Assembly (NCBI GenBank): GCA_021904315.1
Contig: CM038925.1
Coordinates: 12,278,501-12,342,500 of the forward strand
Reading direction: 5' to 3'
DNA from: Sphagnum magellanicum
Taxonomy: Eukaryota; Streptophyta; Sphagnopsida; Sphagnales; Sphagnaceae
Length of the DNA stretch: 64,000 nucleotides
This document shows positions 1-64,000 of the stretch, piece by piece. Every line of letters starts with the position of its first letter. The first letter of the stretch is position 1. Under the pieces are notes generated by a model, which saw only the letters and a list, made by a program, of their open reading frames with translations, was not told the origin of the DNA and did no database searches. The translations under genes were made by a program, and so were the position numbers.

Positions 1-60
1 TCAATTATATAATTATTTGAATTGGTGGTTGGCATGCAAAGTTGCCTTTGATGGAGTTGT

Positions 61-353
61 ACAAAATATGTTCAAGACATAATGGAATACATATATATGG
101 TGTAAAAAATGTGAAAATTGTTTGAATACTTTATTAATAACATTTTTTGCACATTTGGCACATGAATAAACAAATATTGGTGTTTTGAAACCTTTGTTGT
201 AGTTCATTTTTTTTCCATTTAAATTTCAAAACACCGATATTTGTTTATTCATGTGCCACACATGCAAAAATTGTTATTAATAAAATATTTAAATGATTTT
301 CACACTTTTTACACCATGTATATGTATTCCATTATGTTTGGAACATATTTTGT
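61..353. repeat. Fold-back inverted repeat, about 130-bp arms
   Basis: The arms at 61-190 and 224-353 are reverse complements at roughly 88% by eye, with a loop of about 33 bp. Both contain the same landmarks (CCATTATGT, CACCATATATATG, AACACCAATATTTG) in inverted order. No clear target-site duplication or known terminal motif was found, so the transposon superfamily is not assigned. A foldback or MITE-like element is the simplest reading. Confidence 0.75.
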
Positions 354-1032
354 TAATGTAATAAAAAAATAACAATGTAAAGAATGCACATTTGCATTGA
401 TGAAAACTCAAGATATGATGAAAGCCATGTTGAATGACATAATTTTAGAAAAACCATTATTGGAAAAACACCAAACGTGTAAAGAAACAATTGATTGATT
501 GATGAAAAAATATTGATTTCATTTATATTAATTTATATTTGAATGAAAATCTTGAATGAAATTGCATGCACCTTGAATTGAATTTCAATTAAATTCAAAT
601 TCAATTGACTCATGTTCAAACTCAATTGCAACTAAATGGGTGCAAATTGATGGAGAAGGTATTGAAAATTTGATTTAGACAAAATTTTGAAAAGACACCT
701 TTCCATGCCTTTTTACTTGGGAATGGGCAAAAAAAATTTGGGTTGGAATTTCGTAGGATGAAATACTATGGGACCTTATAATATTCCTACCTAAACAAGC
801 TCCGATGAATCATCATCACTAGAATTAGTATTCAAGTTGGCGGGGTCCTACAATGCACACATCCTTAATTGGGATTGGGGCCATCTAGCAACAAAAATCA
901 ACAATTATTTGGCTTAATTTGTTATAATGTGGCCATGTCTGCCTTCCAAATTAAGACTATTTTCATGGCCTAATTCTCTTACTTTATTATCATGATAATA
1001 TTGGCTCAAGGTGCCATATTTAATTTTATAGA
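354..1032. other. AT-rich DNA without a recognisable feature
   Basis: I see no coding frame with family resemblance, no terminal repeats and no RNA gene. The short open frames here look like chance. Confidence 0.6.
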
Positions 1033-1169
1033 CTCCACAATATAAAAATATTCCTTGGAAACGTGAAAACATATAAATTCCCATATTGTTGGCACACTCA
1101 ACGTGTTTAACAATAAATTGGGAACCTCGAACTTGCACCATATAGACATGATGAAAGGTTTAAATTTTA

Positions 1170-3250
1170 AAATAATTTCAAAGAATCAAATCCTTATGTA
1201 ATAGTTTAAACTAGGTTCCCAAAAATCAAGCATATCTAAGACATGTGCACAACGTGCAAGCGTCATTTGTACTTGATCCACGTAACATTCTTGACTTGTA
1301 CAACACCTAGATAACTTATGGCCTTTGAGTCCTCACAAAAAGAATCATGCCTTCTTTTTGTGTGTAGTAGACCAAATTTTTGGTATTTAATTTCAAAATG
1401 GTTCGCATTGCAGTTTTCTTGTAATGAATGTCAAAAATAAAAACATCGGCATTTTTTTCAATATGTGCAACTTTTAATTACCATGCACTTTTGCACTTAC
1501 ATGAAAACATCTTATAAATATCCATAAAGTGGTGCCCAATGCTATGCCCCTTTTCATCTCACTTGGCCATTTTGTCCCCACTTTGCAAGTATCTTCAAAA
1601 TCCCCTAAATTTAGACCCAAACCTTCAAAGTAAGGATGAAAATTTCAAAATTATGACATGGTTTATTTTTCTAAATTTCACCTATAAACTTTGTGCCTAC
1701 CTACCTACTAGGCTACCTATAAAATATACATGCCCACCTACCTAGGGGCAAGATAATTCAACCAAGTTTGCCTCTAAACAACATATAAAAAATAAAAAGC
1801 TAAAGCATATTTCACATTTTTTGCTACATGATAGAACCCAATAAAGAAAGTTGAAAAATTTTCCAAATAAATGTTGAATTTGATGACTAAAATACTTTAA
1901 AAAAACACATTTCTATCATATTGAAAAAATTGGTTACATTTTGCGAAAAAAGATGCTAATAAATTTATCCATTATCTGATTTTCCCAATTTCATCCATTG
2001 TTTTGTTTAATCAATACCCATCTATTTGTGAATTGAAAGGGACTTTACACAAGGTGCATTTAAGGAATTTGATTATTGGGAAGATGTTGTTTAGAGGATT
2101 TGAATCCTCGTTATTTTCAATCAAAACTCAAACTTGAAAAAGTACATCAAATCTCTATCCTTGCAAAACATTAAATTCTAAAAATAATTAGATATGCATC
2201 ATAATTTTTGGATATATTAGTAAAGATTGAAAAACAATTCAACACCACTAATGAACATGCCCAAATATACATGCAAGCATAAGCACTAATTTACCTACAC
2301 ATGTTTAATGTTTGTTCATATGAAAAAAGAAAGGTGTTTTGCAACTGGCCTTGCAATTCAAATTTTGAGTTGCATCGGACACTTGCATGAGTTGTAGAGT
2401 TGCAACTCACTATTCCAACACCATTAATGAACACGCCCAAATTTGGTACTACTTACATGCAAGCCTAAACACTAATTTGCCTACACATGTCTAATGTTTG
2501 CTTGTCTGAAAAGGTTAAAGATTGTCATGATACACATAAATCATTTACCCTTTTGACACAACTAAAAGCATAAATGCCTTGGTAGCTTTGACACATGTTT
2601 GTCAAATAATTAATTGATTTTGAATTTTCATTTCAAAGAATAAAATAATGGTCCTAAAATAAAATGTAATTTTATTAATGATGGATCAACAATTGAAGAT
2701 GTAATGGAAACCTAATCAACTTTAAATGTTTTGTTTAGTATAAAACTAGGAGTTTGGAATTTGTACCATCACATGTGCACACATCAAAGTTATAAGGGTG
2801 GTTTACACCCATAATTAACCATAGAATTTCAACTTTTTATTATTATGTGCACTTGAGTTCGATGAACTTATATTAAAGGACCTTATATTTTAATTGCATG
2901 GTTCATATGTTGAGATATCTTAATCACCATTTTGAGGGATTGAAACCATGTAACCACATAATGTTTGATAAATATTGATTTAGGATGCATGTAATAATTG
3001 TAAATAAATACAACATGATTATGATTTCCATTGCATATTTTGAATTGCATAAGGCTTTTGATTAATGGCTTAATTTGTGCGTAAGATAATTTATCTTAAC
3101 TTTTACAAAGGATGGGACATTTAACACTTATTATTATTTATTTATCTATTTATTGGGATAATGAAGGCAAATGTTTATATTGCAATTTCATAGTTTTGCA
3201 TACCAAATTTCAAAAATTCACAAAGATATATTAACTTGAAAATTGATTAT
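1170..3250 (+). repeat. Internal module A of the large repeat
   Basis: The order of short landmarks in this stretch recurs at 5,730-8,130: TATGTAATAGTTTAAA, a passage near GCCATTTGAGTCCTC, the run ATATCCATAAAGTG, CACTTGGCCAT, CTACCTACC, GCCCAAATTTGGTACTA, and GGCTTTTGATTAATGGCTTA. Spacing is similar but the sequence has diverged. The two stretches are paralogous halves of an ancient tandem duplication with a step of about 4.6 kb. Confidence 0.65.
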
Positions 3251-3446
3251 AGTTCAATAAGTTAAATAGTAACCCATGTTTAAATGATGAATTTGAAAAA
3301 TAGAAATGAAAGAAAAACACGCGAATCATAATACAATTATCAACTTAAAACAAGGTCAAACAAACTTGTTTTCCAAGGAAATAATCGACAATCAAACAAG
3401 GTTTCCATTGATAATAAATAAAGGATGTAGGATTTAATAAACAAAT

Positions 3447-3600
3447 CACTACTACAAAATGAGGGTGCAATTCACTAGTGCCCGTTCACTAGACCAATGA
3501 ATTCACTACTTCCCCACTAGGTCCCGTTCATTATGACTAATGAATTCATTCAACATCTAGTGAAATCACTTGGCATAGAGCGACACCTTTTGTTGTAATG
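3447..3600. mobile_element. CACTA-type MITE with AAT target duplication
   Basis: The element is 154 bp. The left end reads CACTACTACAAAATGAG and the right end, reverse-complemented, reads CATTACAACAAAAGGTG, giving imperfect terminal inverted repeats of the CACTA (En/Spm) type. AAT flanks both sides (3,444-3,446 and 3,601-3,603), the 3-bp duplication expected of CACTA elements. The interior is rich in short TTCACTAG-like repeats. There is no coding capacity. It lies in the part of the large repeat that copy 2 lacks. Confidence 0.75.
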
Positions 3601-4299
3601 AATGAAAAAAAATATTTTAAAAATAAAATTAATAGATCCTAATGTACTAATTCATCCTACTAACAATTAGTATTTGAAAATGTTTAATACACCATATATA
3701 TAATTAATTTATACCTTTTATTAATTATATTTTGGTTTTCAAAATAAATGTAACCCTTTTATATAACTAATTATATCAAAATTTTAACCCAACAACCAAT
3801 ACATGGGACCTTACATTTTTATTCACATATCTTGTAAATTCAAATACTTTAATGCCCCCCCTTAGGTGGAACATGTTGGCCATCCAAGAGTCCATTTTTA
3901 CATTTTTCAAATTTTAATTAATATATAATTCCAATTTTTGTGTGCAAATTATATAATGCAAGGAAAAATCATTCATTTTTCAAATTGCCAAGTTGCTTAA
4001 AATAGGTTCCAAAAATAATCAAGTACATATATTACACAATGCCAAACATACCAAAATCACTTGGTATATGATTCATAGACACATATTTGATTTTGTGCAC
4101 AAAGCACATGATGCCATTTTGGGTCCTTACACTATAAATCTCACCTTTTTTTTGTGTGCGTAACATTTTTTTACATGTAATTAAGGCGTCAATTATCTGA
4201 TTTGTTGCAACAATATCATCTTTTGAAAAATTATCATTTTTTTCACCTGTGTGCACATTGGACATCCACAACTTCCATATGCAAACTTGTCACCATGCT

Positions 4300-4660
4300 C
4301 CTTATATATATTTAAAGTTGGTTCCAAAAAATATCAAACATGGAATACATGTGCACCATATCCAAAAGTCACTTTGTACTTTATTCCACATAACATTTTT
4401 TGCTCATATAACAAATAGATAATAGATAGCCATTTGAGTCCTTGCAAAAGAAGGTGAGATTTTTTGAAGAATCTCACCTTTTCATGTGAATTAGAACAAT
4501 TAGTGGTTATTTCATTTCAAAATGGTTTCTATTCTAGTTTTGTTATAAGGAATCACACATTTTGAAATATTGTCACTTTTTCAACCATGTGCAAATTGGA
4601 CACACAACTTTTGATTACCACAAATTTGTGCACTTACATGCAAACATATTACACATAAAA
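4300..4660 (+). repeat. Internal module B (partial) of the large repeat
   Basis: This is a third, partial version of the module seen at 1,170 and 5,730. It has the same run of landmarks (GGTTCCAAAA, CATGTGCAC, GCCATTTGAGTCC, TTTCAAAATGGTTTC, ATTACCA) but is more diverged. It contains a short hairpin, AGGTGAGATTTTTTG paired with AGAATCTCACCT, near 4,452-4,480. Confidence 0.5.
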
Positions 4661-5401
4661 TTTTCAATGTTGTTTTGCCATGAATGAACTTTGACAAGCA
4701 AGATCATAAGTTATAAACTTGCACTAAAAGAATTTAGTCAAAATCAAAATATATGACATGCATTGAGTTTTGCAACTACCATATGTTCCAATTTTTATTT
4801 GATTTTTTTGACGTAGTCTAATTAGTTAGCAATCATCCATAAGACAATTTAGCCAAGCTTGGCTATAAACATGATATGAAAGTTTAAACATCCTTCACAT
4901 TTTTGGCTACATACATAGACCTAATAGAGAAATCGTTCAATTTTTTTGTGCAATAATTCACTTTCCTCCATGTAAAATAATCCATTTGAAACATGTTGCA
5001 CACATAAATCTAAAGTCCAATCTTGTAGTGAAGAAAACATTTTGCATAACATTTTTTTCATCAACATGCTAATGAATTAAAAAATCTCATAAATGGTATT
5101 TTGGTCAATCATCACCAAGCTTATAATTATTTTCAAAACCAAAAAAATAATGACCAAAACTATATCTCCATATTCCAAATGGCAAAAGTTGTTCAACAAA
5201 TTCATCATGAAAGCAAATAATATAAAGCTTATTTCCTATATATGATTAAATCCATGTTTGCAAGAACACAATTATATTAAACCTTGAAAGAGACATGATT
5301 TGAATATTTTGCTAAATTTATATGGAGAAAAGATCTTTCTTTTTTTGAATTGCTAAAGTTGTCTCCATTTAGTTGCCCATGAAAACATGGTACATATATA
5401 A

Positions 5402-5585
5402 TGTTGACCCTAGGGGTGATGGCTCATAGGTGTAGCATTTTAGGACCTCAAAACAAGTCATGGGTTCAAACCCAATGGAAGGTAGGTGAAGCCTTTGTTA
5501 GCATTTTGCCAATGAGCTTGACTTGGGGGTGCCAATGGCTTGTCAAGTTGGGTTTGTTATTATGTTTCCCCTCAAAAAAAAAACA
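5402..5585 (+). mobile_element. tRNA-derived SINE, copy 1
   Basis: A box A-like TGGCTCATAGG (5,420-5,430) and a perfect-looking box B GGTTCAAACCC (5,463-5,473) are spaced as in a tRNA-type RNA polymerase III promoter. A tRNA-unrelated body follows, with an A-rich tail at about 5,574-5,585. Length and layout fit a plant SINE. No target-site duplication was recognised. The same insertion is present at the matching position of copy 2 (32,103-32,280), so it predates that duplication. Confidence 0.7.
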
Positions 5586-6067
5586 AAATCAATTGGTAAT
5601 TTAGCAACAACTATCAACTTTTGAGTACTTGTCATTTTCTTCACCTATATGCACATTGGATGATTGGACATGCACAAGTTTCATGTGCATGCTCACAAGT
5701 TGTCACAAAATTGTCATCATGCACATGCTTGTACCTTTTGGAATCTTATGTAATAGTTTAAAGTAGGTTCCAAAAGGTATAAGCATGGTTCCAAAATATA
5801 TCAAACATGGAAAACATTTGCACAACATGCAAAAGCCACATTGTATGTGATTCCATATAACACATTTCACTCATATAACACATAGATAAAAGATAGCCAT
5901 TTGAATGCTCACAAAAGAATCTCCTCTTCATGGAAGAGATAATTTACACAACATGCAAGTCACATTGTACGTGGATTCCAAATAACACTTTAATACTTTA
6001 ATTTTCAATCATATATCACACAGATAAAATATAACCATTTGAGTCCTTGCAAAAGAATCTCATCTGG

Positions 6068-6302
6068 ACCCCAGTGGTCATGATGGTTCATTGGTATAGC
6101 CAAGTATGGGATGTTGAGACCTCAAAAAAAGTTATGGTTTCAAACTTAGTGGTGTATAGGTGAAACTTTTCCTAGCCCTTTGCCAACGAATAGGTCATGG
6201 GTTCAAACCCATTAAAGTGTAGAGAAACTTTTGCAAGTCAATGAGCTTGACTTGAAGGTGCCAACAACATCTTGTTAGGTGTTGTGTTTCACAAAGAAAA
6301 AT
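6068..6302 (+). mobile_element. Second SINE-like element, possibly dimeric
   Basis: A box A-like TGGTTCATTGG (6,084-6,094) is followed by a degenerate box B (6,136-6,146). A second, perfect GGTTCAAACCC lies at 6,200-6,210. The tail region (AATGAGCTTGACTT, GGTGCCAA) matches the body of the SINE at 5,402, so this looks like a related or dimeric SINE. It is conserved at 32,748-32,982. Confidence 0.6.
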
Positions 6303-6761
6303 AATCTCACCTTTGTGTGTGTGTGTATGAAAACAACTTTTTGGTACTTAGTTTCAAGTTTGAAAATGGCATTTTTGTTTTGTTTTAAGGAATGTCAAAT
6401 TTTTAAATATTGTCATTGGATGTGTAACTTTTCATTACCACATATTATGAGAAATCATGTCCTTGCAATTTGTCCTATGCAACTAATTCTAGTTGTGAAC
6501 TATTTGCAAAGGACACAATTTTTTATAATGATAAACTTATGTATTTACATGCAAAACATACAAGAGATATCCATAAAGTGATATTTAGTTGTATGCTCCT
6601 TTTCATCCTCACTTGGCCATGTCATCCCCAATTTGAAAGTATATTTAAAATCCTTGGAACTACAACCCAAAGCTCAAAAGTAGGGATGAACTTTCCAAAT
6701 TTTTGAGCATAATTTATCTTTTTCTAAACTACACTTAGAAATTTTGTGCACATAAGGGGTT

Positions 6762-7090
6762 TAGCTACCTTGGTTAGCTAGGGACCTACCTAGGCTACCT
6801 ACATAGTGTACCTACCTAGCTACTAATCTACCTAGGCTACTTACCTATGTTAACCAATGTAGTGCACATACCCACCTACTTAAAATACCTACCTACCTAT
6901 TTTTCTACCTAGGTTGCCTATTCACCTACATCCCACTTATATGTGTTACCAAGGTCTATGAACCTACTTAACCTACCAACCCACCTACCTAATGTACCTA
7001 CCTACCTACTCAGGCTAGTTACCTAGCCACTTGCCTACTTTACTTAAGTGTCACTTAAACTACCTACTTACTTTGACTACCTACCTAGGT
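6762..7090 (+). repeat. CTAC/CCTA-rich low-complexity tract
   Basis: This is a degenerate array of ACCTACCT units broken by GGCTAC and AGCTA variants, with no regular longer period by eye. The matching tract in copy 2 is 33,445-33,800, with small unit gains and losses. A short version occurs in module A at 1,698-1,745. Confidence 0.75.
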
Positions 7091-9718
7091 TTCACACAAT
7101 GTGGGAGATATCAATCAAGGACAAAATTAGTATTATTTGGAGTTTATGAGGTTTTTCAAGTTTGGTCCCTTATCTTTTTGTAGTTCAAAAGTGACAATCC
7201 CAATTTTGGGTCTTGTCATCAATTGTGGCCTAACTTGTTGTGTAGGTTCCAATTAGTTAGAACCACTTTACAAATATAGATATGTAAAGATTAACAATAA
7301 GTTTCATACCACTAGCAATGTCCATGCCCAAATTTGGTACTATTTGCATGCAAACCTAAATTTACCTAAACATGTTTAATGTTTGTTTTTTTAAAATGGT
7401 TATAGATTGACATGGTGCACATAAATCACTTACTCTCTTAGTTGAGTAAATAATTGGTGTTAAAATTAAAGCTAGCTTCATAAATTTTTTTTTTCATTCA
7501 TCACAAATGTTATTAAACTTGAAATTTTATTAAGGTAAGAATCTACAAGCGAAAGAAAAGTAGAAAACAATAGTCAAAAGTCAATGCATAAAAAGAACTT
7601 ATGATATGTTATGAAGCATAAACTAGATTGAAAGAAAGATCCAATGGTTGAATTTGCACATGCATTGAATACTTATTTTCAATTTCTTCATACAATTGTG
7701 CCATCAAATCTATTTAAGTTCATAAATAGATATGTAAACCTCTCCATTCTTATTTTTTCAAGCCTCAAGCCATAATTCTTTTTAAATAATTTGTAAATTT
7801 TATTGCAAGTGGCTTGGTTACTATAATTTGGAGATGTATTGGAAGCCTAATCAACCTTCAATAAAAATTGATTTGGAATGCATATGTTAATTATGGCAAA
7901 CAAATACAACTTCATTGTAATTTTCATGTTATATGTTTTGAATTAGGTAGGGCTTTTGATTAATGGCTTAACTTTTGCATAAGGGTAAGTTATTTAGATT
8001 TTCAAAAAAAATTGGACATCAAACAATTTTTTTTTTTGGTGAAGGCAAAGGTAAATGCTTAATTAATTAATTTTCAATGAGAAGAATGTAAATATCATGA
8101 GCTATATGGTACAAGTTTTTCCAAAATGTTTTCACTTGTGTGTTCAAAAAAAGGAGAAAGAAAATCACGTGATCTTCACACATGTAGCTAATTTTGTAAT
8201 GTTTAAATTCATCTCCTACATACGGAATGACAACTTATTAAATTTTAACTACTTACACTAAGAACCACAATAACTTGATATAATAGAAGTTGAATACATT
8301 AAAAATTTGACCAAGATATGACATATTTTCCAAATAGGGATTAAAAAGGTGTAGGCAAGGTCAAATTATGCTTCAAGAGTCCTCACATCAATTGATTGGT
8401 TATTTCACGTGTAGGGATGAGGGTGCGTGGTGTAGGGGCACGGGTGTTGAATAGGGGTGTAAAGTTTACCATGCACCCCAAAAATTTCCCAATTTATCTT
8501 GATGTGGTTCCACATTTATGACACGTATGTTGACATGGTGATTACATGGTATCTATGTGGCACTTATGTGATCCCTATATGGTACTTATATGTGGAGCCT
8601 ATGTGACATTTTTTGTGCCATGGGGGAACACATGTGTTGCACATGGGAACCCATGTCCTAATTTTTCACCAACCCACATGAAAACTTTTCATATTAGAAA
8701 ACATGTTTCAATAAAGTTGGGAATTTAGTCCCAATAGTCCCAAATGGCACCAATGTGCATTCAAGAATGGGTGGGGAGCACACTTTCCCATGTTTGGCCA
8801 CATGTCATTTCATGCCAATGTGCATTCCCACAATGTGTTTGGGAACCCATCACGTCCCCACATGAGGACAATAGTCTTTACATGGGAAAGGTAGCTTGGT
8901 GGATCATCAATTATATCACACAATCCCTCACAATCCCCTAAAGGAAAATGTGTGAAGTGGTAGGAAGAGTTCATCTCAACTTGTATGTTCAAGTCAAACA
9001 AGTTAAATGTGTAGTATCTTGGATATAATGTCTTGAAAATCAAACTAAAGGTAATTTGCCCAATCAATGGCATCCAAGGATTGGCCTAAAGTGTGCTTCA
9101 TAATTATAGTTTGTTTAGGAGATATTTTAACCATAATGGAAATGATCGAAGCCCATTTTGTAAGGAATTAAAAGGGCACCTTGGTGGAATGGTTGAATGT
9201 GTCACACAATTCCTTGCAAGGAGATGTGTGCATTCCAATGATGTCTTAATGAAGAATTAACTTGAACCATTAACTATTTAATATATTGGAATTCTTACCT
9301 TGAAAATCAATTTGAAGGTTATTTGCTCGGTTGGAAGCATCCAAGGATTGGCCAAAATTGAGGTAGACCTTTTACTCTTTTCAAGATAGAATTCAATCCT
9401 CAACAATGGAAATGATTACGATCATTCATGAGGATGTGGGTTTAGAGTGTTCTGGAATGGTCAAGTCTTGCACACATGTATTTCCTTCCATTTGAGGGTA
9501 TGGGCAAGCTATAATATTCAAATGTGTCACAACAACACATCTTGGGTTTTACAACTCGTTAACAAAACAACTAGTCTTTTTATTATTACAATTGTAATTA
9601 CATAATCATGTTAATGACTGCTTGGTTGTAAAGGACATTGTGGTGCCACTTGGCATTATGGTTTTGCAACTATAATCAATATCGAGACTTGATAATTTTT
9701 GCACAAATATCAATATTG

Positions 9719-9721
<3 letters not shown>

Positions 9722-9761
<40 letters not shown>
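9722..9761. repeat. (TA)n microsatellite
   Basis: About 20 uninterrupted TA units. In copy 2 (about 36,450) the same site holds only a short, interrupted tract. Confidence 0.9.
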
Positions 9762-9765
<4 letters not shown>

Positions 9766-11440
9766 TTAATTGTCCAAAATTAGATAATAACAAAACTCTA
9801 TTGATTCTTACAACTATTGGGGAATAATAACAACTTATGATCTAGTGATGTTGATATGGCATGCCATGTGACAACAAGGTTGGCTAGTAGTTGCAACACC
9901 TCATGACTTATGACACTAACTTCAATGGATTTTCCTTTATTAATCGGTCATGTGATTAATGACAATTTACAATATCTTTTTTTTTGGATACATGTTATGT
10001 GGAAAAAGTTCATAAGGTGTGCTCATTAGATTTATATGCCAACTATTTTTATAGGTTTTGTTATTTCCCCCAACTAATGGATGCCAATCTAGGTCAACAA
10101 CACATTATGGGTTTTAAATTGGTCAAAAAAATGACTACTATTCTTTTCAACTATGATTGTAACTATTTTGTCACAAAAATACTATGTTGCAAAGGCCATT
10201 GAGATGTCATGTGATGTCATGGTTTTGTGATTATAATTAATTAATTGCAAGATCCATCTACCTTTGTGATTATTAATGACTCAATTTCCCATGATGATGA
10301 CATGGCATGCTATACGTTAACAAGATGATGTGGTCCTATTTGTCAACATTCTGATTCACGTTATTGATTTGATTAATTAATTTCATTTATTAGTTAATTT
10401 AAAATATTATTGTCCTTTGCAATTAATAACAATCCGGTCTTCCATGTGATGATGACATGGATACCATTTGGCAACAAGGCGTGAAAATTTTTCATGGCAA
10501 TCCATGATTTTTTGTGACACCATAAATTTTTGTGTGTCTTGAATTTATGACACCAATATTTGTCATGGCATGCCATAATGTTTTTGTGTGCCACGAGACT
10601 TTTGAAATCATGAATTCACATGCATGTGTATGTGTACTAAACAATTTATTGCTAACTTGTAATTATGACTACAATATTAATAGTCATTTTGAAAAAGGTG
10701 ACATTTAACTCCTTGACTTTTTAACTATTCAACACACTAGCTTAGGTTAACATACCTATTAATTTATTACATCTAGTATGTTTAAATATACTTAGAATAG
10801 GTTACCCTAGTAATAGGTTAACCTAGGTAGCTTGCATAGATTCCTAGCTTTAAGCATTTTGCCAAATCAACCTAAGTCACCTCATTACAAGATATTTTAT
10901 CAAGTTTGTAACCACTTCAAGTTTATGCAACTATAATGTGACTAGATGCAACTAGATGTGACATAATTATCCTAGGTTTTTTTAGCTTAAGAATGTTTAG
11001 GTTAACCTAAGCTAAGTCAAATTATACTATTGACAATGTAAAGACCAAATTCTAATATTATAGCTAACAAATTTGGACTTTAGCAATATCATTATATAAA
11101 AGCAAAACGATAATTTTAATATGTTATGAAATAATGGCATATCCCTAACGTATTTTAAATATATATTTAAGCATATTCTCAAAATGAATTTTTGACACCT
11201 TATTTACATTTAAATAAATTATAATTTGGGGGAAATCACAATCAAAGGAGCTAGGTGCACCAAGGCAAAAGTTCATTTCCAAAGATTGCACATGACATTG
11301 AAACACGTCATTTTTGTGTTGGTTTATAACTTTAAACTTTGTATTTTAGATACCCCATTTAACACTGCATTTTAGATATGAATACATTTTGATTAAAATT
11401 TGATTTTATGGCATCTATATTATGCATACATGCCTTCTAT

Positions 11441-11464
11441 CACACACACCCACACACACACACA
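11441..11464. repeat. (CA)n microsatellite
   Basis: A short CA run with one CC interruption. The matching site in copy 2 (about 38,250-38,272) is a clean CA run. Confidence 0.8.
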
Positions 11465-12737
11465 TGAACATTTTTTTGTTTAAGCCACATTTTCAAAATC
11501 CGTAATTTTAGGGTTAAAAACACTTTTGAACCAAATGTGCTTAAATGGGTTATAAAAAAAATTCATCAATTCAAATATTTTTTCCTTTCTAATCATCAAT
11601 GTTAAAATCATTTTTAATTTCAAAAGGAATGGTGTACATTTGGTAGAAAAAAAGGATGTTTGAAAAAAATAAGGATTGTCCACTTTCAAAATCAGAGTGT
11701 TTTGAACATGCAAAAACATTTTTAATTTTTGTCAAGTTTTGAACATGTAAAATTTTCAATTAATGAAAAAATTCCAAAAACCTATTATGACAATCTAAAC
11801 TAATATGCTTCCTTTGTGATTTTTCAAACATAAAAAATACAATTTTAAGGAATATCCATTCACTTAGGTGGCTCCTTTGACTATGATTTTATCGATTTTT
11901 ACTTTTTTTCAATAAGTTGAAGCCTTTTTTTTTTGCACATCATTTGTAATAAAATAGAAGTGTCCTCCTTGGGATGTATAAGTGCATCATCCATGTTTTA
12001 AATGCATGACATTCATGTGTAAAACCTATGAACCCATGAAAGAACAATTTTCACACAATTTCCATTACCAAATTGTGGGTTGAAATGTTTGCGATGTACC
12101 ATAAACATCACCTTGAAACACCTTGATTGATGCCACGAGGTCACACACAAAAACATCTTTCATTTGTGCAAACTTTACGAGAGCATGCACAAACTCCAAT
12201 AAAGGAGAAATGCAAGCAAGTTCAAATAAAACTTGGATGTCACATATGTTGTATTTATATGAAGCCTTTTCTAATATATTAATTTAACATCTAGATAAGT
12301 TTGAAAGGTAATTTAATAAATATGGAATATCTTTCAACACATTTTAAAGCCCGTAACTAGTGTTTTTCAACATAGTGAAATAGTGTAAAAGCATTGTTTA
12401 AGCACCATTGGTTAACAATGTCTCAAGAGTTTTTCATCCAAGCCCACGCTAGCACATCATCTTTTCAAGACTACTGACTCGAGACATTGCCTTTGGCTCC
12501 TATTTTCCTATTTTTAACCAAGTTATATTGTCCATAAATGGACATCACAATGGAGTTTTCCCAAATCAAATCATTGCAACTTGGTGGAAAACGTGTTAAA
12601 AAGGAATATGTTATCATAGATTGTTTTTTTTTAAAACCTTCACCAAGAAATTGATTGAATTTTTTTTTAAAATTTAAACATTTGCCAAAAATGGAGGCAT
12701 GTTTTAAATCTAGGTCAATCTTAAATTTAGGGCAAGT

Positions 12738-13022
12738 TGTTGAGGTGCAAATAGGATAATGTGAGCTAACCCTATTGTTGGAATGGCATTAACCAATATA
12801 ATATAGGACCTAAGTACAAAGATGTAATGTGTATAAATCAAAGGTTGTGACTATTTACCAACTAGTATGATTTTATGAAGGGACATAGACCTTGGGTGAA
12901 AGGACAATAGTCCTTTAGTATAAAACAATTTTGTTCTATAACCAGTTAATTAACTTTGAAAATATTTTTTCTCCAAGATTTGTGTTTAAAAGTCTTTTCC
13001 CATTGTCTTTTAAAACTTAACA
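12738..13022 (+). repeat. 5' LTR of Copia family B
   Basis: The segment begins TGTTGAGG, ends AACTTAACA, and is followed at once by a primer site of the initiator-Met-tRNA type. It is about 285 bp, within the usual Copia LTR range. The matching 3' LTR is not in the window, and the start is inferred from the TG dinucleotide, so the left edge is uncertain by a few bases. Confidence 0.65.
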
Positions 13023-13037
13023 TGGTATTAGAGTTGG
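13023..13037 (+). other. Primer binding site, Copia B
   Basis: TGGTATTAGAGTTGG closely resembles TGGTATCAGAGC, the complement of the initiator methionine tRNA 3' end used by most plant Copia elements. Its place directly after the LTR supports the LTR boundary. Confidence 0.7.
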
Positions 13038-13040
13038 TGT

Positions 13041-14385
13041 AGAACACCCATAAGGGCATTATGGCATTCAAACCCTAGGATTTTCATCTTGTCAATAGAT
13101 TCAATGAAACAAAATTCTATGTGTGGAAAATGAGAATGCAAATGTATTCACTTGACAAAGATTTGAGGCAAATTGTTGATGAATTTGAACTAGACCAATC
13201 ACATCTGGCAACTTTAAGTTGATTAGGATAAGAGAGATGGCAAGGCTAAGGCCAATATTATATTGCGTTGAAAGGATTCACAAATCCTTTTCGTTAATGA
13301 TTTGAAAACATGAAAAGAGATATGGGATGGTCTTTGCAATATGTTCAAAACCAAACGCATGTTGTAACAAAAATGTTCTTAAATAAAAAGTTTTATAGCA
13401 TGAAAATTCTAAAGAGGATTTAGTTGTTAAGCATTTAAATAATTTCAAGTCAATGGTTGAATAATTAGCTACCACAAGGGAAGCATTGTTAGATGATAAT
13501 AGTGCAATGGCATGATTAGGTACATTACTTGAGTCATATGGCTTGAATTTAATTATAAATCATGTCTCATTTATAAAGAAAAGAAAAATCAATTTTAGTC
13601 ACTAGCAAAAGAGAAAGGAACCTATATAATTGGGAATTGCTTGAGATGTTGCAAGAGATCCAATAAGAATATATCTTTTAATTACTATGGCACCTAAGAA
13701 GGGATTGAGGTAGAATTGTGGCATAAAAGACTAGGCCACATTGGCATTAAATTTTTTAAATTGATGCATGACAAATCTTTAGTGAATGGTTTCAATATAC
13801 AAACAAATCCACTTGAGATGAATTTATGTAATGGTTTTCTACATGAAGGAAAACAAGTAAGAAATAAAATTTCAATTGAAAAGGGAAGTAGGGCAACTCA
13901 ATTATTGGAATTGGTGCATTCGGATTTATGTGGTCCAATGCAAACAAACTCTATGGGAAGATCATGATATTTTGGGACATTTATAAATCATGATCACTCA
14001 AGACAAATTTTGGTGAGTTTTCTGGGATAAAAGAGTAAATGTTCATAAAATTCAAGGAATACGAGGTTATGAAAAAAATTCAAATATGACATAAATTGAA
14101 ATGTTTAAGATTTGATAATGGGGGAGAATTTTCATCTAGACCATTTAATCAATTTTGCATTGAAAATGACATTTTAAGATAGCTCATAGTTCTTAAAACT
14201 CCAAGTAGTAAAATAGGGTTGCCAAGAGAAAGAATTATATTATAATTGAAAGTGTGATGAACATGTTTTTTAGCATTTGGTTAAGTAAAATGTTTTGGGC
14301 AAAAGCCATAGTAGTTGCCACATATGTTCAAATAGAATACACACATGTATAATTGGGGACATATTAACTCCCAAAGAAATTTTGG
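13041..14385 (+). pseudogene. Decayed Copia B gag-pol (gag to integrase)
   Basis: Translated pieces in shifting frames keep Copia order. A gag piece with FYVWKMRMQ lies near 13,110. A gag-pre-integrase piece WHKRLGHIGI is at 13,719. HSDLCGPM, the first integrase aspartate region, is near 13,919, and DNGGEF-like residues are near 14,116. A downstream piece reads through AKAIVVATYVQIEYTH near 14,300. Stops and shifts are frequent. The homology ends at about 14,385, inside the integrase, where an unrelated LTR piece begins. Reverse transcriptase, RNase H and the 3' LTR are absent, so the element is truncated and dead. Confidence 0.75.
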
Positions 14386-14643
14386 AGTGTGTCCGTGTTG
14401 CTTGTGGCTCGTCCTAGCACCAAAGGTGCTCTAACTATGCACTAACCATTTTGTGTGGGTTGTGTGCAGGCCCGTGTGAGTGAATGAAGCTTGTCAATTG
14501 TTCCTAGTCCCATCCGGAGCTTCAACATGCCTTTCTACCCCTCAAAGTGTTATGAGCTAGGGAGCGTGCCCCGATTCCTCCCTCTTCCGATGTCTTCTAC
14601 TTGGACTCACATTTGAGTCCTTCAAGGAGTTGGGAGTGCGTCA
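14386..14643 (+). repeat. 3' fragment of LTR family G
   Basis: From TGTGTCCGTG to the terminal GGGAGTGCGTCA this matches the last third of the complete LTR at 53,783-54,742. Both share CGTCCTAGCACCAA, TTTGTGTGGGTTGTG and CCCCTCAAAGTGTT. The left two thirds are missing, so this is a 5'-truncated piece wedged between the two Copia relics. No target-site duplication is visible. Confidence 0.8.
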
Positions 14644-14832
14644 AAACCCCACACAACAACAAATTCAAGTCAATAAAACTTAGCATGAAAAAGCAAGGAA
14701 AATCTTGTATTGGCTTTCTGTGAGTGTGTTCGATTCCATGATTGTACATATTCAAGATGCAAATCACCCAAATAAGCTTGGGATACATTGGTGAAAATGT
14801 ATAACACCAATACACAAGCCTGCAAAATGTAG
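14644..14832 (+). other. Junction DNA between LTR fragment and Copia A gag
   Basis: I recognise no PBS directly after the LTR fragment and no family motif. It may be internal sequence of family G or the remains of the Copia A leader. Confidence 0.4.
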
Positions 14833-16730
14833 CTCAAGCAAGAGTTGCATAATCTACAGAAAAACAAGATGAACATCAGTACCTATTCTACAAAGGTGAA
14901 AAACCTTACAGATGCTTTTGCATCTATAGGAGCCCCTGTAGATGATGAAGATTTAGTGGCCGTCACCTTGAATGGACTTGGAAAAGACTATAGTCGGTTT
15001 CATACTTCAATTGTAGTTCGAGAAACATTTCTCGATTTCCAAGACTTAATAACACTACTTATAAGTGAAGAGATGAGAATTGTTGGTATTTCATCTAATG
15101 GAGGATCACAAGAAAGTGCTTTCTGTTCAAATACTAATAGAGGTAGAGGTAGAGGTGATAAAATTTCATTTCGAGGTCGACACAGAAGTTCGCATGGTGG
15201 ACATCATCAACATGAAGGTTAAGTTCATGGAGGTGAACGAGGAAACTTTGGAGGAACAGGAAGTTGAGGAAGTTGTGGAGGTCGTGGTGGAAGTCATCAA
15301 AGTCAACAATTAAATAGTGATTCAAATTGGTATTATTGCAGGAAACCTGGGCACATGGCGAAGAACTGTTATCAAAGGGAGCATGATGCACGAAATGGAA
15401 AGCTGCAACAAAGGAATTATGCTTTAACTAGCAATCAAGGTGATGACCAACTAATTCTGATGCAGCATGTGGAAAATTCATTGATAGGAGGTGTATCAGA
15501 CAACAATGTCTGGTATGTGGATTTTGGAGCTTCAAACCACATGACTAGTCATGGAGAATGGTTTAAAGACATAAAAGATTTGAAGACACCAGGGTTTGTG
15601 GAAATTGGTGATGACACTACACATCCCATCACAAAAATTGGCAAGGTGCCATTGTCCATGCAAGATGGGCAAACAAAGTACTTGAAAGATGTACTTCATG
15701 TTCCAACCATAACAAAAAATTTGGTCTCCATAGGCCAAATGGTGGAACAAGGTTTACAGGTGACATTCAACCCAAATGGATGTTTTGTGGAAGACATGAA
15801 GAACCAAGGCAAATTGATTGTAAAAGGGGAAAGGAATGGACGAATGCTCACCTTGGATGTGAACATGCTTGAGGTGAATTTCATGTTATCCACACATGGA
15901 AAAGGAGCTGGAGACATTGGAATTTGGCACAAACGGGTTGGCCATGTTAATCTCCAACATCTTAAGCTAATGGAAAAACAAAATATTGTTGGAAGCCTTC
16001 CCAAATTTGGAATAGAAGAGGTGATGTCAAAAGTTTATGAAGCATGCCAATTGGGGAAGCAAGCTAGGCATCCATTCCCAACACAAACAATTCATGTAAG
16101 TTCCAAACCTTTGGAAATGATCCACTCAGATGTGTGGACCACGAAGACAGAATCCATTGGAGGATGCAAGTACTATGTGAGTTTCATTGATGATCACACA
16201 AGGAAGGTGTGGGTCTACTTCATGAAACACAAAGGTGAAGTGTTTCAACATTTTTTGAATTTCAAAGCAATGGTGGAGAAGGAGAAGGGTGTGAGCATCA
16301 AGTGCCTAAGGTCCGATGGAAGGGGAAAATAATTTTTAAATGAATTCAATGAGTACTTAAAGGAACATGGAATTCAAAGGAAGTACTCATGTAGTTATTC
16401 CCCACAGCAGAATGGAGTTGCTGAAAGAAAAAACAAGCACGTTGCAAAAATATCACGTGCCATGTTGAATGAGAAGAATTTGTCAAATTATTTTTGGGCT
16501 GAAAGGGTAGCAACTGCAGTCTATATCATGAATTAAACACCCACAGCGGTAGTTCATGGCATGACACCTAAAGAAAAATTCACAGGCAAGAAACTAGATT
16601 TCTCACACCTTAAAGTGTTTGGTTACATTACATACGTGCATATTCCTGATGAGAAGAGATCAAAACTAGACCTAAAAGTTAAAAAATGTATCTTCATTGG
16701 ATATTCCTTAGAACAAAAAGGATATAGATG
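14833..16730 (+). pseudogene. Copia A polyprotein, gag to integrase (decayed)
   Basis: One reading frame (frame 1) runs the whole length without a shift but is broken by several stops (15,220-15,222, one near 15,265, 16,330-16,332 and one near 16,534). Visible in order are gag (SIGAPVDDEDLV near 14,920), a glycine/arginine-rich linker, a zinc knuckle at 15,328-15,369, a protease-like WYVDFGASNHMTS with the Asp-Gly/Ser-type active site at about 15,511, gag-pre-integrase WHKRVGHVNLQHL at about 15,925, and the integrase core (HSDVW, LRSDG, QQNGVAERKN). The first zinc-knuckle cysteine reads as tryptophan. The frame continues after each of two insertions. This copy cannot make a full polyprotein. 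Confidence 0.9.
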
Positions 16731-17331
16731 TTTGAGCCATACCGACACAACCATGTGCGATAGTCTCAATTTTTAAAAGTTGCATCAGGGTTATTTGAAT
16801 GGGGTAAGGTTATTAGGGGCTTTTATCAACTTCATAGGGAATGATGGATGCGCTAGGTGCATGGAGGGGTTGTTTTCTTTTATGAAAGGCGTTATTGGTG
16901 AATAAAGTGTTGGGTTAGTTCTTTTCTTCAATAAAAAGTCGGTAACCATAGTTTTAGAAACTATGTTGTGTAATTAGGGGTGAGAAATCTCTAGAGGGTT
17001 GGGGGTAGAAATAGACACCAGAATTTGCGATGTTTAGCACAACATTGGTCTTGTTATAGTATTTAATGAATAGTAAGGATGTTAGAAATTCTTGAAGCAG
17101 TTGAAGGGATGTTAATGAAGGGTTTAATAGAGTTAAAACAATTTTCAAGCCGTTGAACATAAGGTTAATTCGTGACAACTCAACAATTAAATAGATAGTA
17201 TAATAGTGTGCCAATGGTAACAGGAGTCTCATAATAACTAAAACATTTATTTAGTTGGTGAATGAGCTCAACAAGGAGCTGCAAGTACATGTGAAATCTT
17301 GGGCTATGCCATAGTGATAATTCATAACTGC

Positions 17332-17743
17332 AAGAAATCTAAGATGCGTCAGACGGTGCAAACTAAATAGTCTGCCTTGCTATTAGGAGGCAGTCGACGA
17401 ATCGGACCATGCAACCAATGATAGTGTCTAATGCCGGGAACTAAAAACCATGCGAAGATAGAAATATTTTTAGTTTTGTAACAACCTACACAAATGGTCG
17501 TAGGTTCGTCACCAGAAGTGGGGTCGACTTGCAGCAAAATCACCAGGGTGCGAGAGTTCGGAAAAATACGATAGTACCAGGCTCGAAGGGGTTCAGCTTC
17601 AAGACGAGCACGCACTTCTCGAGGTTCGGGTTCTTCATCACGAAAATGTTGTGTTAGGGTAAGATCTAGAGATGATTCGGAGGCGATTCTTCATTCACTT
17701 GTGCGGTTTGGGGCCCGTAAGATGTGACCATGCGTGATGCCAT
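17332..17743 (-). pseudogene. Broken copy of the X-family small protein
   Basis: This is homologous to the ORF at 21,243-21,656. Shared residues include LDL near the N-terminus, a W-x-VPG motif, HYHWLHGP (HYRWLRGP in the other copy), LP, YL-x-x-T and the C-terminal RILDFLQL. An ATG at 17,743 opens a stretch that goes out of frame near 17,685 (at least one indel). The main frame then runs to a TGA at 17,349-17,351, where the other copy has arginine, consistent with CGA to TGA. The tail RILDFLQL and a stop follow at 17,332. LDLTL near 17,655 fits the LxLxL pattern of plant EAR repression motifs, but such short matches occur by chance. I do not recognise the family. Confidence 0.7.
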
Positions 17744-17990
17744 AATTTCAAGAAAAGGAAAAAGGTCAGATCTTCAATCAAAATCAAATCGATAATGAAG
17801 GTGTGAAAGACTTGTTACATTGAATTGCATAGTCATAATTTATAGATCGAAGTAAAGGAAAGAAAGGCGTGAGTAATGACTTAGAACCATGGTGCAATAA
17901 AATCGTAAGGTCAAAGGAAAAAATTGAAGGTTTAAGTAAAGTTTGTTGGGGGGAAAATGGGAAGAGGTGAGAAGGTGTTTTTCCTTCACC

Positions 17991-18146
17991 TTCCATTGGC
18001 CACCAAGCTTGGAACATTCCATTTGCCACCAAGCATGGAACCTTCCATTGGCCGCCAAACTTGGAACATTCCATTGGCCACCAAACATGGAACCTTCCAT
18101 TAGCCACCAAGTTTAGAACATTCCATTAGCCACCAAGCTTTGGATC
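17991..18146. repeat. 26-bp minisatellite, six units
   Basis: Six head-to-tail units of the form TTCCATTGGCCACCAAGC plus TTGGAACA follow each other without gaps. Alternate units end in ACA or ACC and carry CTTGG or CATGG, so the array is really three 52-bp dimers. It lies between the MITE and the small ORF of element X1. Confidence 0.9.
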
Positions 18147-18219
18147 TACCTTCACATCCCTTCTCCTTCTTTTTAAAAGGCGGATTCGGATCATTAGTTC
18201 TTTCTCTTTGCCTCGGAGA

Positions 18220-18371
18220 CACTATTAAAATTTTTGTTTTTTACAACTTGTCTTATGCAATTAAAAAATATCACATGCAACTATTTTGGAGTTGCATGCA
18301 ACATGTGCAGTTGCATGTGACATTTTTTAGTTGCATAAGACAAGTTGCAAAAGACAAAATTTCTAGTAGTG
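18220..18371. mobile_element. CACTA-type MITE inside element X1
   Basis: The 152-bp element has long terminal inverted repeats. The left arm starts CACTATTAAAATTTTTG and the right arm, reverse-complemented, starts CACTACTAGAAATTTTG. The arms stay complementary for about 60 bp through AACTTGTCTTATGCAA. The internal GTTGCATGTGACATT motif is shared with the 2.3-kb element at 56,217. Flanking trinucleotides are AGA and AAA, so the target duplication is imperfect. Confidence 0.75.
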
Positions 18372-18549
18372 AAATAATTTTCATTCAATCTTGAATACTT
18401 GTTCCGACAAGCTTCTTGAAGAGGAAAATAATGATTAGTCTTAGTAAAAGGGAGAAGGAAGGAAAGTATAATGAAAATCTTGTAATAGTTTTGAAGGAAT
18501 GGGGGTGGGTAGTGATAATGTTGGAAGGTTGGAACTTTAGAGAAATCTC

Positions 18550-18916
18550 ACAAACCCTCTCAAGTTTCATAGCATAACTTCTTGCTGGTTCAACTGCAGA
18601 GCTTGAAATTTGGTAACAAGTTATGCCTTGTAGTTAGCTTTCTAACGAACAAAGGCAAAGCTGGATTTGAATAATGTATGTGTTAGAATGATGTTTTAAG
18701 TGACTGATGGTCTCCAACCAAGTTGAATTATCACCTTTGTAAAACCCTCTCGGGTTTTATAACATAACTTCTTGCTGGTTTAGCTGTAGAGCTTAGTATT
18801 TGGTAGCAAGATGCGCCTTGTTGTTAGCTTTCTAATGAGCTATGGCAAGCCAGATTTGAATAACTTTTGTGTTAGAAATAATATTTCAAGTGACTAGTGG
18901 TCTGCAGCTATGTTGG
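18550..18916 (-). repeat. Tandem duplication, about 180-bp unit, two copies
   Basis: The units start near 18,553 and 18,742. They share AAACCCTCTC, CATAACTTCTTGCTGGTT, GTTAGCTTTCTAA, ATTTGAATAA and AAGTGACT at about 80% identity by eye. In element sense the pair begins about 265 bp from the 5' end of X1. Confidence 0.8.
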
Positions 18917-19188
18917 ACATGGTGTTGAGTCCTTAAACATTGGTTTAAATGAATGACAATTTGACATAAAGTCTTAGAATGTGTAGTGTGTGAGCTTGAA
19001 AAAATATATCTATCAGTTCCAATCGTAAATGATGTGTAGGAGGCAGGCTACTTAATTTCAACTACAAACGCAATCTAACATCTAGAATTACACTTGCATT
19101 TTTTCCTTCACCAATAGCATTTGTGCTTTCAAGCGTAGTCACCTTGTAGAATTGGGAGTAGAGGGATGGAAATTCACCTCACAAGATG

Positions 19189-19519
19189 CTTCAATCCTTC
19201 CATTCGGAAGTTGCAAGTGAGTAAAGATGTTGTGTTTAATGAGATGGTTAGCTAGTACTCACCATTGAATGTAACAAAAGATGGAAAGGCTAGAAATGGT
19301 GATGTTTCATCAAATGTGGAACAAGAATCACAATTAATCACTGCACCACAAGAATCTTCAATTAGTGGGTCCAATACCACTCCATGGAGAGGAATATTAA
19401 GATCTTCAAACATTGTACATGGTAGTTCTCAAACATCATTTAGAAATCCTCATGTAGATGATGAATCAAATGATTCAGATAAGAATGTGGGTGAAAAATC
19501 AAGAATCCCTTCAGTTACT
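19189..19519 (+). pseudogene. Copia A linker between integrase and reverse transcriptase
   Basis: This 331-bp island lies between the two insertions. It continues the Copia polyprotein with NPSIRKLQVSKDVVFNE, the conserved stretch after integrase, then a TAG where tryptophan is expected (about 19,251), then a serine/asparagine-rich linker (SSNVEQESQ, TTPWRGILRSS). The frame joins across both insertions once one target duplication is discounted on each side, which fixes the insert boundaries to the base. Confidence 0.85.
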
Positions 19520-19779
19520 TGTGAGGATTTCTTGCACACTTCCATCACTAAGATATGCATTCACAAAAAACCCGGTTAGAAGTGAAACTACTATGTAGTT
19601 GAAGTCTAACGAGTTAGGTGGTTTGAGGTAAGTAATGAAATTTACTAAAAATTTAATGCGTTGTGTCCAAATCTCATGATTTTATTTTTATTTTATTTTA
19701 TTTTATTTATGTCTTTGACCAAAAGTTAAGCCCGAAACTAAAAACCACTTGTTTAGATTGAGGGAAAAAACAACAACTC

Positions 19780-20340
19780 AACCTCCTCTACTTTCACAAA
19801 TGTAACTCCCTCACAGCAAAACCGATGACGCTGAATTTTTGGGAGAAGCTTCTACACATTTCAATCTAAAACTAATCTAATTTTGAGACAAATCCAACGG
19901 TGGATTTGAAAGAAACAATTAATTAAACCAAAAGTCCAGAGGCTTCCCCATGGAAATCATTCCATGAAACCCACTTCAACACCCTCTACTTTCAACAACT
20001 GTAACTCCCTCACAACAAAACCGATGACGCTGAATTTTTGGGAGGAGCTTTTACACCTTCTGAACTAACACTGATCTAATTTTGACACAAATCCAACGGT
20101 AGATTTGAGAAAACAATTAATTAAACCAAAAGTCCAGAGGCTTCCCCATGGAAATCATTCCATGAAACCCACTTCAACACCCTCTACTTTCAACAACTGT
20201 AACTCCCTCACAGCAAAACCGATGACGCTGAATTTTTTGGAGGAGCTTTTACACCTTCTGAACTAACACTGATCTAATTTTGACGCAAATCCAACGGTGG
20301 ATTTGAGAGAAACAATTAATTAAACCAAAGTTCAGAGGCT
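19780..20340 (+). repeat. Tandem repeat, three 198-bp units
   Basis: The phrase GTAACTCCCTCACA starts at 19,802, 20,001 and 20,199. Each unit also carries AACCGATGACGCTGAATTT, AATCCAACGGTGGATTTGA and AACAATTAATTAAACCAAA. Units 2 and 3 are nearly identical and unit 1 is more diverged. It sits about 265 bp from the 5' end of X2, the same place as the 180-bp repeats in X1. Confidence 0.9.
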
Positions 20341-21224
20341 TCACTACGATTACTTGCTACACATAACTCCATTCCATATTTCATTTTTTCATAACCTTTG
20401 CATGAACACTTCCACACACAAGAACTAACAACCTTTTCACACTTCATTCTCCTCTTCCCTCTCCCTTCTTTCATACACACAATGTTTTTTTTTCTTGGTA
20501 CGCCTCCATGACTTTCCTTGAGCTTGTTCCCCTTGTCCAATGAAAGCTTGAAATTCTTTTGCACCAATCAATGGCCTCCTCATCCTTCAAGGGCCAATGA
20601 GAATTTGAGAATGAATGGCCATCCAATTGAAATTAGGATGAGAATCCTTGGGCCCAATGAAACATAAGAAATATTCCATCCTCTAATAAAAAAGGATGAC
20701 AATCCTCATGACTAATGGGATTAGAGGATCTAACCTCCCCTTTATCTTGGATATCTTGATGAGGTCTCTTGAGCTTAATCCTTTTCCATCCGTTGATCCT
20801 CACATCCTACTTCTTCATCCTAATTACTTCAAGTAACTAATTACTAGGATAAATTATCGGTAGTAACAAGGAAGAGTCCTTGAGTTCTTACTTGACTAAT
20901 TCAATAGTTGAAGTAACAATTTCGTGTAACATTCACTCTTTGATATTCCCTACCTATTTACTTTACTATGCACTAATTAACTATGTAGTACATAGTAAAT
21001 TGGAATTACAATTTGCATCACAAAAAAACTCTCACATACTTCTATATCCACCGTTGAATTTAAGGTTTGATGAATCTTTTAGATCTAGGGTGTTCGAGTT
21101 TTGATGAGGTTCCGCCGTCGCTCCCACACCTTACGCCTACCTTAATTTGTTAAATAAAAAGGCTTCGACCCCTTTTGAACGCAAATACCACCTTGTTGAA
21201 CTACCTTCTTGGTTTTTTTTGTTG
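20341..21224 (+). other. Non-coding interior of element X2
   Basis: No coding frame is recognised. The G+C content rises towards the ORF. If X2 is an LTR, promoter elements would be expected here, but I see no convincing TATA box tied to a start. Confidence 0.4.
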
Positions 21225-21242
21225 ATGCAAGCGCAACTAGTC

Positions 21243-21656
21243 ATGGCGGACGATGACGCTACGCCTTCAAATCTTCCAGTCGCATTCGTACAACAAGAAG
21301 AGCTTAAAGAAGCACCGCTCGACTTGAATGTTTTTCAACGGTCGTGCGAAGAAGAATCGCCCAGGAGAGTGGTGCGCACTCGAGTCGCTCGTTCGGTATG
21401 GGATCGTCAATTGTCTCCTAACCCGCGTGCTTTAGCAATTTATTTAAAGTTTGTTCCTGCTCATGGAGCCGCGCTAGAAAGGTTTGAAGAATGCCAGTGT
21501 GAAAATGATGATGTCCGTCTCCATTGTCGAACATGGGTTCCCGGTGATGGCCATTATCGTTGGCTACGAGGCCCGTTCAACCCACTTCCCCTGGAGCATC
21601 GAACCGAGTACCTCGCTCGCACCATTCGCCGCATTCTAGATTTTTTACAATTGTGA
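21243..21656 (+). CDS. Unrecognised 137-aa protein embedded in element X2
   Basis: The ATG at 21,243 is in a good plant context (GTCATGGCG). An in-frame ATG at 21,225 would add six residues. The product is charged and soluble-looking, with no signal peptide or membrane segment. Residues 1-40 are acidic and include LDLNV (26-30). Residues 40-60 are arginine-rich. WVPG (98-101), HYRWLRGP (104-111) and the tail RILDFLQL (130-137) are shared with the broken copy at 17,332. The frame is open throughout, and its bases look more G+C-rich than the flanks. I do not recognise the family. It lies in sense with X2, about 500 bp from its 3' end, and may be a captured host gene or an accessory protein of the element. 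Confidence 0.55.
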   Translation: MADDDATPSNLPVAFVQQEELKEAPLDLNVFQRSCEEESPRRVVRTRVARSVWDRQLSPNPRALAIYLKFVPAHGAALERFEECQCENDDVRLHCRTWVPGDGHYRWLRGPFNPLPLEHRTEYLARTIRRILDFLQL

Positions 21657-22162
21657 TCTATCCTTTAAGTCAATTATTCAGTTGTAATTCACTTGAGGCT
21701 ACTCAGGCGGAAATGTTTAATACTTAAGTTTGAATTGATTCTATTTAGAAGTCTGATAGAAGTGAAACTAAATAAAGATGTACTAAGACTACATCCTAAA
21801 AATCGTACAAGTACATCATTAGTGCTACAGACTAACTTAACCTTGTCATGGCGAAATGCTATTGTTAATTATGGGCTTGTATTTCTTACATATCAAGAAA
21901 TCACATCTAATTCTACATTCCCTTTCCTTTCTCTTCAACATAAAAGGGATAATGTACTCTAAAAGGTTTACTAAGTGCTTAACTGATTAAGCGTTACATC
22001 AACTGAAATAAAAAAGTACTATATGCCTGGAAATATCACAAAGGCTGATTCAACTATTAATAATCACTACTTGGAGGCTTATAAGCATTCAAATCATTAA
22101 TACTAAAGAAAATTACGGAACTAAGGCTTAACTAATTGTTGAGCTATAATCCATGGCTCACA
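21657..22162 (+). other. 3' portion of element X2
   Basis: About 500 bp follow the ORF up to the terminal CTCACA. There are scattered short open frames with no family resemblance. AAATAAAGATG near 21,770 could serve as a polyadenylation signal. Confidence 0.35.
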
Positions 22163-23871
22163 TTACTACTCCTGGAGCTTGGATGGCCAAGAAAATTTTG
22201 AAAACACCTGACAACAACAATGGAGTACAAAAATCCACACAAGTCAAGTACTCTATACAAATACTCACATATGATGGCTTTATAGCTCTTCATTACGCAT
22301 ACATGGTGAGAGTTATACAGGAGGTTGAACCCACTTGTTTTGAACAAGCGGTTAGAAACCCTAAATGGGACAATGCCATGGATGAAGAGATGGCAACTTT
22401 GGATGCTAATGCTACTTGGGAATTGGTAGTTTTACCAGAGGACAAAAAAGCAATTGGGTGCAAATGGGTGTACAAAGTCAAACATAATGCAAATGGATCT
22501 GTGAACAGATACAAAGCAAGATTGGTTGCCAAAGGTTATGCCCAAACTTATGGCATAGACTATGAGGAGACCTATAGTCCAATTGCCAAAATGACAACTA
22601 TAAGAATAATCATTGTTATGGTAGTAGCAAAAGGATGGTTTTTACATCAAATGGATGTAAATAATGCTTTTCTTCATGGAGATTTACATGAAGAAATGTA
22701 CATGGAGCAACCACCAGGTTATGTGGACCAAACACATCCTAATTTGGTTTATAGGTTGAAGAAAGCTTTGTACAACTTGAAGCAAGCACCTAGAGCTTGG
22801 TCAAACAAGATAGGTCAGTATCTTGTCATAAGTGGATTTTAAACATCCAATGTAGATTTTTCACTATATGTGAAAAAGACAGATCATGGGATTATAATCA
22901 TAGTCATCTATGTTGATGACTTGATTATCACAAGAGATAGTGATGCAGACATCTCTGATTTGAAGAAAACTTTTAAAGCAAAAGTTTGAAATGAAAGATT
23001 TGGGAGAGTTACATTACTTCCTCGGCATTGAGGTAATCCAATCCCCTAAACGGATATGGTTACTACAAAGGCAATATGCCTTGAACAAATTGATCGAATA
23101 TGGGATGACAGGTTGCAAACCCATTTCAATTCCATTGGAGCAAAATGCGAAGTTAAGTGCAGATGAAGGAGACCTTGTGGAAGATACCATTATGTATAGA
23201 TGCATAATGGGGAGTTTGATTTACATGACCATCACAGGGCCAGATTTGAATTATGCAATTGGAGTGGTGAGTCAATTCATGCAAACACCACGAAAGCCAC
23301 ATTTGGATGCAATGAAGCGCATACTGAGGTACATAAAACATACATTACAGTGTGGAATTTTTTATGAAGCCAATAGCCAGTTATAAGTACATGGATACAC
23401 AGATGCTAATTAGTCTAACAATGTTTCAAATAGAGGATCGACCAATGGTTTCATGTTTTCTTTTGGAAGTGGTGCTATTAATTGGAGTAATAAGAAACAA
23501 CCAACAATTCCACTATCAAGCATGGAGGTAGAATACAAAGGTGCAACAATTATTGCATGTAAAGTAATTTGGTTACAAAAACTACTATCACATTTGGGAT
23601 AGTCAGTGGATGCTCTTGTTATCATTTATTGTGATAACATTAGTAGCATACTACTTGCTAACAACCCAATCTATCATGCTAGGACAAAGCACATTGAGGT
23701 GCACTACCACTTTATTAGAGAAAAAATTATAACAAAAGAAATTGACCTCATTCATGTCAATATTGAAAATCAAGTTGCTAACATTTTCACAAAGGCTCTA
23801 GGTACAAACAAGCTAAGGAAGTTTAGAAAAATGCTTGGTGTACTAGAAGTGGATTTGAACTTGAGGGGGAG
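22163..23871 (+). pseudogene. Copia A reverse transcriptase and RNase H (decayed)
   Basis: The linker resumes with TTPGAWMAKK. The reverse transcriptase follows: WKWVYKVK-type core near 22,465, RLVAKGYAQ, a QMDVNNAFLHGDL block near 22,650, and an intact YVDD catalytic box at 22,909-22,920. A stop lies at 22,840 and a frameshift near 22,985; the second frame continues with DLGELHYFLGIEV. The RNase H part shows YTDAN at about 23,398 followed by a TAG in place of tryptophan, SSMEVEY, IYCDN and TKHIEVHYHF. The piece ends in a purine-rich tract just before the 3' LTR. Catalytic residues survive but the frame does not. Confidence 0.9.
23861..23871 (+). other. Polypurine tract of Copia A
   Basis: TTGAGGGGGAG lies directly before the 3' LTR start TGTTGAG, the usual site for plus-strand priming. 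Confidence 0.75.
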
Positions 23872-24184
23872 TGTTGAGAATTCAAGCTCAACTAGTTAGG
23901 TTTCATTAGTTACTGGAGTAGGAAAGTAACTAGGTTACTTTCACAAGGTTGAATTACTTTCTTTACTTATATTAGTTTGGTTATTTGTGGTTTGGTCTTT
24001 TAGTTAAATACCTTGGTGTTGATGGTTTGGCTCTCTTTTCTTCATTACACAAATTTGTGTATTTCATGTGACAAGAACCTTGAGGAGTTCTTGATGTTAT
24101 GTTTCATGTTGTGAGCGTCATGTTGTAGTTTCCTTTCAATAAAGATTTGTGTTTGCACTTGAATAGATCTCCTATTTGTTAATA
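23872..24184 (+). repeat. 3' LTR of Copia A
   Basis: 313 bp, starting TGTTGAGAATTC and ending TTTGTTAATA. The last dinucleotide is TA rather than CA, a C-to-T change compared with the solo copy at 42,479, which has the same length and about 95% identity by eye. No 5' LTR is found left of 14,833, where the element was cut by the family G fragment. Confidence 0.85.
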
Positions 24185-24437
24185 GAGACCATAAGCAAAC
24201 AATGATGGAATCATACATTGTGGGCACATAATCATTATTCAACCAAGTCCTTCTCCCTTGGTGACCACATGCTTGGTTTCCAAAAACATGCAAAGAACAC
24301 ACAGGCAAGTTCAAACAGTGTTGGTTTGGACCATACATGATTCAATATTGTTTACTTAACAATATAACATTTCTGGTGACCATAAATAAATTTGATCCCA
24401 ATCCCATTTTAATCAACATCAACAAACTAAAGCCTTA
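24185..24437. other. Short spacer without a recognisable feature
   Basis: Nothing beyond chance open frames. Confidence 0.5.
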
Positions 24438-25110
24438 TTGATTCCAAGACACAAGTGCTTCCAGAAGATTGGAATCAATAGTCGAAAGGGGGAGGGATAC
24501 AACCAATATCGAAATAAAATTCAACATTACAACCCTGGAACATGCATAAAGTACAGGCACAAAATTTTCATTGTCAATGGATGGAACCAAAATCCAAGAA
24601 TCGCAACTTGGAACCAAAAACCTATATTTGGTAGTTTTAACCGAAATTTGAAACACACAAATTCAAACCAAAAACATGGAAGATCTAATTGGAACCAAAA
24701 TCTATACCATAGGGTCCAGAATCGAAAATATTTTGTTGATCGAAAATTCGTGTTCAAGAATCGAAATTCAAAATTCTGAGTGAACAACTGAAATTCTTGA
24801 CTCAAGGTCATTACGGGAGTTAGCCAAAATTGTTGAATTAATGACTATTGGTCAAATTTTGGATCCAAAATATCTAGTAGCCGATTCTTCCATTGTAAAA
24901 TCGGTCATTAATGTTGTCGATGGGAAATCCATGGATGAAAGTATAACACGTCTTCTTCAATCCGTTAGCATTTTTTGTCTTTTTGTTGAAACAATATACA
25001 ATGAAAAAGAACGCAAAAAAAGAATTAGTGAACCGATGTCGAGTTTTAACAACAACACATTTTTTGAATCCAACAAAAAGGTACAACACGTTGATAACTC
25101 AGGTGGCCCA
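24438..25110 (+). pseudogene. Unrecognised coding relic, N/Q/R-rich then helical
   Basis: The frame at 24,438-24,779 is rich in Asn, Gln, Arg and Lys (repeated NWNQN, NRN, NQK). A second frame, open from about 24,785, has protein-like composition: LRELAKIVELMTIGQILDP, then SIVKSVINVVDGKSMDES, then a lysine-rich stretch. The two are out of register. I see no family motif. It could be a gag-type relic or an old host exon. The low-complexity start makes chance possible for the first part. Confidence 0.3.
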
Positions 25111-25290
25111 TCAAGTATAAATGTGAGACCCTCACTCCCATTTCACCTTTGCATTTTCTTTTTTTTCATTCCTCTCGATTCACTCCTAAAGTGCAAAAAA
25201 TTGGTAGATCCACTAAAGAGTCTGTTTTTAGCAAAAGAGAGGAGTGAACAAGGAAGAGGCATAAAGGCTTTCACAACTAGGGAAAGATAG

Positions 25291-25679
25291 GCAAAAAACT
25301 AATGTAAAGCAGAAAGAAGAAGAGGGAATTGAAATGGAGACAAAATCAAAAAATGAAAGAAGGCGAAAAATAATGAGTTTTTCCGGTGGAGGTAGGTTGA
25401 TGTTTAGCCCAATGAACAAATTCCAACGCTAGGTAGCTAATGTAGCATGGGCATGTACAATAAAGCTTTCCAATTTGATGACCCTCAAATTGACACCCAT
25501 TAGGCATATGGTTAAGGAATTCTTACAATCCATATTTGGTTAAACATAAACACCATAAAATTTGTGGTGCAAGGAGTTTCAATAATCATTATCACGTCAC
25601 AGAAATGTTATGTTACCCATAAACCAAAATCACCAAGCCACCCGCAATGCGCTCTACAGAAACAGTGAATCTCTGCCTT
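25291..25679. other. No recognisable feature
   Basis: A purine-rich run (25,300-25,375) and plain sequence. No frame resembles a known family. Confidence 0.4.
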
Positions 25680-27600
25680 TAAATGGCTCCCCTAAATGTG
25701 TTTATGCAAAAGGAAGGGTGGAAAGTTTCCTAGTTCAAAGACAAGTATGCCACTAGACTTTTGACACTAATTCAAGCGATCTGGCTCAAGGGGACTTGTA
25801 AAACGTATGTGAATTACTTCTAGTGGCCCTTGCCGAACTTAAAAAATCAGTAGATTGGGCTCAAGTTGTTTTCAGTAACTTGCATTTTAAGTTGCGAAAT
25901 CTATCCACAGTAGTCAAACTGAAAAAATAAAACTCTAGGAAGGAAATGGAATTCGGTGTAGCCCAAGTCATCAATATCATCCTTTGACATCGGTTTTCAA
26001 TCGACTTGACTTTCTAACTATCAAAATCCAAATATGAGGATGAAAAGGATAGCTCTTCAACAAAGCCTAATCTTGATGTGAAACACAAAGGGTTGACACC
26101 ATCTCCTTAGGGTGAGCTAATTGACCTTCACAATCCTCCCCAAATGTAGCGAAAAGTTGGTTCGTCAAGCTAACAAGCATTTTCCAATTCTACACTAGAA
26201 AAAGACATATTGCCAATAATGGGTAGTTTATACGTGGGACGTTTGTGACAACAATCGCTAGCCCCTTCACCTAGGAAGCAAACACTTAGGGAGCAGTCTC
26301 CTAGTCTTGCGAACTAAGCTTGAAAATGCAAAACATGATAAGGAGCCCAAGTCTAGATGCTCCACCATAAACTTCACATGTGAAGCCTACCCTCATGTTT
26401 TTTGGTACCATACCTTCTCACACCCAATCTTTGTCCCAGAGATTGCATAATAGGTTGCAAGGTGAAGGCATTATTGTTGATGGCATACCAAAAATGGACA
26501 CTCTTACAAATTTCAATTCTAATGGGACCCAAGCAAGGTCCCCTCCCAAAGATGCAGAGGCCTCATTTTCGATACGCCTTTTTCACACCCCTAGTTTGGT
26601 TGGAACTAGACTTCAATTGGAAAAGGAATCTCTTCCCTAATAGTCATCTCTGCAAGGTTTAGAGGACCATTTGCATGTTTCCAATAAATATGTGCAAGCA
26701 ATAAGGACATTGCGGCATGTTTTTGAAGCAACCAATACTGAAAAGGAGGCTACATTCGAAAATTTTTTGAACACAAAGATCGAGGTCATGTGTTTGAAAA
26801 ATGAATTGCACCAAGCTCAAATACAAGCTCAAATGTAAGCTCAGCAAGATGCCTTGATGATCCAAGCACTAGAGTCGGCCAAGTCCAACTTTGCAAGTAT
26901 GCAAAGTTGGTTGGACAAGTCTTTGGTTGAAAACAAAGGATATTGAACTCAATTCCCTACCTCCAAGACCGACTGACCATCATTCAAGTTTATCTATATT
27001 GTTTGCAAGCTGAAAAAATAAAGTTGGAGGTGGAATATTGAAAAGTGGAGACCAACCAAAAATTGTTGAAACTTGTTATTACAATGGATACGTGTGAGCT
27101 CATAATTACAATGGAATGAGCCAAGCGTCTTGAGAAGGAAAATGTTGACTTAAATGCAAAATTATGCTCCTAAGCAAACAATTTGAGGGAATCTACCAAA
27201 ACCATTGAACGTTTGCAACTCAATATCAAAAAGTTGTTTTACCATGCTCCCATCACTTGGGAAGAACTAGAGGACCTACAACAACAAATTCGGTTGCTCA
27301 CACAAAAAGCCAAAGAGGCAAACTACTCATTCCATTGAATGGCCGAGTTGGAAGGGATCAGAACTGAAAATGCATTCATGAAGGCATAGCTTCTCATTTA
27401 TTAGCAAAAGTTCAAGGAAAATTGGGCTAAATAATGAGAGATCTACAAGGCATTGATTATCGAAATTTTGAGCAAGGCCTTCTTTAACTACTGAAAAGAC
27501 AAGGAATTGTTGAAACTTTGATTAGCTTTTTCCTACTTATCATCAAATTTCTACCCAAGGGAATAATAACTTGGTTTGCTTCTAGTACAAAGAATTCAAG
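25680..27600 (+). pseudogene. Long decayed coding relic with coiled-coil character
   Basis: From about 26,380 one frame stays protein-like for over 500 bp, shifts once near 26,942, and continues to about 27,560, with roughly 15 stops. Readable pieces include FEATNTEKEATFENFL, MSW-like ASMQSWLDKSLVENK, IPYLQDRLTIIQ, AKRLEKENVDLNAKL, TWEELEDLQQQIRLLTQK and MAELEGIRTENAFMK. The heptad-like leucines and charged residues suggest a coiled coil. Upstream, AELKKSVDWAQVVFSNLHFK (about 25,830) appears to belong to the same protein. Plant retroelement gag-like proteins can look like this, but I cannot assign a family. Confidence 0.45.
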
Positions 27601-28300
27601 GGGTAAAAAAAAAAAAAGTGCACGAAATCATATGTGCTCAACATTGGATAGTCATATGACTCTAATGGAAACATTTGAACATTAACACGAGATTAGTTTA
27701 TTTTGGAAAAGTTAACTAGTAGACTACATTCAATCTTGGCCATCCACCTTTGCAAGAGAATTATATCCATACCATCCATACCATCCATGTTGAAAAATAT
27801 ATATCTAAAGTGTCTAAAGTTTAGCTTATTATTGTAGACTTAGTTAAGAAGGTTAGAATCAAGGATCACTCCTCTTTAGTTAAATTGTAGCCAATAACCA
27901 CCAATCTTTTTTAAAATAACAATAACAATTTTATCACCCACTTGCAATCATGTGCAATATGCAATCATATTTACATTGTGTAGTGTGTACTAATGTAGAA
28001 AGAATAAACTATGCATGGTGATTGCTAACATGATTATTGCACAATGTGACGAATATTCAAATTTGGCTACTAACTAATTGTTGAACTCATTGTTGAAATC
28101 ATATATTATTTGGTGGTTGGAGCTTGGAAGTTCTTGGAACTTGGGATTATATAATTTCACAAAATATAAAATAATCATATTGAAAAAAAAAAGGTTTGTA
28201 AAACAACAAGAAAACATATTGTGTGTTTACATTCACATCTATGTTCAACTTGAACATTTGAATTTGAAGAAAAATCCTACATATGTCCTTGAATGTATCA
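27601..28300. other. AT-rich spacer downstream of the P450
   Basis: It contains an A-run at 27,607-27,618 and a duplicated ATACCATCC (27,768-27,785). No gene is recognised. Confidence 0.5.
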
Positions 28301-28306
28301 TTTATT
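28301..28306 (-). terminator. Candidate polyadenylation signal of the P450
   Basis: TTTATT on the plus strand gives AATAAA on the minus strand, about 110 nt after the P450 stop codon. A six-base match in AT-rich DNA is weak evidence alone. Confidence 0.35.
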
Positions 28307-28414
28307 CTTATAAAATTAAATATGACATAAATCCTTTGAATGTTAATAATATATTTCACATACATATATATCATCTAGTGGAATTACGTATATTTAATAG
28401 GTATAATTACCATA

Positions 28415-30587
28415 TCAAGTAAATTGTGGAGCTAAATACAAGTGTTGAGGAAGTCGAGGAATAGCAATTGCATGTAATGGAATTGCTTTTCGAGTTGTAA
28501 GTGCACACACTTCTCCCATATCCATGTCTTGTGGATTCTCTCCTTTTGGCAACTTCCATGTGAAACTATGAAGAAGCCTAGCTAGTTGCATTTGCACAGT
28601 AAGCAAACCCAACAACATACCAGGGCATATGCGTCTCCCGGAACCAAATGGTAAGAGTTCAAAATGGTTCCCTTTCAAATCAACATTAGTATGCAAAAAT
28701 CTATCTGGGTTGAATTCCAAAGGATTTTCATAAGCAGATGAATGTCGATGAATAGCCCATACATTCACAAATATTTGTGTATTAGGCAATATATGGTAAC
28801 CTCCTATTTCACATGCTTCCATGTTTTGATGTGGTATCATAAGTGTAGCAGGAGGATGAAGACGAAATGTCTCTTTCACAAAGGCTTGGAAATACTTTAA
28901 TTGAGGAATGTCACTTTCATCAATAACACGATCTTGCCCGATCACATCATCTAATTCATCTTGAACTTTTTTCATAAACTTTGGATGTTTCAATAGCTCT
29001 GCCAATGCCCATTCAATAGTAGTTATAGATGTGTCAGTGCCTCCTTCAAAAATCTCCTGCACATAGTGGCACATGGCGATTGTAATTATGCATAATAAAA
29101 TCATTAATAAATTGTTAGATCTTGAATAAAAACATTTATTCTACATATAGGCCAATATTGTTGAGATTTTATGACATGGTGAAAAGTGCAACATTGATCA
29201 TTTGATTGTTCATGATGAAATATCATAATCAAATAACTATAATGGTTGGCACAATAATTGAACAATATCAAATTTTTAACAATTTTTACTTCACCTAGCA
29301 AGTATAATCACAAACTTGATAACATTTTATGTCATGTTGAGGCCTTTAGCTAAAAAATTAAAAATGGAAATTGAAAGTTAGAATTAAGCACGAAATAACT
29401 CACATTGATAACAGCTTTGATGACATTGTCTCCATGTGCTTTACCAAAACCATAACTTTCAACAAAAGAAAACATGACATCAAGAAAATACTTGGAACGA
29501 TTTGGTTTTTTTTTCCTTGAATGATTCTGAATGATTTTGTCAAAAAATTGATCCATTTTCAACCTTATGTTATTTAGTTGAGGTATAATGCCTTGGAGAT
29601 CAAATGGCTTTAGAAGTGGAACAAAATCACTAATGTTGAAAACACCAAGGATTTTAATTTCCTCATAAATGATGTCATTGAACTCCTCACATTCTTTAAT
29701 GGAAAGTCCTGAGCCTAAATATCTTTTTCCAAATAGTAAACGAGTCATCACATTGAGGGAAGCATTACGTGATCTTGTGTAAATGTCCATTGGTTTTTCT
29801 TCCTGCAAAAAACATGTGAATCCATATCATCAATTTTCAACTAAATATATTGAAATGAAAAAAACAATAACATCAATTGCAAAACAAAGGCACAATCACT
29901 GAATGAAGAGGTGGTTGATATAATCATATTCCAAGAATGATGCAATGAATTTAGTGATACAAGTATGAAAACCTTCATGGGTTGTCCAAAACTCAATGAA
30001 CAACCTTTCTTAATTACATTTGGAAATTGGGTTTTTATTCAAATAAATTCAATTACCTTGCAATCTTGAAAATAATCATGTATTAATGATGAAATTTCTT
30101 CATCTCGAACATTTTTGGAAGCATGAAGACTTTTGGCATTTAAAAGTTCCGATGCATGTATCATGCGCAGTCGTCGCCAATAATCCCCTTGAGATGAAAA
30201 TGCCATAGTAAGTCCACCATAACTAATGGATTGTGAAATGATAGTTTTGGGACGAAATGCCAAAAGATGATCATGTGTTTTCAAAACTTGTTCTGCCATT
30301 TGGGGAGACGAAATGATTACAACATGAACTGATCCCAACTTCAACTCCATGATATCCCCGTATGTTTTTGATAACTTATACAGATCTTGGTGGGGGATTT
30401 TACCTAAAAGAGGAATGTTTCCAAACAATGGCCATATGGGAAATGGCCCTGGTGGTCTTTTCAATTGTGGGTGACAAAACCATTGGACAAAGATGTGAAA
30501 GACTATTATGGAAACTATTGTAAGTATCAATGTTGTCAAATCAACTAATGTGATAAATTGACCCCATTTCACAACAACATTTGCCAT
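28415..30587 (-). CDS. Cytochrome P450 monooxygenase, plant A-type (CYP71 clan)
   Basis: Three exons: 30,587-30,057; 29,802-29,404; 29,056-28,415. The GT-AG introns of 254 and 347 bp are both in phase 0, giving 523 aa. Visible parts are an N-terminal membrane anchor (about residues 11-37), the PPGPFP hinge (45-50), the I-helix GGTDTS (315-320), the K-helix ETFR (372-375), FNPDRF (425-430) and the haem loop FGSGRRICPG with the ligand Cys454 (codon 28,625-28,627). The family inserts one oxygen atom into small molecules at the ER membrane using an NADPH-P450 reductase. The second intron lies just before the I-helix, where A-type P450s commonly carry one; the first is an extra intron. The start at 30,587 (MANVVVK) puts the anchor at the N-terminus; upstream in-frame ATGs exist. 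Substrate and subfamily are unknown. Nothing in it is broken. Confidence 0.92.
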
Positions 30588-30727
30588 GGTGTGCTTAGTT
30601 AATTTCACAACTAAATTGTAGTCAACTATGTTTTTTCCTATCATAACATGGGTATGCATGTGAAATACAAATAAAAGAAAGCCCAACTATGATCTTCAAA
30701 TGTGGTATGTTTGAGATTGTGAAGGGA

Positions 30728-30734
30728 TATTTAT
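30728..30734 (-). promoter_or_regulatory. Candidate TATA box of the P450
   Basis: TATTTAT on the plus strand reads ATAAATA on the minus strand, about 140 bp before the chosen ATG. This would leave a 5' leader of roughly 110 nt. AT-rich surroundings make the match weak. Confidence 0.3.
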
Positions 30735-31085
30735 TGTGATAGCAATGGTGTGGGAAAAGATGGAGGATGCAAATTGGGCCTCACAATTCCTTGCGTGGAT
30801 TGCTTGGTAAAGTAGTAATTGGGTGGTAGGTATAATGATGGTTCCTATATTAAAAGTGAGCATTGAAATGGTAGGGTCAAGTTGGTTGTTGGATGTGTCA
30901 AGAAATTGAAATGGAATTATTCTTTCAATAATAGGCAAATAGATGAAAATGCATAAAAACTTTTGGGTGAATCATGGTCGCATGACTCAAATTTGGAACA
31001 CAATGTTGTTTTTCGACTTTGGACCCATTATGTTTAAATATCTCCTATCAACAAATATGGCGTTTCCCAACTTTGCAATATTATG
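30735..31085. other. Upstream region of the P450 up to repeat copy 2
   Basis: About 350 bp of unique-looking AT-rich sequence. The large repeat begins only about 500 bp from the P450 start, so part of the gene's upstream control could lie in or next to repeat DNA. Confidence 0.5.
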
Positions 31086-32102
31086 AAATTCCACAATATT
31101 AAAATATTCATTCGAAACATGAAAACATATAAATTCCCATATTGTTGGCACACTCAACGTGTTTAACAACAAATTGTGAACCTCGAACTTGCACCATATA
31201 GACATGATGAAAGGTCTAAATTTTAGAGGAATTTCAAAGAATCAAATCCTCATGTAATAATTTAAACTAGGTTCCAAAAAAATCAAGCATATCTAAGACA
31301 TGTGCACAATGTGATTTGTACTTGATCCACGTAAGATTCTTGACTTGTACAACACCTAGATAACTTATGGCCATTTGAATCCTCAAAAAAAGAATCTTGC
31401 CTTCTTTTTGTGTGTAATAGACCATGTTTTGGTATTTAATTTCAAAATGGTTCACATTGCAATTTTGTTGTAATGAATGTCAAAAATAAAAACATGGGCA
31501 TTTTTTTCAATATGTGTAGCTTTTAATTACCATACACTTTTGCACTTACATGAAAACATGTTATATATATCCATAAAGTGGTGCCCAATGCTATGCCCCT
31601 TTTCATCTCACTTGGCCCTTTTGTCCCCACTTTGCAAGTATCCTCAAAATCCCTTAATTTAGACCCAAACCTTCGAAGTAAGGATGAAAATTTCAAAATT
31701 ATGACCATGGTTTATTTTTCTAAATTGCACCTATAAACTTTGTGCCTACCTACCTACTAGGCTACCTATAAAATATACTTGCCCACCTACCTAGGGGCAA
31801 GAGAATTCAACCAAATTTGCCTCTAAACAAGATAAAAGTAAAATAACTAAACTTGGATGTGATAAATATTTGTGCAGGGTCTCTTAGTTACTGAGCACCG
31901 TCGTCACAAAAGCAAATAATATAATGCTTGTTTCCTATATATGATTAAATCCATGTTTGCAAGAACACAATTATATTAAACCTTGAAAGAGACATGATTT
32001 GAATATTTTGCTAAATTTATATGGAGAAAAGATCTTTCTTTTTTTGAATTGCTAAAGTTGCCTCCATTTAGTTGCCCATGAAAACATGGTACATATATTA
32101 TG

Positions 32103-32280
32103 TTGACCCTAGGGGTGATGGCTCGTAGGTCTAGCATTTTAGGACCTCAAAACAAGTCATGGGTTCAAACCCAATGGAATGTAGGTGAAACCTTTGTTAG
32201 CATTTTGCCAATGAGCTTGACTTGGGGGTGCCAATGGCTTGTCAAGTTGGGTTTGTTATTATGTTTCTCCCCAAAAAAAA
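32103..32280 (+). mobile_element. tRNA-derived SINE, copy 2
   Basis: Counterpart of 5,402-5,585. Box A reads TGGCTCGTAGG and box B GGTTCAAACCC, with a shorter A-tail interrupted at 32,272-32,282. It is a shared insertion, not an independent one. Confidence 0.7.
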
Positions 32281-32747
32281 TGAAATCAATTGGTAGTTGA
32301 ACAACAACTATCAACTTTTGAGTACTTGCCATTTTCTTCACCTATATGCACATTGGATGATTGGACATGCACAAGTTTCATGTGCATCATCACAAGTTGT
32401 CACAAAATTGTCATCATGCACATGCTTGTACCTTTTGGAATCTTATGTAATAGTTCAAAGTAGGTTCCAAAAGCTATAAGCATGGTTCCAAAAGATATCA
32501 AACATGGAAAACATTTGCACAACATGCAAAAGCCACATTGTACGTGATTCCATATAACACATAGATAAAAGATAGCCATTTGAATGCTCACAAAAGAATC
32601 TCATCTTGATGGAAGAGATAATTTGCACAACATGCAAGTCACATTGTACGTGGATTCCATATAACACTTTAATACTTTAATTTTCAGTCATATATCACAC
32701 AAATAAGATATAACCATTTGAGTCCTTGCAAAAGAATCTCGTCTTGA

Positions 32748-32982
32748 CCCCAATGGTCATGATGGTTCATTGGTATAGCCAAGTATGGGATGTTGAGACC
32801 TCAAAAAAAGTTATGGTTTCAAACCTAGTGGTGTATAGGTGAAACTTTTGCTAGCCCTTTGCCAATGAGTAGGTCATGGGTTCAAACCCATTAAAGTGTA
32901 GAGAAACTTTTGCAAGTCAATGAGCTTGACTTGAAGGTGCCAACAACATCTTGTTAGGTGTTGTGTTTCACAAAGAAAAATA
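32748..32982 (+). mobile_element. Second SINE-like element, copy 2
   Basis: Counterpart of 6,068-6,302 with the same doubled box B arrangement; the downstream one is again GGTTCAAACCC. Confidence 0.6.
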
Positions 32983-33444
32983 CTCTCACCTTTGTGTGTG
33001 TGTGTATGAAAACAACTTTTTGGTACTTACTTTCAAGTTTGAAAACGGCATTTTTGTTTTGTTTTAAGGAATGTCAAATTTTTCCAACCATGTGGAAATT
33101 GGATGTGTAACTTTTCATTACCACACATTATGAGAAATCATGTCCTTGCAATTTGTCCTATGCAATTAATTCTAGTTGTGAACTATTTGCAAAGGACACA
33201 ATTTTTTATAATGATAAACTTATGCATTTACATGCAAAACATACAAGAGATATCCATAAAGTGATGTTTAGTTCTATGTTCCTTTTCATCCTCACTTGGC
33301 CATATCATCCCCAATTTGAAAGTATATTTTAAATCCTTGGAACTACAACCCAAAGCTCAAAAATAGGGATGAACTTTCCAAATTTTTAAACATAATTTAA
33401 AAACCAAAACTTTTTCTAAACTACACTTAGAAATTTTGTGCCTA

Positions 33445-33800
33445 CATAAGGGGTTTAGCTACCTTGGTTAGCTAGGGACCTACCTAGGCTACCTACATAA
33501 TGTACCTACCCACCTCCTTAGTGTACCTACCTAGCTACTAGTCTACCTAGGCTAATTACCTATGTTAACCAATGTAGTGCACATACCCACCTACTTAAAG
33601 TACCTACCTACCTATTTTTCTACCTAGGTTGCCTACTCACCTACATGCCACTTACACGTGTTACCAAGGTCTATGAACCTACTTAACCTACCAACCCACC
33701 TACCTAGTGTACCTACCTACCTATTCATGCTAGTTACCTAGCCACTTGCCTACTTTACTTAAGTGCCACTTAAACTACCTACTTACTTTGACTACCTACC
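33445..33800 (+). repeat. CTAC/CCTA-rich tract, copy 2
   Basis: Counterpart of 6,762-7,090, with an extra block containing CCCACCTCCTTAGTGTACC. Confidence 0.75.
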
Positions 33801-36800
33801 TAGGTTTCACACAATGTGGGAGATATCGATCAAGGACAAAATTAGTTTGACTTCGAGTTTATGAGGTTTTTCGAGTTTGGTCCCTTATCTTTTTGTAGTT
33901 CAAAAGTGATAATCCCAATTTTGGGTCTTGTCATCAATTGTGGCCTAACTTGTGGTGTAGGTTCCAATTAGTTAGAACCACTTTACAAATATAGATATGT
34001 AAAGATTAACAAAAAGTTTCATACCACTAACAATATCCATGCCCAAATTTGGTACTATTTGCATGCAAACCTAAATTTACCTAAACATGTTTAATGTTTG
34101 TTTTTTTAAAATGGTTATAGATTGACATGGTGCACATAAATCACTTATTCTCTTGGTTGAGTAAGTAATTGGTGTTAAAATTAAAGCTAGCTTCATAAGT
34201 TTTTTTTGTCATTCATCACAAATGTTATTAAACTTGAAATTTTATTAAGGCAAGAATCTACAAGCGAAAGAAAAGTAGAAAACAATAGTCAAAAGTCAAT
34301 GCATAAAAAGAACTTATGATATGTTATGAAGCATAAACTAGATTGAAAGAAAGATCCAATGGTTGAATTTGCACATGCATTGAATACTTATTTTCAATTT
34401 CTTCGTACAATTGTGCCATCAAATCTATCTAATTTCATCAATGGATGTGTAAACCTCTCCATTCTCATTTTTTCAAGCCTCAAGCCATAATTCTTTTTAA
34501 ATAAATTGTAAATTTTATTACAAGTGGGTTGGTTACAATAATTTGGAGATGTATTGGAAGCCTAATCAACCATCAATAAAGATTGATTTGGAATGCATAT
34601 GTTAATTATGGAAAACAAATACAACTTCATTGTAATTTTCATGTTATATGTTTTGAATTAGGTAGGGCTTTTGATTAATGGCTTAACTTTTGGATAAGGG
34701 TAAGTTATTTAGATTTTCAAAAAATATTGGACATCAAACAATTTTTTTTTTTTTGTGAAGGCAAAGGTAAATTCTTAATTAATTAATTTTCAATGAGAAG
34801 AATGTAAATATCATGAGCTATATGGTACAAGTTTTTCCAAAATGTTTTCACTTGTGTGTTCAAAAAAAGGAGAAAGAAAATCACGTGATCTTCACACATG
34901 TAGCTAATTTTGTAATGTTTAAATTCATCTCCTACATACGGAATGACAACTTATTAAATTTTAACTACTTACACTAAGAACCACAATAACTTGATATAAT
35001 AGAAGTTGAATACATTAAAAATTTGACCAAGATATGACATATTTTCCAAATAGGGATTAAAAAGGTGTAGACAAGGTCAAATTAAGCTTCAAGAATCCCC
35101 ACATCAATTGATTGGTTATTTGGCGTGTAGGGGTGAGGGTGCAAGGTGTAGGGGTACGGGTGTTGAATAGGGGTGTAAAGTTTACTATGCACCCCAAAAA
35201 TTTCCCAATTTATCTTGATGTGGTTCCACATTTATGACACATATGTTGACATGGTGATTACATGGTATCTATGTGGCACTTACGTGGTGCCTATGTGGCA
35301 CTTATGTGATCCTTATATGGCACTTATATGTGGAGCATGTGTGACATTTATTGTGCCATGGGGGAACACATGTGTTGCACATGGGAACCCATGTCCTAAT
35401 TTTTCACCAACCCACATGAAAACTTTTCATATTAGAAAACATGTTTCAATAAAGTTGGGAATTTAGTCCCAAATGGCACCAATGTGCATTCAAGAATGGG
35501 TGGGGAACACAATTTCCCATGTTTGGCCACATGTCATTTCATGCCAATTTGCATTCCCACAATGTGTTTGGGAACCCATCACATCCCCACATGAGGACAA
35601 TAGTCTTTACATGGGAAAGGTAGCTTGGTGGAATCATCGATTATATCACACAATTCCCTCACAATCCCTTGAAAGAAAATGTGTGAAGTGGTAGGAAGAG
35701 TTCATCTCAACTTGTATGTTCAAGTCAAACAAGTTAAACGTGTAGTATCTTGGATATAATGCCTTGAAAATCAAACTAAAGGTAATTTGCCCAATCGATG
35801 GCATCCAAGGATTGGCCTAAAGTGTGCTTCATGATTATAGTTTGTTTAGGAGATATTTTAGCCATAATGTAAATGATTGAAGCCCATTTTGTAAGGAATT
35901 AAAAGGGCACCTTGGTGGAATGGTTGAATGTGTCATACAATTCCTTGCAAGGAGATGTGTGCATTCCAATGATGTCTTAATGAAAAATTAACTTGAGCCA
36001 TTAACTATTTAGTATATTGGAATTCTTGCCTTGAAAATCAATTTGAAGGTTATTTGCTTGGTTGGAAGCATCCAAGGATGGCCAAAATTGACATGGACCT
36101 TGTACTTTTTTCAGGATGGAATTCAATCCTCAACAATGGAAATGATTACAATCATTCATGAGGATGTGGGTTTAGAGTGTTGTGGAATGGTCAAGTCTTG
36201 CACACATGTATTTCCTTCCATTTGAGTGTATGGGCAAGCTATAATATTCAAATGTGTCACAACAACACATCTTGGGTTTTACAACTCGTTAACAAAACAA
36301 CTAGTTTGTTATTATTACAATTGTAATTACATAATCATCTTAATGACAGCTTGGTTGTAAAGGACATTGTGGTGCCACTTGGCATTATGGTTTTGCAACT
36401 ATAGTCAATATCAAGATTGATATTTTTTGCACAAATATCAATATTGTAAAAATATATATATTTATATATTTTAATTGTCCAAAATTAGGTAATAACAAAA
36501 CTCTATTGATTCTTACAACTATTGGGGAATAATAACAACTTATGATCTAGTGATGTTGATATGGCATGCCATGTGACAATAAGGTTGGCTAGTAGTTGCA
36601 ACACCTCATGACTTATGACACTAACTTCAATGGATTTTCCTTTATTAATCGATCATGTGATTAATGACAATTTACAATACCTTTTTTTTTGGATACATGT
36701 TATGTGGCAAAAGTTCATAAGGTGTGCTCATTAGATTTATATGCCAACTATTTTTATAGGTTTTGTTATTTCCCCAAGCTAATGGATGCCTACCTATGAA

Positions 36801-39431
36801 TTTAAATTATAGGTCAACAACACATTATGGGTTTTAAATTGGTCAAAAAAATGATTATTGTTCTTTTCAACTAGAATTGTAACTACTTTGTCACAAAAAT
36901 CAATATGTTGTAAAGGCCATTGAGATGTCATGTGATGTCATGGTTTTGTGATTATAATTAATTAATTGCAAGATCCATCTACCTTTGTGATTAATAATGA
37001 CTCAATTTCCCATGATGCTGACATGGCATGCTATACACCAACAAGATGATGTGGTCCTATTTGTCAACATTATGATTCATGTTATTGATTTGATTAATTA
37101 ATTTCATTTATTAGTTAGTTTAGAATATTATTGTCCTTTGCAATTAATAACAATCCGGTCTTCCATGTGATGATGACATGGATACCATTTAGCAACAAGG
37201 TGTCACAAATTTTCATGGCAATCCATGATTTTTTGTGACGCCATAAGTTTTTATGTGTCTTGAATTTATGACACCAATATTTGTCATGGCATGCCATAAT
37301 GTTTTTGTGTGCTACGAGATTTTTGAAATCATGAATTCACATGCATGTGTATGTGTACTAAACAATTTATTGCTAACTTGTAATTATGACTACAATATTA
37401 ATAATCATTTTGAAAAAGGTGACACATAACTCCTTGACTTTTCAACTATTCAACACGCTAGCTTAGGTTAACATACCTATTAAGTTAACCTATGTATGTA
37501 GGCTACTTAGTAAAAACCTATTTTGTTATATAAGCTACCTTGTAAGTTACTTAATTAGACATAAGAAATTTATTACATCTAGTATGTTTAAATATACCTA
37601 GAATAGGTTACCTTACTAATAGGTTAGCCTAGGTAGTTTGCATAGATTCCTAGTTTTAGGCATTTTGCCAAGTCAACCTAAGTAGCCTCATTACAAGATA
37701 TTTGATCAAGTTTGTAACCACTTCAAGTTTATGCAACTATAATGTGACTAGATGGAACTAGATGCGACATAATTATACTAGTTTTTTTTAGCTTAAGAAT
37801 GTTTAGGTTAACCTAAGTTAAATCAAATTATACAATTGACAATGTAAAGACCAAATTCCAATATTATAGTTAACAAATTTGGACTTTAGTAATATCATTC
37901 TATATAAGCAAAACGATAATCTTAATATGCTATGAAATAATGGCATATCCCTAGTGTATTTAAAATATATTTTAAGCATATTCTCAAAATGAATTTTTGA
38001 CACCTTTTTTACATTTAAATAAATTATAATTTGGGGGAAATCACAGTCAAAGGAGCTAGGTGCACCAAGGCAAAAGTTCATTTCCAAAGATTGCACATGA
38101 CATTGAAACATGTCATTTTTGTGTTGGTTTATAACTTTAAACTTTGTATTTCAAATACCCCATTTAACACTACATTTTAGATATGAATACATTTTGATTA
38201 AAATTTGATTTTACATCATGTATATTATGCATACATGCCTTCTATATCACACACACACACACACACACACATATGAATAGTTTTTGTTTAAGCCACATTT
38301 TCAAAATCCATAATTTTCAGGGTTAAAAACACTTTTGAACCAAATGTGCTTAAATGGGTTGTAAAAAAAAATCATAAATTCAAATCTTTTTTCCTTTCTA
38401 ATCATCAATGTTAAGATCCTTTTTAATTTCAAAAGGAATGGTGTACATTTGGTAGAAAAAAAGGACGTTTGAAAAAAATAAAGATTGTCCACTCTCAAAA
38501 TCAGAGTGTTTTGAACATGCAAAAACATTTTTTATTTTTGTCAAGTTTTGAGCATGTAAAATTTGCAATTAATGAAAAATATTCCGAAAACTATTATGAA
38601 AATCCAAACTATTAAGCTTCCTTTGTGATTTTTCAAAGATAAAAAAATACAATTTTAAGAAATGTCCATTCACTTGGGTGGCTCCTTTGACTATGATTTT
38701 ACCAATTTTTACTTTTTTTCAATAAGTTGTAGCCTCTTTTTTCTGCACGGCATTTGTAATAAAATAGAAGTGTCCTCCTTGGGATGTATAAGTGCATCAT
38801 CCATGTTTTAAATGCATGACATTCATGTGCAAAACCTGTGAACCCATTAAAAAACAATTTTCACACAATTTCCATTACCAATTTGTGGGTTGAAATGTTT
38901 GTGATGTACCATAAACATAACCTTGAAACACCTTGATTGATGCTACGAGGTCACACACAAAAACATCTTTCATTTGTGCAAACTTTATGAAAGCATGCAC
39001 AAACTCCAATAAAGGAAAAATGCAAGCAAGTTCAAGTAAAACTTGGATGTCACATATGTTGTATTTATATGAAGCCTTTTCTAATATATTAATTTAACAT
39101 CTAGATAAGTTTGAAAGGTAATCTAATAAATATGGAATATCTTTCAACACATTTTAAAGCCCGTAACTAGTGTTTTTCAACATAGTGAAATAGTGTAAAA
39201 ACATTGTTTAAGCACCATTGGTTAACACTATCTCAAGAGTTTTTCATCCAAGCCCACGTTGCCACATCATCTTTTCAAGACTACTAACTCAAGACATTTC
39301 CTTTGGCTCCTATTTCCCTATTTTTAACCAAGTTATATTATCCATAAATGGACATCACAATGGAGTTTTCCCAAATCAAATCATTGTAACTTGGTGGAAA
39401 ACATGTTAAAAAGGAATATGTTATCATAGAT

Positions 39432-39718
39432 TAGTGACAACAAAGAATGTTATCTTACCCAATAATACTTGTGACTTTAACAGGAAAAAACAAAGATGAT
39501 GGTCAAAGAGGAGTAATGCTAGTTATATGGCATGCATTTTTGTTGACACTTTATAAACCAGAGAAGTTGAGCAACAAAGTCTTCAGCGTATATACTATCT
39601 TCATAAAAATTGCAATAAAAGGCCTGAGACATATTGAAAGAAACATGTTAGTGACAATAGACAATGTCATCTCACCCAATAATACTTGTGACCTTAACAA
39701 GAAAAAACAAGGATGTTA
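39432..39718 (+). repeat. Direct repeat pair of about 65 bp
   Basis: The passages at 39,432-39,495 and 39,648-39,715 share TTAGTGACAA, CACCCAATAATACTTGTGAC (T for C at base 2 in the first) and GAAAAAACAA. The first starts exactly where the large repeat ends. Confidence 0.7.
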
Positions 39719-42478
39719 TGCTCTAGCAGAGATTCTCGTGCCACAAGATGTCTCCTTGCACTATTTAGGTTAGTGTAGTCCAGTCCCTAGCATGATGAGT
39801 ATCAAGAGAAACTGAGACACATTACTTTGTCATAGAGCTCTTGTTGTCCTTCCTCCCTACTCCACTCTCCTCTCAATGGTGGGGATACACAAGAGGAGAG
39901 TTGTCACCAATGCTAACAAACTGACTGTGAAATTTGCATCCTCTGACACCAATATGAAACATAGATGACCAAACAAACACATCTTGTCAGACACCTTCCT
40001 TGTTGAAAATTATCAACTCAAGTCTAAAAATGGTTCACACACCATTGCAAATATTTGATATTGGTCTATTGTTATGAATTAAAGTCATCATATATTAATT
40101 GCAAATGGCATGTTCTCATTGAGAAAAAAATACCTTCAAGGACTTCGTGAAAAAATGCATGTAATTACAAAAGATTGAAGCTCCAACGTGAAGTTGGTTA
40201 ACAATGCACGATAGCCACTTTCACTTCTCACTCCTTTACCTACTTGGCTTGGGCTCCGCATTGCTATGCATTACCACTGACAATTTTCCTTCTTATTATG
40301 GTCCCATATGATTATCAATAATTCATCATTATTTATGTCAATGTCAATTTTAATTTTAATTAATATAAATATCATGGACATGAAAATGCATATGTTAATT
40401 TGCCTTTTCATATCCATGTTGGTGGGTAAGGAAAGTGGGTGAAATAGTTATAAGGATAAAAGATAGTTATTAGGAAAGGAGTGAGATAGTTATTAGGAAG
40501 GAAGTGAGGTAGTAATACTTGGAAATGTTTCTGGAATTGTTTAGGGATGACAATACGAAGGATTATGTTAACTCAATAAGGAGCCTACAAAAATCAATTC
40601 TTCAAAATTCTCATCACCAAAATTATAAATTGAAGCTAGTAACATTTCAATGTGCAAATAACATTTTGTTACTAATCAATATACTACTATTAGGTGGTAG
40701 TCAAATCAAGATCAAGTGGGCAAGGTACCATCCTTAATTTATGTGAATGATTATGTGAGTTTAATTATTCAAAAAGGTTATGCCCAGTGGGCTTGTTTTT
40801 GCAATAGTAGTATCGATGTTCATCCTGATGACATGGCCAACACACAAACCTAATTTTAGTATCCTATAGACCTATTTTCTCTACCTTCTCTTCTCTCCAA
40901 AAATAACTCCAATGACAAGATATCAAACCTAGTTTTTCTTTTTGGGGGGAGGGGGGGGGGGGGGGGGTTGTATAATCTATCATATGGTGTCCAACTTAAC
41001 AATTTTATGCTAGAACCTTTTCATATTTGCCTTTTAATATCATCGCCTTTCAATAGTCACATGTGGAATTTTTTATTTTTTATTTTTCCTCCCAAGCAAC
41101 ACCAACTCTTACTTGAATTCAAAAAGTCGCATCACATTGAATACAAATGTTGATTTTTTTTTAAAAAATCTCTTTGAGATTGATATAGTTTCATGAATTT
41201 CTTTGGTGTAATTAGTACACAACATTTTTAATGTTTTCAATAGATGAAGATTGAATTTCATGTTCTAGAATGAGAATCTATGTTATCATAGAATTTTGTT
41301 TTGATATTGTAGAATTCAAGGAACAAAAAATCATATATTAACATTTTGACATTATGTCAATTGATCATCGCTAGTCGTGTGGAGAAGAATGAAGCCCAAG
41401 TTGTTTTATTGGTTCGAAGGTACTATTAACTAGTCTATAAGCTGAAAGAAAAAGGCAAAGGCTAAAATAAATGACAAAAACTCAATATTTTTAATTGGTT
41501 TAATGAGGAATGCAAAACCTTACTCCATTTTTTATTCTCCCTAATTTAAAAATAAATAAATTTGGGTGGGGATATTCATTCAACTCTTCAATGACACCTC
41601 ATTTTTCTCTCTATTTCATGAATTATTTTGGAGGTGGTTCATCATTTTATGGTTGAAAGTATATGTACTCTCTCATTTGAAAAAATCATTTAGTTCATCT
41701 ACATATCATACTTTTTTTAAAAGCTCTAGATTGCCCTTCTTTTTTATTAGCAACTCACTAACTTATGCTCGAGTGATGGCCTTTCCAAATATAACTTTCT
41801 CCATACTAAGATACTACAATTAACTCCCCATTAACTTCATCATCAGTTAAATCGGTACATTTAAAATAATATATTCTTTCTTCACAAAAGGAAAACCAAT
41901 AGAAAAATTTGTGCAAAAAAAATAAATTGTGAAATATACTTTGAATACACTTCTAAACTAAACCTTCCACCTTCACTCAAAAAAAGAAAAGTTCAATAGT
42001 AATATTTTAAAAACCATCAAGATTTTTCTAAATTACAACATGTTTTATAAAAAATATATATATCATAAGTTGTAAAAGGGTAAAAGAATTTTGATTTTAT
42101 TATTTTATGATTTCATATTGGTCCTCATGGCAAGCTCTTAAAATTCCAATTCTTCTTCATGAAATTATAACAAAAAATATATTTCCAAAAATCATTCTCT
42201 CCCTAACTACCATAAATGGATGATATTATAGTCATGAAAAAAAAAATTACTTATGATATTTTAACCCTTAGAACCCTCAATGTTTCCTAGAAAAAAATTG
42301 TAAAAAACACAACCAATGGTTGGCAATATGTCTTGCCAACAAAGAATGTTAGAAATATAAATGGAATATATTAATGTATAGTGATATTTGTACAATCTTA
42401 TCATATGAAATGAACCTTAAAACTTTATATCTTATGAGGATCTAGGATGAAATTGCAACTCACGTACTATGCAAAAAA
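39719..42478. other. AT-rich DNA, no gene recognised
   Basis: Scattered open frames of 60-110 codons show no family motif. There is a long G-run at about 40,944-40,968. Nothing else is supported. Confidence 0.5.
40944..40968 (+). repeat. Poly-G tract
   Basis: About 24 G with a single A interruption. This is unusual in such AT-rich DNA and could form a G-quadruplex, or its length may reflect sequencing or assembly error. Confidence 0.85.
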
Positions 42479-42791
42479 TGTTGAGAATTCAAGCTCAACT
42501 AGTTAGGTTTCATTAGTTATTGGAGTAGGAAAGTAATTAGGTTACTTTCACAAGGTTGAATTACTTTCTTTACTTATATTAGTTTGGTTATTTATGGTTT
42601 GGTCTTTTAGTTAAATACCTTGGTGTTGATGGTTTGGTTCTCTTTTCTTCATTACACAAGTTTGTGTATTTCATGTGACAAGAACCTTGAGGAGTTCTTG
42701 ATGATATGTTTCGTGTTGTGAGCATCATGTTGTAGTTTCCCTTCAATAAAGATTTATGTTTGCACTTGAGTAGATCTCCTATTTGTTAACA
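42479..42791 (+). mobile_element. Copia A solo LTR with AAAAA target duplication
   Basis: A 313-bp LTR starting TGTTGAGAATTC and ending TTTGTTAACA, flanked by AAAAA on both sides (42,474-42,478; 42,792-42,796). No internal sequence is attached, so it is a solo LTR left by recombination. The A-run target makes the duplication less informative than a mixed one. Confidence 0.85.
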
Positions 42792-45700
42792 AAAAATGAA
42801 ATAAAATTTTGTTTAATAAATTTCTTAATTGACTCCCTAATTTTTTTATTAAAATAATTTCATGTTTTGCCTATTTCTTACCCTTTGATTTTTCATTTTA
42901 CTTTCCAAAAATTGATGCCATTATGATGGTATCGGGTGAAAGCACGCTACATGGGGGCCACTTTGGGCACTTTGGGCAAAACATGTTGCATTTAATTTTG
43001 GATTTCATTTTTGGTGTTTGAGCTTGATATTTTGATTTTCACAAAGTTAATGATATTTAATATTATTTGAAAAATAATAATTTAAAAGCTTAAATTCAAG
43101 GAATAATGAGTATATTTATGGTATATACATTATAATAATGTCTATTTTTATTTTTGGATTGCACTAGGTTTCGGTTTGAATTAATTAACCAAAAAATGTT
43201 TGAAATGAAAATATCAAAAATCACCCACCTCACATATCGTATCATCTTCCATTTGAAAGTGATAGTTTGTCCAAATGTTGATTTATCACATACTTATGGT
43301 GATCGCCCCCAAAACCACCCATTCCATTTGTGATATGATAATTATCAAACTCTTCACATGGTTCACAAATTTATTTCAATCATATGGAATCACAATTTTT
43401 AATAGATACTACAAATTTCATAAATATTAAAAATCATGTCAATCATTTTTTTGCTACAAATATATTTCAAAATCGCACAATATAAGTTGGAAAAAAAAAA
43501 ATTATTTGCGATTGAATTATTTGTGCTATAATCTACCATATTAAGCAAATATTTTTCCAAACTATGCTCCAGTATTACCATGGTTGAAGTTCAAACATGG
43601 ACACCCCTAGAAAATAGTATAATGTGACAACATTTTTGGCCCCCCCATAGTGTGTTTTCACCTTATCGAAACTATGTTTATAGAATTATATTCCTACCAT
43701 TAACATGTGCCAAAAATGGTATCTACAAGCAATATAAAAAACAATTCAACCATTCCTTTGAATTTCATGAAAATAATCATAATAAGCTAATTGATTATCC
43801 CTACGTAGAAACTTGAAATTTTTTTAAACACGTATAATCAATGAAGAACGTGTGAATATCATGTGCTAAATATAAAAATATTTGATTGGGGAACAATCCA
43901 AAGGGGATTAGACTATTATAACACTTTGTATAACCTTCAAACAAAAGACACATTTTTTTCTTTATTTGTAAGAATTGCAAGATCATGTTGGTTAGGAAAA
44001 AAAGGAAATTACAATAAAGTTTCCTTCGCAAATACTTACGTAGAATCATCATTTTTTATAGTTTTAGATGATTAAAAGTTTATGAATGATTATAAAATAA
44101 AGACATCCCAATGGACTGAGCATTATAACCAAAAGTGCACATATTTAAATTGGCATGAAAATTGATAATTAATGTTAAATAAAAACTTATTAAAAAATAA
44201 AAACCAATTGCAACATCCTTGATGCTTGAACCCACATCTAAAAAACCAAAAAATGACAACACCAAAGATTTAAGTACAATTGAAGTATTTGATAAAGACA
44301 ACAAGATAATTGATGGTGCAATTGTAATCCTAGGATATCTAATTTCTATTATTTATATTAAATGATACATAAGATAGTGGAGACATTTACACTTCCAAAT
44401 GACATGGACTGACTTGTGAACTTGCAATTGTAAAAAACAAAATGAAGCAAAAATCATCAAAGACAATTATAATTCTCATACATTCATAATATAGATTGGA
44501 ATTTTTTATGGACATTATATTACTATATAAAATCATTCATTATTACTCCTCTTTTTTTTTTTTCCTTCTTTCATATTTTGACAATGTTATTTTATTTTTT
44601 TTAAATTTAAAGAATTAGAGACCTTAAGAAAAGTAATGGTATGTGCAAATATTGGTTCTACAATTCTTTGAATTGTCCAAATGCCTTCAATTGATTCACC
44701 CATTGGCCCATTCCCCCAAATTATCCAAATTCTTTAGGTTAATTCATTATTTGAATTCCTTGTATTCTTTAATTTCACCCCTATTCATTCATTGTCTATT
44801 TTTTCCTACATTGCTCATCTTCCACAACTTCATCCAATGTTGTCAAAGTTTGTTAGTTCATTCATTTTTCAACTTCCACATATTCATCTATTTTCCCAAA
44901 ATCTAAAAATGGTATTTGAGTAAGTTTATGGGAAATATTTCTTCATCAAATTTGAATTGTCATTGTAAAATTGTATGCTAATTTCTTTCATCTGAAATTA
45001 TGAAATAAACTTATTGATTATATATATAATCACAAATGTTTTTGTTTGTTTTCAACATTCAAATTGGAAAGCCAAATAAACGAAAAGGGGGTTAAATGGG
45101 GAGTGTGCCCGTAGGGCCGACATTTTAGGAATAACATGAATTCTTATAATGAGCCCCCTTTAATATGTGCTTACTAGAATATGAAAAAACTTAAGGTGAA
45201 AGGCGCTAGGCCTCCCATGCTTTTTCAAAAGCAGTTAACTTTAAGTTTGTTCAATTGAACGGTTAATGGCTGGGTAGGGGACAAGGTTACCATTAATTCT
45301 TTTTGCATTCTAGGTCTATAGAAAAATTCTTTATTATGTTTTGATACAATTTGGATGTTCGGATAATGTCCTTCATATATATATGGAATTGATGTTGGAA
45401 TGAAATTTTGGTTCATTCAATCTACCTTGTGTTAAAAAGGACTTGAAACTATCATAGACTAACCATTGTTTCACTCTACCTATTATAGAATGATAACATT
45501 AAAAAACTATGGAACATCATGAAAAGTTCATGGAATAATGGTTTTATGATTTTTCAAAAATAATTTGATATATTTTTGCACATTAAATAAATATATATAT
45601 TTGAAAATCAAGTATGAAAAACATGTCTTATTGAAACGATAAGAACAAATAACAATTAGTTCTCTTTTTTGGCATTTTAAATTGAAGTGGGGGATGGGGT

Positions 45701-45867
45701 AGATTTTTTTTTTGGACCATTAAAAATATAAATGTATTTTTAATATGTTAAATTACTTTATTTTTTTTTTTTTTACAAATTTCAACTCGTTTTGATCATA
45801 ATTAATAAAATTCAGACATCATACACATAAAAAATCATCAATAAATTCATAAAATAAGTATATAATC
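42792..45867. other. AT-rich DNA, no gene recognised
   Basis: No frame with family resemblance and no terminal repeats. GGGAGTGTGCCCG near 45,098 is a small G+C-rich island. The left end of the Helitron may lie here, but I cannot place it. Confidence 0.45.
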
Positions 45868-48800
45868 ATGTTATTTGTAACAAAACTATTCAAAAATAAT
45901 TATTCAAAAAGAAAACATATAATGGAAACTAATGATAAATTGGACCCAAAACCAAAAGAAAAAAATCAAGATACAAAAGACCAAAAAAATGCAAAAAGAA
46001 AGAAAAATTATGGAAAAAATAAAGAAAAATATATATTATTAAAAAATAATTGATAAATAGTAAACGACAAAAAAAAAATATTTCAAAATGAAATGAAATA
46101 TCTACATAATAACATACATATAAATCAAGAAAAATAAAAATCACATGATCAAATTAAAATACAAAAACATAATTTTCCACCACATATAGAAATTCAAAAC
46201 AACATGTTATGTATAGAAAAATAGAAAAATTATATGAAAAATGGTCATTTTAAATTTAGTCATTGTTGTGTATGCAATGAAAAAAAATTCATGCAAGATC
46301 TAATAATACACCCAATATCATACATAAACGTAAGATTAAAAAATATGAAAAGTATTCTCAAATTCAATCCCAAACATCATATGCCAAATGACATTGATAT
46401 AATTCCACTAGGTTAACAAAAATAAAAAAAGCATGGCCATCCAAAATTGGAAGGACTATTACTTGCAAAAGAAGGTATCTCAAACATTGAATTGAATATT
46501 TCAATTTTTAAAACTTGTCATGCTTATTTAAACAATAATAAAATGCCAAAACTTGCATTGGTTAATGGTCTATGGATTGGTGTTGCACCAACAATGCTAC
46601 ATTGACAATGGTGGAAGAAACATTAATTGCAAGCTACCGTTGTCGCGACAATCTTATTTAAATTAAAATATATAAACAAGGTTAACATGTTATTTTGGTT
46701 CTTGTGTGTCCATAGATGCTTTAAAAAGTTGAAAAAGTATTGTGAATAAAATTCCCATCTATAGTTGGAGCTCTCAAAAACCTTGATGCACATAATATGA
46801 AAAGCATTTGAAGTGAATGGTTGTTGTTCAATATTATTTAATGCTCAATTAAATGCTTGAACAATTTATTAACATTGAATGAGGCAAGAAATTTTGGTTT
46901 TAAGTTGCATTTTTAAAAATGTTAATATTCCAAGTGTCTTGCAAAAATCCCAATTATTGTAACAACTAAATTTCATGTGGAAACACATGATTTTTTTTGT
47001 TGGTGGTTGATGTAATAAAACTATCTTTTTTCTTACCCATCTTAATACAATGTCAACATGCCCTTAAAGGAAATGTTGTAAGTTTCGCACAAAATCTTGA
47101 TCATGCAATTGAACTTTTAAATTAACTCCCATTACCATTAAAATCAATGTCTGATTTTATTGTAATTCATTTTGTCAGTAGTACACATCCACCCATAGAA
47201 CTAGTCACAAGTTGTAAAATTGTACATATGTATAAAGACATTACAACTACATGGCTTTCATGGTTGAAATCTAATCATGTAGGATACAAATCTACAACAA
47301 TTAACACATGATTTGAACATGCTACCAAATAATAACATACCGGACCCTATTTTGATATCAATATTCAAATCAACAAATATAGAATTAACAAATGCACAAC
47401 ACCATACCAACATTACTGATTTACATAATCAAATGAACAAATGCAAAACAAATTGAACAAACAAACTAGACATTGAACAAATCATGGAAACATTTGGTTT
47501 AATGAATTTTGATGGAATAGACATAAAACAACATGAACATATGAAAAATGCAATCAGCAACCTTAATAATCATCAATATCTATCCTATAATCACCAAACC
47601 AAAATTATTAATGAATACAATAACCCAACATTTAATATCATGCATGTATCCTAATTTATTCCCTTTTGGAATTAGAGTTACTCAAATGATAAACAAGCTT
47701 ATCAAAGTATCATTCCAATTACATATTAAACACTTAATTTGAAGTAAGATGATACAAAATATGTTTTTTCAAAACACCATTTTTTATTTTATTTTATTTT
47801 TTTTTGTATTCAACATAATTCAACGAAAACAAATATGTTTTGGAACTATATTAAATATATTTAGATCGTCAAACATGAATGAACACAACCTTTTGAATAA
47901 CTTACAATCAATAGATTTTGACGAAATCATAAAAAACCTACAAAACATAAATGATAAAACATATGTACAAAATATATTACATCATATTAAAATCTCTAAC
48001 AAATATGTCATGGCTTCTAAAAATAGCCGTGCATCACAAAAAAATCAAATATTTAGTGTGATTAATTTCATGGGAGCACCGTGTTTGTTTTCCACTTTAA
48101 ATCCTACATTTGTTCGTCATCCTCTAACTGTTATTTTAATTGGACAAAACATATATCTTGATTTATTTTATGACACAAATATGTTAAAAAAAAATGAACA
48201 ATGTAAACAAACAACAATAAACCCAAAAGCTCAAGCCATATTTGTACACACTCTTATAAATGTTGTACTCAAATATATGTTACAAGTAAAAGATTAAAAA
48301 ATGATTACTAATACTAACGCAAGTGTGTTTGACCATATAAAAACTTATTACAAATGTTATGAAATTGTAAAAAATGGTAGCTTACGTATCCATACATTAT
48401 TGTTGCTCAAAGATTCCCTAGATCCCAACACAGTAATACAATTGTTACATGATGATGAAGAATTTCAAGAAAACATCAGTAATCATATGAATGACATCAT
48501 CATACGAAATATTGACATGTATAAATCATTCAATGAAACAACACATGAAAATAATGGGAAAAATAATGAAAACAACATCCATGCACCACAAGACCCCCTA
48601 ACACCAATGCAAATAACTTCCACAAATTATTTGAATGTATGTAATCGTCATATGTGTAACCCAACATGCTACAAATCAAATGTTGATGCTTCAAATTTTT
48701 TTTGTAAGTATGGTTTTCCTTAGACCTTAGTTGACAGAACACATATTGAAGATGACACCAAATTATTACACATCAAAAGAATAGATAAATGGTTAAACAA

Positions 48801-50114
48801 TGCAAATCCATGGATATTATTAGCATCTAGATGTAACCATGATGTCAAATTCATAATAGCTTTTGGAAAAGATAGTACATCATTGATTTATTATATCATC
48901 AATTACATCACAAAAATATCAATTTACACAACGCACATCTATTTTCTTTTACAAATTGTAGTACAAAAAAAAACTTTAATAAAGACACAAACGCGTATGA
49001 TGTTATTGACAAAAGTCATTGTTTGATCATACAATATTTGAATACAATTGGATGTCAAAAAGAAATTTCAACCACTCAAGCAATAAGATATTTGTTAAAT
49101 TTACCAAATCGTTTAATCGATTACAATTTCACATTCATACCTTGGTATAGTTTATCATCATGGGTAAACAAACACGAAATCAAATAAGTTAATAAAAAAG
49201 AAGATCATGGTGACACTTTTGAAACACTCACAATTGACAAAAACTTAGAAAATTCAAAATACATAATTCATAATTTTTGAATTGACTATCAACAAAGACC
49301 CAAAAAGTTTGAATATTTTTCGCTATATGAATTTTCAAGCAAAACAAATAAAGTCAACAATGTTCATAATCATAGATTTTACCATGATCACCCTTAATAT
49401 ACACCCACATTTATGAATATAAAATACTTAAAGTAATAGTCTTTTAGAGTTATATAATACCATCACAAAAAAACGATCTAAAAATTTATGCTCGAACAAT
49501 TTCTATTTTATTTTCTTCATGTTGAACTTTCTTTGATATAAAACATATATGTTTATGTCATGGGAAGCAACACTAAATAAACAAGGTATGAAATTTTTCA
49601 ATTTCACAAAAATGGTCATTAAAAATTTAAACATTTTGCAGGAATGCAAAGAATCTAGAGATGCAGATCAATTATTGAAAGCTTCAATGACAAGTGAATT
49701 TATTGATAATGAAAATGAAAATTCAATAAGAAACCCCCTTTATTCAAAAGAACTACAAGACACAATTGAAAAAAGATTAAAGAAATTACAATTCCAAATA
49801 ACACCACACAAGACAAACAAAAACTTGAACAACTAGAAATAGAATACCTATTATGTAATACAAGCACTAATGCTATGTCATTGAAGTAACATTTTTTTTT
49901 AAAATCAATGAAAAACATTAAAAAAATAGATAAAAATGAAACAAATAACATGAACATCATAAATGAGATTCAAAATAATACAAAAAAATGGAATCGTGAC
50001 GTAAATTGTTCACCTAATCAAACACCCATTGAATCAACAACAAAAATATCAAATAATAACTGCATCCATTGGGAAGTTTTCAATGGACTTGTACAAGACT
50101 TGTATGGTTCATGA
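45868..50114 (+). pseudogene. Decayed Helitron Rep, truncated before the helicase
   Basis: Fragments follow Helitron Rep order across shifting frames. A lysine/asparagine-rich N-terminus (45,868-46,053) is followed by a CxxC stretch (HCCVCNEK, 46,255) and the MPKLALVNGLWIG block with CH before it (about 46,515-46,580). A frameshift lies near 46,601, then VEETLIASYRCR. QHALKGNVVSFAQ follows near 47,050, then the Helitron-like N core GAPCLFSTLNPTFVRHPLT (48,073-48,129), the HUH region near 48,380, CNRHMCNPTCYK...CKYGFP (48,640-48,720), and SRCNHDVKF...YYIINYITK (about 48,830-48,915). The last recognisable piece is LQECKESRDADQLL near 49,640. No Walker A motif follows, so the SF1-type helicase half is missing. 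Confidence 0.85.
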
Positions 50115-50346
50115 AACATGTCTAAAAGTTATTGACTCCATGGTGCACAAACCCACTTTGTACTTGATTTGTAACAAATTTGCAAAGATGCCACATGACA
50201 ACATTTAACTATTAGTTCATTGCAATATATTTTCATCTTTATCATATGTGCATTTAACACTTTTTGCACCTAGTTTAAAAAAATAAAAATTTAATGTAAT
50301 TTTTTTGCAATGAATTGATTTTTTAAAAAGAGGTGATTTCTATGGA
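50115..50346. other. Spacer between the Helitron relic and repeat copy 3
   Basis: No feature recognised. No Helitron CTRR end with a preceding hairpin could be placed with confidence. Confidence 0.4.
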
Positions 50347-52305
50347 ACTTTGCAAACACACCATGTAGGCATGATGAAAGGCCTAGATTTTAGAGGAATT
50401 TCAAAGAATCAAATCCTTATGTAATAGTTTAAACTAGATTCCAAAAAAATCAAGCAAATCTAAGACATGTGCATAGTGTGCAAGTGTCACTTTGTACTTG
50501 ATCCATGTAACATTATTCAATTGTATAACACCTAGATAACATATAGCCATTTGAGTCTTCAAAAAAAAAAATCTTGCCTTCTTTTTGTGTGTAGTAGACC
50601 AAATTTTTGGTATTTAATTTCAAAATGGTTTCCATTGTAGTTTTGTTGTAATCAATCTCAAAAATAAAAGCATTGGCATTTTTTTCAACATGTGCAACTT
50701 TTAATTACCATAAATTTTGCACTTGCATGAAAACATGCTATAAATATCCATAAAGTGGTGCCCAATCCTATGCCCCTTTTCATCCTCACTTGGCCATAAT
50801 TCATCCCCACTTTCCAAGTATTCTTAAAATCCCCTAAATTTAGACCCAAACATTGAAAGTAAGGATGAAAATTTCAAAATTATGATCATGGTTTATTTTT
50901 CCAAAATTGCACCTATACACTTTGTGCTACCTACTTACAAGGCTACCTATAGAATATATTTGCCCACATACTTAGGGGCAAGAGAATTCAACCAAGTTTG
51001 CATGTAAACATGATATGAAAGATAAAAAATTAAAGCATATTTTACATTTTTTGCTACATGCTAGAACCCAATTTAGAAAGTTGTCAAAATTTCCAAAGAA
51101 ATGTTGAATTTGGTGACCAAAATACTTGAAAAAAACATATTTCTATTGTCTTAAAAAGTTGGTTACATTTTGTTAAAAAAACATGCTAATAGATTCATCC
51201 ATTGTCTAATTTTCCCCATTTCATCTTTTGTTTTGTTTAATCAATCCCCGTCTATTTCTGAATTGAAAGGGACTTTACACAAGGTGCATTTAAGGAATTT
51301 GATTATTGGGAAAACATTTTTTTAAAGATTTGAATGCTCATTATTTTCAATCAAAAATCAAAATTGAGAAAATACATCAAATCAAGCTATCTTTGAAAAG
51401 CACTAAATTTTAGCAATAATTATATATGCATCATAAATTTGGGATATATTAATAAAGATTGAAAATAAATTCAACACCACTAATGAACCTACCCAAACTT
51501 GGTACTACTTACATGCAAGCCTAAACACTAATTTACCTACACGTGTTTATTGTTTGCTTGTCTTAAAAGTTAAAGATTGTCATGGTGCACATAAATCATT
51601 TACCCTCTTGGTTAATTAAAAGAACAAATATCATGGTAGCTTCAACACAAGTTTGTTGAATCATTAATTAATTAATTTTGAAATTTCATTTCAAAAAATA
51701 AATAATGGTCCTAAAATAAATTGTAATATTATTAATGATGGATTAGCAATTGATTGAAGATGCAATGGAAATTAATCAACATTAAATGTTTTATTTAATA
51801 TAAAATTGGGAGTTTGGAATTTGTACCGTTACATGTGCACACACCAAAGTTTTTAAAAAGGTGGTTGGCACCCATAATTAACCATAGAATTTCAACTTTT
51901 TATTATTATGTGCATTTGATTTTGATGAACTTGTATTTAAGGACTTTATATTTTAATTGCATGGGTACATATGTTGAAATATTTTGGTCATCATTTTGAA
52001 GGATTGAAACCATGTAGCCACATAATGTTTGATAAATATTGATTTGGGATGCATGTGGTAATTGTGGTAAACATGTACAATTTGATTGTGATTGCCATTG
52101 CATTTTTTTAATTGCACAAGGCTTTTGATCAATGGCTTACGACATGCATAAAATTAATCTATCTCAACTTTTACAAAGAATGGAACATTTAACATTATTT
52201 GTTTATTATTTATTTATTAGGGTAATGAAGGAAAATATTTATATTGGAATTCCATTATCTCACACCCAATTTAGAAATTCACAAAGATATGTTAACTTGA
52301 TAATC
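50347..52305 (+). repeat. Large non-coding repeat, partial copy 3
   Basis: Matches 1,127-3,240 of copy 1 in the same orientation at lower identity than copy 2. Shared landmarks are GGCATGATGAAAGGC (GACATGATGAAAGG in copy 1), ATATCCATAAAGTGGTGCCC, GCATTTAAGGAATTTGATTA and GGCTTTTGATCAATGGCTTA. It ends where copy 1 nears its CACTA MITE, so it supports the view that copy 2 lost this part rather than copy 1 gaining it. Confidence 0.85.
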
Positions 52306-53599
52306 ACCGAGAAATTGTATCCACAAAGACCACACCACCCTGTAACTAGAGTTTAAAAACCATTATAACACAACTATGTTGCAAATACTACCTTATAAGT
52401 ACAATGAATTAATAAATAAATTTGCACATTAGAAAATAGGCTAGTTGTTAGGTAGTTGCAGTGTTGTAAATGGGTGTTTTATATGGTGATTTATATGCAT
52501 CGCATATATGGACATAGTAAACTATGTTCAATTTTTTGAGGAGTTCATTGTACATGCATATTGCAACTAAAGTAGGATTGTTGGAAGGCAGTTACATAGT
52601 GAACAACTATTTTGCAATTAGCGTACGACATTTAGACATGGGATCACGGCACATGTTCGGATTCCCACCGTCCAATAAATATGAAGCTTGCAACTAGTTT
52701 TTGCAAATGAAACCCATTGTTGCAACCTATTGGCTACTATTTTACCACTAGTTGCCACTACTATGCCACTAGGTATTTCATGTGTACCACTACAGAGCCA
52801 TTACAATGCCATTATGTTTGACATTTGGGCCATTAGGTGGCCACTATTGGGCCACTAAGTAAGTACTACTTATGCACTATACATATAAAGTGTGAATTTG
52901 CAAGTGTCAAACTTGATTAAAATTCTCCATAAACTTTATTAAAATATTTATATTGGATGTACATTAAGGTTTTCAAGCTTATACACCTATAATGTTTATA
53001 ATTTACATGAGCAAGTGTGGAATTGATAATAGCTAATTCCTTTGTCGATAGCTCCTTGGCACCCACAAGGGTTGCATCTTGTGGCATTGGTGGGTGTGTC
53101 ATGGGTGTGTTTAGACATGGCACACCATCGTCAATGCCACTCAAAGTAGCACAAGTATTCGTCATGATGTGGGATGATCAAGATTCCTTTTAGACCACCA
53201 CTTTCCATGAAAGATTTTGTTCTTCATCCATGAAAAACATTTGTTGAACTTGGGCAGGAAAAACAAAAGGTTCTTCATCCTCCGCCATCATATATCAGAA
53301 GTTATAAACCGAGAACCTCACCTCATTTCATTTATATGTTGGATTCCCCTTAACATCATTTATGTTCTTAACTCGTGCACACCACATGAAAATGATGGGA
53401 ATTGAAATGGGTCCATAATTTAATTTGAATTTCTTTTATAACACTGACATATTTTACCATTGCATCACCATCCCCCATGTGGGTTTGTCATTGGCAAAAA
53501 ATTGATGCCACCCCATAATTAAAACTAACCACACCTTTCGTATTATAATAAATCATTCAAAAGTGATTGCCATACGCCTTCATTCGTTGATACTTCAAT
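52306..53599. other. AT-rich DNA with a CCACTA-rich patch
   Basis: The stretch 52,730-52,865 repeats GCCACTA-like words. Open frames (for example 52,917-53,165, minus) show no family motif. Confidence 0.5.
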
Positions 53600-54878
53600 T
53601 GTTGATAATTCAAACTTAGTTAGTTAAGTTTTCATTAGTTATTAGAATAGGAAAGTATGTAGGTTACTTTCACAAGGTTAAACTACTTTATTTACTTAGA
53701 TTAATTTGGTTATTTTTGGTTTGGTCCCTTAGTTAAATACCTTGGTGTTGATGATTTTGCTCACTTTTATTCATTGCACAAGTGTCGCAACCCTAGCCTT
53801 GGGCTCGCGACCAAGGCCAAGGGCTTGCAAGGGTGTGAGCCAAAATGAAGCCCAGGAGTCAAGGCAAAGGCATTGCAAGGGTGCGGGCTAAGAGGATCCC
53901 GGGGAGTCACATCACATACTCCCAGGAGTGTAAGAAAGTGTTAGAAAGTGTGAGGGAGTGAACCCTCACACTCCCAAGGCAACTCCCACTTTGGGAGATG
54001 GAGTCCCGGTGGACGCTCGAAACTTCAGAGAGCGATTGCAGGGGTCAAACCTCAATGTCTTGTGACGTTCTTTATATCATTGGAAAGCTCTTGAAGCGTA
54101 AATGTCTAAAATGGGCTCGCATTGCTCATTCGAGCATCTGAAACACAAGTTATGGCCAAAAGAAGGGCTGGGAGTCGAACTGCTAGTTTGACTCCCGACC
54201 ACAAAAAGTCGGGAATCGACCCGATTTACTTAGCTGCATGGGGCGTGCCACATATCGTTGGAAAGCTCTCGATGAGAGCTACAACTTTGCTTCGATCTGA
54301 GGTCTGCTCGCAAAGTTATGAGGCTCTAAAGTCGCGAGAGTCCCATTTGGCGCGATTTCGGGACTCCCACTCGGGAGTCCCGGGAAAAATAGCCATTTGG
54401 ATGTAGCCTCAGTGGAGAGATGTAGAGTATACTATAAGGGGGAAGGTGGTGGCTTCCCGCAAGTCCGGGCCATGGTGAGTCTTGTGTGTCCGTGTTGCCC
54501 GTGGTTCGTCCTAGCACCAAGGGTGTTCCAACTATGCACTAACCACTTTGTGTGGGTTGTGTGCAAGTCCGTGTGAGTGAGTGAAGCTTGTCAACTCTTC
54601 CTAGTCCCATCCCGGAGCTCCAACACGCCCCTCTACCCCTCAAAGTGTTGTGAACTAGGGAGCGTGTTCCGACTCCTTGTTCTTCCGTTGTTTTCCTACT
54701 TGGGCTCACATTTGAGCCCTTTCAGGAGTTGGGAGTGCGTCAACAAGTTTGTGTCTTTGATGCGACAAAAACCTTTAAGAGTTCTTGATGTTATGTTCCA
54801 TGTTGTGAGCATCATGTTTTAATTTCTTTTCAATAAAAATTTATGTTTGCATTTGATTAGATCTCTTATTTGTTAACA
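53600..54878 (+). repeat. Copia A 5' LTR split by a nested LTR
   Basis: The left part, 53,600-53,782, starts TGTTGATAATTC; the right part, 54,748-54,878, ends TTTGTTAACA. Both match the 313-bp LTR at 42,479. The nested family G LTR lies between with its own target duplication. A primer site follows at once, so this was the 5' LTR of a now truncated element. Confidence 0.85.
53783..54742 (+). mobile_element. Family G solo LTR nested in the Copia A LTR
   Basis: 960 bp starting TGTCGCAACCC and ending GAGTGCGTCA, flanked by ACAAG on both sides (53,778-53,782; 54,743-54,747). TG...CA ends and an exact 5-bp duplication mark it as an LTR. No internal region is seen here, so I leave its superfamily (Gypsy or Copia) open. 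It is more G+C-rich than its surroundings. Confidence 0.88.
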
Positions 54879-54890
54879 TGGTATCAAAAC
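54879..54890 (+). other. Primer binding site, Copia A
   Basis: TGGTATCAAAAC directly after the LTR is one or two bases from the initiator-Met-tRNA-complementary TGGTATCAGAGC. Confidence 0.75.
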
Positions 54891-55348
54891 TTAGGTTGTT
54901 TAGTGAAAAAATTGAAAGAAATATAAAGATTAAAAGTTTCAAGAAACATTTGTTGATTTTCAAGAATTGATAACACTACTTATAAGTGAAAGGATGAGAA
55001 TAGTTAGTACTTAATCTAGTGGAGGATCACAGGAAAGTGCCTTCTACTCAAATACTAATAGAAGTAGAGGTGGTAGAACTTCAAGTCAAGGTCAACATGG
55101 AAGCTCGCATGGTGGACATCATCAACATGAAGGTTAACTTCATGGAGGTGGATGAGAAAACTTTAAAGGAAAGGGAAGTCATGGAGGCTGTGGTGGAAGT
55201 CATCAAGGTCAATAATCAAACAATGATTCAAATTGCTACTACTGTAGGAAACCTGGGCACATGGTAAAGAACTGTTATCAAAGGGAGCATGATGCGCAAA
55301 ATGGAAAGCCACAACAAGGGAATTATACATCAACTAACAATCAAGGTA
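54891..55348 (+). pseudogene. Copia A gag fragment with intact zinc knuckle
   Basis: After a deletion removing most of gag, the sequence rejoins Copia A near the equivalent of 15,025 and runs to about 15,430. The zinc knuckle CYYCRKPGHMVKNC (55,234-55,275) keeps all metal ligands, unlike the copy at 15,328. Frameshifts lie before it. Homology stops at about 55,348, so protease, integrase and reverse transcriptase are missing. Confidence 0.85.
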
Positions 55349-56216
55349 ATTAACCATGTAAGATTTGCCTTGTTATCATGACCTCACAATTTGACTTGCT
55401 TCATGCCATAAAACACTAATAGGAAAAATCAAGTCAGTGAAGCATAGCTTTTTTGGGTAGCAACATAAGGAGCTAACCAAGTTTCATGAATCATGAACAA
55501 AATATGGAGAACTAGTAAGCATCCACATGTAATTACATTGTGAACTCAATGTCCCCCATGTGCATCACATGAAAAATAAGTTGATACAAGGCCACATCTT
55601 AATAAGCAAAGGCATAATTATGAGTCACGTAACTTGATTGGTTTACAAAACACATGAAAAGTACATAACATTTTAGATGGTGGGAACAATATTGAATAAA
55701 AGGCTACAAACACTTGAAATTGAAAGTGTATTTCCAATCAAAAAGCTAATACATGCCTAGTGCTTGTGGTATTGGTGCCTTGCAACATGACCATTGCCTC
55801 CATCCAAAATCTTTCATGTAAAGCAAAAAAGGCAATTCTCATAAAATAAAATTTCAACATTTTCGAGAAATTCACCAAAGCAAATCAAGTCTTGAAACTT
55901 GGTCCAAAGATTTGAAGCTACAAACATTGTTGACCATGTAAGCACACCAGCAAATTGACTATGATATGGAAATGTGTCCTAGATGGATTGCCTACAACCA
56001 CTTTCATCAAAAGCACCTTCCACCTAATTATGGTACATAACATAAACAATTAGCATGCAACCAAACATGCACAAGAATTATTATCTGTACAATTGTTTGA
56101 TTTGATAAATATAATTCTCAATGCGAAATCTCACAACTAATCTATACAACTTCATACCACCATTTTCACACCTTGTTGTTATAGTAGAAGTCTTCGACAA
56201 AAAACATAGTGATTCT
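55349..56216. other. No recognisable feature
   Basis: AT-rich sequence between the Copia A fragment and the CACTA-type element, with no supported gene. Confidence 0.5.
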
Positions 56217-58562
56217 CACTAGTAGAAATTTTGGGTTTTGCAACTATTATTTGCAACTAAAACTCAATTGCATGTGACGCATGCAACTACAAATTTGTGT
56301 AGTTGCCTAAGACAAGTTGCATGTGACATTCAGTTGCACGTGACACTATGTATGTAACATGTATATACGGTGCTAATATACATGTTCATCCATACATACC
56401 AATCCAAATGTAGTTGCACCTTATGTGCAACTTTTCTTGTAATTACAATGCAACTAATTAATATGATACATGTTTAAAATTTAGATAATTAGCTTGTGGA
56501 CACGTGTCACTACTTAACTATTTGTGTTTTCAAAATTAAAAATTCATTGGATTAATTTCAATCATTAAAGTTTTTATCACTATGACGATGACACGTGGCA
56601 CACAATGGAACATTCATTGACCATTTGACACATGTCCATTTTTAAATACCAATTATATAATGCCGCGTGGCAATTAAAGCCCACCTTTTTTAATTTTTAA
56701 ATATTAATTAATGAAATCTAAGTTGTCCAATTTATGGCTAATAAAATGTTGACTCATGCTACCTAAGTAGGTAGGTAATTATTAAACCTTATTAAGTATG
56801 TAGGATAAATATGTCAGTAGGTTGAAAAATAGCTAGGCTTATGTTATATAGGTAGGTTTAAAATAATCCAATTTTATTTTTACGTTTAACCATTTCATAA
56901 AGATCAAACTTTTTTATTCACGCATCCCCAATGGCACTTGATATTTGGTTATTATGTAACTATTGCTCCTAGTTATATACTAAGCTAAATAGAATTGGAC
57001 GCCAAAGGATATGGGATAAAAAATTCCATTGCAAACCTCGTGAACCAACTTAATTGCACATTAGATGCAACTATTATATTAGAGTATACCAGCTAGAGGA
57101 GGGCTTTGTTGTTTCTAGTGTCCAAACAAAACTTGAAGCCCTCCTCTTGGTGCATTTAACACATTAAGAATCATCAAAATTGGATTAGGAATGAGAAAAT
57201 TATGGCCCCCCAAAGTAAAAGGGGTTAAGAACTCAAAAAACCAAACCATTGAACACTACAAAGGCCGGTTCTTAAACACCCAAAAAGTTCCTTTTATGTA
57301 GTTTTGTTGTTATTAAAGTTCTAACGTGATTTGTAAAACTTCAGGTGGCATTCCTATAGCACTTTAAATCGTTTAAAATGAATAAGAACTAAGAAAGTTA
57401 TGAAGTTTGAAAGTAGGAGGGGTCCAAAGAAAAGAAAAAAGAAAAAAGAATGTTTTGTAACTTGGAAAGCTTATCTTTTTTATTTTTCTTCTTGTTAATT
57501 TTTAATTATTCCTTTTCTTTTGCACTTCAAAGATGATTGTAGGATTTTTTTTATAATTATGATTACTTAATGAAAATATGATTTTAATATTATTGTATAG
57601 CTTAAACTAGTAATTAGCTTAGGATGTTTATGTACTTGTAGGCTAATTAGTGTAGCCTATTTACATTAATGTTTTAACATAAATAATAAAAATTTAATAT
57701 CTAATACCTATTGAATATATCTATATATATATATATATGATTATCATTATGATTATAATAAAATTTTAATTAATAATTAGGATTATTTATAATAAAATTA
57801 ATATTATCATATTAATTTATTCTATTTTTTAAAAATAAAATTTTAATTTTCTGAAAAAGACTCCAAATAAAATAAATTCAATTAAATTTCTACTTGCCCA
57901 AAAAAATATTTAAATATATTTGACAAATAAAATTTGAAAATTTGTAATACATATTTAAACCATGGTTTAGTTTAGTTTAGTTTAATTAAACATATTTTAG
58001 TTTAACCATAATTATTTTAGCCTAACTTAATTTACCATAATTACCTTGGCCTAATTTAATTCAACCATATTTATTTTATCCTAATTTAATTTTGCTTGAT
58101 TTAGTTTAGCCATAAATAGTTAGACCTAACTTAATCTAGCCATGTTTAATTTAGCTTAATTTGATTTAACTATAATTAGTCTAGTCTAACTTAATTTAGC
58201 CTAACTTAATTTAGCCATAATTAGTTTAGCTTAATTAATTTAATCATATTTAGTTTTAGCCTAATTGAATTTAACCATGGTTAGTTTAACCTTTTAGTTT
58301 ATTTTGCCTAGGTTAGTTTAGGTTAACCTAAATTAGCATGGGGTTGACCTTAATACTAGAGATACATAATACTATTATACATAGCTTATGTAGATATATT
58401 AAGTATAATAATTTAAGTATGTATAAATTTAAACCATTATTTTTATGACATGTGTCCATGTTGTACACATTTAGTTGCATGTTGGTTGCACACACAACTG
58501 TATGGCCCAAAAATTATACAATACCAAATTTGTAGTTGCAAACAACAAGATTTTTAGTAATG
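56217..58562. mobile_element. CACTA-type non-autonomous element, 2.35 kb, TCT duplication
   Basis: The left end reads CACTAGTAGAAATTTTG. The right end, reverse-complemented, reads CATTACTAAAAATCTTG. Both continue into GTTTGCAACTA-like sequence. TCT flanks both sides (56,214-56,216; 58,563-58,565). Subterminal repeats of GTTGCATGTGAC lie at 56,266-56,350 and are shared with the small element at 18,220. No transposase-like frame is seen, so it would need help from an autonomous relative. The rightmost dinucleotides depart from the TAGTG expected (TAGTAATG). Confidence 0.75.
57955..58335. repeat. Degenerate TTTAGCCTAA / TTTAACCATA array
   Basis: Repeated words TTTAGTTTAG, CCTAACTTAATTTA and CCATAATTA recur at roughly 20- to 50-bp spacing inside the CACTA-type element. 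The period is irregular by eye. Confidence 0.65.
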
Positions 58563-59691
58563 TCTTGGGATCTCCTACAAGCCACTAATTGCAACTAACT
58601 AGGTTTACCATGATTATCAAGGAAATCAAAAAAAAAGATTAACCTTGTCTCTCCTTAAAAAACTCATGTTGTGATTCAAATCACAACAAATTTCATATGA
58701 GTAAGAAGAGAAGCATGTCATAAATCAAAGCAAACAATAATCCAATGAATCCAAAAGTTGTTAAAGAAAAGAAAAGGAATCTTTGACAAGGAAAAGACCA
58801 CCAAAGCCTATTCACCCATAAGTTTTTGATCTTGAAGGGGAGACAAGATGGATGGGTCTCCAAAACTTGTGCATTGTTGTGGATCATGCAATGAAGCTAT
58901 GACCAATGTATTGAAAATTACAAAAAAGATGAAAAAGAAGAAGATGTGCATCTAACTATCCAAGTTGTTGGAGATCTAATAAGAAAATAAAGAAAATGTA
59001 CAACAACAACAATATGTTCATGAATCAATCAACCCATTTGAGCTTGCTTGATCTGAAAATTATGTTGATTGTCACAATCAATCCAAAATCAATCTTAAAG
59101 TGCCAAGAGGCTGTAGCATTTGCTCATGTTGGACCAAACCTTGTATGTAGTAGTGGCGACCCAAAACACAAAACACCGGGAAACATAGGTCCGCACTTGG
59201 ATCTACAATGACCACTTGCTTTAGCTTGTCGAATATGGCACCTTTTCACCTTGTAAGTTGTTCCCTCCACTTCACAAGTGAATTCAACTATAAAGCAACC
59301 ATTTTAGCCTAATACATTCCCAAATACACCATAAAATAAAGGAATTAATATTGAAGCTTCTTGTTGCATTAAACATAATCAAAACTTGATCAAAGGTTTT
59401 GTGACTAGAGGTCAACAAACTTCATACGACTAAACCCTAAACCCTAAAATTGTGGTCTAACAACGTAACCTCCTCTTTGTCAAAATGGGTGTTTATTGAA
59501 GGCTCTTGTAACCATCGCATCACTTACCCATTTCTCAAGTCCCTTGTTCTAAGAGACCTCTCTCCCCCCTCCTTCTATTTGCTTTTTCATAAATGTGTGT
59601 CGTTTTTGTTTTTGAGTGTCATATCAAGGTTAAATCTCCTGCACCATCTCTTTTTACTTGTAGGGGGGAGTGGTCATACTAATCAATCACA

Positions 59692-59985
59692 ATGTTGATA
59701 GTTCACTTACCTTCTGAAAGTAGCCCCAAGCATTCCCACAATTCAAACCTAGATTTAATGAGTGTGAGTGAAAGCGAAGAGGAACAGGAGAACGAGGACC
59801 AAGAGGAAGACCAACCGGCACAAAGTTTTGAATGGTCTAGTGACGAGAGCGAGACTAAATTCCACCCACCAGCTATTGTGGGGTCTTTACGTAGCACACC
59901 AACACCACCATTGCGGGGTCTTTGTGTAGCACACCAACACCACCATTGCGAACAAAGGCCAAAGCTCCAACGAAGAGGAACATGA
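59692..59985 (+). CDS. Doubtful 97-codon ORF, acidic and serine-rich
   Basis: The product has an acidic run (SESEEEQENEDQEEDQ, about residues 25-40) followed by SSDESETK. The last third is encoded by a 35-bp tandem duplication (59,880-59,949), giving two out-of-register readings of the same DNA. The open frame lacks a recognised domain, and there are no neighbouring exons I can support. It may be a gene relic or chance. Confidence 0.2.
   Translation: MLIVHLPSESSPKHSHNSNLDLMSVSESEEEQENEDQEEDQPAQSFEWSSDESETKFHPPAIVGSLRSTPTPPLRGLCVAHQHHHCEQRPKLQRRGT
59880..59949. repeat. 35-bp tandem duplication
   Basis: GGGGTCTTTACGTAGCACAC and its continuation through ACCACCATTGC are repeated once, with TGTG replacing ACG in the second unit. 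Confidence 0.85.
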
Positions 59986-61489
59986 CTACAGCCAAGGAGA
60001 TGGTGACACCTACATAAAAACCATTAACTATAATGGGAATGCAAGTAAGCTTGGACATGTTGTTTTGTGTCTAGATCGCATTTTGGCTTCATCGGAGATT
60101 TCTTGATGAAATCCAATAGGCATTTGGGAGGTTTATCATGAACATCGCATACATTGCAAATTTTGTTGATATGATCTAGGATGCACCTTGCTACTATCAA
60201 TGCTTCTTTCAAGAAAGAAATGGTGAGTATTCTTTCACCTTCACATCTCAATATGTTAGGGTCTACAATTTTTGACATGTGGATTTGGGTTGCAATCAAC
60301 TAGTAGCTAGTTGGGTGGAAATGAATTTTGTGTGAGATGATTGAGATTGTTTTGTCCTTATAGAAAGAAATGCTACAAATTATCCATGGACTTTCTTGCT
60401 TGGGAAGAAACATTGTGTTGAATATACAGATCTTAGTAGTTGACAACTAATTTTTTATTTGATTATGTGTCATAACAATTTTACCAAATAACACTATTCT
60501 TTCAATATGTTGATAAAGTTTAAACAAGTTATGGGTAGTCCTATCATTTGGTTCTTAACCTCTAGTAGTTTCAATCCTTGAAAATTTGTGAAATTTGAAA
60601 CTTCCAATAAAACTCATATTTGTAAAAACCTCAGTACAATAACAAAATTGGAATATTTCAAAAGAATTAAACCATGTTTGTGAAGGAATTAGCTCTTTTA
60701 TGGTAGTTTAATTATTTTTTGTTTACACTCCATGTTTTTATATATAATGAAGTGAGACTATTATGCCTGAAATCTTATCCTACAACTAAGCATTTCATTG
60801 CCTTGTCATATCCTTAGTCGGAAACCATGGATTAACTTGAAATTTGAAACTTCCAAAAGATTCCAAACTTATAAGACCTCCATATACTAATGAAATTGGA
60901 GCTAATCTACAAAAGAATTGGAAGTTTTCATGAAGGAATCAACTTTTTTTGTGATAGTTTCATTTCTTTTTATCTACATTCAATGTCTTTATCTTTAATT
61001 AAATGAAACTATTATGCCTAAAATATTCTCCTATGATTTGGCATTTCATTGATTTGTTGATTTCAGTAATATATATGGAATAACCTTAAATCTTGTAATC
61101 AAACATTAGTATGTCAAAAAAATTGTATATACCTCTTGTTCTCAAAACATTCGTGCACTCTAAAATCATGCCAAAAAATTCTAGACTCATAATTGTTTAT
61201 ATAGTTATAATTATGACAAACATTGGTTTCTAGTCATGCATTACCCTACTACAAAGTTTTGATTCCACACCCATGATCCTTGGTATAATGGGATGTCTAG
61301 GTCCAAAGTTGGATTATTGTTTGATCATGGCCACCCATTGTTGCAAGCTAGGTGAAATAATAATGGGCACTTACATTGTTTGGGTTGGGTTCATATGAAA
61401 CCTTCTTGGTTAGCCATATTGTACTTGTTCTCTTCTAATTGTTGTATGGGTCAATGCATTTTGTTTCATTAGGCACCATCATATCACAA

Positions 61490-61575
61490 GGCATTAGTTG
61501 CCATCCAATTTTTTCCTAGGAATTAGTTGCCATCCATTTTTTTCCTAAGCATTAGCTGCCATCCAATTTTTCCCT
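61490..61575 (+). repeat. Three-unit tandem repeat of about 32 bp
   Basis: The units share ATTAG(T/C)TGCCATCCA followed by a T-run and CCTA. Confidence 0.75.
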
Positions 61576-62422
61576 AGTGTTGAATTATGCACCATTGTTC
61601 ACCTTGTGGCAATAATTCTTTGGGATTAAGATTTCATATGCATTAACATTGTACAACTTACAACTTATTTTTTACCTTCCAAATCCCAATAGCAAGATTC
61701 CTAGTTCAATGTTAAATGATATGCAATTATTTGAATCCAAGATGCATTGCCAACAAATGTTGTATGTAACTCCTACTGCCTGTGTGCTATGGGATTTAAG
61801 CTTGTTAACCTTTCAAATGTACCTTGTAAGGATCAGTAGTTAATTTTCTATTTCTTAGAAGTGGTGTTATCTAAACTAACCACTAGCGATGAAATTGAGT
61901 GTTGGTTGGCTTTTTCAAGAAACTGAAAGGCATGTCCTTTGTCTACTCTTGTTTGTAGATGGACAAGGTTTTTTTACTCAAGGTAGAACTTTGGGATTTT
62001 CATTTAGGTTTGAATTGCTTTATGACAATTGTAGCTTGAATTGGATTAGAATTTGAAGGCCTTGTGAAGATTAGGGTTGTGTGTTCTAAGTGGGGTTTTA
62101 AATATCCATATTAGTTGCACAAAGCTTGATAGGTCCCTTGCAAATGAGCTATGGTTTGTGTAATTTGGTTGTAGTAATATTAGGGTAAACTTGGTCTAAC
62201 TCCATTTACCCCTCCCCCCCCCCACATTTGAAAGCAGATAGTCGATTCAAATGACTTGAACATTCATTTAGTCAAGCTTGGTATTTATTGGTAGTCCTAA
62301 CTTGTGAGGTGTTATGCAAGTTAGCATTACAAGTGACCACATCCAATTCAACAAGGCCAACAATGAGCCAAACATTAGTGAATGTCCCTTATTATTTTTA
62401 CTAGGTTTGAATTCATCTCTAG

Positions 62423-63263
62423 TGTCACAACCCTACTTTGAGAAAGTGTGAGGATGAAACTCACACTCCCGAAATTGGGACTTGGGAGTCCTTCGGGACT
62501 CCCAAAACTTCAGAGTTTGATTGCAGGGGTCAAAACACCTCGCATTGGGGCATTCTTTATATCATTAGAAAGCTATCAAAGTGCAAATGTCGAAAATGGA
62601 TTCGCATGGGCCATTTGGACATTTGCAACACATGTTATGGCAAAAAGAAGGGCCGGGAGTCATTGGCAATTGGCAATTTAACTCCCAACCACTAAAAGTC
62701 GGGAATCGACCCGACCCCGGTGCGTGCAGTTGAACTACGATACACTACTGGAAAGATCTCGAGGAGAGCTACAAGTTTGCTTTAATCCTCATCCTAATCG
62801 AAGGTCTGGGCAAAGAGTTATGACCTCGCAAAATCTCGAGAGTCCAAATCAGGACAGTTTCGGGACTCCTCCTTGGGAGTCCCGGGACAAAAAGCCATTC
62901 AAATGTAGGTGCCGCAAAGAGACGCAAAGAATACTATATGGGGGAAGGTGGTGGCTTCCCTCGAGTTCGGGTCGTGGTGAGTCTTGTGAATCTAGAGTTG
63001 CCCGTGGCTTGTTTTGGCACCAAAGGTGCTCCAGAAGGTGAATTAACCAACTTGTTAGTTGGTTTTATGCAAGTTCGAATAAGTAATTAAAGCTCGTCAC
63101 TCTTCCTAGTCCCATCCTGGAACTTCAACATGCCCCTCTATGCCCTTTAGTGCTGAGAGCTGGGAGTGTGCCTCGAGTTCCTCACAATTTCACTGTTTGA
63201 GTAACTTAGACCCATCTTGGGTCTAACTAGGAACTTGGGAGCGTGTCACTTGGGAGCACGTCA
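62423..63263 (+). mobile_element. Family G solo LTR with TCTAG target duplication
   Basis: 841 bp starting TGTCACAACCC and ending GAGCACGTCA, flanked by TCTAG on both sides (62,418-62,422; 63,264-63,268). It matches the copy at 53,783 along its length: TTCTTTATATCATT, AAGAAGGGC, GGGAATCGACCCGA, CTTCCTAGTCCCATCC. It also shows divergence and a duplicated 3' tip (GGGAGCGTGTCA then GGGAGCACGTCA). Confidence 0.88.
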
Positions 63264-63822
63264 TCTAGATTTACACCATTAGACCACTAACTAGATTGTA
63301 CTTCACTTGAAACTTTTGCTCATTAGGTCATCATTAAAATTCCACTCAAATGTCACTCTTGTAACAACATTTATATGTTCAATTTTTGCTAGTAGCCTTA
63401 ATTTGTATGGTATTGTGAATGTTGGCATTTCAAAAGACAACATCACATTTAGCAGCTCCAACAATTAGTGAAATTGGGGTTTGTGTCCCCCACCACCACG
63501 ATGTTTTAATGTTGAATTGAATTTGGTGGATTTACATCAGACATCCACTAGACCCATCTAATGAGTTTATGCCCATTAGGCCATCACTAGAAATTGTAGT
63601 AAAAATGTTTCGATCATTGATCTTCCATTAGATTTCCACTAGGCATTGTTTGGTATTACAACTTTACTAATTATGTACCAGCATCAACTACTAACCAACA
63701 AATATGACTTGTGGGTTCCATGTGGTTTTTGTAGGTGCTACCACCCAAGAAATGGTATGTGCATGGGAATTGGCCTGGTGATAATGCTTCGATTGTGTTG
63801 GGTCAAAATGGCAATAGTGGTG
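63264..63822. other. No recognisable feature
   Basis: Plain sequence between the family G LTR and element X3. Confidence 0.5.
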
Positions 63823-64000
63823 TGTGAGGATTTCTTGCACACTTCCACCACTAAAATATGCACTCACAAAAAACCCGGTTAGAAGTGGAACTACTATGTA
63901 GTTGAAGTCTAACGAGTTAGGTGGTTTGAGGTAAGTAATGAAATTTACTAAAAATCTAATGCGTTGTGTCCAAATCTCATGATTTTATTTTTATTTTATT
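63823..64000 (+). mobile_element. Element X3: 5' end of a third X element, cut by the window edge
   Basis: From TGTGAGGATTTCTTGC onward the 178 bp match 19,520-19,697 at about 96% by eye, including AAAAACCCGGTTAGAAG and ATGCGTTGTGTCCAAATC. It is in the same orientation as X2. The rest lies beyond the window, so it could be a solo copy or the 5' LTR of a complete retrotransposon. Confidence 0.85.

Follow-up and report, generated by a model that had tools for sequence, protein, structure and literature searches.

The window, a 64,000-nucleotide stretch of Sphagnum magellanicum contig CM038925.1 (positions 12,278,501 to 12,342,500, assembly GCA_021904315.1), contains a copia gene that is interrupted by two complete insertions, here termed X1 and X2. 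X1 (16731..19183, 2453 bp) is bounded by the target duplication AGATG at 16726..16730 and 19184..19188, and X2 (19520..22162, 2643 bp) by TTACT at 19515..19519 and 22163..22167. The ends of each insertion are inverted over 6 bases, with one deviating base at one end of X1. When each insert was removed together with one copy of its duplication, the copia frame was continuous across both junctions and read through the joined site at X1; the restored frame contains one stop, located in the flank between X1 and X2. The beginning of a third copy of the X2 type, X3, lies at 63823..64000 on the minus strand and ends at the window edge. It is 97% identical to X2 over 178 bp, and both begin at X2's first base.

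TG...CA ends with 5-bp duplications are not significant by themselves: among 100 resamples drawn from the window's dinucleotide chain, 1.19 such candidates were obtained on average, and at least two in 30 of the 100. The real window holds a third candidate at 30494-32592, which we take as chance. Instead, the reality of the two insertions follows from the restored copia frame, the start that X3 shares with X2 and the match between the small proteins described below; the insertions and duplications given in the preliminary description are thereby confirmed. No longer inverted repeat, as would be expected of a DNA transposon, was listed for X1 or X2 in a search of the window. Tandem repeats were present in both: units of 26 bp (17988..18140) and 190 bp (18552..18903) in X1, and of 198 bp in X2 (19778..20342), where the copy number differs among family members. 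The flanks of 20 X2-family copies fetched from the genome showed an exact duplication in 13 and one mismatch or a mutated end in seven.

A related small gene in both insertions

X2 carries an intact gene for a protein of 143 amino acids on the plus strand (21225..21656, with a second ATG at 21243). Its counterpart in X1, on the minus strand at about 17322..17743, is broken by one in-frame stop and a frameshift. The relationship between the two, already proposed in the preliminary description, was borne out by protein comparison (identity of 35%, with an E value of 1e-15 for the window), the alignment score being 165 against a best score of 61 among 2000 shuffles. At the DNA level, the sole significant match between X1 and X2 in the window comparison was a 126-bp segment of 60% identity within this gene.

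Promoter-like and poly(A)-like signals accompany the gene and are conserved across copies. In X1, a TATAAA box (17839..17844, minus strand) lies 101 bp upstream of the ATG, and AATAAA (17246..17251, minus strand) 73 bp past the stop; in X2, a TATA-like TTAAATA (21150..21156, plus strand) lies 93 bp upstream of the second ATG, and AATAAA (21771..21776, plus strand) 117 bp past the stop. Of 31 copies, 29 have a TATA-like box at -73 to -101 (all but L003 and L038), and 29 have an AATAAA-like signal 73-123 bp past the stop (all but L013 and L034). CCAAT motifs are clustered in X2 (five in 170 bp, a density reached by 4 of 500 shuffles) yet unremarkably so in X1 (178 of 500 shuffles), and such clustering was dropped as a shared feature.

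No match to the small protein was obtained in Pfam at E values up to 10, and no relatives were found in IMG/VR, in GTDB genomes or among plasmids. A search of the PDB returned one match at E 0.19 and five at E 1-1.3; with a 10-sequence profile, there were zero PDB matches at E values up to 1. An AlphaFold prediction made with two sequences had a mean pLDDT of 35.5, a quality insufficient for searching by fold. Pfam, PDB and AlphaFold therefore yielded no fold or family pointing to a function.

Paired long terminal repeats and the primer-binding site

A first look at the genome gave 1024 gene-copy candidates. The ends of the retroelement interior are far rarer, one being found at 7 places and the other at 13, and nearly all X2-family copies are solo. 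A search for paired copies around a primer site and gag-pol, as suggested in the preliminary description, was successful at C17:15893524-15907077, where X2-type LTRs stand at both ends of an 8.3-kb interior. A single target duplication, ATAGC, surrounds the whole element, and none surrounds either LTR alone. Within the interior, on the strand opposite to the small gene, Pfam matches were obtained for Ty3 gag, reverse transcriptase, RNase H and integrase (PF03732, PF19259, PF00078, PF17919, PF17917 and PF17921 exceeding their cut-offs, and rve falling short of its own). A second, archaeal-type RNase H is a mark of the Retand/Ogre (Tat) lineage; no Pfam match to it was found in the seven interior pieces scanned, the frames of which are broken. 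Given that this pair flanks gag-pol within one outer 5-bp duplication, X2 is identified as an LTR, the full-length evidence being one example of the X2 type.

The two LTRs of the C17 element are 99.4% identical over aligned columns; other copies are at most 96.5% identical to one another. Divergence amounts to about 3% over X2 positions 1-258 and is hardly seen elsewhere, an unevenness that requires gene conversion. The small gene is frameshifted in both LTRs, and hence the element inserted without need of a gene copy of its own.

The primer-binding site lies three bases past the LTR and reads TGGTGCGTCTGCCGGGAG, which complements the 3' end of tRNA-Gly(tcc) with CCA added. All eight loci that cover the left junction read TCACA, three bases, and then TGGTGYG; the adjoining LTR is X2-like in seven, and the eighth (L041) has short pieces only. 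The exact primer-site pattern occurs at six places genome-wide, compared with none for a reversed-pattern control. Two of the six are among the eight left-junction loci; at the remaining four, the site comes directly after an LTR end of the X1 type (74-88% over 270-289 bp). The X1-type ends are also LTR ends, as these four cases beside the primer site show. In C17, two of the 18 primer-site bases depart from the tRNA. The genome has seven exact matches to the corresponding 3' half of the tRNA, against none in the control, and the one that was read was identified by ARAGORN as tRNA-Gly(tcc). The solo-LTR identity put forward in the preliminary description is accordingly upheld by the C17 pair with its gag-pol and by the primer site beside ends of both types.

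Because gag-pol and the primer site run the other way, the sense of the element is opposite to that of the gene: the retroelement sense is plus in X1 and minus in X2, and the gene runs against gag-pol within the first half of the LTR, on the U3 side. Its placement toward one end of the insertion in the preliminary description was correct (506 bp from stop to near LTR end in X2, about 590 bp in X1); its description as lying in the element's own sense, near the 3' end, was not, and a sense gene in R/U5 was abandoned.

No purine-rich tract was seen directly before the 3' LTR in the six loci read, most of them decayed; CCCCAGTAGGTCGCCACA-type sequence is found there instead. Purine tracts do occur inside the LTRs, in gag-pol sense, with 21 nt in X1 (18446..18466, plus strand) and 26 nt in X2 (20447..20472, minus strand), and a tract of this kind was found in several families. 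The pattern R10 + TGTGAGGATTTCTTGC gave zero matches; it probes the primer-site side and is uninformative on the polypurine tract. The right junction resembles a tRNA 3' end, and no claim of a tRNA-primed plus strand is made. An exact pattern for a tRNA gene with the acceptor and T-stem of the right junction had no match in the assembly. This is a weak negative, given that a first exact pattern likewise missed the tRNA-Gly gene (0 matches), the 5' acceptor strand of the gene that was read being one base different.

Selection on the small gene

The ORF was present in all 22 X2-family copies read, open in 10 and with frame breaks or stops in 12. The outcomes that the preliminary description had set against its own proposal, single copies beside a transposase gene or a majority of copies lacking the ORF, are at odds with the C17 pair and with this count. 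No indel was observed within the ORF of the 22 copies, whereas the 506-bp tail has 10 different ones (Poisson 2e-4). In 10 of 10 comparisons between families, which have sequences in common and are hence non-independent, pN/pS was 0.42-0.55, with upper 95% limits of 0.56-0.90. Between X1 and X2 codons, third positions agree at near chance (33%) and second positions at 63%. Past purifying selection has therefore acted on the small gene between families.

Within families, change is near neutral, with pN/pS of 0.73 for X2-L014 (limits 0.34-2.06) and 0.67 for X1-L006 (limits 0.37-1.49), and the three codon positions are nearly alike (0.91, 0.93 and 0.92). Such values fit dead copies, as expected. 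Alleles shared among copies comprised 35 synonymous and 59 nonsynonymous changes, against 18 and 71 among singletons (Fisher p 0.014). The dN/dS analysis suggested in the preliminary description, performed here as pN/pS, gave a signal of constraint between families and near-neutral values within them.

That selection acts on codons bears on what the selected product might be. The antisense orientation of the unit to the element, its own promoter-like signals and the antisense RNA roles discussed for plant elements (PMC7264820) would all suit a product that is mainly an antisense RNA with a silencing or self-limiting role, the coding signal being a relic of past protein function; codon-level selection argues against this, and we regard it as unlikely.

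The gene might also be a mere passenger, either a host gene that was captured or an ancient ORF, which persists only through the copying of the LTR and whose protein is unselected. Near-neutral change within families and the movement of the C17 pair with a frameshifted gene are as this would predict. By contrast, the difference between second and third codon positions of X1 and X2, a pN/pS below 1 in every between-family comparison and the complete lack of ORF indels in 22 copies are not, and a passenger origin is judged improbable. The constant place of the gene in X1- and X2-type LTRs, together with selection between families, supports the view that it belongs to the element lineage. To this extent the link drawn in the preliminary description between the gene and the element's life cycle is supported, tempered by the frameshifts in both C17 LTRs.

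Discussion

The data are best explained by taking X1 and X2 for solo LTRs that belong to two related families within one Ty3/gypsy lineage, which is primed by tRNA-Gly(UCC) and carries an antisense gene inside its LTRs, a reading to which we assign a probability of about 0.8. It is highly improbable that the X elements instead form an independent transposon with a single gene, TG...CA ends and 5-bp duplications, mobilised by the integrase of another element. In favour of this, each of the 20 X2 copies fetched is solitary and has its own duplication, and the best 150 gene copies, sorted by eye, include a single proven LTR pair, besides three candidate cases of same-strand neighbours within 22 kb (two on C13, with copies unlike each other, and one on C17). 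As a general account it is refuted by the C17 pair, which encloses gag and pol within one outer duplication, unless the duplications of two insertions matched by chance (about 1 in 1024). Against it also stand the primer site directly past X1- and X2-type ends elsewhere and the interior right end, which adjoins an X2-like LTR at five of the six loci reaching there, the C17 element included.

In the solo-LTR reading, LTRs of 2.4-2.6 kb house a full antisense gene, comprising a TATA-like box, an ORF of about 140 codons and AATAAA. The unit is presumably transcribed and translated. Its protein may serve the lineage as an accessory factor in trans, and if other antisense accessory genes are a guide, its target would most likely be the transcription or silencing of the LTRs. 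A gene in this position would be expected to outlive gag-pol, since recombination between LTRs deletes the interior and leaves one whole gene.

Extra antisense genes are known from other plant elements. Gene23 of maize Grande is reported to have a promoter of its own (PMC7264820), the antisense ORFs of Grande, RIRE2 and Retand sit between pol and the 3' LTR (PMC7264820, PMC11963269), and about half of recent Retand elements also have tandem repeats in that 3' part (PMC11963269). Like Grande gene23 and the rice RIRE2 and Retand TRP28 ORFs, the present gene is a family-wide addition that is antisense to gag-pol and found in the 3' part of the element (in C17, in both LTRs). Unlike them, it lies wholly inside both LTRs; an ORF between pol and the 3' LTR should be present once per element and absent from a solo LTR. 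A further difference from Retand is that TRP28 (PF04195) was not matched here in Pfam at E values up to 10.

Among animal retroviruses, MMTV has its sag superantigen gene inside the U3 of the 3' LTR in sense orientation; the Sphagnum gene is similarly a protein gene inside U3, but antisense. Antisense protein genes on LTR DNA also occur in HIV-1 and, as HBZ, in HTLV-1, both retroviruses of people, HBZ being mostly outside the LTR. Cassandra TRIM elements resemble the present families in having a transcription unit within plant LTRs, in their case a 5S-derived promoter sequence, and we know of no protein gene in a Cassandra LTR. The HIV-1 antisense gene is reported from the LTR's U3-R segment (PMC1654176), Cassandra LTRs are reported to contain 5S rRNA sequence (PMC10853983), and a gene within a retrotransposon described in PMC1560396 lies outside the LTR. 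In agreement with the preliminary description, no report of a protein gene contained entirely within a plant LTR was found among the titles and abstract openings searched, a coverage beyond which most subscription journals lie.

As to origin, we tentatively raise the possibility, itself rather doubtful, that the LTR engulfed an antisense accessory gene formerly situated between pol and the 3' LTR, when the plus strand came to be started at a different, non-purine site. The LTR-internal purine tract of 20-26 nt would then be what survives of the original polypurine tract. Every solo LTR would, as a result of such engulfment, be able to express the gene by itself, and a selfish factor acting in trans would persist in the host in hundreds of scattered copies long after gag-pol had nearly gone.

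The apparent absence of a purine tract at the 3' LTR puts the plus-strand priming of this lineage in question, in a manner open to test. Genes inside LTRs may be mis-annotated as host gene families, and the present case serves as a warning. Solo LTRs are usually viewed as dead regulatory scraps; here, they keep a whole conserved gene. For the unexplained antisense ORFs of plant Ty3 elements, the system amounts to a natural experiment, and with it a role in trans for plant retrotransposon accessory genes can be cleanly tested.

Results

X1 (16731-19183) and X2 (19520-22162), solo LTRs carrying a small gene of ~140 codons on the minus and the plus strand, respectively, are each inserted in a Ty1/copia-like coding region with an exact 5-bp duplication on either side. 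When their flanks are joined, the copia frame is continuous across the two insertion sites; a single stop is located in the segment that separates the inserts. Such ends and duplications gave a mean of 1.19 candidates per resampled window and, alone, could be due to chance. X1 and X2 were taken as real because of the copia frame, a third, X2-type copy that begins at 63823 and is truncated by the window edge, and their homologous proteins. Outside the gene, little is common to X1 and X2 beyond the terminal TGTGAGG and ATGGCTCA. X1 also contains a 150-bp inverted repeat (18220-18371; relative at 56216-56330) that is skipped when five further X1 copies (L003, L004, L006, L007, and L008) are aligned and appears to be a MITE-like insertion, with ends that we take to be CACTA-like. 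Elsewhere in the window, a 7.4-kb stretch is present in two copies of the same orientation (5202-12622 and 31901-39432; 94% identical), and ORF pieces at 28415-30686 (minus strand) were judged by eye to resemble an intron-containing plant cytochrome P450 gene.

The 439-Mb assembly containing the window was searched with the tails of X1 and X2, yielding 539 and 389 first-look candidates, respectively. Among the 40 scored for each tail, inspection by eye revealed no same-orientation neighbors within 20 kb. The 20 best-scoring of the 39 scored X2 copies other than X2 itself were fetched. All 20, together with a second copy within locus L027, aligned end to end with X2 (L019 without an internal stretch). 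An exact duplication was observed in 13 of the 20, and the flanks of the remaining seven revealed a duplication in which one base is mismatched or an end is mutated; all 20 therefore stand alone. The two X2-type solo LTRs of L027 lie ~0.7 kb apart, inverted relative to each other.

A search of the genome for 16 bases of the X2 end gave 67 exact matches, which include two same-strand pairs less than 25 kb apart. One pair, the C17 element (C17:15893524-15907077), was read in four pieces and has X2-type copies 10.9 kb apart on the same strand; ATAGC is common to its outer flanks, and the inner flanks share no duplication. Its LTRs are 99.4% alike, with ~3% divergence over X2 positions 1-258 and identity over positions 831-2137, an unevenness that suggests gene conversion. 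Between them lie gag, reverse transcriptase, RNase H, and integrase in broken frames, on the opposite strand to the small gene. The second pair (C17:11345841 and 11367439, minus strand, 21.6 kb apart) may represent a full-length element that has received an insertion. The interior is rare, given that its right end is found at only 7 genome places and its left end at 13. X2-like sequence was present at the right junction of the interior in five of the six loci that reach the LTR, including the C17 element, and absent in L036.

At the left junction, all eight loci that reach it contain TCACA followed, after a three-base spacer (TGT in L043 and TTT in the other seven), by TGGTGYG. The pattern TCACANNNTGGTGCGTYTGCCGGGAG was found at six genome places, compared with none for a control pattern; four of the six, not among the left-junction loci, adjoin X1-type LTR ends (74-88% identical). 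Seven places encode the exact 3' half of the matching tRNA, compared with none in the control, and the one place read was assigned to tRNA-Gly(tcc) by ARAGORN. The primer site of the C17 element itself differs at 2 of 18 bases. Taken together, the left-junction motif, TCACANNNTGGTGCGTYTGCCGGGAG, and the tRNA-Gly(tcc) matches establish tRNA-Gly as the minus-strand primer of this lineage and gag-pol sense as the retroelement sense. The small gene, at ~506-938 bp from the first base of the LTR in X2, is accordingly antisense to the retroelement.

No purine tract was found directly before the 3' LTR at the right junctions of the six loci read, most of which are decayed. This position is occupied by non-purine sequence of the CCCCAGTAGGTCGCCACA type, which was noted among the right junctions of L033-L038, is kept in several relatives, and resembles a tRNA 3' end; no tRNA gene pattern exactly matching CCCCAGTAGGTCGCCACA was found in the genome. 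Within the LTR lies a purine tract of 20-26 nt, read in gag-pol sense. Its distance from the LTR start is ~1690 bp in X2 and 1716 bp in X1, the latter value being enlarged by the 150-bp MITE-like insert. Near the X2 place, the tract is present in L042, L044, L045, and L047 and absent in L040, L041, L043, and L046. X1 copies L003, L004, L006, and L008 have a tract of 18-22 nt, and a purine run of at least 24, taken as the same tract, occurs in ~10 of 21 other X2 copies, a count blurred by varying repeat numbers. The tract is tentatively assigned as a former polypurine tract; it could equally be a simple pyrimidine-rich segment of the promoter that serves the antisense gene.

The 143-residue X2 ORF and its broken counterpart in X1 share 35-37% of residues. 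A TATA-like box, conserved among copies, lies ~90-100 bp upstream of the ATG, and an AATAAA-like signal, also conserved, follows the stop by 73 bp in X1-type copies and by 117 bp in X2-type copies. The box and the signal were present in 21/21 and 20/21 X2-family copies and in 5/6 and 6/6 X1-family copies, respectively. Among the four diverged relatives, both features occur in L035 and L037, only the box in L034, and only the signal in L038. The protein has an N-terminal LDL(N/T) stretch, which we take to resemble plant EAR repression motifs; structure prediction gave a model too poor to use.

Codon agreement between X1 and X2 at positions 1, 2, and 3 was 53, 63, and 33%, compared with 26, 25, and 27% expected from composition. 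Synonymous change between them is saturated (pS 0.85; pN 0.39), and pN/pS between families was 0.42-0.55 in ten comparisons. Within families, values of 0.73 and 0.67 were obtained, with limits that include 1, and change is near neutral. The ORF is open (137 or 143 residues) in 10 of 22 X2-family copies, X2 included, and no indels were observed within it in any of the 22. Synonymous and nonsynonymous changes in this family numbered 35:59 among shared changes and 18:71 among singletons (p 0.014), the synonymous fraction being higher in the shared class.

A protein search of the genome returned 1024 candidates, of which the best 150 were scored (70-100% identical); being top matches, these over-represent X2-like and intact copies, and X1-type copies (~35% identical) are absent. 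By eye, 39 of the best 150 are free of stops, including the two frameshifted copies of the C17 element, and four same-strand neighbor pairs lie less than 22 kb apart: the C17 element, two on C13 whose members are unlike copies, and the 21.6-kb pair on C17. The C17 element transposed with a frameshifted small gene; this result, the near-neutral change within families, the unusable structure model, and the missing purine tract at the 3' LTR were counted against the overall interpretation.

Discussion

Plant additional ORFs are described in a review (PMC7264820) as interior and in most cases located between pol and the 3' LTR, whereas the small gene of X1 and X2 lies inside the LTR. Antisense coding regions of recent Retand elements are reported to lie there, too, in all cases of a survey (PMC11963269); the X1/X2 gene is also antisense but is inside the LTR. 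For HIV-1, a report places an antisense gene in the LTR (PMC1654176).

The arrangement is most probably explained by the following model, in which we infer the steps beyond anatomy and selection, such as action in trans. In this model, the U3 side of the LTR in a Ty3 lineage carries an antisense accessory gene with its own promoter and terminator, and each insertion copies the gene into both LTRs. Recombination between the LTRs then removes gag-pol, and the small gene stays in place. If the small protein aids the lineage in trans, the solo LTRs would constitute a standing supply.
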